Shown piece by piece: positions 1 to 64,000 of a DNA stretch of 64,000 nucleotides; position 1 is the first letter of the stretch, and the number at the start of each line of letters is the position of its first letter. Both the position numbers and the translations under genes were made by a program. Source of the stretch: Tulasnella sp. 424 (Eukaryota; Basidiomycota; Agaricomycetes; Cantharellales; Tulasnellaceae); the NCBI GenBank assembly GCA_019633425.1, contig WSUB01000005.1, forward strand, positions 248,001-312,000, read 5' to 3'. The notes under the pieces are model-generated. The model ran no database searches. It worked only from the letters and a program-made list of their open reading frames with translations, and was not told the origin of the DNA.

Positions 1-1
1 C

Positions 2-976
2 GCTCACTACCTCGGCGAAGCTCCCTTCGATGACAAGCACACTCCTCGCGACCACTTCGTCACTGCTCTCGTCACCATGGGTGAAGGTTACCACAACTTC
101 CATCATCAATTCCCCATGGACTACCGCAACGCCATCAAGTGGTACCAATACGACCCTACCAAGTGGTTCATCGTTGCTATGCAGTGGATGGGTTTGGCTT
201 ACCAGCTCAAGGCCTTCCCCGAAAACGAAGTCAAGAAGGGACAATTGACCATGGAATTGAAGAAGTTGAAGGCCAAGACCGACAACATTGAGTGGCCCGT
301 CGACTCTAATGACCTCCCCGTCGTCAGCTGGGAATCTTGTACGTTTGATCAATGATTTTCAACCGAGCGTGTATGCTGATTACAATTCATCTCTTACAGT
401 CCAAGAACAAGCCCAGACTCGTCCTTTGGTCCTCATCTCCGGCTTCATCCACGACGTCTCTGCTTTCATGGAGGAGCACCCTGGTGGCCGTCACTTGATC
501 AAGAAGAACCTCGGCAGGGACGCTACGACTGCTTTCTTCGGTGGTGTCTACGATCACTCTAATGCCGCTCACAACGTACGTTCTTTCGCATACCTTTCTT
601 GTTTACTTGTCCTTAACCTGGGTGTCTACTTTAGCTCTTGGCCATGATGCGCGTCGGTGTCCTCCACGGCGGTCTCGAACTCGAAGCCGACAAGCTCCGC
701 GCCATCCCTCCTTCCCAACGCCTCCAAATCGTCGAAGCCTACTCGTGCGACGCCATCATCCCCGTCACGTCCACTTACACAGGCCCCAAGAGCCATTTCG
801 CCGCTACCCCCGCCCTCTCTGTGTCCTCTTCCCCTCTTGACTCCCCCGTCTCCTCTGCTCGCTCTTCTCCCCCGCCTCAGACCCCACCGATGCTTGCTTC
901 CCCAAGCAGGCCAGCGGCGGTTTCTAGCAAGAGCACTGATGACATTGAGGTGTTGAAGTTGGATGCTTCCTCGTAG
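2..976 (+). CDS. OLE1: Delta-9 fatty acid desaturase (stearoyl-CoA desaturase) with C-terminal cytochrome b5 domain, 5' end outside window
   Basis: Exons read as 2..338, 400..575 and 635..976, with GT-AG introns of 61 and 59 bases; phases join cleanly. The first exon holds the end of the desaturase domain with the third histidine box (GEGYHNFHHQF). The second and third exons encode a cytochrome b5-like domain with the haem-ligand motif EEHPGG and a second histidine in YDHSNAAH. In this family the enzyme sits in the ER membrane and makes palmitoleoyl- and oleoyl-CoA using electrons from its own b5 domain. The last roughly 60 residues are a Ser/Pro-rich tail ending DASS. The N-terminal part lies left of the window, so the start is not seen. 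The 3' part of this gene (from about 803) is copied at 3235 downstream, where it is broken. Confidence 0.93.
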
Positions 977-1211
977 AAGCTATAAGGTCAACAACATAGT
1001 AAAATTGGTTTTTGGCTTTTTGTAGTAGAGACGGTAGGGTGTTTATATACGGTTCTTGTTCACCCCCTTCATTCTTTGGGCTATTATTGTAGATCGCTAC
1101 CTCCCCCCATCCACCACGCCTTTTTGTGCGCACTATTAAAGTATATACAGCGTCACGACACATTACGATGTCCATAGAGTTAATATATTGTACAACAACA
1201 CTAAAACCGAG

Positions 1212-2259
1212 CTATTCTTTGGCCACATAATCCGCTCCAAGCTGAAAGTCCCGGAGGTAGGGACTATTCTGCCTGAGGTGTGGCGTGATCCGTTCGAGGC
1301 GGTTTGGGCGAGGACAAGGGCTGAGACTGAGTTGTCTGAGGGAGGGGAACGACGACCTCGCGATCATTGCAAGCACTTCTCCTGACACACCGGCATCACC
1401 GGTATAATGAAACTTCTCCAATTTCGGAAACACCGATACTTGGTCTTCCAGCCAGGCGGTTTCGTATCCAACTGCAAAGCCCTGCGTCTCCCTGAACCAA
1501 ATCTCGACGAGATTCGAGCAGTTGGGCAGATCCCTCCACCAACCGTGATGGGTGGAAGACGTGTGGCAGTACAACACCCGCAATTGAGTAAATGGCGAAA
1601 CCTTGGGGAGGCTCCGCGTGAACGGGTAGTCCACAGAAATCTCCTCCACTTCCGGCCAAGGCTGGGCCAACGATCCAGCTTGCCAGTCGAGGTTTCTCCG
1701 CCCTGGAAGTTCCATGGTTCGGCGCATCAAGATCGACTTTATTGGTGCACCCGAACACACGGTCGAGACGGTACGGAAATCGGTATCCCGCATTTGGATG
1801 ATGAGCTTCCGAACGTTTCGGAAGGGGACGTCGTCGAGGTGTTGGCCTTGACAGTCGTTGAAATACGCAACGGCTGCTGGAAGAAGAATCAAGTTGGGCT
1901 TGAGACTCGTTACTTTGTTGGATACGGATATGAATTTATTCCAGGTGGCATCGTCGACATTCCAGGAGGGTACCTGGAGCCGATAGAGAGAAGGTCCCCG
2001 ACCATAAGCCATAATCAGCACCAGATGCGTTATTTGACGCGGAAAGTACAAAAAAAATCATTCTTACATCAGAGTTTTCCGTGATGTGTAGAATTTTCAA
2101 CACGTCGGACAACGGCACCTCGCCAATCCTCCAACGAACGTCCAAGGCCCATTCCGTCCATTGCCTACAGACGAAAGCGAAGTTGAGCAGGTCCTTTGGG
2201 GAGTTACTGTGTTCGAAAACTATTGCCATGAGTTCTGGTATTGTGAGGGCTGATGCCAT
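1212..2259 (-). CDS. F-box protein, array member A (317 aa)
   Basis: Two exons: 2259..2068 and 1973..1212, joined by a 94-base intron (GTAAGA...CCAG) in phase 0. Residues 1-64 form an F-box-like helix bundle (TIPELMAIVFEHS, then FVCRQWTEWALDVRWR). The rest is a leucine-rich-repeat-like region with periodic motifs such as FTQLRVLYC and FPSLRQLSLSP. F-box proteins generally bind Skp1 and present substrates to an SCF ubiquitin ligase; the substrate here cannot be told. It lies tail-to-tail with OLE1, 235 bases apart. The ATG at 2259 sits at the same place as the starts of the paralogues at 6046 and 7725. It shows no frame breaks, unlike the copy at 3649..4695. Confidence 0.75.
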
Positions 2260-2599
2260 GTTGTCGATTTGCGTCGGTGGTCGAGTTGCTCGGCGACCCT
2301 GCTCTCAAAAACACTGAAACGTACATCGCGTTCTTCTACGCTCCCGCGGTTGGTGTGATAACGGACAATAATTAATCGCAGCTCTTGTTTCCCCCAGCTT
2401 GAAACAGACGATGACCCTGCAACCCTTTCTTTCGTAATCTACGCTTTGGGGGACGTCAGTGCATACTCGGGTTAAATATCAGGAGCCTCTTTCTTAATAC
2501 AATTGTAGGATCATGCTTACCATTTCATACACGGTCGGGATTCGGGCCTGAGTGAATAGCGGCATGTCGCGACGTTGCAAGTGGTCTAAGGGGACGAAG

Positions 2600-3232
2600 C
2601 ACGGCGGGAGCTTCCTCCATTTAGCAGTCCCCGGACCAACAAGGACAAGCATACGGGATGGAACAGACGCCTCTTTTGTTGTGTATGGATACAACAATGA
2701 TACAGCTGTGTTAGAGTTGAACGAAGGGGAAGTACAACGAATAAAGGGTAGAATCATTCGTCCATGCCGGTTTTTCGTTATATCGAGAAGCTTCCACATC
2801 TCGAATCCCACCCGACGCCTATCGCCCATTCCGTCCAGGGGCGACAGACGAGCACAACTTTCAGCAAGTCCTTGTAGCACTAGCTCCACTCGGGGGTTGG
2901 CACCACGATTTCTGGTGGGTAATTGACACGATTGATCGGAGAACGAGGAGCGCGGGTATATACGGCGAAAGGCTGAGGGAGGTAGTGAACCATGGTCCAA
3001 GCAGTGTGTCGGCCGTAGTCCTCCGAGCCTCGTTGGCTTTTTCAGACTGAGCTTGATTATTTCGCAAAGTGTGATGGGACTCGTGCTGTTTGACGATTAC
3101 CATACCGCGCGCATGAAGGGTTCTTCGAGTGATGTTTCTTGCTGAGGTTTAGTCGCAGTGCCCCCTATACTTGTTGACGATGTAGCACGCATAACTACAA
3201 AATGTATATTGGCACGAGGTAACGGCAGAATT
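2600..3232 (-). pseudogene. F-box exon-1 remnant B with flanking array sequence
   Basis: On the minus strand, around 2800-2990, several frames carry pieces of an F-box N-terminus (WTEWAI/RRVGFEMWKLL in one frame, YQKSWCQPPSG in another), so the reading frame is lost. The sequence from about 2600 to 2740 matches 6092-6240, and 3098-3232 matches 6590-6690. This is therefore an old copy of the same unit that lies upstream of array member D. The match stops abruptly at about 3232, where the copied OLE1 tail begins. No ORF here is likely to be expressed. Confidence 0.55.
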
Positions 3233-3234
3233 GC

Positions 3235-3640
3235 GCTACCCCCGCCCTCTCTGTGTCCCCTTCCCCTCTCGACTCCCCCGTCTCTTCTGCCCCCGCTCGT
3301 TTCCCCCACCTCAAACCCCACCGATGCTTGCTTCCCCAAGCAGGCCAGCGGCGGTTTCCAGCAAGAGCACTGACGATATTGAGGTGTTGAAGTTGGATGC
3401 TTTCTCGTAAAAGCTATGAGGTCAACAGTAGTAAAAGTGGTTCTTGACCTTTTGTGTAGTAGAGGCGGTAGGGTGCTTATATGTGTCAATGGTTCTTGTT
3501 CACCCCCTTCATTCCTTGGGCTATTATGGTAGATCGCTACCCTCCCGCCATCCACCATTTTTTGTGCGCACTCTTAAAGTATATACAGCGTCACGACACC
3601 TTACGATGTCCATAGAGTTAATATATTGTACAACACACTA
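3235..3640 (+). pseudogene. Duplicated tail of OLE1 (last ~57 codons plus 3' flank), broken
   Basis: This stretch closely repeats 803..1205: the Ser/Pro-rich end of the OLE1 coding region, the stop region and the 3' flank. Shared blocks include CTTCCCCAAGCAGGCCAGCG and the segment around TTAATATATTGTACAACA just before the F-box stop. It has small indels relative to OLE1 in the Pro-rich part and no upstream desaturase sequence, so it cannot make a desaturase. It fixes the left edge of a duplicated segment of about 1.4 kb that also carried the F-box gene next door. Confidence 0.85.
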
Positions 3641-3648
3641 AACCCGAG

Positions 3649-4695
3649 CTACTCTTTGGCCACATATTCCGCTCCAAGCTGAAAGTCCCGGAGGTAGAGA
3701 CTGTTCTGCCTGAGGTGTGGCGTGATCCGTTCGAGGAGGTTTGGGCGAGGACAAGGGCTGAGACTGAGTTGTCTGAGGATGGGGAACAACGACATTGTGA
3801 TCATTCCAAGCGCATGTTGTGACCCCCCGGTATAATGGAATTTCTCCAATTTCGGAAAAAAAACGATACTTGGTCTTCCGGCCAGGTGGGTCCGTAGTCA
3901 CCGCAATACGTCTCCCTTAACTGCAGCTCGACGAGATTTGAGCAGTTAGCCAAATCCCTCCACCAACCAAGATCGATGCGGAACGAGTGGCAGCGTAACA
4001 CCCGCAATCGAGTAAATGGCGAAAATGTGGGGGCGCCAAACGCGATTTCGTAGGACACGGAAATTTCCTCCACTTCCGGACAAGGCTGGGCCAACGATGG
4101 GGCCGGCGGGGCTTGATAGTTCCAGCCCCGGCTGCTCAGGGTTGCACCCGCATTCATGGCCAGGTTCATCAAGATCGATTTTACTGGTGCACTCAAACAC
4201 GCGGTGGAGACGGTACGGAAATCGGTATCGTCCATGTGGATGATGAGCTTCCGAAGGGGAGGTCGTTGATGTGTTGGTTTCGACAGCGGTCGAAATACAT
4301 TGCGGCCCCTGGAAGAAGGACCAAATTAGGCTTGAGTCTCGTTACTTTGTTGGATACGGCTATGAATTTATCCCAGGCGGCGTCGTCGACGTCCCAGGGG
4401 GGTACCTGGTGCGGGGAGGGAGGAGGTCCCCGACCAGAACCCATCATCAGCACCGGATGCGTTATTTAACCCGGAAAGTACAAATAAACAATATTCTTAC
4501 ATCAAAGTTCTCCGTTATATGTAGAATTTTTAACACCTCGGGCAACGGCACGCCGCACGTCCTCCACCCAACGTCTATTGCCCATTCCGACCAGGAACGG
4601 TAAACGAGCGCGTAATTCAGCAGCCCCTTGTGGCTCTGGGTCCACTCGAATACTGAAACGAGGATTTCTGGGGGGACTCTGGTACCCGATGCCAT
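3649..4695 (-). pseudogene. F-box pseudogene, array member C (copy of A)
   Basis: Exon 1 is 4695..4501 (65 codons, ending ILHITENFD). The second exon runs from about 4413 to 3649 in three successive frames. Comparison with member A shows two lesions. One is a 10-base deletion near 4247, between TCCGAA-like near repeats. The other is a net two-base insertion within an A-run at about 3855-3862. Downstream of each lesion the protein resumes in another frame (DDTDFRTVSTA, then MEKFHYTGG) and ends QLGAEYVAKE, almost the same as the end of A. Exon 1 differs from A more than the rest of the gene does, which may reflect recombination with another family member. Confidence 0.85.
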
Positions 4696-5060
4696 TATTG
4701 AGAGTGATGAGCGGTCCGGGGGTGAAAGGAGGGATGTGGTTGAAATTAAAGGTGCCTTTCGGCCGCGATCCCCGAGCCCCGTTGACTTTTCTATGACGCT
4801 ACTCGACCTCTTTTAAGATCGAGTCTAAATCTTGAACTGACCATGATACGATTGTTGCTGTTTGACGAGCCGCGCATCGCGTAATAAAGGACTCTTGAAA
4901 GTTGTTTGTTTTGTTTTTTTTGCTCGCGCGATCGGGAGGTACCAGTCCCTGTCTTTATCTACGATTCAGTAAGCACGACCATAGTTTATATATCGGCACA
5001 AGATAACAGCAAAGTTTTAAAAGCAAGGGCAAGTACTACCAGCTACACAACGGTACCCTA
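4696..5060. other. Intergenic segment of the F-box array
   Basis: No gene seen. The right-hand part (about 4865-5060) is a diverged copy of 6586-6735: both run from a GACGAG...CCGCGCAT block, through a TATATTGGCAC-like block, to the CTATCAAAACCGAAGA block that includes the stop of the next F-box gene. It is thus the 3'-side boundary of the array unit. Confidence 0.5.
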
Positions 5061-6046
5061 TCAAAACCGAAGATTAGGACTCCATTCTTTGAGAGGAATT
5101 CCCGCCCGCTCCATTCCATCCACCGACAAGTTACGACTGCCGAAGGAAAGGTGATCTAGGACCGGAAATCTTGACCTGGATAGGATAGTAGGAGCGATCT
5201 CCTCCCTGACGTCAAGCAATAGGCTTCGCAGGGCTGGGAATGTCACCTCTTCGAACTCTCCCTCCCATCTTTCCCCTCCGGACCGAGACGTTTCTTCCAG
5301 TTGCAACTCGCGTAGTCTCCTGCAACATGACAAGGCCTTCCACCACGGATAATTGATGCTGAGCTGGCGACATGATAGCCTCCGCAGCTCAGAAATTGAG
5401 TCGAGCTCCGGAATGTACGTGAAACCCGGCAAGTCAAGCTCCATGTCGGTAATCGTAGGCGTCTCCCCGATGCCTTCCCAGAGAACCGTTACGAATTCTC
5501 TAAACTTTGTGTCATGATCTTCCAAAGACCCGTCACATAGCCTGTACAAAGATAGCGCCGGGAATTTGAAAAGGAGAAACACAACCCACAAGTTGATCTG
5601 GCACAGAACAACTGTGAGTTTCTGCACTCGTTGGAACGCTTTTTCGCTCGAGTGATCGATCCAAGTTCTGAGTTGATACCAATCGTCCGGAAGGGCGAAG
5701 TCGCAGACAGCGCTCGTGACCTTGGTTGATATCGCCATGAACGCAGCCCACTGCTCATCAGTGAAGTCCTCATACTGAGTGCTATCCTAAGAAGATGACC
5801 GAAATTGGAATCCATGAAGTATCAGGTGGATGCACGACTTACGGTATTATCATCGATGGAGTTGGCTACGGATAGCAGGGGATATAACATCGCAGACATT
5901 GGCACGTCGCAATTCCTCCAACGAACGTCCAAGGCCCATTCCGTCCATTGCCTACAGACCAAGGCGAAGTTGAGCAGGTCTTTTTGGGACTGACTATGTT
6001 CGAAAACCATTCTCATGAGTTCTGGTGTTGTGAGGACTGATGCCAT
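5061..6046 (-). CDS. F-box protein, array member D (309 aa)
   Basis: Exons 6046..5843 and 5786..5061, with a 56-base intron (GTAAGT...TTAG) in phase 0. The F-box lies in residues 1-45 (TTPELMRMVFEHS, LVCRQWTEWALDVRWR). The remainder is LRR-like, with repeats such as DMELDLPGFTYIP, ELRRLSCRQ and ALRSLLLDV. The frame is uninterrupted and splice sites are good, so it is probably functional. It is closest to the broken gene at 6736..7725. The likely role is substrate recognition in an SCF ubiquitin ligase, inferred from the family only. Confidence 0.8.
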
Positions 6047-6091
6047 GTCGTCGGTTCGTGTCGGCGGTGGTCTAAGGGGACGAAGCACCTG

Positions 6092-6700
6092 CGGAGCTTC
6101 CTTCATTTAGCAGTCCCCGGACCAACAAGGACAAGCATACGGATGGAACAGACGCCTATTTGCTTCGTATCGATACAACACTGATACAGCCGTGTTAGAG
6201 TGGAACGAAGAGGAAGTACAACAAATAAAGGTTAGAATCGTTCGTCCTTGCCGAGTTTCCCTTATATCCAGAAGCTTCGAGATCTCGAATTAATTCCTTT
6301 GGACCTCTCTCATCCCCCACCCGACGCTCATCGCCCAATCCGTCCAAAGGCCATAGACGAGCACGAAGTTCAGCAAGTCCTTGCGGCATTGGGCTCCACT
6401 CGGAGGTTGACACCACGATTTCTGGTGGGTAATCGACACGATAAGTGGTATACACGGTGAAAGGCTAAGGGAGGTGGTGAACCATGGTCCAAGAAGTATA
6501 TCTGCCGTAGTCTTCCGAGCGCCGTTGACCTTTTCGGACCGAGCTTGATTCTTAAACAAAATGTTGTAGGATTCGTACCGTTTGACGAGTACCATACTCC
6601 GCGCATGAAGGGTCCTACGAGTGATGTCCGCCTATACAAAGTGGCACATATAACTACAAAATGTATATTGGCACGGGGTAACAACAGAATTGCAAGGTCG
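6092..6700 (-). pseudogene. F-box exon-1 remnant E
   Basis: A minus-strand fragment around 6290-6460 encodes an F-box-like start in broken frames (YPPEIVVSTSEWS in one, KDLLNFVLVYGLWTDWAM in another). There is no LRR exon attached; the downstream side runs straight into the upstream region of member D. The stretch 6092-6240 matches 2600-2740 and, more weakly, 7800-7920. The upstream part (6586-6700) matches 3098-3232 and 4865-5040. Confidence 0.55.
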
Positions 6701-6735
6701 GAAGCAAATCCTATCGCCTACACTACCGGAGCCTA

Positions 6736-7725
6736 TCAAAACCGAAGAAGCGGACTCCATTTATTGAGATGAACTCTCGCGCGGCCCATCTCATCTGCAG
6801 ACAAGCAACGACTGCCAAAGGAAAGATTATCTAGAGCCGGAAATCTTGACCTGGATATAATGGTAGCAGCCATCACTTCCTCAACGTCAAGCAACAGGCT
6901 TCGCAAGACTGGGAATGTCACATCACCAAGTTCGACCCCCCAGTCTCGCCCTAGAGACGTTTCTTCTAGTCGCAGCTCGCTCAATTGCTCGCACAACGAT
7001 AAGATCCTCCACCAAAGTTGAACTATTTTATGGCGGTGACATGATAACCTTCGCAGCTCGCGCATTGAGTTGAGGGGCGGAATGACCGTGAAACCCGGCA
7101 AGTCAAGTTCCACGTCAGTAATCGTTGGATTTCTCTGAATAATATCGCGGAATATGAGTGTGAGCTCGGTATGCTTCGGGTACTTGTTGCCCGGAGCCCC
7201 TTCACACAGCCTGTATGAAGAGAGCGCCGGAGATTCGCTGACAAAATACGCAGGCCACGTGCGAGTCTCGCCCAGAACAACCGTGAGTTTCTGGACTCGC
7301 TGGAACGGTTTTTCGCTCGAGTGATCGATCCGGGTTTTGAGTGGTTGATGCAAATCGTCCGGAAGGGCGAAGTCGCAGACAACGCTTGTGACCTTGGTCG
7401 ATATTGCCATAAATGCCGCCCACTGTTCATCAGTGAAGTCCTGGTGCTGGGTGCTATTCTAAAAAGATGATCGAGATTAGGCTCCGTGGAATATCAGGTA
7501 GGAGGACGACTTACGGTACTAGCCTCGATGGAGTTGACTAAAGAAAGCAGGGGGCGGAGAACCGCGGACATTGGCAATATGTACATCGCAATTCCTCCAA
7601 CGAACGTCTAAGACCCAGTCCGTCCATTGCGTACAGGCTAAGGCAAAGTTGAGCAGGTCTTTTTGGGACCGAGTATACCCGAGCACCATTATCACGAGTT
7701 CTGGTATCGTGAGGAATGATGCCAT
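6736..7725 (-). pseudogene. F-box gene F broken by a 7-base insertion in exon 1
   Basis: Exon 1 starts at 7725 (MASFLTIPELVIMV) and has the F-box, but compared with member D it carries seven extra bases (ATATGTA on the plus strand, near 7577). The frame then runs to a stop just before the conserved splice donor at about 7514. After the insertion, another frame is clearly conserved with D (PMSAVLRPLLSLVNSIE). Exon 2 (from about 7458 to 6736) is fully open and similar to D (DVELDLPGFTVIP, VLRSLLLDVEE). Either the gene is recently dead or an unusual splice removes the insertion. Confidence 0.7.
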
Positions 7726-8073
7726 GTCGTCGGTTTGTATGGGTGGTGGTGGAGTCCAGGGGATGATGGGGATTTTCCCCATTTGGCGGTACCCGAACAA
7801 CAGGAAAATAGTATGTACGAACAGAACTGGCACCTCTTTTGTTACTTATGAAGACAATAATAATACAGCTATGATAGAGTATAACGAAGGGGGAAGTCAA
7901 AAAGAAGAAAGGTGGTGGTATTAGAGCGTGGTGATCCAGAAACAGTCGCTGGACGAACACTCGAACAGAATGGATGTGGGGCAAAGCGGATCTAGGGCCC
8001 ATTTTGGTGTGTGGGATCTAGACCGGATCAAGGATCAAAATGGGACCAAAATGGCTTTGATGGGTAGTTCGAC
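7726..8073. other. Upstream region of the F-box array; no gene
   Basis: About 7800-7920 is a faint copy of the block seen at 2640-2740 and 6130-6240 (shared ATACAGCT...GAACGAAG-type sequence). The rest up to the stop of the next gene shows nothing I recognise. Confidence 0.4.
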
Positions 8074-9146
8074 TTACGAGTCAACGGTAGGATGGTCTTC
8101 CGTCCACGACGTGGCTGCTTCGCCCAAAGGATAGGTCGTCTGACAGGATCCGCAAACCACGGCATCCTCGTGCTCGGTAGATATCGACAAAGGTGAGTGA
8201 TGACACTGGGGGCACTGGTCTCCGAGGAGGTGGTTGAGGAAATAGTTCCGAGAATCGTTTCCGGGTCTGGTGTCTGAAGTCTTGTCATTTCGGATGGTCG
8301 ACTGAGACGAAGATACGCCAGAGTTGGGGGCAGCTTCGCTCTGGAGGTAGTCCTCGTATGCGGAGAGAAGTTGGTCGTCATCTTCATCGAAGTAGCCTTC
8401 CAAGTCGTCAGGGGCTTCTTCTGGAGAAGTCCCAAGTCAGTGGGCAGTGCCGCAAATGATGAAATTGGCGAGCGCAATTACCTTGTGGCTCGTCACCCTC
8501 CTCCCATTCTGCAAGATCCTCGATGTCGGGGTCGAAAGAAGAGCCAACCTGACGCTCAAACAAATACATTTGGGTGTGTTGTTCCCGCCGTTTTTGATCT
8601 GCCATAAGTCTCAGATACAGCTGAAATAAAGGAAGTAATGATCTGAAATAAGCGACGAGCTCGCTCGAGAGGGAGTGGACATGAATGACCTACCGAGTCG
8701 TCAACCTCATCCTTGGTCTCATCTTCGTCGTCACCGTCCGAGCTCATTTCAACGTCGCTGCTCCCTGCTTCACTCGAACTACTCGCGTACTTTCGTTTCT
8801 CCTTCTCCTGTGCTTTCTTTCTATCCTTGGCCACGCGTGCTGCACACTTTGCGATGATTTTGTCCCGCAGAAACCCATTGACGGGAGGCTCCGGCGCTGG
8901 GGTCAATGAATAAGCTGGGCGGCGCGCTTTATATTGGGCTTTTCGATTAGAGGGTAAACTTGCAGAAGCCGAAGATGAGAGTGAAGAACGGGCGCTACGT
9001 CCTTTGTGAGTCGAGTATGGGTTGAGCGGCGACGATGGAGCGCATGGAGATGAGCTCTGATGGCTCAACGTGTGCGGAGAGGCTTCACTGGACTGAAGTG
9101 GTTGTAGCGGAGACCTTGCAGGAGTAAAGAAATGTATGCTGGCCAT
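8074..9146 (-). CDS. Probable RPA-interacting protein (RIP/RPAIN-like), 312 aa
   Basis: Exons 9146..8694, 8620..8482 and 8420..8074, with introns of 73 and 61 bases; phases agree and the sum is 313 codons. The N-terminal 90 residues are Ser/Pro-rich, followed by a basic helix (FLRDKIIAKCAARVAKDRKK) and an acidic linker. Exon 2 holds the conserved-looking block YLFERQVGSSFDPDIEDL. The C-terminus has a zinc-ribbon-like CPQCHHSP...VVCGSCQTTYPL. A basic N-terminal helix plus a C-terminal four-cysteine domain is the layout of RPA-interacting proteins, which import replication protein A into the nucleus. The family call rests on that layout, not on an alignment; another small zinc-ribbon nuclear protein is possible. 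Confidence 0.6.
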
Positions 9147-9989
9147 TGCGAGTAGCGTTTTGCGTTCGTATGTCGGTGTCGCCTGTGGCAGTAAAAGTGG
9201 AGAGAGTCGGCTGGGAGTGGATTTGGACTTTGGCCGAAGCGTGACCCCGCGTGACAACCTGTGACTGCGTCTTCCGTCCTGAGACAAACAACAAGCGTTC
9301 GGCTCTTCCCAACACTGGACAACCATCCTCTTTCAAGACCCAACAAAGGTGTCGTCACGGTGCACTCAACTTTTAATATCCATCTGTGCGGCCTTTTTCT
9401 TTTTGGCGAAAAGTCTGCATAGAACGGTGGCGGTGGTAGGGGCTTCGTTTCTACAGACGTAGAGGATTATGCGGACCGTGGATTGGCTGGAGGGCTGGTT
9501 CGATGGCTTCGGATAGAAGGACATCTCTTATCCTCGCTAATTTGCAAAAGTACAGACGCACAAGGCTCTGGGAGTTACCGCATTGCGGCATTCCGGACAC
9601 TCTTCACCCGGTAAACTCGTCTTGCCCACCGTCCTCCGCAATCCCTTCGACTGGGCTGGGAACAATGCCTCGCAGCAATTCGGTAAGCTCTCCGGCTTAA
9701 TTGCCTTGGGAGCGAGGTGTTCCAAACTCAACTAGCTGCTCTATCCCATCACAGGTTCACTCGGCGCTTCCACTGGAGGTTATCCGATGCCATCAGGAAC
9801 ATGCGGCACTGATGCGCCTTTTATGCCCACCACTTGTTTCAATTCTTCACAACTCAAGCTGCCTTCGAAAGGTCGATATTGGGGCATTTCTGACGTAAAC
9901 CATCAAGCACAGCCAAACTTTAGGGGCGGTTTAAGTTCCAGTGGATCCTTTGGCAGAACGTTCACTTCGCTCCACCTCCATCTACCACC
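9147..9989. other. Divergent intergenic region, no gene seen
   Basis: 843 bases separate the minus-strand RPA-interacting-like gene from the plus-strand coiled-coil gene. It presumably holds both promoters. Short ORFs here have no similarity I recognise. Confidence 0.4.
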
Positions 9990-12749
9990 ATGTCTCCCTC
10001 CGAAATCGTTCCCGTCATCCAGCAGAAATATGCCGAGGTAGGCGAGCATCGACTCCTATCATCTATCTATTTTTATCCTGATTCACCGCGATGCGATAGC
10101 ATTCCGCCCTCCTGGCAGAGCTGGCCGCAACAGATTATGTGTCAGTGTCTCTAAAGGTCAACGAAAAGAAAATAGAGGAGATCAAGAAAGCTCTGGAGCA
10201 GAAAAAGGAGGTAGTGAAGAACTTAGAGAAAAAGACGAAGTCAGAGTACAAGGATGTATCCGCGCTGCAAAGGAGCGGGACCAAACGACTCCTTCTTCGC
10301 CTGAAAGTCGGATCTGACGGTAGGCGATTTTGTTCCAAAGGTGATAATTTTGTGCATCTAATCAACGTATGCTTTCGAATCCTCAAGGTGCTCAAAAGGC
10401 CATAGCGAAGGAAGAAAAGGAGTATATGGATGCCTTCCAAGCTGAAAATAACGAGAAGCTCGCCATTTCGACATTGGAGGCTGAACTCAATAATGCTCAG
10501 CTGTCTGTATGTTAAACTCTTCTCATGCACCTAGCTTGCCTAGTCGAACACTTCTTCCACAGAACATCGATCTCAAGTCGAAAGTCGATCGTTACGAAAA
10601 AGCGCGGAAGCGAATGGATGAACTTTACCTCGAGTTATTCGAGGGTCACACCAATGGTAGGGCTCTGAAGCCTGTGTTATTCAACCACCCTCTCATCGTG
10701 GGCACTCTATTATGGATAGACTACCCTGAAGAAGATGAAGCGGAACAAGCGGTTAAGCTGTCCCAGGCCAGCCATGCCAAAGACCAGGAGCGATTGACAA
10801 AGGTATCACAAGTCTACTCTTGGTTGCACAAGGCGGAGAAGTCTATGCAGACAGTTTTGGAACGATTGAATAAGGTATGTAGAATCCCGGCTAGGAGAAC
10901 GTGAACGATCCTGAGGTGCGAACGATCTCAGGCAGAAGAGGTGGCGTTGAAGGAACTCACCACTCAAAATTACAATATATACGAAATGAAGGAGCTGAAG
11001 TCGGCCAAGAAATACGCACTCGAGGTTGAGACCTTCATGGCAGAGGCTCGCAAACTTGATAATCGTATACCTGATCTCGGCCAGATCAGCATTCCCTTCC
11101 AGTGAGGTCTTTGTCACGTGCACAGCAGGCTTCTACTCATACACCATTGCTTCTCAGGGATGCTGGGTATCAACCGCCGTTTGGATCTGAGAGAGGGGTG
11201 AGTTTTTGATGGAATCTCTCTGACAAACACTAATCACAGGCGCTTCAAGGATCTCATCATCCACCGCTTGATCAGCGATGCGAGCAAAGACTGCATCCGA
11301 TACCATACCAAGTTGGAGACTGAAGAAAGCAAGGTTAAAGCTCAAGTGAAGGAAGTCACCAAGGTCGCTGTGGAGAGCGGAACCGTGCTTGCGAAGAAAC
11401 GAGCCGACCTCGAGGCGATTCGTCGTAAAATCATCGAGAACGTGCACAAAGGCATTCTTCCTGAGAAAGGTCCATGGGTACCGACTCAAGGCATTCCTGA
11501 CAATGAAGGCCCAAATCCAGGCGGGTTTACAGGTCCAGCCTTCCCATCCATCGGCTTCCCGTTTACTGGTAGCCCTACCACGAGCTTACCAGCAGGAGGC
11601 TTCCGTTCCGCTCACGGTTCCATTGAGATTGCCTCTCCGGAGGGCGGTGTTGATGCCCCAGGCTTCCCTATCAGCCCCGCATTTCAGCATCCAGTGGACC
11701 GTATACCACCGACGGAGCCTGGCTTCCGACGAACTGCAGAAATGAACGTCATCGCCTCTATTGCAGCATTCTCTGTCCCTGCGGCCACTCCTTGGGCAAT
11801 TAATCGCGAAGCCGCCGCAATGCTACTCAACGCTGCCCAAGAGCCGATAAACGGTGATGATACCGATTTCAAAATGCCCCAAGCACCGGGTTCCCCCCAA
11901 CTGCCCGGAGGAAACATTGCCATTCCGCCCACTCCCAGTGGTCCCGGCTTCCCCTCTTCACCAGCTGAAGCAGCCTTCTCGGCGTATCAAACCAAACCAG
12001 CCGAGGAGGTCGCCTACGACGGGTCCCCTATCAAGCTATTCAAGTTCGACTCCACTGCAAACCCTGCCAAGTGGGATGACCTTGGCCATGGTCGTCTGCG
12101 TATGGTCACCGAGAAAGAAAGCAAAACGGTCCGCTTGGTCGTTTCCTCGGCGCAAGCGACGAAGCCTCTCCTCGACCGTCCCATAAGGAGTGGTGCCCGC
12201 CTTCTTCCGCATCCGAGCTCCGACAGGAGTTTCATGTGGACTTTGGAAACAGAGCCCAAGGGACCCTTCGCTATCCGCATGTCAAGTCCAGAGGCAGCTC
12301 GGGAGGTTTACAACGCGTTTGAGCGGGTCCAAAAGATCTTCCCTCGGCCTACCCCAACTTCATCAGATGACGCGTGGCCATCAATGCCGCTAGCACCAGG
12401 GGATGCGCCCCCATCAATTCCCGCTGGACCCACTGCTATGCCCACGGCCGGAGCTTCGTCCCCATCTCCTCCCTCTATGCCTTCAGCCTCCGGGGTTACG
12501 ACCACTGGCAATGCTCCCAGCGGTACAGCTCCAGCAATGCCATCTACCCCCGGAGACACCCGTTCCTCTGCTCCTGTGGCTTGGCCTCAAAGCCCAGAAG
12601 ACCAGCCCCTTGCCATGCCAGGGGGGATGCCGACATCTCCCGCAGACGTGAAGAAGGCTGCCAGCACCTCAACAGGTGGAGTGACCTCAGGCGTTGCTGC
12701 GCTGAACTTGGGGAAAAGTCAGGCCCCATCTAATGGTGGAAAAAAGTAG
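9990..12749 (+). CDS. Long coiled-coil protein with C-terminal RanBP1-type (Ran-binding/PH-like) domain, 772 aa
   Basis: Eight exons: 9990..10037, 10100..10319, 10388..10506, 10563..10656, 10720..10874, 10932..11064, 11158..11197, 11240..12749. Phases are consistent and total 773 codons. The 63-base intron at 10657 is in frame and could be retained, and the 11065 donor was chosen because it alone keeps the frame. Residues about 20-345 are charged coiled coil (KVNEKKIEEIKKALEQKK). A Pro/Gly-rich linker follows. Residues about 534-636 match a Ran-binding domain: IKLFKFD, KWDDLGHGRLRM, VRLVVS, SDRSFMW and a final helix AAREVYNAFERVQ. A Pro/Ser-rich tail ends the protein. Ran-binding domains bind Ran-GTP, so a nuclear-transport or spindle link is inferred. 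I do not recognise the whole architecture. Confidence 0.72.
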
Positions 12750-12950
12750 ACTGGTGTTGATATTTGAATCTCTTAAGTCTTTCGATGTTACTATAATGTT
12801 CAAGCTGTCGTCGAGTGCTCACGGTTGATATGAGTAATCATGATGAACTTCTCCTAACCTATTTGGCGCTTTGTTGTTAGTTTGTCTACTGAACCACACC
12901 TTCCCAAAATTCCCCGACCCCGAAACCGACACTTTCCTACTTCACTGTCC

Positions 12951-13776
12951 ATGGCTACTGCTGGCCGTAAAATGCTATCAACAGTTCATAAAGGACTTGC
13001 TTTCGAACAACGCGCTCTATCTTTCCTCCAGAACAATTTGTCCATGTCGCTAACATCAGTGGCAGGACGCGGTGATGGCGGAATTGATCTCCAAGGTTGG
13101 TGGTGGCTGCCGCAGCTTACTCCCCTAGGAGGCCCCAACGCGGTGGGTACAAAACGTAGAGGCGGAGGAAAACCCGATTCTGCTTCACTCGTGGGTACGG
13201 CGGATCTTTTGCGCCGAAAAGTACGCGTTATTGCGCAGTGCAAGGCGGAGAGTCGAAAGGTGAAGCGCGTCTTGAGCGATCAATCGTGACGCGGCTGAAC
13301 TTACATTTGGGTTTTCTGTATTTTAGCTTGGTCCAAAGCACGTTCGAGAACTTGAGGGAGTTGCGTCGCGGCTTCAGATCCATTCCCTAAACACCACGTC
13401 TCTTGGGGAACCCCTCACTCCCACTGTCGCAATTCTAATATCGGAGTCGATCTTTACCAAAGCTTCCACTCTTCATGCGATGTCATCGCCAATACCTTTC
13501 CTCCTGCTACATCTTCCTCCACTACCTTACCCAGCTCCTTCCGACAAAAAACGTGCTGCAAAACAGCAAACGGTTGACGATTCGTGTTTGATCGGATCAG
13601 CGGTGGCAAATCATGCATTACTCGGCACCTCCAATGGGGTTGACGTCCTCGGGCTATCTGGACGGTTGGAAATCCGGTGGGAAAGGCTTGCCAGGCCCAA
13701 CGCGGGCGGAGAGCGGGGCAGGTTGGGATTATGGTGGGATAAGGAGCGATTAACTCACTGGATACCTTCTGTTTGA
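12951..13776 (+). CDS. RRG7: RRG7-like mitochondrial protein with restriction-endonuclease-like fold, 252 aa
   Basis: Exons 12951..13259 and 13327..13776, intron 67 bases (GTGAAG...TTTAG), phase 0. The ATG at 12951 is the first in frame; upstream codons in this frame lack an ATG. The diagnostic block is HKGLAFEQRALSFLQNN followed by AGRGDGGIDLQGWWWLP. Then come VRVIAQCKAES (the Q-x-K element of the nuclease-like core), HVRELEG, and a C-terminal GLWWDKERLTHW. This pattern fits the RRG7 (DUF2034) family, named from yeast 'required for respiratory growth 7' and predicted mitochondrial; its biochemical role is not known to me. It lies 201 bases after the coiled-coil gene, on the same strand. Confidence 0.75.
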
Positions 13777-13914
13777 TCACCCAAACTCGCATCGTGAGTG
13801 AGATTTTTTCTTTGTGCGCTCTGGTTAATCTAATTTATCTTCAGGTAGCTACTCGTGTATCATTATTTCCACGCAACCTTCACCTATCATTATTTTTTCT
13901 CTACCCGGCTCACG

Positions 13915-14944
13915 TCATTTCCTGCTCAGCGCCATTGGACTTAGGCCATGTGGACAACACTGGTGGACCAAAATGTCGGACAATGGCATTGGTGATGGAA
14001 GCCAGTTACCATCAGCCCGCCTCCCTCGCACCCATCTCGTCGACTTCATCTCAACTGCTTCTTCTGCTCGCAAGTGATGCCAGAATCGATCCACTAGCTC
14101 GCTTATCGTCTCCCCTGACGAGGCGGAGTGGACTTTGGGAAGAGCGAGCACATCAAGTATTGGCGTCATTTGGACGATAGCCTAGGCCAGGCCGGTAGAC
14201 TGGTGGCGGAGATACATGTCTAATCGAAGTCTAGACGCTGCAAGCGCTCGAACCGGGGCCATTTTCGGTTTGGGACGGAACCAACTAGGACAATCACCAA
14301 CGAGTGGAGAGATTTGCGGTGAGCGGCCAAGGATGAAAGGCCCGCGAGCGTGATATGTCTCCTGCTCCCAAACCCGGTCGCCTTCATGCCAAATCTTCAA
14401 ACTCTCCAACTTTGGTAAACCCTGTGCCAATAGCTCAATATCCCGATCCGTCAAGCCAAACAAGACGTTTCCCATTTCTTCTCGCAAACCCCAAGTGCTG
14501 GAGGGTGGGCAAGCGCACCATGATTGGGCGAATCAGACCCAACGTCACCCCTCCCTTCTCAAAGCCAAAGTCGAGCTCCTCCAGGAAAAGGCTTCGTTCC
14601 TGGAGAAGGCGAACCTCTCCGTCGAGGCCTTGCCGAGCGTCGCAGTCCAGATGTCCAATCCGAAGGGTCATGAAAGTGGGAGGTTGAGAAGTCGGAAGAC
14701 GTCGCGGCTGTTCTCATCATGGCCAAGCAACTCGAGGGACGACAGTCGTGGAAAGTGGACGTTGAATGGTCGATTGGAATAGTCCATTTATCTGCATACA
14801 GGCTCAGCTTCTCCAGGTGGACGAACTCCGCAAGGCCCTCCAAACTCTGTTTTACCCAAACACTTCCGTCTTCCTGGTGACAGTGAGGTAATAAGGTAGC
14901 ACGGACGAACAGATGCTCAAGCACGTATACGTTGGATGATTGGG
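13915..14944 (-). pseudogene. Degenerate leucine-rich-repeat / F-box-type pseudogene
   Basis: Minus-strand LRR segments occur in at least three frames in order: VHLEKLSLYADKW (about 14800), SLELLGHDENSRDVFRLLN (about 14700), MTLRIGHLDCD through LPTLQHLGFA (14671..14500), then EEMGNVLFGLTDRDIELLAQ (14480..14400) and an open segment to 13915. Each switch needs a one-base shift, for example within AGAAGAAATGGG near 14478. I see no F-box start. It reads as a decayed F-box/LRR relative of the genes elsewhere in the window. Undetected micro-introns are the alternative. Confidence 0.5.
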
Positions 14945-15650
14945 TCTAATGCTTGAGCAGAGGACCCCGGTGCACCATAATGTCCTTCGTCGAACCACCC
15001 TCTCTCGCCAGCCTCTAATTACCAGAACATTCGGGCCGTCCCCTATATGGTTTCCGAGTTCGATCCACTCAGTGTATCAGCCCGAATCTATCGATACCAT
15101 GGGGTCCAATTACAAGGTCCATTACAAACAAATATACAAAATATGGAGAAAAAGGAAACAGTAACGAGTATGTGTCCAGCGGAACAGTGATCGGAGATCG
15201 GAAAGGCGAACAAAGGGAAACCACAACACGCAAACCATACAGACATTATGGGCAATTGTTATGAGCAAGTTGAAGGGAGCGGAGCTCAACCTTCAGAAAA
15301 AGCAAACGGAAGAGAGTAGTAGTGACTCGATCTTTGTCAGCTTAATCGGAGTCCCAGACGGGACCTTATGGACTTCGGGAACGACGTTGCGCGGGGCTCA
15401 GGAGATGTGGCGAACTTTACCTCCTCCGGGGGCGTAACGGAGCCCGGGGGAGTAAGGGGGGCGAGTTGGTGGCCGGGACTCCTCGGCTATATGTAGCCAG
15501 AAGACGATTAAGCTAGGGGAGAAGGTAGACTTATTCAGCGATATATCTTGTCGTTAGCGTAGACGTCGAGTACGTACTTCTTCGTTGTTTGTCTTCTGCT
15601 CCTTCAACGCGTTTCGCAGAGATATGTTCTCCACGTGAATGGCTCTGGCC
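14945..15650. other. Intergenic; possible remnant 3' exon of the next gene
   Basis: No independent gene seen. On the minus strand a donor-like GTACGT (15577..15572) and a CCCCTAG acceptor (about 15513) would attach a 31-residue tail ending at 15417 to an alternative frame of the coiled-coil gene at 15651..16676. Confidence 0.35.
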
Positions 15651-16676
15651 TCATTCCGGGCGCGCGCCTCCTAGAAGCTCCGATATCTTGTCTGACCAGG
15701 GCGATCTCGACGCCCATGGCGTCGAGTTCGAGGCGGGCCGATGCGGCTTCTGATCAGAGTGCAGCGCGTCCGCTTCGGCCTGAGCATGGCGGACTTTGGA
15801 AACGACTTTAAGCCGTTTTCGATCTGCCGCTTCCATGACTCGCCGGTGTTCCTTAGCCGATTGTGTGGGGCGCTGGACGAGGTTGGCTTGGGAGAGGTCG
15901 AGGTCTTGGCGGAGATTCTTGACAAGAGCGTTCTGTCGAGAGAGCTATGAGTAAATTGAACGTTGCAACGGCCGATGCGGAACACTTACCAGTCGCCCCA
16001 CGTTTTCCTTGGTTTCGCCCAGCTCTTCGTTGCTTCGTCTCAACTCTTCAGCGGAGGCCCTCTCAAGTTCCACAAACTTCTTGCACGCCCCTTCAACCAT
16101 TTCGCGATAGATTTGCTCAGCCGCTGTTCCTTCTTGAGGTCTAAGGAAGCCTTCTGGACGTCCGCAGTAGCCTTCTGGAGACCATTGGCGAGGGACTGGT
16201 TGTGTTGGAGGAGGAGTGAGACGTGAACTTGGGCGACACAGTGGTCGAACGACTGGTAGCAGCTGGGCGCAAACTTTGAAGTACAAGAAAAGGAGGCTTT
16301 TCGTTAGCAGCGTGGTCGTGGAGAGAGGGAGGATGTTCATCGTGAATGAAATTTGACTTACTCGACGACCGTAGATGTTGCGGATATACAAGAAAGCCAA
16401 CAGCGTCAGAAGAAAAAGCACAACGCATGCTGGTACTTTGAAATCGTCGAGAGCTGCCCGGTCGCCGTGGTGACGATACCCGGAGTGAAGGACGATGGAC
16501 GGTGAAGAAGGAGGAAGAGGGGACGGAGGAGATGAGTGAAGAAAGGTGGACGAGATGTATTTGGACTTGATAAGGCCGAAGTCGTGGGCAATGAGGACAG
16601 AGGTAGACACGATGAACACGAAGAGGCAGAAGAGGATCTCGGCAAAGGCGATTCGCGGGCGTTGTACAGTCGACAT
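15651..16676 (-). CDS. Membrane protein with coiled coil, 326 aa, frames ambiguous
   Basis: The simplest open model is 16676..15990 plus 15944..15651 (intron GTAAGT...CATAG, 45 bases). The N-terminus has one hydrophobic segment (residues 10-30, ILFCLFVFIVSTSVLIAH) and a second near residue 85-100 (VVLFLLTLLAFLYI). Further on, AEELRRSNEELGETKENV is coiled coil. A second reading is also attractive: an 88-base intron (16361..16274, GTAAGT...CAAAG) puts FAPSCYQSFDHCV...QKATADVQKASLDLKK in frame, which looks more like real coiled coil, but then a one-base shift is needed near 16140 and others near 15740 and 15665. The gene may therefore be frameshifted. Function unknown. Confidence 0.5.
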
Positions 16677-17100
16677 GATGAGGAGTGGTGGGAGCAGGAG
16701 TGTCTCTCGGTGGGGTAGTACCTTGGGGGGAGTGAAGGGGGAGAGAGATAATGAAAGAGGAAAAGAGAGGAGGACTGAAGTACAGCTGCCTCTTAAGTCC
16801 TTTTTTCTGTGAGTAGGTCAACAAGAACAAGACTGGTGGCCGACGTCGTGGGCAATGAGGACTGAGGTGGACACGACGAACACGAAGAGGAAGAAGAGGA
16901 AGTCGGCAAAGGAGATTCGCAGACATTGTACAGTGGAGATAGTAGGGAGTGGTGGGAGCAGGAGTGTCTCTCGATGGAGTTGTACCTTGGGGGGAGTGAA
17001 AGGGGAGAGAGGTTGCGAATGAGGAAAAGAGAGGAGGAGGGAAGCTCAGTTGCCTCTTAAGTACTTTTTTCTGTGGCTACGTCAACAAGGACAAGACGGA
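16575..17100. repeat. Exact head-to-tail tandem duplication (~264 + 262 bases) of a promoter and start region
   Basis: 16575..16838 and 16839..17100 are adjacent copies of one sequence (both start near GTCGTGGGCAATGAGGAC and end near CAACAAGRACAAGAC). The inner copy contains the start codon and the first 34 codons of the membrane gene at 16676. In the outer copy the matching start is changed (CAT to GAT on the plus strand, so ATG to ATC). The downstream hydrophobic segment is still recognisable on the minus strand. Confidence 0.85.
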
Positions 17101-19179
17101 TGCATATGACGCATCTTTAGGTATGACATTTTTTAATTGTATTGAATTCGGGGTTTGAATAAGTTCCAAACAGCCCTTGGATTTCAATTCAGACGCCCCA
17201 TCAGCCCAACAACTCCTACCAACACCCCCCGTATGACGGCCATAACAACATCTACTTCCATGTAATAATTTGATGATCGTCAGACATTCAGCGTGTACGA
17301 GTCCTTTTTTTCGGCGAAGAAAGAGTCAAGATAGTTATGGTTTGGATCGCAGTCATTTACCAAGAGCTAAGGCCCTATCCCGTTGCTCTGTACTTGTTTA
17401 AATTGCTCTAAGGCGCGTCAAGCAATTTGTGGCCAGTGTAGGACGCGTCGAAAGGAGCTTTCGCCCTACCGTTACTCGACAGGACCGTTACTCGACAGAG
17501 TCCACCTATCACCGAATGACATTCCACGCACCAACGAACCAAAGGAAGAGTAATATAGTACGTTCAGAGGTTTATAATATGGACTGAAAGGGCGTACGTA
17601 CTTAAGCTTGCACCGATTCTCGTTGACCGGCAGCGTTGGGGATCTTCGACGATATGGACAAATTCATACCTTGAATAGGTTTAAAACAGCCGTCTCACTC
17701 TAGCCCAATATTTACTCGCATTTGATTCCTATTGAACAATTACAAAGTGACGTCTTCCGCATGCTGTCATCAATCTTAAGCGGCTTACTAAAGCTCGAAG
17801 TACTCCTCTATCTAAGCGTGCACGACAGTACACTCCAAGACAATGCTCATTTTGCATCTGAGCAACGGCTAAAAATGGAGGGAAAGAGGGGGTGGGGCAT
17901 GCCATAACAACGATCGGATAACGATAGGCGGATCCGGAAGGGGGAGGGGAGGAAAAAGCGAGAGTGCGTGTGCGTATATGGGTGAGGAAGGCGATACGAG
18001 TATTTCCAAGCTGTCTAGGCTGGAATAACAGAATGGTTTGCGTGAAGGTAAGAGAAGGCGGTCACGATGGCGATGAGGGTAGAGCTAGATGGAATGAGGT
18101 TCCAGTAGTTGTATTTGGCATACAGCTTAGAGAGAGGGTGTCTGTGATATCCATAGCTGAGCCCGATCCCAATAAGTGCTTCGCGTGGAGCAGCTCTTGA
18201 CCTTATCAATGATACGAAGCAGTCTAGGGAAAGCAAGACTATAATCAGTAATCCCGCCCACGCTCGCGATCGAAACACTAGCAACACGTCCGAAGTCACC
18301 AAATCACTGCAGTAGCTCGCCGACGCCACGAATAACATATCAGCAAAGGCTGATAATGCCACAGCTCCCTCCTTCCGTCCTCGGTAACGGTCGTGCGGGC
18401 TCTGAAGTGCGGATGCGTATAGACGACCTGAGGATTGGGTCTCATGTTAGACCAGAAACCCCGCCACGCCTGATGGCTGATCACTGAGCTGGCGAGAGAT
18501 GGGTAACGTGCACAAGCCGGTTTTCGTAAGGCTCGAGTCTCCTCCGCCTACAACACAGGACGCCGGATATCCGTCCTTGTGGAAATCTCTCCCTCCAAGT
18601 ATTTATCCTTACGCGATTGATGAAAAACAATTGGTAGTAAATATCCCTTTCAAGGGCGGTGGTGGACGCAGTTCCATCGTCAGGTGCGATCTACTTCCAA
18701 CCGGATAATCTGGGGCGTCCGGTCTTCGCCCCGACAACAAAGGAGAGGCAAACGCCGCTCCACCAAACCTCCCTCCCGCATCGTGGATCACCCCAGGCTG
18801 AGAAGACCGATGGATGGCTTACGGTCTTTACCGAGCAACGAAACCAGGGCTATCAGGACGCTGGTAAGGCTTTGATGGAGTTGAAGGTGAATACCGAGCC
18901 AATCACGACGACCCGCCCCGTGAACGACGCTTTCTTCGAACACCTGTCACAATCGTCATAAGGTACATGTACTTGGATTTTGGATGTATTTACTTTCAGG
19001 ACGTCTTAGCCCAGGTGGAGGTCGGACTGCGCCATCCTGAAGCCTTCGAATTCGCGACACGCAAACGTTTGGAAGGCTTTTCCCAAAAAGGTATGAATTG
19101 CAAATGACAATTCACGACATATTTGATTTTTCCCCTCTTGTCTTGTTGATTCAATTTGTGCAAATGCGGCTTGTTACTT
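17101..19179. other. 2 kb without a supported gene
   Basis: Two weak candidates only. A minus-strand ORF 18338..18015 (107 aa) has a hydrophobic stretch AGLLIIVLLSLDCFVSL but no relative I recognise. Plus-strand open stretches 18700..18958 and 19001..19090 (VLAQVEVGLRHPEAFEFATR) could be pieces of one gene, but no ATG and no splice joins them cleanly. 17100-17960 shows nothing. Confidence 0.3.
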
Positions 19180-20025
19180 TTATTTTCCGCCAGTGATCCC
19201 TTTGATTGTGTCGTGCCACGAATCAGGGAAGAATCCTTGCCAGGTTCCGTCCGAGAACTCGATGAAGGCGCGACGCACTTGGTACGGACACAAGTAGACG
19301 TTCTACTCCAGTGGATGATCCTCTATCAGCTCCAGCCAACTGGTTATCTGCCGCGGTGGCACCGACCTTGATACCTCCTTTGTTCACTTGTTGATCCCAC
19401 CAGACCCAGTCATTAGGCACGCTCCAGTCTATCTTGCTGTCCCCCAAAATGAAGAATGATCCGTTATATCCAAGGGAGATATCTTTGATCCTCTCGTTAA
19501 AGTATCGCTTGACTGCTCTCTCCAGGCATTGATGTGCGACGTCCGATTGCAGCATAAGATCGGGTGAAGTGATTCGGCAAAGATACGTCTTAGGATTGTT
19601 TTGATCAATCTCAACTCTCTGAACGTCCCAAAACTTGCCATTAGACTCGATGTCTCTCATTAAGTCGTCGGGAATTCGGGCAAATGCTGCATGGGTGGGG
19701 AGTGAGGGGATCGTTAGCTCTTCTAGGGCCTCGAACAAAACCAGTGTTAGGAAAGGTAGAGTTCACCGTAAGAGTTATTGAAGGTGGTCATGTAGAACCC
19801 TCCGTTTGGAAAGATGACAAGACTCCTGATCTTCCCAGCCTTGAAGCGATCATCATTCTGAAGATAGCCATGAAGCTCGTCCCCGACACCCCGCCTAATT
19901 CGCAGAGCACGGGAAGGCCAAGGTCATTATGTTAATTCGTTCGAACGAAGGGAAACGGCTTACCAGATGTTTTGCTTTCCGTTGTCAAAATACCAACTAT
20001 CGTTAGGACCAAAGGCGAAAAGCAT
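19180..20025 (-). CDS. Four-repeat family protein P1 (210 aa), unknown function
   Basis: Exons 20025..19964, 19894..19767, 19686..19367 and 19302..19180. Sizes are 62/128/320/123 and phases 2/1/0, the same pattern as in P2 (24741..25581) and P3 (26424..27220). The start MLFAFGPNDSWYFDNGKQ matches both paralogues. Four related segments recur: FGPNDSWYF near the N-terminus, SLVIFPNGGFYMTTF, DISLGYNGSFFILGDSK with W-rich DWVWWDQQV, and CPYQVRRAFIEFSDGTWQGFF. Each pairs a short strand-rich unit with a W/F and a following helix, which suggests a small repeat fold. There is no signal peptide or membrane segment. The third donor is GTCGGT, weaker than in the paralogues. Function unknown. Confidence 0.72.
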
Positions 20026-20966
20026 TTGCACTGGGAAACTAGCGTGTGGTTTGAAGGGTGATAAAGTAACTGGGTCCTAGGTCGAACGAAGGAGCTGAGG
20101 GGTATGAGCGGTCCAAGGGACTAGATAATCGGCACCGTATCGCTGTCACGCAGAGCTTAAATACCTTCAGCTCGAACCCAAGTCAAGGTGGAAGGTAAAT
20201 CGGAAGAGCGCTCGGAGCGCGAAGAAGACCGCCACGAGGGCGTTATCGCCGGTACTTCGGTATTTCTCCACCAGAGTGCATTGGAGCTCCCCTCACTGGA
20301 TTAGTGACTGTTATGTTGTTTGCATTGCTTGATAAGGTTAGAGAGCTCCAGGTCGTGCAGGCTGCTCCTAGCGCTTCGAGTGACACCTTGAGACTTCTTC
20401 CAAGGACCTCGTTGTCAGTTGACCGGGAGCGAAAGCCTAAAACTTATGAGCTTTCACATCTAATTAACGATGCGAGCGAGTTCCTGCACTGAAATGTCTT
20501 AATCTAACGGAGGTTCTCTTCGCGGCGTGGTGAGCACTTCCCTGGCTGGTCAGTGTTTGAGTGAATCGCTCAGCTGGATCAGTTGACCCGAAAACGATGC
20601 CCCACCCCCCTGCAGATATCTTGGATCACGAGCTGGACCGCATCACCGAAATCGAGGAACCCCTCTGAACGGTAGGTCCCTCCTTCGAAGGGGAAATTTC
20701 GAAAATAATAACCCCAGCATGAAGAGACTGTCTTCGTCCAGGTCCGACGAACCAGCGAATATATGTTTAGAGATGGGTTTTAAGCTATGGCCCCTTACTG
20801 TTCCTCGCAGGAGAGGTGGCAGCGACAACTTAAGAGTTGGCCACCGACATGCCAAATGCTCCTGGCCCGATTGCCCAGTCTGTTAACGTTTGCGGGAAAA
20901 GGATTCTGAACATAAACTACGCTTGTATTACTGGATTACTGACAGTCATCAAGGGAAACTGTATAT
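20026..20966. other. Intergenic, no gene seen
   Basis: 940 bases between the convergent-side end of the L-amino-acid oxidase gene and the start of P1. Short ORFs (for example 20304..20492 plus strand) lack any recognisable feature. Confidence 0.35.
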
Positions 20967-23323
20967 CTATTGTTGCTGCTCGTGCCCAACATGTGCCATT
21001 ACCTGGCATAAAACTAAGTCCGCCTTGACGTGGACTGTCTCTTGAGCGTCAGGAATACTATCGCCTTTCTGACTCTTGAGCCATTTCGACACAATCCACT
21101 CTTCGTTGTTACCCCATTTCCGCTCGAATTCAGGGAGTGCCTCAGGGTGGCTCACCCATAAAACTTCCTTGACTGCTCGCCACCTGTATGATATTCAGGT
21201 CAGTCCGAGAGCAATATTCCATAGCGCGAGAACGTACGCGGAATCCAAAGCACCAACAACCCATCTGGAAGGATATCAACACGTCAGAAGGAGCTTCTCA
21301 GTCTCTCGAGGAGGAGTGGACTTACGCATGCCGAACACTGAGAGCTTCTCCAGCAAAGTGGATATGACCATTTGCAGCTGGTCGGGTAAGACTCTTGTAC
21401 AAACTTGAGAATTCTCCCGGGCCGAAGAACGCGAAAGCGCCTAAAGTACAGCTGAGTGAGCGAGGGCCCATTGCGTTCGTCCAACATGAAACAAACCTTG
21501 AGTGTATTCATCATGTTGCCAGTCCCAGCCAAAGTGATCGACATACTGCTCCTGAAGGAACTCGTATCGCATGTTGTGGATGGCAGCGAGGTCACGGAGA
21601 ACCAAATCCTTCACTTGTTCCTTGCACTTATCTCCAGCAGAGATGAGCGCCCCAAGGCGAAGAGCATCCTACCACAACTTAAGTCAACAAGCAACATCGA
21701 TTTAAGATGGACTGACTGAGCCTTACATGGGTCCAAGAGTAAGAGGCAATCAGGACCCTGCTCTCCGGCTCGGTATCTGGATTCAGCGAAGTTCCGTAGG
21801 ACGGATAGACAACCGTCCTCACGCATCTAGGTCCTCAGCTCAGTCATTTAATCACGAATAGGCCCTGATTGAATGGTTTCACTCACCGATCGCTGTAGCT
21901 TTGGCCGCCCACAATGTTCAACTTCTCCCCATTAATGGTCTTGGCGGTTCGCCACCATTGCGACTTGAAAATAACTCCGATCTTCTCTGACGGTCCGTAC
22001 TGTAGTTGGCGCAAGGCATTGTACTGGTGGATGTCCAGCTGCGCCTGTTCTATGTCGAGAGACCGAAGAACAGGGAGAGGGAGCGTCGAGATGACATGGT
22101 GATATTGGCGGGACTTTTCTTCGCCTGCAACGCGGACGTAGATGCCCGATTCGCGATTGATGCGGTCGTTGTTTGCAGCAGCCTTGATCCCTACCACGCG
22201 TTTGTTGAGTTGGATCGCTTCTGAATTCTTCTTGTCGATATAGGTTTTCATTGCGTCCGGGAGGACATGTGAACCACCCCTTTGTGACACAAACATGTAC
22301 CTCAGTCAACCATTTCTACTGTACCATGCAGCAAGACAAACGACTCACTTGAGGCACCAGAAATCTTGCTTGGGCGCATCCTTATAGGTTCCAAATGCAA
22401 TGGATTCGAGGACCATTTCGGCCAAACCCTGATCAAACCAGCCTGTACCAAAGCTGACCGTTTCCAGCCAGTTGATTGTCTGGGTGTCGAGCCCTTTGAC
22501 GAGGCCGAGATAGCTTCGGGAAGTGTGTTTATCGTGCTCCATGAGCTTTTTCCATCCAGCATCACCATTGGTTTTAAGATCCTCGAGCAGCAGGGGGACG
22601 AAGTCTACCAGAAGTTTTTCCCATAGGATTGTGTCTGCCCCTTTGGCGAGGTCTTCAGGACTGATTCCCATTTCCTCGAACTCGAAGTCGGAAGTCTTGA
22701 GCTTGAGGTTTTTGACTCGCACTGGAGGTTGACCGTTGTAGCAGGCAAAGGCGTTGGGAGATTTGAACTCATATTTGATCATCTTGCCTTTGATATCAAT
22801 CCCATCCGAGTTCAGTTGCGTGCTTTCGAACAATTCGAAGGTGCGCTTCATGGTAGCGTTCTTCGGATAGCGCATGGCTCCGACATCCTGGAACGGACCA
22901 CGTTAACGTCGAGAGTCGGAACCGATGAGAGGATCATGCAGCAGGTAGTCGAAGCGAACTCACGAAGTAGTCGTAGAAGTTGCCATTTTCAAACTTGTGA
23001 GTGAAAAGCCTGCCGCCAACTCGGTCGCGGGCCTCGAGTACTTCGTATGGGACGTTGACGGAGTCGAGCATCATGGCGGCGTACAGACCTCCGACTCCGC
23101 CGCCGAGAATGCCAACTGTCTTGTTCCCGATATAGCCGGAATTGAAAGAAGCAGTCTCGGTTTCGGGCATAGGAATTTCAATGGGGTTGTCGTTGTCGAG
23201 CTTGTCGAGCATGTGTTCCTCGATGATGTATCGACCGTATAGAGAGTAGACATCTTTAACCTTTTCGGCGGTGTCAGCCTGAGTGTTGTCGTTGGGGGAA
23301 GCGTTAGAAATGGAGGTTTGCAT
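20967..23323 (-). CDS. L-amino-acid oxidase-type flavin amine oxidase (640 aa)
   Basis: Eight exons: 23323..22964, 22887..22349, 22279..21887, 21826..21727, 21668..21497, 21440..21326, 21264..21238, 21183..20967. All introns are GT-AG and the total is 641 codons. The ATG at 23323 opens a sequence with no signal peptide, so the enzyme is probably intracellular. The FAD Rossmann motif is at residues 70-79 (VGILGGGVGGLYAA), followed by EVLEARDRVGGRL. The substrate region includes KGGSHVLPDAM. The C-terminal FAD motif is GHIHFAGEALS...WVVGALDSAWRA. Fungal enzymes of this type oxidise L-amino acids to 2-oxo acids, ammonia and hydrogen peroxide, serving nitrogen scavenging. The last exon may have one more intron (a GTAATG after LVLCQ). 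It lies within a cluster of the P-family genes. Confidence 0.88.
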
Positions 23324-24740
23324 GTCGTCTTTGAGAGCGTAATGACAATGGGAAGATGGCAAGTATGTGGAAGTGATGGTTGTGTTGGAGTCGAGAAGTA
23401 TCGTTTCTCGCTGCTTTTAAAGACCTCCTTCCGACGCCCTCCCATCGATTCCAGCCGGCCGACCGACCGTCAGATGAGCCGCAGGATATTCCCAAAAAGG
23501 AATACATGAAATGGTCCGAGTAACTGACTGAGGTGTAGAGCGAATAAGCAAGGCTTCAGGACCTCCCGAAGGGTCGACCTCGTACCGCACACAAGCGCCT
23601 GTAATTTCCAAGGTACAAGCCACGCAACGCGCTTTAGAGCAAAGCGCCCGCACACACAAGAATGAGTGAAGAGGATTGGATAGTATTCGGAAATGTACGT
23701 CTTGGAGGAGGTAATAGTGACCCGGAGGCTGCTACGCGCAAGGTCGGATGAAGGTACGCACTTGGTATGTAAATCGTTTCCTACCGAATTCGAAGGGGGA
23801 ATTGCTGCCGTAAGTTGCCAAAAGGATTGAACTGCGTGCCGATGTCAGGAGAGACTGATTGGTACAGGTCGCTCGTAGGGCCCGAGGTCGTAGGCGCTGA
23901 CGAATAGTGGTGGCTGTCGAACCAAAGCCTGACCGTGTCAAAGACCGTTGCAAAAGAACGGTCACAAGAAGGCTGATTTCCGAATAGCACGGGTCAGCAC
24001 CGTTGAGCTAAGCGCGCGACCCATCCCTCGTACCACGTTTTTAGACGTGGCTGCTCAAAAAGACGTCAAAATGTCTGTACCGAAGCAATTGACGAGGCTT
24101 TAGTCCCTTCGGAATTCGAGGCTTGGTGACGGTCACTCGATGTTTGCGAATAGGTCAGCGCTATCGAAGCCAAACACGCGACGCTGGTTTACGTTGAGCT
24201 CAGGACCTTTGGCCGTTCAATCCAAGAATATTAATGCTGACCTTGTGAGACAAGCGAGGTGACCAACTCTCCAACTGCATCGAACAACATAGGGATTGTC
24301 GGAGTTCCTTCATGCCGCGAACGTTCGGGTGGATATTCCTGCGCGAGCATGCATCGTGCGTGAAGATTCGAGCACCAGGTCGAAGGCCTGGCGACGGAGA
24401 TTAGCTCACCTCGACTACATCTATATTATATACGACCCTGTGCACCCTCGATTGGCATGGTGTTAACTTGTTTTTATGAGACGCTCGCAAAGAGATGGTG
24501 TTAGTCAAGACTCGAATGGAACGCGACGCGGGTCACGAGGTGAACCGGAGATATGAGTCTATCTCCTTCGTTATCCACGGTCCGAGGTTAACCTGGTTCG
24601 AGTTTCAGAGCGCGGATTAAATTTCGATTGTACGATGAGAAATGCCATTTAATTAAAGGCACTCAAGCTTCAGAGCAATGCGATAGGATATTACAAGATA
24701 TAGTCATACTTCGATAAGAGTGGTTGCCTCGGGCGGTAGT
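23324..24740. other. 1.4 kb intergenic, no gene seen
   Basis: Upstream region of the L-amino-acid oxidase gene and 3' side of P2. Short ORFs on both strands have no recognisable motif. Confidence 0.35.
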
Positions 24741-25581
24741 CTAGCACACTGTGCAAGCACCCGTCTCCTTCTTAATGATATCATGCCATTCCTGAGGGAA
24801 GAATCCGGCCCATGTACCGTTTGAGAACTCGACGAATGCGCGGCTGGGTTTGTAGGGGCTGAGATAGGCGGTCTACCGAAACCATCGTCGACGTTAGGAC
24901 ATGTCCAGCCTCCTCTGGACCAACCCCAAGAGCTCACCTTGACGCCCGGCCGCTTCATGGTTTCGTTCCACCAAGACCAGTCAGGTGCAACGGACCAGTT
25001 GAACCGCCCAGTCTTTCCAAAGATGACGAATGCGCTGTCGTAACCCAGAACGATCTCGCGGATGCCCTCATTGAAGTAGTTCCCGACAGCAACTTCGAGA
25101 CACTTGCGAGACACGTCGGACTGCAGCATCTGCTCGGGTTGAACCGTACGGCAAAGGTATGTCGGAGGGTTATGACCGTCGATCTCGACGCGTTGAACGT
25201 TTGTCATGGCGCTGTTTTTCGATATGTCGTCTTCGAGGGCCTTCGGTAGCCGTTCCCAAGCTAAGGAGAAGGCAGAGAGCGTTGATGGCTGAAGAATGCT
25301 CAGGAAGTAAGAACAGGCGTACCGTAAGCCCCGTCCAAAGTAGTGAGAAAAAATCCGCCGCTCGGAAATATGACGAGACTTCGAATCTTCTCAGTAGTGA
25401 ATCTACTGTCGTTCTTCAAGTAGTTGTGCAAGTCGGTATCTACGTTCCGCCTAGGTCAAAACCGTTCACATGAGAGAATGCACGGAGGGGATATGCTGAC
25501 CCCGCTGGAAAACACTCACCAGATGGATCGTTTGCCATCGTTGTAATACCAGCTATCGTTGGGTCCGAAGGTAAAGATCAT
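24741..25581 (-). CDS. Four-repeat family protein P2 (214 aa) with C-terminal CaaX-like end
   Basis: Exons 25581..25520, 25450..25323, 25260..24938, 24872..24741 (62/128/323/132 bases; phases 2/1/0). The sequence starts MIFTFGPNDSWYYNDGKRSIW. Repeated units are SLVIFPSGGFFLTTL (residues about 42-60), EIVLGYDSAFVIFGK with PDWSWWNE (about 130-160), and LSPYKPSRAFVEFSNGTWAGF (about 175-195). Between units are helical linkers such as SRKCLEVAVGNYF. The protein ends GACTVC, which has the form of a CaaX prenylation box; P1 and P3 lack it. Family function is unknown to me. Confidence 0.78.
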
Positions 25582-25801
25582 GGCGAGGGCTCTATATGTT
25601 TAACAAGTAGTGTAATAGTTGAGATGACTGAGCGGAGGTAGACTCGGGCTTGGTTGACAACCGGGAATGGGGGTGTTGAGGACTAACGCAACGCGTACGA
25701 GTTGAGCTTTTCAATGACTGCTCGACTGCGGATCATCTTTAAGGTTCTCGCTCGATTTCGGCCAATTAAGCCATATATGGACAGATTTTGCATCGAAAAC
25801 G

Positions 25802-26347
25802 TCATCGATTGGCGAGAGTTGACATCGTAGAGTCAGCTGGCATTGAAGAAGAGAGGTAACTGCTGAAGCTCCAAGGAATAGCCACATGAAAAACTACCTC
25901 GCTCGTAATTGCATACAGCAAGGCCGAGTGGCTTTCGGTCTGAAGCAGCAAGCTAACGCGTTCGGCTTGTATTTCGGCCCCTCTCTCGGACATAGTCGCC
26001 TCCATTGCCATACCTGGTTTCGTATGAAGCCATTCCCCCCAGACCTTTACCGGGCTTGCCAATGCTATAATCTGTGGGTTTCTCGCATGACTTGCATTGG
26101 CCAATAGCAGATTCCCCTCGATTTTAAGTACAGCAGAGCAACTTGCCCTATCGTACAGCGAGAGCAAGATCTTCTTGACCGGGTCAGTGCGTCTCATCGG
26201 CAAGCAAAGGCCCAAGTTCAGGAGAATCCATGTAGATTCCGAAGGAACTGATTTGGGGCCCAACTTGGAGGAAGTGGGCGAACTGACAGATGCGTTGAGC
26301 GAGTAGTGGAGAAAGGCAAGCACGAACAAACCATATATCAACGCCAT
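25802..26347 (-). CDS. Hypothetical protein (181 aa), weak
   Basis: An uninterrupted minus-strand ORF. The ATG at 26347 is the first outside the P3 gene; the frame itself extends back into P3's last exon. It starts with a hydrophobic segment (MALIYGLFVLAFLHYSL), which could be a signal anchor, followed by a low-complexity Ser/Leu-rich sequence with no recognised domain. It may be chance. Confidence 0.25.
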   Translation of the reverse strand: MALIYGLFVLAFLHYSLNASVSSPTSSKLGPKSVPSESTWILLNLGLCLPMRRTDPVKKILLSLYDRASCSAVLKIEGNLLLANASHARNPQIIALASPVKVWGEWLHTKPGMAMEATMSERGAEIQAERVSLLLQTESHSALLYAITSEVVFHVAIPWSFSSYLSSSMPADSTMSTLANR

Positions 26348-26423
26348 GATCACAAAACAAATAACCCGAGTTAAGATACAGTAGTCATCGGAGGGTGGGA
26401 TATTGACTTCGAAGTGCAAAACT

Positions 26424-27220
26424 TTATTTGTTGATGATAGCCAGCCATTCTTGAGGGAACGCTCCTGCCCAGCCTCCATCGGTGAACTCGATGACCGCTC
26501 TTCGTGCATCATACGGACTAAGCCACACGTTCTAAGTCGGGCAGGTGGATTATGTGAGCTATATTTAGCTTATAAACTGCTTTATGCGCCATACCTTAAT
26601 TGCTTTCGGGCCCCTAAGCTGCTTGTTCAACCAGTCCCAGTCACCCACCAGCCAACTGACTTTGGTTCCTTTGCCGAGGACAACGTAAGAACCATTATAT
26701 CCCAAAGCAATGTCGCGTATCCCTTCAATGGCATATTTGCGTAAGACTACTTCAAGACATTTACGAGGGACTTCGTGCTGGAGGAACTCGGCCTTGTCCG
26801 TCCGAATTAGGAATGTTGTGGGATTCGCGCTGTCGACCTCAATCCTCTGAACGGAAGTTTTGAGTACGGCAGTATCAACCTCTTTCTCGATTCCGGAGGG
26901 TACAGAAAGTGTTGCTGTCCCAGGGCGTTTCGTCAGGTTCGGTTGGACATCGAGCAACCGAAGGTGCCTCACCCCATTGCCCGTTTAGGGCGGTTAGGAA
27001 ATAGCCACCGTTGGGGAACAAGACCAAGCTAGTAACTTTCCCCGTAGCAAACCTGGCATCGTCTTTTAGGAGAGAGTTCAGCTTAGTTGGCAAGTTTCGC
27101 CTGTGGGAAACATGTCGCTCTGTCATTAAACCGCTCGCTGTGAGAACGGCGCACTTACCATATTGAACGCTTCCGGTCGTTAAAGTACCAGCCGTCGTTG
27201 GGTCCAAACGCAAAAATCAT
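26424..27220 (-). CDS. Four-repeat family protein P3 (205 aa)
   Basis: Exons 27220..27159, 27100..26973, 26914..26595, 26531..26424 (62/128/320/108 bases; phases 2/1/0). Starts MIFAFGPNDGWYFNDRKRS. Units: SLVLFPNGGYFLTAL, DIALGYNGSYVVLGKGT with DWDWLNKQL, and LSPYDARRAVIEFTDGGWAGAF. Intron 2 (58 bases) happens to be open in frame, but splicing it restores the alignment with P1 and P2. Ends AIINK, with no CaaX-like box. Same orientation as P1 and P2. Confidence 0.75.
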
Positions 27221-27909
27221 AGTGGTAAAGGGAGTGCTGTCCTAAAGAAGTGGTGTCGGTGAGTCGTTGAAAGAAGGTCGCTTTGTGCATCGTGCGGGTT
27301 TTATGGGCGATTCATACCAAGACCGTGACTTCGATCGATTAGACAGGGGCTCAGTTGAAGATAGAAGAATCTGCTTTACGAATTGGGAGAATAGTTATCG
27401 ATCGGAGATGGTACTTCGAGTCTCAGCGCGTACCTGTGAGAAGCGCTGTGCTTTGGCAGGCGCCATCGGCCTGGAAAAGGCTAAAGGGCTCGCGTGCAAA
27501 TCGAATCATGGACGGCACACAGCATTGTCCACATTCCGGTCTGGGATGCTCAGGCTTGTGAAGGCGGTACCGAAGTAGCGAAGCAAACTCTCAAGACCGG
27601 GATCGCCAGCCCCGACGGGGTGTACGAGCGAGGAAGGTGGATTTTCCTTTGGTGTGTGTAGGCGCTCTCGGTGAGCACCGCCAGTCGTAGATGACGCGAG
27701 AGACTTATATACGGCAGAGGGACAAGTCACGAGGCGCTGCATGTTGGCGGTACATACTCTCATTTACTATTTTTGGCGGAGCAGTGAGTCGCAAAGTCTC
27801 CGAGATGCTCTGGTGTCAGCAGGAAACCTTCCAAAGAATCTCTTGACGCGAATCTCTCTTGTTTCAGTGCCAAAAGGCTATCCGACACAGGACGAACTAT
27901 CTCCCTAAT
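27221..27909. other. Intergenic, no gene seen
   Basis: Promoter side of P3 and 3' side of the oil-body-associated protein gene. ORFs on both strands lack recognisable domains. Confidence 0.35.
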
Positions 27910-28756
27910 TTATTTCTTCAGCTGAGCCTCTTTCCAAGCCTGGTCGGCATCTACTGGAACTGTCAGTGACAAGCTTGAGACGGAACATTGCTTCCACTTA
28001 CCGGAATGAAGCTTCGGTTCTTGAATGTATTCTCTCTCCCTCTGCTTTGTCTTATAGTCTGAGCCAAATCTACTGTCTCTCTCTGATACCACACGCTCGA
28101 AGTCAAACTGGCCAGGACCCGTGAAACTCGTCATAAGCTGGGGCTGACCCAGCGGCAGTTTATCGCCCCTATCAACCTGCCAGAGGTGATAAACCTTTCC
28201 GTACAGGGTAATAACATCTTCCATTTCCGCTGTTTCCGCCTTTTGCCAGAGCGCTTCGGGTACGGCCGTCGGCTTTGGCATGATCAACATACCAGACTTG
28301 ACTTCGTAGACATGCGAATGCCACAGCCTGCGTTCTTCCGGGTCCAAGGTCTCGTACAAACGAGGGGAGATCATATACTCGATGCCAATCAAACGGGCAT
28401 TCGGCTCCGGGCTATCGTAAAGAATGCACTGCCTAACGTCTTCAGATACAGCATGAGCCCTAAATGTCTAAGTCGAGCTACGACGATGTGCTCACCCTCA
28501 TTGAGATGACTGCAGAAGTGGTTCGTTTCGACAAAATCGAGTCGGTTCATGGGCATACGCATGGAAAGCGTTCAGGTGAGCGCAGATATGGTTGACAGGG
28601 CGGAAGTCCTGCATTTGAGAGGGTAGTAAGAGCCTCAGGAGGGGTTCAAAATGCTCTCACCTGCGTCGCCGCAGCTCCAGTCTCAAGAACGAAACTTTTC
28701 ATAGTAAGCGGTTCACCGCTGGCTCGGTTGAATTCCGGGACTGCGTTAGTGGTCAT
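27910..28756 (-). CDS. Oil-body-associated protein (OBAP / DUF1264 family) with a one-base frameshift
   Basis: Exons 28756..28661, 28608..28496, 28439..28002, 27959..27910. The family is clear from [56 protein letters not shown] and [17 protein letters not shown]. OBAPs are lipid-droplet-associated proteins in plants and are found widely in fungi; their molecular activity is unclear. Exon 2 is 113 bases, one more than the frame allows. The surplus T lies in the run TTTT about 28532..28535 (plus-strand AAAA): with three Ts the sequence reads [15 protein letters not shown] and joins exon 3 in phase, while with four it stops. Either the allele is broken or the base is a sequence error. Intact length would be about 231 residues. 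Confidence 0.82.
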
Positions 28757-29230
28757 GGGCTCTCTGGAATGGAGATGGAATGAAAGAAATGTCCTCTGGG
28801 GAAATGCGACGTGTTAGACGGCCTAAAAGCCATCGGAACATACCTTGACGTCATGCGGGAATAGCTTCTGCATAGGTGGGACTGTGCGGTAGCCAAATGA
28901 CAGCATAGTCGCATCGCTAAGTCTGTGGATTGCGTGTTTGGGGGAGTTGTGTCATGGCGAGGATTCTTTTGCGAATAGTGACGTCGTTCGAGGAGGGCCG
29001 TCGTACGTCCACCGCCGGGTACATCATGTCATGCGGACATGGACTTCAATAGATTGCTGGCACGATATAAAATACGGCATCCAAAATTGTCCCAGTGGGT
29101 GGTGTACAAAGTATAAGTTACAGCGAAAGCACCTCATTGACCGGAAATCTGAACAACGAATAACATAGACAAAGCTGGTTTACAAGACACTCAATATACG
29201 CTCACCCGGCATCCAAGAGTCCAAAATAAG
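28757..29230. other. Intergenic, no gene seen
   Basis: 474 bases upstream of the oil-body-associated protein gene and downstream of BIR1; nothing recognisable. Confidence 0.35.
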
Positions 29231-31951
29231 TTACAATGCCTCCAGCTGTCGCCGAACCTCCTCCGCCCGCTCGTCGAAGCTTTGCAGCTCCCGTTCACCG
29301 TCAGCTTTTAGATGTTCGTACGCCTCCTGCATCTGTTTGCGGACGTATTCGATTAAGGTCATTTTCCTCTCTTCCGCAGTAAACGTGACTTCGGGAGGAG
29401 GGGGAGCGAGTTCGGGTGAAGCCATCCGAACGTCTGGTTTGTCCTGGACAGCTGGTTTCGGGGTCGTCTGTTGTTGGGCATTTGATAAAGCATTGGCCTT
29501 AGGGGTCCGCTGCGGGCTCTTGGCTCTTTCGAGAGGAATGATGCCATTAACCTTGCCCTTGACAGGAGCGATGGCAGAAGCTTGGATAGCACCAGTAGCT
29601 TTATTAATGGCACCACTGTCCACTAGGGGCAGATTAGGTCGGTCCTCCTCCATCAGCCCTGGCTCCTCGACCTCTGACTGCTCGGTGGGCACGGAGGCCT
29701 CGGTACCAGAAAGATCCTCCGCTTCAGTCCCTGGCTCACTGTCCGGTTCCGGCTCCGGCTCGGTGACCTGATTTGACGTAGATTCCACGATATCGTCAAC
29801 CTCCATTTCGTTGGCTTCTGGAGAGGGAGGTTCAGGTTCGGGAGTTTTGGCTTTCTTTGTAGCCTTCTTGCTCTTCGCAGTATTCTTGCCTCCCTTCTTG
29901 GGTTTTGCTTTAGGTGGGGCAACTTCCTCCGGTTCGGGTTCCGCCTCCACTTCTGGCTCAGGTGTCGCGATAGTCGGGAAGGGAACTTTGTTCATCTCTT
30001 TCGACTTCGCTGACGCTGACGGTTTCTCCAAAGATTCGATCTTGCGCGATGGAACAACGACCTCCGGTGGACTGGCTTTCTTCCCCGGTTTTGGTTTCGA
30101 CGGAGGTTCCGGAGCTGGGGGCGGTAAGGCATCGAAGTCGTCTTCAACGACGGGTTCAGCTTTCTTGGTCGCCTTCTTAGCATTCGTCTTGGTTTTCTTT
30201 GGAGGCTTAGCTACCGGCTCAGGCTCGGGCTCCTCCATTTCCTCATCTTCTTCCGGAGAGGGTGGGCGAGGCGCCTGCTTCTTGCGGCTGACCTTCGCGC
30301 CATTCACCTCGACAGCACTGTCTGGGGCCTGACCAGTGGGATGCCGAGAGCCTTTCACAGCTCCACCAGACGCTTTCTGAACGGACTGTGACCGATTGCT
30401 AGCACCACGTGAAGGTCCAGCGGCATTTTCGTCCTCTTCAGGTTGTGGTCGGCTTGCGTCGCGAGATGGCGCCTGTCGCTGGATTTGGCCCTGCGGCTGG
30501 GTCCGACTGCGTCCATGGCCACTAGTTTTGGGCGGGGGTGCGGGAGCAGCTTCGAAATCCGACGCTTCCATAGGTTCGTCCTCTTCTTCCTCCTTCACTT
30601 CGGGCGGTGTTGGCACCGCTGCTACTTTCTTCGATCTTGTAGACTTTGCGAGTGGATTCGCGCTCGGCACCACACTTGATTTCCCTCGCGTGGCTTTCTT
30701 TGTTGGTTTAGGAGGAGGTGGGGGGATAACCTCGGATTCCGCTTCGGGTTCGGAAGCCTCGTCGATGACGTTTGGCTTCGCGGTAGAAGCAGCTCGAGTA
30801 AGTCTGAGGGCAAAAGGGTCAGTATATCTGGTGGCTTCCATGACCACAAAACCAACAAACAAACCTCTTTCCCTTCGTCGACGTCCCTGTTTCAGCATTC
30901 GGTTGTCTTGACGCAGTGGCAGGAGCGCGTTGGCTTTGGTTTAGGGCAGCAGACGAGGGCTTTCGACTAGAGCCCTTTTGTGTCGAGGCTTTGCGCGATG
31001 TTGTAGTTGGGGCGACGGGTGTCAGGAAGTCCACCTCGTCTGGTCCATCCATCGTTTCATTTGGGTCGAACACCTTTCCGGTGAATATAGGACAGTTCGG
31101 ACGTTTCTTTTGATGTAGGGCACTGAGGAAGGAAATTCAAAATGAAGTCTAGACCCCTTAAAACCAGGCCACGTACAGCGGGACATCATCCATCTCCCAG
31201 TCCGCGAATGCGGTTTGGCAGTATGGGCAAGTCGCCATATCAGGGCTTGAAGCCGTTGGAGTATAAACAAATCCGGCCTCGGCTACCTATCATAAAAGTT
31301 TGTAAGCAACAGTAATGAGTAGGCGAGCGCATAGACCAACTTTCTTGGATGTAATGCCATGTTTGCTGCCAGCTTGGTCGTGCGGCCAGTATGTCCCGAA
31401 AGTTCCGCGACGCGCTCTCTCTAAAGCGCGTGCTGTCGGCAGTCGATCCGAGGACATGAACCGCCATCTAAGAGAGAACAGAATCGCGTGATGCGCTTGC
31501 TTAGCGTCCAAGGATTGTTCCGGCGCGTCCGGCAAGGGTGGCCTGAAGGCTGTGTGTCAACTCACGTATCCTTCCCGACTCTCTCACTCTGGATGGAGCA
31601 GACCGCTAAGGCCCACGAGCACTTCGTCTGCTTAACCCTCTTCGCATGCTCATAATGTGGATCATCCTGTTCCTCCCAACCGCCGAGAGTATGCCCGCAC
31701 ATGAAGCATTCGACTTCGTCCACGATCCCGCTGGCATTTGGGTCATTTCGGTCGGGGTAGAAGAACCCAGCTTGGGCTAATGTTGAAGGGTTGGCCTTGA
31801 ATGTTGATGGGTGAGGCCACGCATCTGGTGGAGGAGGTGCTGCTTTGGCTTTCTTGCCGCGGGACTTAGCTGGGGCTGGCTGGATCGGCTGGGGAGGGTT
31901 GAAGGACGTGACGCGTGCCTCCACCACGTACATAGGCGGATGTGACGCCAT
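29231..31951 (-). CDS. BIR1: Bir1 / survivin-like chromosomal passenger complex protein with two BIR domains (817 aa)
   Basis: Exons 31951..31566, 31467..31341, 31286..31177, 31122..30865, 30803..29231; total 818 codons. BIR1 lies at about residues 45-118 with zinc ligands C82, C85, H102 and C111 (spacing C-x2-C-x16-H-x8-C). BIR2 lies at about 145-222 with C191, C194, H211 and C218 (C-x2-C-x16-H-x6-C). A long low-complexity middle is rich in acidic, Pro and Lys runs. The C-terminus is a helix (TLIEYVRKQMQEAYEHLKAD) like the part of Bir1/survivin that packs with INCENP and borealin. The known family role is to recruit Aurora B to centromeres and the spindle midzone. Donor GTTGGT of intron 2 is weak but keeps the BIR frame. 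Confidence 0.9.
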
Positions 31952-32330
31952 GCTGAGCCACCTGATGTCGAAGGCGACGTCCGACTGCGAAATATGGAGT
32001 AGTGGAACCGAGAGGAAAGGGGAGACTGGGAGCGACCGGCGCGTGTTGTTTGTCGTTCTGATGTTGACTGAGTGTGAGCCGCGCGAAGCGTAGATTGAAT
32101 CCCACGATTCATCTTAGGTAAGGAGACGCACGACAAAGTGTTATGGGGGCAGGCAACTTCGTGATCCTTTCTCGTCTTAGCTCCTTCGCGTCTTAATCCT
32201 CTCGCTGGAGGATCGCTTTTCATTCAGAACCTGTTGGCTTGCATAATGAGGTATCTAGAAAGATTCTCTGTTACGTCACGACCTTCATCCGAATCCTGAT
32301 AGTCCTCGTTTCGTTGGACTAGCCAAAACC

Positions 32331-32580
32331 GGAACTCCTCAACAAATCCAGGAATGAGTTACGATGGAATAGCTGCGGGTATTAAATCCCTCTAGAAGAT
32401 ATGCGTTTGAAGACCTGCAACTCATCGAATTTGGCAAAGCTGCTGCATTGGACGGGTTACCAATCGTAGGGAGCGCTGCTTTTGTGTTCAGCAGCGACCA
32501 TCCGACACAAATCAAGCCCTCAAACGGCTCTGAGAAGTTGTATATGATCTTGTCGGCAGTGAGTTCCGAATTAACACCCC
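32331..32580 (+). pseudogene. Decayed copy of the RSM22 5' coding region
   Basis: A plus-strand stretch reads EDLQLIEFGKAAAL, then SAAFVFSSDHPTQIKPS and EKLYMILSAV. It lines up with DDLQLAQSTEVARL, SPAAVFGSDRPAHIKLS and REAIQALVDS of RSM22 (36600..36800). GGAACTCCTCAACAAATCC at 32331 matches the RSM22 ELLNES codons near 36527. Nothing follows from the rest of RSM22. It sits on the 3' side of GST1, so an earlier duplication of the GST-RSM22 interval left it. The rest of 31952..32727 shows nothing I recognise. Confidence 0.6.
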
Positions 32581-32727
32581 TTGCTATCTCTTTCCATGTC
32601 GATCAGACCCACGATTTGGCTTAAGTCCTTATAGCCTTTCCAGTCCAATAAGACGCCTTCCATTCCTCAGGTAGCTATTTTATTGGTGAATTTTGGATCT
32701 TATATAAATATAAAAGATACGAATCGT

Positions 32728-33631
32728 TCAAAGCTTGGCATACGCGTAGTTTCCTCCCTTTTCGAGTGCCCGCTTATACGCAGGTCTGCAAGTCACAAAA
32801 CTCAGCACGGTGTCTTAATGATTTGGTGGAAGACGCTTACCGGTCGTGAATCATCTTCACATACGCATTGAAACTCTCTGGAACTGGTTTTGGGCTGCGT
32901 GAGGCGAACACCTCCATTGGGAAGAGCATCATGAAGTCTGCAGCTGTGGGTTCGCTCCCTCCCGCAAACCAGCCGCCCGGGTTCTTCTTGAGCTGCTCTT
33001 CAATCTGGGAGTTCCGTCAACGTAAATCTTCAATGCATGAGGTTATGGATCGAATATGAAATTGATCGCTCACCAGGCCGATGTTCTCCACAAGGCGGTT
33101 ATCGATCATTCGTGCGATGAGAGCGTTGCATATTCCCCTAGCAATAGGACGAACGATGAAAGGAGCGTTGTCTGGAGTCTTTGTGAGAATGAGCTTCCAA
33201 ACGACTGCAAGCTTGTCAGCCTGGCAGGTGTAAAGTGAAAAGCTACCAGCTTACAGAGAGGCATCAAGGTTCCTTCCGCATAATGTGAGACTGATAAAAA
33301 GGAGCGGAACAGCTTCAGTTTCGATGTTTATATTGATATGGGACGACTCACAGTAAATGTTGTCCAACCACCCGCTCTCTGGCGGTTGAAGCTTTCCCTT
33401 TGCATGTTTTGCTAGAATATACTCGACGATAGCCCCAGACTCCGCAACAGTTAGGTCACCATCCGTGATGACGGGCGACTTGCCGAGAGGATGAACCTTG
33501 AAGAATTCGGGAGGAGCGAGCATGTTCACCCGTTCATAGCGCTTCACTTCGTATGGAACTTCGAGTTCTTCCAGGAGCCAAAGAATTCGTTGAGCTCGAG
33601 AGTTGGCGAGGTAGTGCACGGTGATTGTCAT
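32728..33631 (-). CDS. Glutathione S-transferase, GTT1-like (222 aa), copy 1
   Basis: Exons 33631..33352, 33290..33255, 33204..33074, 33004..32841, 32785..32728; total 223 codons. The N-terminal thioredoxin fold starts TITVHYLANSRAQRILWLLE, with the SRA motif (S11) at the position of the catalytic residue in this class. KSPVITDGDLTVAESGAIVEY is the glutathione-binding cis-Pro/E-S element. The C-terminal helical domain includes SHYAEGTLMPL and AADFMMLFPMEVF. GTT1-type enzymes conjugate glutathione to electrophiles and reduce peroxides at membranes. The tandem copy at 34575..35504 has the same exon sizes after exon 1. Confidence 0.88.
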
Positions 33632-34574
33632 TTTGCTAGGTTGTGAGGGGTCTTGTAGGTGGTGGTGGTGAATTTGGAGGAGGAAAGTACAAGCGGGGTG
33701 GCTCGTGCTTTTTTATGGATGGCGGATCGGTGACGTTACCCGACCTGTTTCCTCTCCGGGTAATGGATCGGCCGACCTCCACGCTCGCTGAGTCAGCACC
33801 GCTATCGACTCACCTCGCAGAACGCTGCGGGAGATATAAAGAAGCTTCAAAGTGGGCCCATCGTCATGCCGGGTGGAGGAAGAGCTTCGTCAGCGTGGGC
33901 AGCTTTAGGAACAAGCCTCGCAGAAGCCTCCTGGCCGCCTGCGATGGGATGAACATGCCGTCGATTCTCGAACGTCTTGTTTCGTGCACTCTCCGAGGGC
34001 ATCGGGCCTGCTGGCACAGAAATAGAATTTCCGAGCCAATGACATGCATGGTATTTACTGTAGATTCTTGGAAACCCTGAGGTTGGTACACTGTGAGCAC
34101 CGATCGACATCCCCTTTACCCAAATTGAAAACAAGCACAGTCAGCTAACAGCGTAAAGGAATGGCAGGGGTTGAGATTAGAGCTCACAATTCCAAGGACC
34201 ACTTCTCTAACAAAGTGGTTCGGGGAGGAGACCAAGGGCTGGCGCGGGGGGGGGGTCCAACCGTTCGCAGCTAGGAGAGGGCAGAAGCTTAGGGTTGATT
34301 GATAGCCCTCTTCTTTTTTGTACAAATCATCGGTGACTGAGACCGAAGTAACGCTGCTCGGGCCAGGGTAAGCCGCATGCAGAAGTCTTTCATCGTTGGC
34401 AGTGTGGGATTGGTTAAAGACGCATTTGCGCGATGCACTTAGACCCGGATAATCACTAGGCCAAGCCTTTATAGGCCCCCTCAGTGTAACAGGAAGCCTT
34501 TAGTTCGTCAATTAGCTAGCTATAGGGTCTCGATGAATTAAGAAACATATAGTAGTATAAAATATACGAGTGGT
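33632..34574. repeat. Duplicated GST upstream region, copy 1
   Basis: This intergenic stretch parallels 35505..36330. Shared blocks include TCATCGGTGACTGAG (34328 and 36187) and GTGGGATTGGT...TTTGCGCG. In copy 1 the resemblance ends near 34460, before the point where RSM22 begins in copy 2. No gene of its own. Confidence 0.65.
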
Positions 34575-35504
34575 TCAAAGCTCGGCATACGCGTAGCTTC
34601 CCCCCTTTTCAAGTGCTCGCTTATACGCGGGCCTGACGAGCTAAATCTCAGCGCGGAATCCATGGTTGATTGTGAGATGCTTACCGATCGTGAATCGTCC
34701 TTACATACGCATGGAAACTCTCTGGGACAGGTTTAGGGCTGCGTGAGGAGAACACCTCCATCGGGAAGAGCATCATGAAGTCCGCGGTTGTGGGTTCGCT
34801 CCCGCCCGCAAGCCAGCCGCCCGGGTGCTTCTTAAGTTGCTCTTCAATCTAGGAGCCAAGTAAACGTGATCAGTGCATGAAGTCATGGATCGAATAGGAA
34901 ATCGATGGCTCACTAGGCCGATGTTCTCGACGAGTCGGTTATCGACCACTTGTGCAATGAGACCGTCGCATACTTTTGTACCAATAGGTCGGGCGACTAA
35001 AGGAACGTGGTCCGGCGTCTTTGTGAGGATGAGCTTCCAAACAACTGCAAAGCTCATCAGCCTGGCAGTCGTAAATTTGGAAGGCTAGCGGCTTACGGAG
35101 CGGCATCAAGGTTCCATCGGCATAATGTGAGACTGATAAAGTGGGACGGAATGGTTTCAGTTGGGATCTGGGGTTCTGGTACCTACATTGATTTAGGGCG
35201 ACTCACAGTACATGTTGTCCATCCAGCCGCTCTCTGGCGGTTGAAGCTTTCCCTTTGCATATTTTGCCATAACATACTCGACGATAGCCCCAGACTCCGC
35301 AACCGTCAAATCACCATCCGTGATGACGGGCGACTTGCCAAGAGGATGAACGTTGTAGAACTCCGGGGGTGCGAGCATGTTTACCCGTTCATAGCGCTTC
35401 ACTTCGTATGGAATTTCGAGTTCTTCCAAGAGCCAAAGAATTCGTTGAGCTCGAGAGTCGGCAAGGTAGTGTACGGTGATTGTCGTGTTTTTAGACTGTG
35501 ACAT
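34575..35504 (-). CDS. Glutathione S-transferase, GTT1-like (228 aa), copy 2
   Basis: Exons 35504..35207, 35132..35097, 35044..34914, 34848..34685, 34632..34575. Exons 2-5 are 36, 131, 164 and 58 bases, exactly as in copy 1; exon 1 is 18 bases longer and gives the N-terminus MSQSKNTTITVHYLAD. The SRA motif is at S17. A few substitutions separate the copies (for example SYAYAEL versus NYAYAKL at the end). Both look functional. It is divergent from RSM22, 877 bases away. Confidence 0.88.
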
Positions 35505-36381
35505 GCCTTGTAGGTGGTGGTGTTGAACTTGGGTGAGGAAAGTCTCAGCGGAGCGGCTCGTGCATTTGTATGGATGGTGGATCGGTGAGGTTACCCGACC
35601 TGTTGCCTCTTCGGGAAATGAATCGGCCGCCGACTTCCAAGCTCGCCGAGTCGCCCCGCAATTGACCCACCTCATAAAAGGCTACGGCGGATAGAAGCTT
35701 TAATGTGAGGTCATACCCATGCCGGGTAGGAGCAAGAGCATCGTCGAGTGGGCGCTCCGGATCCGGGATGAAGCCAGCTCCGAAAGTCCTCTCAGCTGGT
35801 CGGCTATAATGGGATGAGGATGACGCCTATCTCCCATGTCTGACTTCATGCATTCTCCGAGGGAGCCGCACCTGTTGGCCGATAATTCAGATCTCTGAGC
35901 CAATTATCCTCCCAACCCTCTCGAAGAAAGGTGTAATGCCTCGAAACCCGAGGTTGATACAGCAGCACCTATTGACATCTGCCATTACCGAAACGGAAAC
36001 AAGTTCGACCAACCGATAGTATAGAGCAGTGCCAATGATGGATATCACAACTCACGATCCGAGGTATCACTTTGCCGACAAACCGGTCGGGGGAGGTGGC
36101 CGAGGAGGCGGGTACCTCGACCGATCGCAGCTAGCAAAGAGCCTAGAAGCTAAAACTAGGCATATAGCGCTTAATTTTTATATAATTCATCGGTGACTGA
36201 GCCCGAGGCAACGTTGGTTGATCTCGGGTAAGTCGCATGTAGAGGCCTTTGATCATTGGCGAGAGTGGGATTGGTCGGAGACATTTTTGCGCGTTGCACT
36301 TGGACCCTGATACTCCTCACCGCGGGAGTGTCTACTCTCAGCCAAAATTGCGATCATTGCCCACCATTCATTCGCGTCCAG
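35505..36381. promoter_or_regulatory. Divergent GST2 / RSM22 promoter region
   Basis: 877 bases between the starts of GST2 (minus) and RSM22 (plus). It is the second copy of the duplicated GST upstream region described at 33632..34574. No specific binding sites are claimed. Confidence 0.4.
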
Positions 36382-38827
36382 ATGCTATCCTCTCGCTCTA
36401 CAGTTGTACTAAGGCGAGGACTTGCTCGCTCCTTGAGCACGACCTCTCGCCGAGCTCTTTCGAGCCACGACTCTCACCCAAATCACAATGGCCCCCGGCC
36501 TGCCGTTGAGCTGGACCCAGGCCTTTTGGAACTCCTCAACGAATCTGGAAATTCGCTGAAGGGGCTGAAGCAGAAGAACCACCCTCATCCGAATCCTCCA
36601 GCAGAATTACACGTGTACGATGATCTGCAGCTCGCCCAATCTACCGAGGTTGCTCGATTGCAAGAGGAAGAAGACGACGCGTTTGAGTCGAGGGAGGAGC
36701 GTCGTTCACCTGCGGCTGTTTTTGGAAGCGACCGGCCTGCGCATATAAAACTCTCAGAAGAGCTACGGGAGGCTATTCAGGCTCTTGTCGACAGTAAGCT
36801 CCAAACCAAACCTTGCCCATCCGTCAAATATCTCATATCATATGTTTCCCTTGTCTTAGAATCCGACAAGCACCAACTCCGTTCCGACGCGAAACGCTTG
36901 TTCCTCAGCCCCGCACCTGCAAACAGCCAGGAGCTTCGATGGGAAACAAATTCACCGACATCTGCATCCAAAGCAAAGGAGCGCAAGACGGCTGAGAGGA
37001 ACGGATTGGCCTACGCCACGGTTGCAATGCCAGCGCACTACGCGGTCATAGAAAGCGTGCTCCAAGAAATCAAGCTTCGAGGAACACCAGATACACAACC
37101 ATTTGAGCAACCAATGACCATTATAGACTTCGGAGCGAAGTACGGAGCCGGATTATGGTAAGAATCCCCTTGTGTTTGCATCTGTCTGAAGGAAAACTAA
37201 CCTCGTTCTGGGTAGGGCCGCTCGTTCCACCCTCCCAAACGTGAAGTATTATTTAGGCTTGGAGAACCGGGTTGGAATGGCAGCAATGGCCGAAACACTC
37301 ATCCAGGGTATGTTCTCCTTCCAGCATAAATTGCCCGAATTGCTGATCATTTGGAGAAATTCACAGAAGTGGGAACTATCTCCACGACCGCCAAGATAGA
37401 GAAATTCTGGGGCAAAGTACGTGCAATTCTAGAAAGCGATATGCTAGCGGACCCATTAACGACGACCCATTTAGACTACTCGCCCTGGCCGACTCTCATC
37501 AGACCCTTCACAAACCGTGGCCATATGCGCTTTCTCCCTCTCCGAACTCAATAACGACAAGGACAGGGCTCAAATGCTTCGCGAGATCTGGGATACCAAG
37601 GCGGAGTGGATGGTTGTTATCGATTATGGAAATAAGGCTGGTTTCCAGTGCGTTGGGGACGCTCGTGAATACTTCTTGAGAAAAGGGCGGAAACAAGTAC
37701 AGAGGGCAGTGAACGCTGTTGTCGACTCGGTCGGAGGAGAGCCGACAGCAGAATCCAGCACAGCAGGCAGCACACCCGCGCTTGTGGGAACACATGTCGT
37801 CGCCCCAGTAAGTCGAGCCCCTTCCGTCATTTCAGCGACATGGGTATTTACTGACTTTCTTCTTTGGTTTAGTGCCCACATGATGGCGCGTGCCCGCTCC
37901 ATGTTCCCATCGACGAGCTAGCAAGGCGCAAAGAGTCTGCTCGACTTTTTAAGAAGGGAGACTTCAAAGGGAAGCGCAAGATGGACGAACTTCCGCGCGT
38001 CGCTCCAACAACTTCCGCCATGGGCCCTACTTCCGTCTGCCACTTCTCACAACGTCTTCAACGACCGCAGTTCACCCGCCTAACTAAGCACGCTTACAAG
38101 GCTACTGAGGACATGATGTACTCTTATGTGGTAATACGACGCGGTCGACGTCCAACGAAAGAGAATTTCTACGACGAGAAAAAGGAAGAAGAGGCTCGGG
38201 ATTGGCTGTTCACGGGTGCTGTAGGTCGTGAAGAGGCGGCCAAAGTAGCCGAGAAGGCCAAAATGCAGGAAGGCGGGAGCGCCGTTGTGCTGGAAGATGA
38301 AGGAGGTGAATTGCACTTCCATCGTGGCTCTCAACGTGGCGTAGGGAGCGAGGCAGTTGGTGAATCGTACGTCGATCACCGAACGCCTGAACAGGAGTGG
38401 GCGGACAACGAGTTCATGCGGCTGGATTCGCACACATGGCCTCGAGTCATCTATCCTCCGTTGAAACGAAGTGGACACGTCATTCTCGACTCATGTACTG
38501 CCGATGGTAGGCTTTTCCTCTTCGCCCTGGCTTTGACAAGAGCAGCATTAACCTAGCCTCCCATATATAGGTAACATCTCCCGCATCACAATCCCACGTT
38601 CGCAAGGCAAGCAGCCCTACTACGACGCTCGCAAGGCAAGCTGGGGTGATATATTCCCTCATCAACCGAAGAACGGCCTTGAAATCCGGAAGAAGGGCAA
38701 GGGTGCTCAGACGGACAAGCAGATAGAGGCAGCTGCTGGTGTGGAAGATGAGGAGATGGACGAAGCCGAGGATAAACTCTGGAAAGCTCTCAAGAAGAAT
38801 GGGGGGACCATTGATCTTCAGTTTTAG
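36382..38827 (+). CDS. RSM22: Mitochondrial ribosome assembly methyltransferase-like protein Rsm22 / METTL17 (713 aa)
   Basis: Exons 36382..37157, 37216..37307, 37367..37416, 37475..37807, 37873..38506, 38571..38827; total 714 codons. The N-terminus (MLSSRSTVVLRRGLARSLST) is basic and Ser-rich, like a mitochondrial presequence. Residues about 175-260 include KYLISYVS and AMPAHYAVIESVLQEI, then the methyltransferase-like TIIDFGAKYGAGLWAA. Downstream are AICAFSLSELNN and CPHDGACPLHV (C418, C424), the cysteine cluster that carries an iron-sulphur centre in this family, followed by CHFSQRLQRP. The known role is assembly of the small mitoribosomal subunit. Exons 3 and 4 were placed by frame; the 58-base intron at 37417 uses GTACGT...TTTAG. 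Confidence 0.87.
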
Positions 38828-39273
38828 GGGCAATTATTGTGTAGGTTGGATTTATTACACATCTTTCGATTCGTTTTGGCACTTCCAGCTTCATACGGCC
38901 GAGGCTTGCGCAGGGTTGTTTACTCCTTGATTCTTTCTTCTCCAAAGTCGTTTGATCCCTCGACACTTGCACTGCACGTTCGTCCAAAATTGGTATTAGT
39001 TCTGTCTCCGGCTACGCATGTCGTTGCGTCCTTGAAGAATGGTTCCAATCCCGGCCTTGAGCTTGGTGTCAACAAGAACAAGTATTGCCTCGCTCACGTG
39101 ACGCTGCTGACTCACCGCTCGAACAAGTGTCACCGACTACACCCAACACCAACCAGCATAACGAAGCCATCCCTCTTACACTCCCATCCAAGGCCTACTG
39201 GCCCCTTCTTAACTGTATGGTTGTTCGTCTCCTTGATTTATTTCGCCACCGAAAGACAATCCCAACAAGGCCA
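38828..39273. other. Intergenic, no separate gene
   Basis: Downstream of RSM22 and upstream of the first F-box gene of the 39-46 kb group. An in-frame ATG also exists further upstream (about 39219), so the F-box start could lie inside this stretch. Confidence 0.35.
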
Positions 39274-41081
39274 ATGCTGCCAGAAACTTGTTCCAACGAC
39301 ATCCGCAACGGTTGCCCTCAAGCTTCTCTTGGAGGATTTCAAATTGAAGACAGTGCACCGACGTAAGTTTCTTGCCCGATAACGACGAGAGAAGCGGGTG
39401 ACATAGAGCGGAACTCAACAACAGAATCAAATCCTCCCTCGCAATATCCCACTATGACCACGTCATAAGGACCACAAACATCACACTGGCCCAGCTTCGC
39501 AGCGCTGCTAGACCCAATCTTTCCGATATACGTCAAGCGGAACAGCTGCGGGCCGACCAAGCTTGCGCCCGAAACGCATTCCTGCCGATTTACTCCCTCC
39601 CTGACGAACTCCTCACAACAATATGGAAATACGTCACGTACGATTCTTATCTCAGAGGGATTGATGGAGCTTGGGTATTGGCTCAGGTGTCGAAGGCCTG
39701 GGCCAACATCATTCTCTCTTCGTCCGAGCCATGGTGCGACATCAACAGTGAATTCTCTCAACAACGAACTCAGCTGGCGCTTCAAAAGTCCACGGAGAGG
39801 CCTCTTAACGTCTCTCTGGGCTCGGGAGAGGATGTAGCAGAAAGGTTCAACCTCGTGCTACCCCATTGTCACCGCTGGCGTGAATTGCGACTCGCAGTGG
39901 GACTTCCGGAGATCACCATAACTTTACGAGTCATCTCCATGCCGATGCTAAAACATCTAGAGCTCCGAGCGCGTCCAGATGTCGAAGGAACGCAGGCGGA
40001 ACTCCCCAACATGCAAGCTTCCCCGATGCTTCGAACTCTCTCGCTGGATCGTGTCTCGGCGAATTGGCCTTCCCCGTCCATTCCGGTGGGACTTCGCTCC
40101 CTCGTGATCCGTAACATCAGACGCGCACCGACAATTTCCCAACTTCTGGCACTGCTGTCATCGACCCCTCAGTTGGAGGACCTACAATTAGAGAGGATCG
40201 ACATCAGATCGACCGGCGGTCCGCCAATCGGGGAGCAGAAACCCTTGAACATGCCCTGTCTCCAAAGGGTACGGATTTCACATATGGCGCGGCAAGTGGT
40301 GACCGCCTTGCTGTCTTTGATTCGAACCAACCAGTGTCACCATGTGTTCGCAACACCAATCGAACTCTCCACTCTCCCACACCACGCACGACGTCTCACC
40401 AACTTGCTGTCCAAGATTTCATCCTCTACGCGGAGGATTTTCGTAGAGATCGACAACAGCTCCAACGCTCTCGCGGTTGTCTCCAGCATCGAAGCAAAGG
40501 AACGTTCCTCTGTTTTATCTGCAACGGGTGGAAGCGGGTTTGTTCTAGAGTTCCGAAGCTCCGGTAATTACCAAGACATTCAAAACATCGTCTCGTTCCT
40601 TGCATATACCCCCATTCCCATATCATTGTCAATTCGTTCTAGGGAGTACTGGCTTGATTGTGCCGTGGCAGAGATGGACTGGGACCAGTTACCATCGCTC
40701 CAGCAGCTCGAGATTCAACTCAGTTATCCCGAGGGGCTTAGCCCCATCCTCGATAACCTTTCCAAACCTAGAGGACCCCGCCATTATCCTCGCTGGCCGT
40801 GTCCAAACTTATCCGTCCTCAAGTTCCCGGGTGTGGAAACGGTACCTGACGGGTTTATGCGGTTTCTCTTGGGTAGATGGGGACCTCCAGCGCATGACGG
40901 ACTCAAGATAGACAGCTCTCGACCCGTCAGGCTGTCTTTGTGTCATGGACCTAAAGGGGTGCTCTCCAAGTACCCCTTCTGTAAGTTCATGGGTCATTTT
41001 GCGGAGGTTTGGGAGGATCCCCGCCGTACCCCTCCGGAAGATGAGTCGACAACGGATGAAGGCTGTGATAGCACGGAGTGA
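39274..41081 (+). CDS. F-box protein (587 aa), first of the plus-strand group
   Basis: Exons 39274..39362 and 39407..41081, with a 44-base intron (GTAAGT...CATAG), phase 2, as in the two paralogues downstream. The F-box is at about residues 75-130 (FLPIYSLPDELLTTIWKYV, WVLAQVSKAWANIIL, EPWCDI). LRR-like sequence follows (LRSLVIRNIRRAP, LEDLQLERI). The C-terminal motif PRHYPRWPCPNLSVLKFPG is shared with the others, and the tail is acidic (PEDESTTDEGCDSTE). The N-terminal exon differs from the MSTD start of the paralogues, so the start is less certain. SCF adaptor role is inferred from family. Confidence 0.75.
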
Positions 41082-41504
41082 AGTGTGGTGGAGGGGCGGT
41101 TGTCGATACACGCACGTCAGGCTCTCGAGTTGGTTTCCTTGCCATGGTTTGAGCGTCTTTCACTCGCTTGCGTCCCGTCTTCGCTACCTGTTCCTCCTGC
41201 TTTTTCTGTACCATGGTTTCTTGCTCTCTGAGCACCGTAAACTAATATATGGGGGTTCGAATAACGTGGATGAGATCGCAACCCGAGTGAGGTTTAAATT
41301 CACAGGCACGTGATCCCCTTGACCGAGGGCCATGGTTCCTAAATTCAACCCTAACCACAACATCGCCAAGAATCCCTTTTCAACCTACACGATACTACAT
41401 CAGCCATCGTAGCATTTCATTTCCCCCAACCGGTGAAAGCTGAATATCGCTCGTCAGACCGCTGGTCTCTCTTGGACAAAGCTCTCTCACAGCAATTACC
41501 GGCA
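41082..41504. other. Intergenic; left edge of the second F-box duplication
   Basis: From about 41265 (AACGTGGATGAGA) to the ATG this matches 44015..44255, including CACAACATCGCCAAG and the sequence around the start codon. These shared blocks make up the upstream region of the duplicated F-box unit. Confidence 0.55.
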
Positions 41505-43340
41505 ATGTCAACAGATTCTTCCGACGACCCAGGGCCGAGCGGCCCTTTTACTACTCTAGAAAGATTAATGGGGGATGAAAACGCCAAACGGTGAGTCTAT
41601 AAGCAGATGTTCCGGAGTCGGTTGCTCAAAAAGGAACCCGTTATTAGAGCTACTTTTCTCTTGACTATGCCTGAATACAACCAGAACATTCGAACCTCAG
41701 GAATCGTTATTTCTCAACTCACTTCCGCTCTACGCAAAGCCCAGCAATTCCAGGCTCGGCAAGCGCGCGCTCGAAACGCGCTTCTTCCAATCCACACCCT
41801 CCCACGTGAGCTCCTCTCACAAATATGGACCGACATCACCTACAGCTCCGCCATCAACGGTCAAGACGGCGTCTGGGCTCTGGCGCAGGTCTCGACATTG
41901 TGGGCCGATCTACTCTTCGTTTCCTCCGAGACGTGGTGCGCCATCAGCAGCGCGTTCCCTTTGAAAAGGACCCGGTTGGCGCTGAAGAAGTCTGCAAACA
42001 GACCTCTTCACGTCTTTCTGGGGATGGAACCCGACGTAGTGGAGACTTTTGATACAGTCCTGCCGCAATGCCATCGTTGGCGCGAATTACGGATCGTTGC
42101 GGGGCTTCCGGAGATCACTCTTACATTGCAAGTGACATCCTTGCCAATGTTAGACTCGTTGCACGTCCTACCGCACTACGACATTGACAATATCGCACAA
42201 GCTCCCAACCTGCTCGACTCCCCCGGGCTTCGCTCCCTTTTCCTTGAGTCTGTCCCACTTGATTGGCCCTCACCATCGGCGGCACCAGCGGGACTGCGCT
42301 CGCTCTCTCTCTATCATATCAGAAACGGACCCACGTTCTCCCAACTCTTTGCCATATTGTCGACAATGCATCTACTGGAACAGCTGCAGTTGGTGGCAAT
42401 AGGACCTCCAGCGGGAGATGAGCCTTTGAGTTCAAGCGAAGAGCGAAAATCCTTAGTGATGCCCCACCTTCGCAAACTCTGGGTTTGGTATATAGAGCAA
42501 ACATTAATACCCCTATTACTGTCCTGCATACGGGCCGACAGTTGCCGCTCTGTCATCGCTGCTCCTTTCGACCTCGACCTCACCTCCTCCCAAAACTTAG
42601 CAGGCCTCCGCTCTCTTTTATCCCCGATCGCTTCTTCCGCAGAGAAGCTCTTCCTTACTACTGGCGATAGTGGTGGACACGGGTATGCAACACTCTCCAC
42701 GTTTGACGAACCCAACATGTTCGAACACCGACAAGAGGCGGGCCGGGACACAAGCGGATTCACCATCGGATTTTTAGTTGGCCGAAACTCCGAACACCTC
42801 CAAATCGTCGTATCATTTCTCGCTTATACGGCGATTCCGATATCCCTGTCAGTTCGATGCTCGGAACTTCAAACACAGAGCGCTATCGCTCAGTTAGACT
42901 GGGACCAGTTACCTTCTATCCGTGAGCCCATCATACACGGTCCCTTGGAACCCTCTCCTATTTTATTAAGCCTATGTAAAGCTCGAGGACCCCGGCACTC
43001 ACCTCGCTGGCCTTGCCCACAGTTAACCGTTCTCAGAATTCCGGGACTGGATTGGGTGCCATTTGGGTTCGAGTTTATCCTCAAGCAGAGGTGGGGAGCT
43101 CCAGAGGCCGATGGACTTAAGAGAGACACCTCTCGACCAGCGAGACTATCGCTGTGTCAAGTCCCCAGAGAACGGTTATCAAAACTACTTTCACCCGAAG
43201 ATATGGCCCATTTCGCTGACGTATGGGAGGAATCTGCCCCAGTTCCGCAAATCCGCGGAGCCCGAGGTCAAGTGATTAGGAAAACGGTAAAGAGGCAGCG
43301 GAAGCAATCAAGTATCATCAAATGGTCGTTAAAAGTGTGA
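41505..43340 (+). CDS. F-box protein (592 aa), duplicate 1
   Basis: Exons 41505..41590 and 41648..43340; 57-base intron GTGAGT...TTAG, phase 2. The N-terminus MSTDSSDDPGPSGPFTTLER is acidic. The F-box lies at about residues 75-130 (LLPIHTLPRELLSQIWTDI, VWALAQVSTLWADLLF, ETWCAI). LRR-like repeats run to about 540. The closest relative is the gene at 44256 (most residues identical). Its last 27 residues (VIRKTVKRQRKQ) are basic and come from sequence that lies beyond the stop codon in the sister gene, so the tail is probably a recent extension. Confidence 0.82.
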
Positions 43341-44255
43341 TGCCAACCACACTCATTCAATGTCTGGCTTGTTTTCGACATGTCCACCCCTACTCTAGAT
43401 CGAATGTATACATATCACATCCTCCCCGCCTCTGCGTCATTGTATTTACGTTGACTACGTCCTCGTCATCGGCATTTAAATATAAGCAATTTTACACCCC
43501 GGTTCCCTTGTCGACTCTACAACCCGGCGTCATTCAAGACTCTTGGGCACCTACTCGCGACCTTGGGCTATTTCAACTGGGGAAAAAAGCCACCAAATCC
43601 ATGCGCGCTTGCTCTTCTCTAAACGCGTTTAACAACTCGTTGTCGTAACGTGTTAAATTGAGTATTAACCAGCCTTCGATGTTTCCATCGACGCGTGTCA
43701 TCGCGTATCGTGGAGCTTTTGAGTAGGATCCTCGGAATTTGGGGGCGGGGGAAGGGAGGGGTTGAGTACTATTTCTCAGCGATGGGTGGCCGGAAGCGGA
43801 TGGATCGCGCTTGCGAGACGGCTGAGACAAGTACCTTGAAGGGGCATCATCTTGAAAGGACGAGGAAACGCGTTGTACACGAAACGAATTCGCAAAAAAT
43901 TCGGTGTTACTCGAGTTAGACCCGAGCTTTGACTGACGCTCTCAGCCTTGTCTATATTTGGCTTGCCTCTATAAGTTGATGAGCTTGACGAAGCTAGACC
44001 GGAGGTCTCTTGCTCCAACGTGGATGAGAAACAAGCCGAGCGAGGTTTGAAATTCAGATGCACGTGATCCTCTTGATTGAGGGCTGTGGTTCCTTTCAAC
44101 CTTAACCACAACATCGCCAAGGATTCTTCTTCGACCTACAGGATACTACATCGACTATCGTGGCATTTCATTTCCCAAAACGGTTGAAGGCTGACAATCG
44201 CCCATCAGGCCTCTGGTTTTTCTTGGACAACGCTTCCTTAAAGCAATTACTAACG
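43341..44255. repeat. Intergenic part of the duplicated F-box unit
   Basis: 43341..43920 corresponds to 46080..46680 (shared CTACGCCTTCATC/CTACGTCCTCGTC, GGGCACCTACT, and CTTTGACTGACGCTCT blocks), and 44015..44255 corresponds to 41265..41504. The unit of about 2.75 kb was therefore copied head to tail. No gene inside. Confidence 0.7.
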
Positions 44256-46005
44256 ATGTCAACAGATCCTTCCGACGAACCAGAGCCGAGCGGCTCCTTT
44301 ATAACTCTAGAAAGATTAATTGCAGATGAAAACGCAGAAAGGTGAGCCTATAAGCGGATGCTTCTGTATAAGGAGTCTGTTGCTCAACAGGGAATCCGTT
44401 GTTAGAGCCACTTTGCCCCTTACTATGCCAGAATATAACCAAAACATTCGGACCTCAGGGAACGTTATCTCCCAACCCACTTCTGCTCTACGCAAAGCCC
44501 AGAAATTCCAGGCTCGGCAAGCGCGCGCTCGAAACGCGCTTCTTCCAATCCATACCCTCCCACGCGAGCTCCTCTCACAAATATGGACCGACATCACCTA
44601 CAACGCCGCCATCATCGGTGAAGACGGGGTATGGACTTTGGCACAGGTGTCGGCATTATGGGCCGATATCCTTTTCAGGTCCTCCGAGATGTGGTGCGAA
44701 ATCAGCAGCGCTTTCTCCCAGAAAAGAACGCAGTGGGCACTGAAGAAATCGGCAGAAAGACCTCTTCACGTCTTTCTAGGGATGGAGCACAATGTAGCGG
44801 AGACCTTCAATACAGTCCTACCACACTGCCATCGTTGGCGCGAATTGCGAATCGCAGCGGGGCTTCCGGAGATCACTCTCGCGTTGCAAGTGACATCCTT
44901 GCCGATGTTAGATTCGTTGCAAATCATACCGCGATACGACATTGGAGAAATCGCCCAACCTCTCAACCTGCTCGCCTCCCCTGGTCTTCGCACCCTTTCC
45001 CTCCGGTCTGTCCCACTTGATTGGCCCTCACCGTCGGCGGTTCCAACAGGACTTCGTTCGCTCGATATCCATAATATAAAAAACGGACCCACGTTCTCCC
45101 AGCTCTTCGCCATATTGTCGTCGATGCAGCTATTGGAGGAGTTGCAGTTGTATGAAGTAGGACCTCCAGCAGGAGATCAGCCCTCGACAAGCGGCGAGCA
45201 GAGACCCCTGATAATGCCCCACCTTCGCAAACTCTGGATTTTCCAGATAGAGCAGACGTTCATCCCTCTATTAATGTCCTGCATTCGGGCTCAAAATTGC
45301 CGTTCTGTCATCGTCCTCACCTCTCCCCAAAACGTTAACGCTACAAAACGCCTCCGTTCTCTCCTAACCCCAATCGCTTCATCCACTAAAGAGCTCTTCC
45401 TGGCTATTGGCGATTTTGCTGCATGTGGGTACGCAACACTTTCCACCTCTGCCACACCCAACATGTTCGAACACTCGCAGGGGACGGGAGCAAGCGAATT
45501 CAGCATCGGTTTTTTGGTTGGCCGAAACTCCGAATACCTCCAAGTCGTTGTAGAATTTCTTGCCTATACGGCCATCCCGATGTCGTTGTTAGTTCGATGC
45601 ACGGAACTTCGGACCCAGAGCGCGATCACTCAGTTGGACTGGGACCAGCTACCTTCTCTTCGTGAGCTCATAATAACCGTCCCCTTCGAACCCTCTCCTC
45701 TTCTATCAAGCCTCTGTAAACCTCGAGGACCCCGACATTCGCCTCGCTGGCCTTGCCCAAAGTTAACGGTTCTCAGGCTTCCAGGACTGCAATACGTGCC
45801 GCTTGGATTCGGTGCTTTCCTCCAGCAGAGGTGGGGACCTCCAGAGAAGGATGGGCTTCAGAGGGATTCCTCTCGACCGGCGAGGCTATCGCTGTGTCAG
45901 GCGCCCAAAGGACGGTTATCCAAACTACTTTCACCCGAAGCCATGGACCACTTCGCTGACGTATGGGAGGAATCCGCGCCAGCTCCGCAACCGGGCCAGA
46001 GGTGA
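44256..46005 (+). CDS. F-box protein (561 aa), duplicate 2
   Basis: Exons 44256..44341 and 44406..46005; 64-base intron GTGAGC...TTAG, phase 2. N-terminus MSTDPSDEPEPSGSFITLER. F-box LLPIHTLPRELLSQIWTDI, then VWTLAQVSALWADILF. Near-duplicate of 41505..43340, with several short in-frame deletions in the middle (for example around SVIVLTSPQNV). Ends soon after HFADVWEESAPAPQ. Both copies are open, so both may be functional. Confidence 0.82.
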
Positions 46006-47522
46006 AGTGATTAGGAAAACGGTATAGAGGCAACGGAAGCAATATTACTAAAGGATCAAATGGTCATCAAATGGGCGACTCTAGTCATACTTATCACTGC
46101 GTGTTACGTTCTCGATATTTCTATATATGTCGACTCTAGGTTGAATGTATTTCATCATCCCCGTCTCCGCGTTGTCTCCGCATCGACTACGCCTTCATCG
46201 TGGGCCATTTAAATCCGGGCATTACTGCGCCCCAGCTTCCATGCCAGTTCCACAACCCCGCACCATTTAAGACTCCTGGGCACCTACTACCGAGCTCGCG
46301 CTGTTTCAACCTGGGGGGAAGAAGCCAGCCATGCCATCTTGCTCTTCTATGAACGCATTCAACAACTCGTTGTAGCAACCGTGTCAACTTCGAGAGTATC
46401 CCTTGATGTTGCCATCGGCGCTCGTCGTGGGGCTCCGAGGGTGATCCTAGGGAATATGGCGGGGTGCCGGGTTCTACCCCCGGTGGCCGGAAGACTAGTG
46501 GATCAACCGCTGTTGTGAGACGGTCGAGCTCAGCACTTTGAATAAGCATCATGTCGAAAAGGGGCGAACGGACGTGTCTAAGACGAAGCGAATTTAATTT
46601 ACCAAAATCAAAGCGCTAAGCGCAAACCGGAGCATTGTTGCTGATGTCAGACCCGAGCTTTGACTGACGCTCTGTACCTCATCTAGATCGGGGTTGGCTC
46701 TAAGATGAGGAGAAAGAGATACTATCTTGTTTGGCACTCGGACGAAACGAAAGAGCAACAAAAGGGAACGGAGCCCTAAGTCATGTGACCCATTTTGGGT
46801 TTGCCTACATACAAACACCAAGAGGCTTCTTCAGCCTGTCAAATGCTAACGAGCACTATCTACCTATCTACTAGCTGCCCTATGCAGCTCCTTCAGCTCA
46901 CGTCTCTCGAAAGTACGCGATCCCTTCTCCCTTCCCCGGGTCGTCCAGCTCCAGCTCCGCTCGAATCTCCAGGACTCGAGCGTGCCCGCCGTTCTACTGC
47001 ACGGTCTCTGGAACGACCCCCCGAGAAAGGAGATGGAAAAGAAACACAAGACAGAACAGAACGGTGAACAACAAGACTCGAGTTCCCGAAGAAAAAACCC
47101 CAAAACGAGAAGAGAGCAAAACGTAGAGAGAAAGTACGTGCCGCGAAAACAAAAACAAATCCCGTATTAGAAAAGAAAAAAAACAGCCATTCGCTGAACT
47201 TTTTCGAAGTGGAAACCGGTATTTTACGATAAGGAGGAACCCCAATAAATAATGCTTGATAGATGGATGAGAGAGAAAAAAGTGGGTTGGGTGGAGAAAA
47301 GATAAAAGAGTCGGGTATAAGTCGACATCTATAGAGGTGGGTCTGTAATGGTCCAAGGGGTGGATGGATTTTTGTTGGTGAGAAAAGCGTCTAGGTTCGC
47401 ATCTAGAAACGAGAAGACTGAATCGAGCCAGCCAAGAATCCGTCAGACCATTGAAGGCAGCAAACGGGTTCGAGAGCGCTCACCATCGCAAAACCCCGAT
47501 GCCCATTGCCTCGTCGCTCCCT
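46006..47522. other. 1.5 kb intergenic, no gene seen
   Basis: The first 680 bases are the right-hand copy of the F-box unit's flank (see 43341..44255). 46700-47522 contains purine-rich runs (about 47030-47200 and 47260-47310) and short ORFs with biased composition only. Confidence 0.4.
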
Positions 47523-49177
47523 TCACAGCGACGTCTCCCCTTCTGAAGTGATGTTCCGGACACTCTTGTACGACCTCTCAACTCCCCAATCCGCCGCATG
47601 CCTGGTCAAGTCGTCCCTCTCGCCTTCGAAAATGCACATCCTCACGCACATCTTGACCGCGTCCTCTCGCTGCCTAACCATCCTCAACAACGCCTTGGCA
47701 ATGTCCGAATCGTCGTAAACACGATGGGCGTTGTCCTTTTCAAAGGCCAAGACCCTAAAGTCTTCCACGATGGGCATGACCCAGGTATCTTGGTCTTTGG
47801 GACGGGGCGTCAATTCGGAGATGAACGATGGGATGGGTGAGGAATCTTCGAAGGAGATCGTGTGCAGGTTGGGGACTTTGCGCAAAACGTTGAGGAGGTT
47901 GTCTTGGCACATTTCCGTAGCGTGCAAGCGCAAGACACGGACGGCGGGGAGAGGCAGGATTTGAGTGTTGACCTGGTTCGGAGAGTCTTTGATGTGGGTG
48001 AAAAGCAGGCGAGACAAGTTGGGCATTTCGACGTGAGACAGCAAGCGGACGATATCTTCTTCGGTGATTCCGTTGAGTTCGAGGCATTCGAGATTTGGGG
48101 CTACGACGTGTGACGAGCTGAAGCGGAATTGCATGGGCATTAAGGGGTCTGAACGGATTGTAAGCTTCTTGAGGCTATTCCCTGTAGGAGGAGGGGATAA
48201 GGTGGGTCAGCATATTGCTTTTCGCGTGTTGGGTGGAGAAAATCCCGTGTTTGCACGCGCGTGTCTCCGCGCGGAGGCTTTTGGGGAGAGCGATAAAGAC
48301 CAGGTCGGATCGCTCTTCGGCCGGCGAAACTCAACCGGACAAGCACGGGAAAAATAAACCCGATGGGACGAATGAAACCAGGGTCCAAACTCACATTCAC
48401 CGAGGAGCGAGGCTTGGGTCCATGTTGGGGTATGGATTGAAAGGGTATGAAGGTTATCGAAAAGGGGGCCGTCCCACTTCAAGGGCATGCTCCTGGTAGA
48501 CAAGTGTCTAAGGTTGGGGGCTCGTCCACCAAATGGATTGAAGACTCGGACACCAGGTCCCGACAGGTTCATCCTCTCCAAAATGGGAGCCTCGTCCAGC
48601 AGATTCTCCATAAGCGTGACGGCCACATGAGCGTCCAGCACGCTTAAATCGAAACTCCTCCATCTTCTGACGTGTGGGTAAACCAAACGCAAAAAGATCT
48701 CGGCGTCTTCTTTTGTTGCGATGTTTGAGGCTGCCACGTCGATAGGGACCGATGAGCTTCGTTCCAAACGAGCGGCGATTTCGTCGTAGGCGCCTGGATG
48801 GGTTTTACCGCCGACAAAGTTGATGTCGGTCCAGAGCATTGGGGTCGAGAGGACGATATCGCGGAGGCGCGTGCATGTGTGAGAAATGAGGATTGGGAAG
48901 CGAGAGTCGCCCACGGCTTTACTCTCTTCGACGCCGTGTTCGATAATAAGCGAGAGACTGCGAGCGTCGAGGCCGTTTGGTTTCAGTTTATTCTTAGGCG
49001 GGGGAGTGGCGCGACTTACATTTCTACTGGAGGCGCAAGGAAGGGAGGGGGAGGCGAGACGGGAGGATATGCATGGTGAGGGATGGCGTGAAGGCCACCG
49101 ACGAGAGGGACGTGTTTAGAGAAAGTTGGGGAGAGTTGGAGCTTAAGATCACTGGTAACAACGTTGACGGTGGACAT
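47523..49177 (-). CDS. F-box protein (459 aa), separate lineage
   Basis: Exons 49177..49020, 48957..48395 and 48181..47523; introns of 62 and 213 bases; total 460 codons. The F-box straddles intron 1: APPVEILSLIIEHGVEESK, then ISHTCTRLRDIVLSTPMLWTDI. LRR-like repeats follow (NLRHLSTRSMPLKWDG, LHTLSIHT, NLECLELNGITEED, LPAVRVLRLHATEM). The protein ends ITSEGETSL. It is distinct in sequence from the genes at 39-46 kb and at 1-8 kb. The 213-base intron is the longest I placed in the window; it joins GEW/NSLKKLTIRSD in frame. Confidence 0.8.
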
Positions 49178-52100
49178 CGTAGACTATTGAGAGTGGGTAT
49201 CTAATGATAGAAGGGGGGAGAGACGGAGGGGGGACGGGGGGATGAGACGAGGAAAGTGGCGATGAGGACTTTTTTTTTTTGAAACGTTTTAAAGGGTAGG
49301 GGACGGGAAGAAGGAGATGATATTTGAGTAATCCGAATGGCGAGATGAGATACATGTAGAGTATTGAACCCGTAGAGTTGGCGCAGAGTTGCGCTTCCCT
49401 GAAGGGAAAAAAAAGTGGGTGCACCAGAAAAAAAAAAAACAAGCACGATAAGGGCCTGAGCGCGTCTGTTGTTGCCCACCCCTGAAACTAGCTTCCCCCA
49501 GTTCATCGGCCGCTGTCGGGCCCCCAATCGCGATTATTTCCTCTCGTCCTGCCGATTCCGTGGACGTTGCTCGCCACCTCACTCGCCACCGTACGTCGAA
49601 CGAGAGGCGACAGCAAGGAAACCAAAGGGCTCATCTCCTGAGGAACTCGCGCTGTCAACCCGGCCACTGTTGTATATGGTCTGATATGTACGTACAAAGG
49701 GACAAAAAAAAATCAGTCTATCGGGACGCGGAGTTCCCGAAGAGGAGTCTCAGGGTTAAGGTGCTGGCTGGCTGCACGAGCCTTGTTGGCTTTTTTATGA
49801 TCTTCTTCCGGCACAACGACTTTTCCAGCCACGCGCACGAGGGATGGTAAAATATTTCCGTGTCAAGCCTCTCTCCCCAATAGAATATTCAATTCATATG
49901 TTGCAACGTCTTAAGTCTCGTGTGAAAGCCTTAAAGATGATCATGGGTAACTAGCTAGCCCCCTTCCAGCTGGTACGAGGCATGACTACACAAGCCTGTG
50001 CATCTCGACATCTCGACTCACGGCCAGGCGGATATCCGTAATTTCACGTACATTTTATACGCACATTAGTCAACACGCCCCCGCCCAGCGGCGAAGGGAA
50101 GGGCGAGTGGGGATCGCAACGAGGAAGTGGCAGCAGTCCACGTTGAAACCCCGTCCACACGCTCACGATTACCCTCCCGCGATCATACAGCAGTCGAAAA
50201 TCCCCCGAATCTTCAGCGTTTCGGTACACACTTTGATGATATGAATAACGAAAATACAGACCGCTTCCTCCCCACTCAAGTTATTCCGCGGAAGAACTTA
50301 GTCTAATAAAGGCGAGGGTATACTTTGTATTCGCAAAAATCCGGACGAGGAAGTCTCGAACCGATGGAGTGGGATCCGTCTGAAAGGTACTCCGTACGCG
50401 CCCTCTCTCCGGATCCCCCATTTGTCTGTAACCCACCCTCTCGAACCGAATTGCAGAAGCTGTGCTCTCAAGCGCCATGGTGAACAAAAAAAGGGGACTA
50501 TCTGATAGCTGTTGTGGCGATCGCCGAAAACGTGACCGGTAACGCCCCAACGCTTGTCGACCAGTCGTTTTTCGTCCCCTCTCCGAATTTCGCAGGCTGC
50601 AGCTCCACCCTCTTATCGGTAAAATTCTCCTACGAATCTCCCTCTAAATTGCGATCGACAGGGAAGCAACCCGGCCGGGGAGATAACCTTACTTACCCAA
50701 GGCCCAACAGAAATGAGGGTCTGAGCGACGTGTCAGGTTCGTCGACGTCGAAGAACGACCGCGCCCAATCATGCACGCAAAGAATGGGTGTTGAGCTCGG
50801 TTCGACACACTGTTTCCTAATCAACTTTCCCATCTTACTATGGTACCGCCGTGATGGGAGGCTGGCTTCAGGGGCGATCGGTATCACCTTCGAATCGCGG
50901 TCTCCCTCGGCCAAGAGTCACATAGGCATGCCTGAAGCTTATCGTCGTCCCTTACCCAACTGCCTTTCTTTCCCTTCAGGTATCAACAGCGTCTCTCCAA
51001 GGCGGCTATGAATCATGTATGAATCATGTACCAAGCGCGCCTCTCTTTCAATCGGACATGTGTACGATCCAAAATACCGTTTGTGAGGCTCAAGGGCGTC
51101 AAGTCTCAAGCCAGCTAGCTAACCCTTCCACGTTAGTGTTTCACCCGGTTACGAAATACGTTACACGTTTACGAGCGAGTCTCTTCGTTAATCAAGGCCA
51201 CAACGGCCTTCTCCGATCGGACCGACAGGCCCAACCTGTAAAGCCGATTCCGAAAATATGTAAGCCAAACCTTCTTTCCGGGCCAGCCGAAGGAGGTCCC
51301 TCATGGAGCTTCCGGCTTCCGTTTCCCAGCGTTTCGGAGCCTTTTGCCTATGTAATACTATCACATAACGGCACTGTGTTTCCCGTCCGCGGACCGGCCT
51401 TAAACTGGGTCGAACGGTGCAGACTCTCGCGGGTATCGGATTGTCCATGGAGAAGCGGTTTTGGTTTCATGAGGCAGTTCGATATAGTAATTTAAAGTAT
51501 CATATGCCAAACTCCGGGCCGGGGATTTTAACAATCTGGCTGGGCAGCAGCATCAGCGGGTACACATTCCGACCTCACCTCGGGCGGGGGTCCCTTTGGA
51601 GGATGGAATGCTAGCTGGTTATCTTCGCGTCGTTCACGCTAGTACAGCTGACCCGGGCCGTGTTGTAATGGTTGACCAGCAATCCTTTGCTATAGTCTTT
51701 GGGAGCACTCTGCGCATCCGGTTCTCCGAGGAGGACGCTGCACCCAGTCAACGGCCTCGTGCCGAATGCCCCGGCGGGAGTCGGTTATAAGACATGGTGG
51801 AGCTCGCTTCGAAACCAACTTTAAATTAATCGCGCACTTCATTCCCTACACCGCAGAAGCGAGTGAAGCGAGTGGGAAGGAAATGGTCGCTTTAGGTCTC
51901 TCTCAACAGACGAGATTCGGGGGCATTCTCAGAGACTTCCCGCCGGAAATCTATCGACCCATCTGTCACGGTCACCATGTCGGTATTAATATTGAGAACA
52001 TCTATGTTACTTTGTATTTGTTCCGAGCATTCCTTTGTTTGCTTGTTCCTCGGCTACTGCATGTTGGCATTGGGTGTACCGCATATGTAGCTCAGGTATT

Positions 52101-52446
52101 CCCCGAACGTCGGATCAAAAATGCGTATGATAGGAGAGTATAGCTTTAGGCTCGATTCACTTGCACGTGAGAGCAGGGGAAAGCTCAGATCGTGTTCCCA
52201 TGGACAGACCAACGGACGACCGCGAAGGCATTTTAAAGGTCTGCAGAAGAGTGCACCAGAGCAGATCATAATATACGTAAAATATGAGTGGGGTGTTACT
52301 AATAAATAACTAACAAGTACAGGTACGTCACGCGCGGCAATCTGTGGGGAAGCGATGAGGGGTATAGCGGTCGGGCGAAAGGTGATCACCCGACGCGGGT
52401 TTCTACGAGGAAGAAAGGCGACGCTAAGAGATACAGCACTTGAATT
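49178..52446. other. 3.3 kb gene-poor stretch
   Basis: Homopolymer runs lie at about 49270-49280 (T) and 49425-49440 (A). Short ORFs (for example 51766..52143 plus strand, 125 codons, with no ATG confirmed) lack recognisable domains. I see no transposon ends, RNA gene or conserved coding signal. Confidence 0.35.
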
Positions 52447-52800
52447 TTAAACTGACGAAGTAGCAGCTTCAGGCTCGTCAAGGTCAGCAAGAACCTTTTG
52501 AGCGACTCCTTCTTTGGCTTCTGACTTGGTGTTTGATGGCCCATGTTTGTATTCTTTGCCGCCGACTGTGTTTAAGGCATCAAAGAAACCCATTCCCAAA
52601 TAAACAAGGAGCCGATGTTTAAAAAGAAAAATGCCTTGCGTACCATTGACGGTGGCGATCCAACCTTCGTTTGCCCTCTCGTTGTTAACCTTGACGGTGT
52701 TGGTTGAGACGAGCTTTCGTTTGGCGAACGCGTTATACATATGCATCCAGAAGTGGTTCTGGCCGTCTGGAGCTCCGAATACTGAGTGATTGTCGGACAT
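52447..52800 (-). CDS. dsRBD-fold mini-protein A (91 aa)
   Basis: Exons 52800..52644 and 52565..52447; intron 78 bases (GTACGC...CACAG), phase 1. The unspliced frame is also open, but only splicing gives the fold. First helix HFWMHMYNAFAKRK, strands STNTVKVNN and NEGWIATVN, then YKHGPSNTKSEAKEGVAQK and VLADL as the last strand and helix. That order, and AK at the start of helix 2 where dsRNA-binding domains contact the RNA backbone, fit a single dsRBD. No other domain is present. A short acidic tail ends TSSV. The call comes from pattern; binding of dsRNA is inferred and not shown. It shares gene structure with the four genes that follow. Confidence 0.65.
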   Translation of the reverse strand: MSDNHSVFGAPDGQNHFWMHMYNAFAKRKLVSTNTVKVNNERANEGWIATVNGTQGIFLFKHRLLVYLGMGFFDALNTVGGKEYKHGPSNTKSEAKEGVAQKVLADLDEPEAATSSV

Positions 52801-54534
52801 GATGGATATAAGGGAGGAGAAAAGGCGATACAGAGTGAGGGTTCTGAGATGGCTGAGGGATCGGAGTGCGTTGACAATGCTCTTTGCTGAAAGGACTGGC
52901 TGGGAGCTTTAAATACATCTTACACAGTCTGCGGTGAAGGACTTAGGTGGTCTGATCTTGCGAGTGGTGCTCAGTGCCGCCGGTGCAAGTTGGGGCTTGG
53001 AAGGCGGGACAGCGCCTCTCGAACGACCCATTAGTGGAAACTCGAAAAGAAAAGATGGTTTGTAAGCCTTATGTGGCGCCGGAAACCTTTGTTTTATTCT
53101 TGTAACGGTGTTAGGCGGTGGTTGACGGAAGTCGAGGCACCTAATTTCGGGGAGAGGAGGAGGGAAAATACCTTGCTGCGCCGATCCTATCCGACGCGTG
53201 CAAATTCGGCGGTACTTCCACCTCACATAGGCGCCTTATTCGAACTAACCTTTTATTCTAAGCTCAGTTGTGTCCTCCACCAACAATGGTGCGTTGATTC
53301 CCCGGGGGAGGAGAGACACTCCTCAAAAAGTATTAAATTGACATACAGAGCCCCCCCACAGCGCCAGACGACAAGCACAGAAAGACGATTGCCCTGGGAG
53401 GAACTAGTTTGACGAGATGAAGGACCAAAAGGTGGTTCGAGCGGCAAGCTAGCCTGGTTGGCCTTGCCCACCTTGTCCTTTGACAGCGCCTCTGAGATAC
53501 AGGAGGAGATCCCGACCCTGTGATTCTGTTTAAGACCGAGAATGACGTAGATCGGCACGCTAGGACTCATTATGGATGGCTTCTCAGCACGAAGATCTTG
53601 AATGAGGTCATCAGACTTACCAGCCAAAGTGAACCAGAACGTTCGCGCATCTGCACAGGAACCTTCTCTACACGCAGTGCAATAGATTGCTGATCAATCC
53701 AAAGATGCGATCGGGCGAACACGCTGTGCTTCTCTCGAAGTGGTTTGGCCCGTCCGATGCCGACGTGGGATTTTCCAACACTTGTCCAATGGCAAGAGGC
53801 TACGAGAAATTTCGAGCAGGAGCACGACCCTTCTATGGTACGAGACATAGAAACAAAAAACATAAATTCGGGGTAACAATAACGAGTTTGGTGACTTATG
53901 GGAGGTGTCTCGTTCGGAGAACCTGGTATCCATTTCGAGAAAAGAGGCAGGTGCGTCACGTTGGCGCGAGGAACAAGTGAACCCCCCCCCCCCCCCAACG
54001 GGCGGTGTCCTAGAGAGACTCCGAGTCCGACGCAATCAAAATAAAGTGTAATCACAGTGATTCGATGCAGTGCAGAGCTGTTATTAGCTTCGATGACGAT
54101 TCCTGATCGTGAAGCGCTCGCTGTGCGAGGAATTTAAGGCGCCAACGCGTCGTTGAGTACCTCGGCTAGATAGTGGGGCGAACGGAGCCTTTGTCCACGG
54201 TTTAACTGGAAATACACCACAGGGGTTGATACCACAGATTAGAAGAGCTTAGAACAGCCCAAGCTCTTCTTCGGTGACTGCGGCGCTAACGTTGGTGGTG
54301 GGCTACCGATCGCTGTATTGACGACCGACCTCGCTTTGCAATCTCACGGTCGCTAAGAAAGGCACAGACTGTGAATCCTTTCAAAAGTCTACACCAGTAG
54401 AAGGCCAACAGTCCGACGCAATGAGCGACATTTACATTCCATCCAGTGGACAAGCTACAACCGATCGATCGGAAGGAACACGTCCAGTGGAAGCGAGCGA
54501 CCTGCTAATTATCACACACGTAGTCAAATCCTTA
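52801..54534. other. Intergenic with possible dsRBD relic
   Basis: The minus strand near 53450-53640 has fragments resembling the end of a dsRBD mini-gene (KVGKANQASLPLEPPFG beside a GTAAGT), but no full model can be built. Otherwise nothing is seen apart from the C-tract listed separately. Confidence 0.3.
53982..53996 (+). repeat. Poly-C tract of 15 bases
   Basis: An unbroken run of 15 C between GAA and AACGGGCGG. On the minus strand this is a G15 run, able in principle to form a quadruplex or to slip in length. Confidence 0.9.
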
Positions 54535-54869
54535 TCAAGCCAGATTCTGAGCATCTGGGTCCAGGCCGAGAGCTCTGAAGGCTTGGACGGCTACGTCGTT
54601 CTTGGCTTGCGGTTTTCTGGTGCAGGGCTTCGAGCGAAAGGGTCCAAACGTGTCCTGCTCGCGAGTGACTGGCATTTATTTGAGTATGATAAACGCTGAA
54701 TAAAGCGTATTCGCCGAGCGAGAAACTTACAGGTAAGTACGGACACCCAGAGTCCCTGCTGATTTGGACCTTCCGTGTTTTCATTATACCTGATGTTTAA
54801 GTCTGGACGTTGGGTGTAATTGTGGAACCGCATCCAATAGTGATTTTCGGTAGGCTGGGGAGTGGTCAT
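54535..54869 (-). CDS. dsRBD-fold mini-protein B (90 aa)
   Basis: Exons 54869..54731 and 54668..54535; intron 62 bases (GTAAGT...TGCCAG), phase 1. Helix 1 is HYWMRFHNYTQR, followed by strand LNIRYNEN and GLWVSVLTF, then DTFGPFRSKPCT and helix 2 PQAKNDVAVQAFRALGLD. The intron falls between the second strand and the third, as in A, C, D and E. Exon 1 is 139 bases, the same as in C. Sequence identity to A is low away from the aromatic and AK positions, so the paralogues are old. Confidence 0.65.
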
Positions 54870-57173
54870 AGAGCTTATATGATGAGAGAATTAGCGAAGA
54901 TGAGCAGTGTCGAAGGGAGGATGGGGTTGAGGTTGAGGTTGACGGACCAAACGATTCCGAGCTCGTTTTATAGACACTCTGGCCTACATATGTAGACCAT
55001 AAAAGCCCAATTCGTATGTATAAAGGTTTTCTAGAGATTTCATTCCTTGGCGGCGCGGCTCGCAGCTTTGCTGTACGTCGTACACTGGTCACTTGCGCCA
55101 AGCCCACTCCCACCGGAGGAAAGCGCTCATTATAATACGCCCAAAATGGCTCCAGAATGAAAAGGATAAAGGCGCTTCAGCACATATAAGGCATTTGCGA
55201 GGCCAATGATCTTGGAATATTGTTGAACTTTGAGTCTCGAAGTTCTCTTGAAGAGTTTTAGGGTTTGAAGGATACGGCTCGGAGGATGCTACCTCTCAAA
55301 ATGGGGACATAAGGCGCTTCAATCCATTGAAACTGACCTTCCTTGGCATCGTATGGCGCTTGAACGCACGCAGCAGCTTTAATTCCCTCCGGACAAGGCT
55401 TGTCTCACGGCTATACTTTGGACGGTTCGCCTACCTGCCTGGAGAGTATCAGAATCATGGAGAGTAAAGGCAGGTATCATAAGTCGTATTGACCTCCTTG
55501 GCACCAGAACTGCAGCAAACATTTAAGATGGGTCCTTGGTCGGGACTCTTGGGGATCACCGGAGCTAAGCCAACGTTAACGCTGGACGTTCTACAATATA
55601 ACCAATAAACTCACCTCTCACTATCTGTCTTGATCATCCTCGCTAGTGACAAGTGAAGGTATTCGGGTAAGCCCTCCCATCAAGCCTTGTTACCCTGACT
55701 TGTCGAACACTCGTCGTATCGAATCTTTACTAGCGAGATTAAACACGCTAAATCTTTTCCTCACCAAAGACAGCTTGGCCGAATGGAGACAGTGCGCACA
55801 TTCATCGGAGATCACAATGATGATGCCGACACTGCAGCGCTTACAAGTACAACCGTCCGAAGCGAGGTGAGGAACTGAGCAACAAAGCTAGATTCGGTGA
55901 GCCCCAAAGTTTGAAATAATCCTCTAATAGAATTCCCTCCGTTGCTTGATGGATGCGAGATGGGTGGAACAACAGATTGAGCTAGGTGGTGAAAGCGTCA
56001 TCGATCGCAAGAGCATGTTCACTCAATCGAGCCACTTTGCCTCCGTCCGAGTAACGCAGCACCATTCCTCATTCGGAAGGCTGGAGAAGGGCACGCTGCA
56101 CTGCCGCACGTGGGATGACCGTGGAGCCAAGGACCGTCAGCGCTTAAGGGTGACCTCAGACCGACTAGCTTCAACTGAGGGTTGAAAAGGTTGCAGACAA
56201 TGGAGGTAATCAAGGGATTTATGACCAATCGAATAATTAGGGTGATGGTCAGAGGGTCGAACGACGCCCAATGAAGGACTAGTCGAGTTGCGATCTTACT
56301 AGGCGCCAGCGAGCCTCAAGAATGGCTAACTGGTAGGTCACGTCGAAGCTTGATGCATCAGCGGTAGCTTTGGGTGAAAGCCTCGAGGGACTGAGGACCA
56401 AGATACGAGGGTTCGACAGGCTGAGGAGAACACAGGTCGACGATAGCTCGTAGTCGGAAGTTCCGAATTTTGTTTATGCACTTCGTGAGACAAACTCGAC
56501 CAAGCTTGTTCGGAGGTTTCTTCGCCTCCCCCTGGTACGAAGCACTGAATAATGGTGGGCGAAACCAAAAGGAAAAAAGGACGTGAGTCATGACTACTAC
56601 AGTTCAGCTGGGCTCAGTTATCCCACCTGGTTGCGCGTACATGGAAGGAGAGCTTGCATGCACGAGTAGAACCGTAGTTTATTGGGTTCCCGCGGCCGAC
56701 TCGGGTGTTGGGGCGATATTTACTACTGAAGTTGAGCCTTTAGCAACTTTAACCAGTAAGCTCGACTGTCTCCAGCTCAACATAGAAACTTCCGCTCGAC
56801 TTGGGGGTTTATGAGCACTTCACTTGTCTTCTCACCTCAATGCCTGTGGCAAGGCAATATACAGCAATGCTCTTACATTTCCCTTACCTGAATTGGGCGT
56901 CTCCGGAGTCCTGGTCTGAATTGCTATCGAACACTTCCTGATACTTCCCAAGCAGCCGAAAGTGCACCGTTAAAAGTTGCAACTGACCTCTTCAGGAGGG
57001 TGAGCTCTTGCCAAAAAGGTATCCTAGTGCATAAATTCATGTCGAACGATACCAAGATGTTGAGGACGTATAAAGAGAGACGTCTTGATGCCTTAACATT
57101 ATTCAACAGCGGGCTACTAATTCACGATCGCTCCTCTATCTTCTTCCATCCTTACCTGTGTACTTTTATCTTC
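54870..57173. other. 2.3 kb without a supported gene
   Basis: Short ORFs only (for example 55646..55870 and 56590..56814 plus strand); none shows a recognisable domain or splice-supported extension. Confidence 0.35.
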
Positions 57174-57514
57174 ATGGAGGCTCAAGCACCCATTATTGAG
57201 CAGCCCTGGCATGAATTTGTCAAGGTCGCTGAAGCCAGGAAGGTTCTACACTCGGCCGCCCTGACGGCCCAAAACACAAAGGCCAACGAGAACTGGGTTG
57301 CCAACCTTACTGGCAAGTGGTGTATATCAACCCCGGGAGTAATTTATTTACATTTTATTACTCGTGATGACTCTTAGTTACCATAGGTGGCGAAGAAAAA
57401 CACTTCATCTCTGGGGTTCACAGAACCAAAATGGGGGCTAAGAATGAGGCAGGCAGCCTCGCGTTAGTCGGAGCTTTTGGCTATCAAAGAGAGCAATTCC
57501 CAGACTTAGAGTAG
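57174..57514 (+). CDS. dsRBD-fold mini-protein C (88 aa), GC-AG intron
   Basis: Exons 57174..57312 and 57387..57514. The intron starts GCAAGT and ends CCATAG (74 bases), phase 1. The GC donor is needed: the nearby GT (GTGTAT) leads to a stop. Helix 1 is QPWHEFVKVAEARKV, strand ALTAQNT, NENWVANLTGG, then KHFISGVHRTKMGAKNEA and LALVGAFG as helix 2. It is the only family member on the plus strand. Ends FPDLE. Confidence 0.62.
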
Positions 57515-58703
57515 ATGCCGTTTCGCGTGTTTCTCGCTCGAGGCAGCGAAGAGTGGGGCTATTGTCGCTATACCTGTGTCTATTCCGTCTGTTCGAGGAA
57601 CGAAATACACACACGTTAATTGATATACACACGGATGGTACGGTTATAAAATACATAGCTCGTAAACCTCGAGTATCTTCTTTATAGGTGGGTCTGTTGG
57701 CGCCTTATTGGTATACGGAGCTCCTCTCACATCAGAGCCATAAGCTCCGGTTCTACAAGCGATATACTGGTCGAATGTTCTCTGAGAACAAAAAGGTGCT
57801 GCATAACTTAAACTAGTTTTCATGGGTAGCGGAGCATGATACGTTGTAGAGGGACGCGATGCTCTCTCAGCGGATGCACCTGGTCTGAGAGTCAGCGACC
57901 AGGCTTATGTCAGGGACTTTTCCAGGTGTTCAAGAAATAAGGAGGAGGAGAGGTTTTTTCGAAGAAGATTGATCCCAGGTTGCACGAGCAGAGAGCGGCC
58001 GGAACATCGAGGAGGGTCTGGGAAATGGTTCGGAGAGGAACAGCGATGACCGGTGGGAAGATCGCAGACCTCCCAAATTCGATTCCTAATCGCCCGCTCC
58101 CTCATCAAGATGCTCACAGTCAATAGGTCAAACATAGCTGTGGCGATGCTAAGTCCCAGCGCTCAGAAGGGCTACCCAGGTCAACGGCGCCCAGGAGTTC
58201 ACCCAACGTGGAAATACCCTATGGAGCAACACCCAGTCGCATGGGCGCTTAAGGCTCACTCCGCTTTTTTTAGAAAGCAATCATCACTTTGATAATGTCT
58301 CTAAGGTGAGTTCGTATCGAGGATTACGTTCACATGTATGCGTTCCATCGTCGTAATAACCGCCAGAGCAGCTGCAAGCAAGCTGAAGTTTAAATCGCGC
58401 ACTCGCTATCGTCTTCCACAGCTTTACGGTGCGGATACATGGGTGGATAGAAGGCTCCAATCTGAGGAGTCTTATTTCCCGGGATGCATATGACGGACAA
58501 TACTATGGTCCCAGACAATCACTGGCGGGGAAGAAGTTCGTTTCGGAATAGCAAAGGATGTACTTTAATATTTTAAATTCTATTAGAGAAGCTGCGAGTC
58601 GAAAGTAGACTGAAACAAATCTAGTGGGTGCTGGTATAACTCCGTCACCGACAAGTGGCGCCTTTTGTTGAATGGTAACGGTATCGCTGAGCTACTCTAA
58701 GGC
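57515..58703. other. 1.2 kb intergenic, no gene seen
   Basis: Nothing recognisable on either strand apart from short, composition-neutral ORFs. Confidence 0.3.
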
Positions 58704-59021
58704 CTAGATGCTCGAGACATCAAACCCCAGGGCCAGCAGAGCATAGTACGCCACTTCATTTTTAGCATAAATTTTCCTTATATGAGAGCTCTGGGTTTTG
58801 AATGTCCTTGAGGATGTACCACGAGTAACTCGGGATCGTTAAATGTAAGTCAAAGGTTCCAGAACAAGTCAAAGGTTTCGCTTACTGGTCATCTCCGCCT
58901 CCCACCCTTCATTAGCAGCTGGGTTGGCCGCATTTGCGGTAATTGTATAGGTATAGTCTGTTTGCCCGAAGTTATTGTGAAAAGCTTGAAAATAGCCCTT
59001 CGAAAAGTCTGGAGTAGACAT
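58704..59021 (-). CDS. dsRBD-fold mini-protein D (86 aa)
   Basis: Exons 59021..58886 and 58828..58704; intron 57 bases (GTAAGC...CCCGAG), phase 1. Helix 1 GYFQAFHNNFGQ, strand YTYTITANAA, NEGWEAEMT, then TFKTQSSHIRKIYAKNEV and AYYALLALGFD as helix 2. NEGW in strand 2 is shared with A, and AKNE with C. The stop follows VSSI. Confidence 0.65.
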
Positions 59022-60485
59022 GTGTAGGCAGATGGGACGTGGATTTCAGCGGAACTAAGGTGAAGGATGGGGTTATGCTTTAGAAAGAAAGCTAAGTGAT
59101 TTAATGTCTCTTTATACCTGCTCAGCTCATTGCGTCTTCCCTTGAGGCGCTTGTAATCTCATAACTCCTTTGTTCGCGGAGAGATATGTAGATTTCAGCG
59201 GCTAGAGACTTCGCGGTGAGCCTAGATGACATACGTGGGCATTTCAGCGTTTGAATTATCCACGTAAGACGCACATAGAACGTGTAGTAAGCTAGAACAT
59301 TCAAGCCGCGAGCTGAGGATCGAGAGTCATACAAGATGGGCTTGGCGCGAGCCCACTGCTAACAGGTGGTAAGATGACAAACGCGAGGTTTCATTCCATA
59401 AAATTCTTTGGAAGTTCGGTGCTCTATGAAGTTGGTATGAAACTAGTGACTCTGATGGTCGGAACCACGTAGCCTGACCCTGCTGATTGCATTGAGATTA
59501 GGCGGTAGTGAGTCTAGAGGCCCACCTAATGTTGCTATCGAGTTCGAACGCTGCCGATATGCAAGTTACATATTTTTATGCTCTAAACCTCTTTGTAATT
59601 CGATCCCATATGGAGGAAATCTGACCTACGGCGCTTCGGAGTGCGGCATTTTCTGTCAGGATGGATATCCACTGGACAGGAAGAGGAATCCAGTGGCGAC
59701 GTGATTTCGTATTTCGACTATTCCGTCTTGGCTTGACCCCCAAAAAGGGAAAGTTGGATAGACAGAATTTCAGTTAACTAGAAATTGGTTAAGCGACCTT
59801 TTCCATAAGTTGCCCGTTGCACCCCAAACCGAACACTACGTGCTGGGTCGACTTGTCGTTTGATTTTTCAGCCGCTCGAAGATGCAGCGGTGCACTGCGA
59901 CTGACTCAGCAGGAGGGGTTCTACGGAAACGGGCATTCGTGATGTAGCTCGAACTCCGTCCAAAGCAAGCCGCAGCAGGAACAAAATGCAGCCAGATTAG
60001 AACATAGTCGTCGTGCGGCGAGGAGAGTCCGAAATAGAAATAGCATTAACCATCGGGGGAGATTTGCAGCTCCCTCGTCTCGAGCGGGCATGTGGAAGCA
60101 CGGCTGGTACTGGAGGGAAGCTTGAGGTTGAAGAAAAGCGGCACCCTGTGCCGTGGGAGAGATGGTAAATTTCGCTCTCCGCTCTAAAGGCAAATTCAAC
60201 CAAACGCCACTAACCGTCACCTCCGGAATGTGCAGGAGATCATGAAAAGTACTCAGGTAATGCATAGAATCAAGTTCCCCAAGGCAAGAATGATTGAAAC
60301 AGTTATATTAAAGTAAGGTAAGGGGCTGTAAATAACGACGCATGCTACGGTCGTGACAAAAGCTGAAGCAAGAACGCAATATCGGAGCGAAAGTTACAGC
60401 GAACGAAAAATAATATACACAGAGAACCGGGGGCTACGATGATCATACGAATTCAGAGTAGTTTGTATGCCTCTATTAGGCTGGG
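59022..60485. other. 1.5 kb intergenic, no gene seen
   Basis: A minus-strand ORF from 60265 (MHYLSTFHDLLHIPEV) starts like a mini-protein but has no second half and no splice partner. The rest is blank. Confidence 0.3.
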
Positions 60486-60917
60486 CTAGCCTGACGCCTC
60501 CGTCGTGATGCCGAGTGCTCGAACTGCCTTCAGCGCGGCGGCCTCCCTGGCCTCCTTCTTGGAAAAGCCCGTACCGACCCACTCTGTAACGTTTCCTTGA
60601 TTGCCATCTAGTCATTTCAAGTCAGAAGAGCTTATCGTCAAAAGGGTGTGGGGGTGTGGGGGAGGAGGAAATTGGACTGACACATCACGGTACAGGTCCA
60701 AACACTCCGGCCGTCACGTAAGTCCTCGACTTCTGCATGCGTGGCTTGGTTTCTCATTCTTCTGGCATAGTTATGGAATCTTTGCCAGTATAACTGAGCT
60801 TTATCCTCTGTGGGTTCGGCGAATAGGTTGTGGGCTTCGGGTAATATTCCTCGTCAAACCGTATAGCACATGCTGTTCGATTTATGATGGCTCACCACTA
60901 GAAATGTTATCCAGCAT
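60486..60917 (-). CDS. dsRBD-fold mini-protein E (98 aa), best dsRBD match
   Basis: Exons 60917..60896, 60834..60682 and 60607..60486, total 99 codons. The tiny first exon (MLDNISS) is inferred because no ATG lies in the frame of exon 2. The second intron (GTCAGT...CTAG) is phase 1 at the family position. Helix 1 is YWQRFHNYARRM, strand 2 SVWTCTVMYG, and the end VGTGFSKKEAREAAALKA VRALGI carries the KK-x-A-(K/R) and AA pattern typical of RNA-binding helix 2 in dsRBDs. It is the clearest member and supports the assignment of the others. Confidence 0.62.
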
Positions 60918-63900
60918 ATTGTATCTGAGAAAATTTGACAGTGATTTGGATGGGTTGTGAAGAGGTGAGTTTGATGACGCTGAGGTAGTTGAGGAGCTGA
61001 ACGATTGGTCTTCATGATTTATACCATCGCGCCCTACCTGGGCCGTCTATCAATGCGGATTGATCCTCCCGCAAGCGCTGTGCAAAAGATTACTCATTCA
61101 TATGCACAACGACTGGCGCTCTTACCAACTGGTCCGGCACTTCAAACCAGACAACATTCCATTCTCGGGTAACAAATGAGCGCCATCAACCGAGTGTCTT
61201 GTTCACAATCTGGCAACACCGCGGAGGAAAAGACTGAGACCTACCAGTAGCATTCTCCTTTCCGAGCTCTCTCGCAGTGTTGTTTGAACTAAATCCCTTT
61301 CAGCTAACCTTAGGATTGACCTATAACCGGAAGAGCGCTCTCGACGTTAGCAGTACGTTTTCTGGAAGTAAAAAAAGCGAGTGATGTCAGTTGGATCTGT
61401 ACACGAAGATGCCTAGTAGCCATCCAGAGCCCCTTCGAAACATACCCTGAGCGGCAAAAGCTAGAACTCCTTCAGGGTTGCATCCATATGGTGTCTTGAA
61501 GATCAGGGCCACAGGAAAACCGAAACACCGGTGTTCTGTATGGGCTGCTCTACAGAGGTAAAGGGGCCTGGTGATGGACAAAGGCTGGACGGATTTGACG
61601 TCACAGCGGGGATTACACGTCAGCCTTCTGGAACACGGAAACATGATACCCCGACGGGCAATGGCGGGACGTATTGCCAATAATCTACTCCTGCGCTATC
61701 TGAAGAACTGATTGCCGCCGTGGTAGGTGCTGTGAGAGTGGGCCTAGGCGATCCACGCGGAGCTTTAGAACTTCCGCCCAAGTGAACAAAGGTGCACTCA
61801 CTGAGGAATAGATCCAAAGCAGGCGCAACACGGAGCAGATGAACTATTACCGCATACGCCGGAGATTGAGGTTCATAAAAGGCGGCCGAACTTCATGATC
61901 GTGGTAGTAGCTCCAGGTTTCCACAAGCAAAACAGAATATATCCCCGCCCGTCCAACCGAATGCGTGAGCTCTAAATAATCCCAGGCTCTCCTTTTGAGT
62001 GGATCTGATATAATAATTACTAGTTGAAGCCTCGCCTGGCCAGGATTTGTCGGCTGTGGGAGCCGCAACCGGCTGGAAACCGCGGGGCCGACCAGATCGG
62101 GATATATTCGGCAATAGTTTCTAAACAGAAAGCTGAGTCGGAACGCATGTACAGCTGGTGAGTGTGTATAAATAAGGAGTTTAGGCGAGCTTCTCTCGGT
62201 TCATCATGGAACTTGCCAACGGAACTGAATTTTTTCGTGCATGATCGGCCAGACTGGTGTGTATATAATATAGCTGCTGGGATTGGGGTTGACTTCGTGG
62301 AGGTTATCACCGCCTAAATTTCTATAAGACAGGGTACTGCAGATCGCTTCATGCCTAACTCGCTCAAGCCGGCTGCTGACATGTCGGGCAATTATCCTCG
62401 TCGGGGCGTCGAACTCAAGGGGTTGACGGCTCAAAACCGGCTTGGTTTTTCCCCGAGATCGTGAAAATGCAGAAAGCTGAGACGCGGCACAGAGGTGGTG
62501 CCAGAGGGTGGCTGTTATGAAGAGATTACGACGTCACTGGCGAGGTAGGGTCTGGGGTTTCGGATTTGTCAGCAAGTGGCGCTGGTGGTTTTGATTGGCC
62601 AGGGGGACGGGAATTACACGATTCCACCTTCCATGCTCGATGGCGAGCATCGCTTCCAGCTGATTCCCAGCTTCTCAAACCGAACGAACGATTCTATCGG
62701 AGAAGCTTCTACCCCGTCTTCCGACTTGAACTCGTCTATGGTGTTCAAAGCCGTCGTTCCACTGCAGCCATACGCCGCATGCCAGATCTCACCAAACGCT
62801 CCAGCTCCGTTTCTGACCCGCTTCTAATATATTTTCCAATCAAATTACGGGCACCTGATATTTAAGGATATAGGAATGGAGGCGGAAAGGAGCTTCAAGC
62901 ATGTCGGTCAGGGCAGTTGTAACTGACTTATGCCAGGTTCCTCGCCACGTGCCCACCGCACTTAGTTTACGTTACCAGATAATTGTTATGCCGTGTTCGT
63001 TAATAACGTTCAAGCTGTACTCGGCTCGCTGGTGATACTAGTCAGTGGCACACGCTGAGCTCTATCTTGGCCAGCTTCGGATGAGGTTTCGCCACCAGCT
63101 TTGGGCTATTTACGACGACTCAGAGTCAGGTATCAACCACACCCATTAACAAATGTAAAGGGTGGTTGTTCAAGAGCTTTATGTTGGTATTTCGGGTTCA
63201 CTCTCATATATCTCTCACGGTTTGTGTGACTGCTCGTGTGGGTTGTTTTACCCAACCGACCCCTTAAACGAACTCTTGGCTTGTTCTCCACTCAGTCTTG
63301 GGCCCGCAAAATGCTGGAGGAAAAGTAGGGTGACGCATAAGTGCAACTCAACGCATCATTACCCACCTGGTCGTTGGATGCGCCAATGCAACTAGCTAGT
63401 CTGAAGAACCAATCCAATATTTTACACCTTCAGGACATCATGTGTGATATTTCGGAACAGTAAACTTTCAGCTTCTCCATATCGCCGCCGAACCCGAGGC
63501 CTTTGCCCCGTCACAGAATATACAGATAACTGTGGCTTTCAAACCGAAAAACCCCACCCTTCGTCTCTGGAACGGCGCCATTGCAAGTTCCTAAACCTAG
63601 GCGTGAAAAAAGACCTTATAATCAACCGCGGGAAATTCGGGTGCGGGCCTTGTGGAATAGACTCCGAACCTCGAAGCTTTTTCTCGGTTACGACGGTTAT
63701 CAGCAGCGTGGTTAGTTCAAAAGGCGACGATCCTTCTCAATATGAGACGCTTCGGCCTAGAATTAAAATCAAGACGGACCTCCCTGACCTGCGGGTAGCT
63801 TTCTCGATCCTCGACGGAACATGCTTGCAATAACCTGACACGACAATGAAAAGCGTGGCCGAGCGGGATCCACTTCTGCGTATGAGCCTATTGACGCCGA

Positions 63901-64000
63901 GGCCGCATCGAACACTAGCCACTGACGCCGAGTTGACTTCGACTATTGGCAGGTTAGATCGGTAATTCGTGACACGTCAGTCCCAACCCAATTCGGCAGG
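60918..64000. other. 3.1 kb without a supported gene to the window end
   Basis: ORFs such as 61680..61387 minus and 62576..62827 plus show no clear domain. No repeat, tRNA or transposon signature is seen. Confidence 0.3.

What the first reader, a model, noticed from the sequence alone, without database searches (positions are those of the whole stretch)
52447..60917. A scattered family of stand-alone dsRNA-binding-fold mini-proteins
Five small genes (A 52447, B 54535, C 57174, D 58704, E 60486) each encode 86-98 residues with the helix-strand-strand-strand-helix order of a single dsRBD. They share an aromatic-rich helix 1 (YWMRFHNY, FWMHMYNA, YFQAFHNN, YWQRFHNY), a tryptophan in strand 2 (GWIATVN, LWVSVLT, NWVANLT, GWEAEMT, VWTCTVM) and A-K/R at the start of helix 2. 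The family intron is phase 1 and sits between strands 2 and 3 in all five. They are the only genes I can support in about 15 kb and carry no nuclease, helicase or other domain. Proteins that are just a dsRBD could mask dsRNA, block Dicer-type enzymes or modulate virus and transposon silencing. The fold is inferred by pattern and the role is speculation.
Basis: partly seen in the sequence, partly recalled or inferred. Interest (0 to 1): 0.9.

Follow-up and report, generated by a model that had tools for sequence, protein, structure and literature searches.

The report
Fungal family of single dsRNA-binding-domain mini-proteins
A Tulasnella fungus carries a real, expanded family of tiny proteins that by sequence are each just one double-stranded-RNA-binding domain; the five in this window lack one of the usual RNA-gripping loops that relatives elsewhere in the genome keep, so what they bind is open.

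Summary
Confirmed and extended. The five spliced genes are as described. A profile built from 14 relatives outside the window, run over 58,735 enumerated spliced ORFs in 224 kb, ranks E, B, G, A, D, C first, with phase-1 introns; G is a sixth gene just past the window end. A and E pass Pfam's dsrm cut-off, G barely (23.2 against 23); B, C, D do not alone, but leave-one-out profiles tie them to the family. NCBI-sourced proteins equal A and G letter for letter, from Tulasnella. At least 19 loci exist in this genome, seven in a tandem array on C128; two look broken. All named hits are Tulasnella. GPxH, a dsRNA-contact loop, is absent from A-E, G and F, present in 11 of 11 counted members on other contigs; K-x-x-A-K/R is kept. 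A charge difference I first saw vanished when domains were compared like for like. dsRBD homology is secure; dsRNA binding by window genes and any RNAi role are inferred. No structure was predicted: the machine was busy at all 13 tries.

The parts
52447..52800 (-). Gene A: exons 52800-52644 and 52565-52447, 91 aa, single dsRBD; 78-nt phase-1 intron without an in-frame stop
   Evidence: Splice model; dsrm 24.8 bits (cut-off 23); identical to P0001, Tulasnella sp. 424 FRC04_008750; rank 4
54535..54869 (-). Gene B: exons 54869-54731 and 54668-54535, 90 aa
   Evidence: no dsrm match alone, Dicer_dimer E 0.053 (below cut-off); leave-one-out 43.7 bits; rank 2
57174..57514 (+). Gene C: exons 57174-57312 and 57387-57514 (an acceptor 9 nt upstream also fits), 88 aa; GC-AG intron; least secure member
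   Evidence: no dsRBD-type Pfam match; leave-one-out 24.2 bits; rank 6 (19.6 bits, next non-member 16.0)
58704..59021 (-). Gene D: exons 59021-58886 and 58828-58704, 86 aa
   Evidence: no Pfam match; leave-one-out 45.7 bits; 86-aa relative in Tulasnella sp. 417 (P0003, 59% over 83 columns); rank 5
60486..60917 (-). Gene E: exons 60917-60896, 60834-60682 and 60607-60486, 98 aa; two phase-1 introns
   Evidence: dsrm 26.8 bits (cut-off 23); 53% identical relative without the central intron on C184; rank 1 (39.5 bits)

Best explanation
A-E, with G just past the window end, are a cluster of an expanded family, so far seen in named form only in Tulasnella, of proteins that each consist of a single double-stranded-RNA-binding domain (shown by sequence homology; fold not modelled). 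Paralogs on other contigs keep GPxH and K-x-x-A-K/R and most likely bind dsRNA of viral, transposon or hairpin origin, sequestering it or handing it to Dicer (inferred). The window genes keep the domain core and the helix-2 lysine motif but lack GPxH, so they most likely touch dsRNA weakly or work through protein contact, pairing with canonical paralogs or with Dicer and tuning them (inferred; no direct evidence). Confidence by step: dsRBD homology 0.95; spliced, expressed family 0.85; canonical paralogs bind dsRNA 0.75; window members are tuners more than maskers 0.42 (lowered from 0.5); link to RNA silencing 0.4.
For: dsrm matches and PDB dsRBD matches; scan with an outside profile; leave-one-out; collection proteins identical to A and G; P0007, the NCBI model of the C128 27.2-kb gene, uses exactly my central intron. 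In 11 of 11 further loci fetched the best-scoring splice is phase 1, and H reads the same. GPxH 0 of 7 (A-E, G, F) against 11 of 11 counted members on other contigs; K at the first place of KxxA[KR] in 7 of 7 and 10 of 11. The genome has Dicer_dimer matches on two contigs and 21 Piwi-domain matches (exon pieces) on six. Two of three Tulasnella partitivirus coat proteins tested suppress silencing (PMC9098641, passages). The three RNA-contact regions are from PMC11309768 (passages).
Against: No structure model, binding data or expression data for the window genes. Charge gives no support: trimmed to the domain, A-E and G have pI 8.2-9.7 and the 11 others 8.2-10.8; the neutral pI of 6.1-7.9 came from comparing full proteins with mostly trimmed ones. 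An exact GPxH may not be needed: TRBP dsRBD1 departs from it (P56Q; that it still binds is recalled). B, C and D match no dsrm model alone, and E alone matched no dsRBD significantly in the PDB. The best tree does not join the GPxH-less genes in one clade: A-D with P0003 (77/96, weak), E with F, G with P0004; A and C have very long branches. Selection was not measurable on window genes.
Confidence: 0.5

Rival explanations
1. One reading: each mini-protein, window members included, binds and masks dsRNA and so blocks Dicer or protects transcripts.
For: dsRBD homology; K-x-x-A-K/R in all six; domains basic like the other members'; GPxH kept in relatives.
Against: GPxH absent in 6 of 6, helix-1 Glu absent in 5 of 6; dsRBDs use three contact regions.
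Confidence: 0.3
2. The window cluster is decaying: old tandem copies under relaxed constraint, with no present function.
For: Very low identity among the six and long branches. Copies do break elsewhere: C128 18.9 kb has a frame break in exon 1 and C42 a stop just before helix 1.
Against: All six window-cluster frames are open and splice-competent; D has a same-length relative in Tulasnella sp. 417; P0004 differs from G at 8 of 76 places. Purifying selection was seen only in other members.
Confidence: 0.15
3. Chance ORFs, pattern-matched noise unrelated to dsRBDs.
For: B, C and D have no dsrm match alone.
Against: identity of A and G with collection proteins.
Confidence: 0.01

Closest known systems
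Pfam PF00035 dsrm (type-A dsRBD, e.g. PKR, TRBP)
   Same: Homologous over the domain; K-x-x-A-K/R in helix 2; best PDB profile matches
   Different: No second domain; window members lack GPxH and, except C, the helix-1 Glu; an invariant Trp in strand 2
Arabidopsis DRB7.1 and DRB7.2, which with DRB4 sequester inverted-repeat dsRNA precursors processed by DCL3 (PMC8138440, passages; that DRB7.2 has a single dsRBD is recalled)
   Same: Works-like analogy: small dsRBD proteins that tune Dicer rather than cut RNA
   Different: Plant proteins; no orthology shown; here about 19 loci; no interaction data
Dicer dimerisation domain (PF03368; its dsRBD-like fold is recalled)
   Same: Sub-threshold matches of B (E 0.053) and of D's relative P0003 (E 0.039)
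   Different: Below the cut-off; not attached to helicase or RNase III domains

Membership tests
dsRBD (Pfam dsrm) | Profile match above the curated cut-off | tested here: inconclusive
   Met for A, E and barely G; not met for B, C, D singly, which belong to the same family by leave-one-out and outside-profile scan
dsRBD (Pfam dsrm) | alpha-beta-beta-beta-alpha fold | not tested
   Structure prediction answered 'busy' at all 13 attempts
type-A dsRBD | Region 2: GPxH in the beta1-beta2 loop | tested here: not met
   0 of 6 window-cluster genes, nor F; met in 11 of 11 counted members on other contigs
type-A dsRBD | Region 3: KKxAK at the start of helix 2 | tested here: inconclusive
   First K and final K/R kept in 6 of 6; second K in E only
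type-A dsRBD | Region 1: Glu in helix 1 | tested here: not met
   PKR's two Glu align with H and L of the family profile; of the six window-cluster genes only C has a Glu there
Stand-alone single dsRBD protein | No other domain; annotated as a short protein | tested here: met
   Collection models: A 91 aa, G 83 aa, C128 27.2-kb gene 85 aa, D relative 86 aa; no Pfam domain other than dsrm over its cut-off in A-E
DRB7-like Dicer regulator | Binds a dsRBD partner or blocks Dicer processing | not testable with these tools
   Needs biochemistry

The most novel reading that the evidence does not exclude
Tulasnella has evolved a variable repertoire of single-dsRBD mini-proteins, partly in tandem arrays, that works as a tuning layer on RNA silencing against dsRNA viruses and transposons: canonical members seize dsRNA, while the GPxH-less members of the window act as protein partners, possibly mimics of the Dicer dimerisation domain, that gate Dicer or the canonical members.
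Probability: 0.15. Interest if true: 0.8.

Novelty: new variant of a known kind. Interest (0 to 1): 0.5.

Why it matters
A protein that is only one dsRBD is an unusual format (recalled), and about 19 loci in one genome, some with and some without the RNA-gripping GPxH loop, are a natural experiment on what a dsRBD does when it is the whole protein. Tulasnella carries dsRNA viruses, two of three of whose tested coat proteins suppress silencing, and this genome has 21 Piwi-domain matches, so a fungal set of DRB-like silencing modulators would be directly testable. I found no paper on this family in seven full-text searches; they cover open-licence papers only, and for I saw only 20 of 126 and 10 of 602 titles.

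Tried and rejected
The single-sequence protein search with E found nothing at E 0.1, and E alone found no significant dsRBD in the PDB. PF24995 added no locus over its cut-off. Searching the genome with dsrm itself found one locus on C395, read by eye as RNase III-like; introns split the domain of the others. Weak matches on C38 (ORFs listed) and at 45390-45837 (16.0 bits) were taken as noise. The Dicer_dimer similarity of B and P0003 was kept only as a lead. The C128 18.9-kb copy was left out of the later profiles, tree, motif and selection counts (exon 1 is frame-broken; its GPRH reads in another frame) and was not mended. C42 was kept in the counts although its frame has a stop just before helix 1. 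Whether F is stand-alone could not be settled: its frame runs 179 aa with no Met, and a 205-aa joined piece had no Pfam match. My first model of H (101 aa) probably reads through an upstream phase-1 intron; without it H is 79 aa, so its N-terminus in the query, the tree and one search is doubtful. Splice choices are not all firm: for C425 a phase-2 rival scores 53.8 against 54.5, and for C335 66 kb the collection relative P0013 uses another acceptor; P0010 and P0014 carry extra residues at the junction. Reading the unnamed-source ('lgn') proteins P0004, P0008, P0009, P0011 and P0012 as spliced transcripts is an inference: P0005 and P0006 from the same source read into the intron.

Full report
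What is there. Splicing the five genes at GT-AG or GC-AG borders gives proteins of 91, 90, 88, 86 and 98 aa at the stated places, each with a phase-1 intron just behind the Trp strand. Pfam dsrm is over its cut-off of 23 bits for A (24.8) and E (26.8); B, C and D have no such match. G, below, has 23.2.

More than chance? A profile of the others finds each of A-G at 24.2-57.5 bits; none of 1000 shuffles of each reaches its score, the best being 10.9. A stricter test used a profile of 14 sequences from outside the window (11 from this genome, 3 from the protein collection) on 58,735 two-exon ORFs enumerated within set size limits in 224 kb of this contig. The six best places are E 39.5, B 34.7, G 33.1, A 25.8, D 23.2 and C 19.6 bits, all phase 1; the next is 16.0. 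C is the least secure.

Relation to dsRBDs. A profile of 13 collection proteins matches PKR (4.5e-8) and TRBP (4.7e-8) in the PDB, PKR across most of the domain. A profile of the six cluster genes plus F matches PKR (3.9e-6), TRBP and ADAR2, mostly by the C-terminal half; its 24 rows at E up to 1 also hold unrelated proteins such as flagellin and a capsid protein. E alone gave nothing significant.

A larger family. Exon profiles found G just past the window end, C394:312144-312512. Searches of the genome with A-E, F, G and H added F on C184, whose domain has no central intron, and on C128 seven places on one strand at about 18.9, 27.2, 31.0 (H), 34.0, 37.5, 41.2 and 45.0 kb, with single places on C42, C425 and C102 and two on C335 (the C335 matches are weak there, E 0.06 and 0.18, but their spliced models score 34.4 and 35.6 bits). 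That is 6 + 1 + 7 + 5 = 19, a lower bound. For 11 of 11 pieces fetched, the best-scoring splice is phase 1 (profile of A-H). Two copies look broken: C128 18.9 kb by a frame break, C42 by a stop just before helix 1. The stop in C128 37.5 kb falls in a candidate upstream intron.

Independent gene models. The collection holds A letter for letter (Tulasnella sp. 424, FRC04_008750), G letter for letter (Tulasnella sp. 425, FRC05_007424) and an 86-aa relative of D (Tulasnella sp. 417), all 'hypothetical protein'. The second profile search gave 12 proteins; the six with names are Tulasnella. P0007 is the C128 27.2-kb gene and needs exactly my central intron plus an upstream phase-1 intron. Restriction to Tulasnella holds only for a word-based search.

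Selection. Among 11 members outside the window (55 pairs), 22 pairs pass 45% identity, and pN is below pS in all 22. Synonymous distance is finite in 5: dN/dS 0.03, 0.15, 0.17, 0.22 and 0.23, two of these with dS of 1.9 or more, and one with the doubtful C42. No window gene could be tested.

RNA contacts. dsRBDs touch dsRNA by a helix-1 Glu, GPxH between beta1 and beta2, and KKxAK in helix 2 (PMC11309768, passages). GPxH is in 0 of 7 of A-E, G and F and in 11 of 11 counted members on other contigs; the K-x-x-A-K/R frame is in 7 of 7 and 10 of 11, the eleventh having Q. That the window genes lost GPxH is likely because it is the common dsRBD state, but the tree is unrooted, weak, and does not unite the GPxH-less genes. 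Charge does not separate the groups: on equal stretches, pI is 8.2-9.7 for the six cluster genes and 8.2-10.8 for the 11.

Mechanism. The genome has Dicer_dimer matches on two contigs and 21 Piwi-domain matches on six. Three partitiviruses are reported from Tulasnella; coat proteins of two suppress silencing (PMC9098641, passages). A plant analogy is DRB7.1/7.2 (PMC8138440, passages). I think canonical paralogs bind dsRNA and the window genes tune them or Dicer, but nothing here ties the family to silencing directly, and direct dsRNA binding by the window genes remains a close rival.

Limits. No structure was predicted (13 busy answers). No RNA-seq was at hand; unnamed-source proteins that run straight through the intron site (P0004, P0008, P0009, P0011, P0012) suggest spliced transcripts but do not prove them.

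Noticed in passing
G000:C128 about 18.8-45.3 kb (L040-L046): Seven-copy one-strand tandem array of the same mini-protein family with GPxH; the 18.9-kb copy is frame-broken.
   Followed up: partly
G000:C433, C21, C59, C424, C1, C223: 21 Piwi-domain matches, clustered on some contigs; 8 of 21 have stops inside, which introns could explain as well as decay.
   Followed up: no
L004 / L033 (C184:17448-17705): F, the closest relative of E, has no central intron and lies at the end of a 179-aa open frame without a Met: fusion or retrocopy unresolved.
   Followed up: partly
window 52566-52643: The intron of gene A is 78 nt with no in-frame stop, so retention would give a 117-aa protein.
   Followed up: no
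window 33254-33631 and 35196-35675, - strand: Two nearby glutathione S-transferase N-terminal ORFs.
   Followed up: no
window 31565-31951, - strand: BIR (inhibitor of apoptosis) domain ORF.
   Followed up: no
window 309-644, 11742-12746 and 12951-13286, + strand: Cytochrome b5, RanBP1 and RRG7 domain ORFs.
   Followed up: no
window 41607-43337 and 44326-46005, + strand: Two long, similar ORFs that look like F-box/leucine-rich proteins by eye; the first has no Pfam match, the second was not scanned.
   Followed up: no
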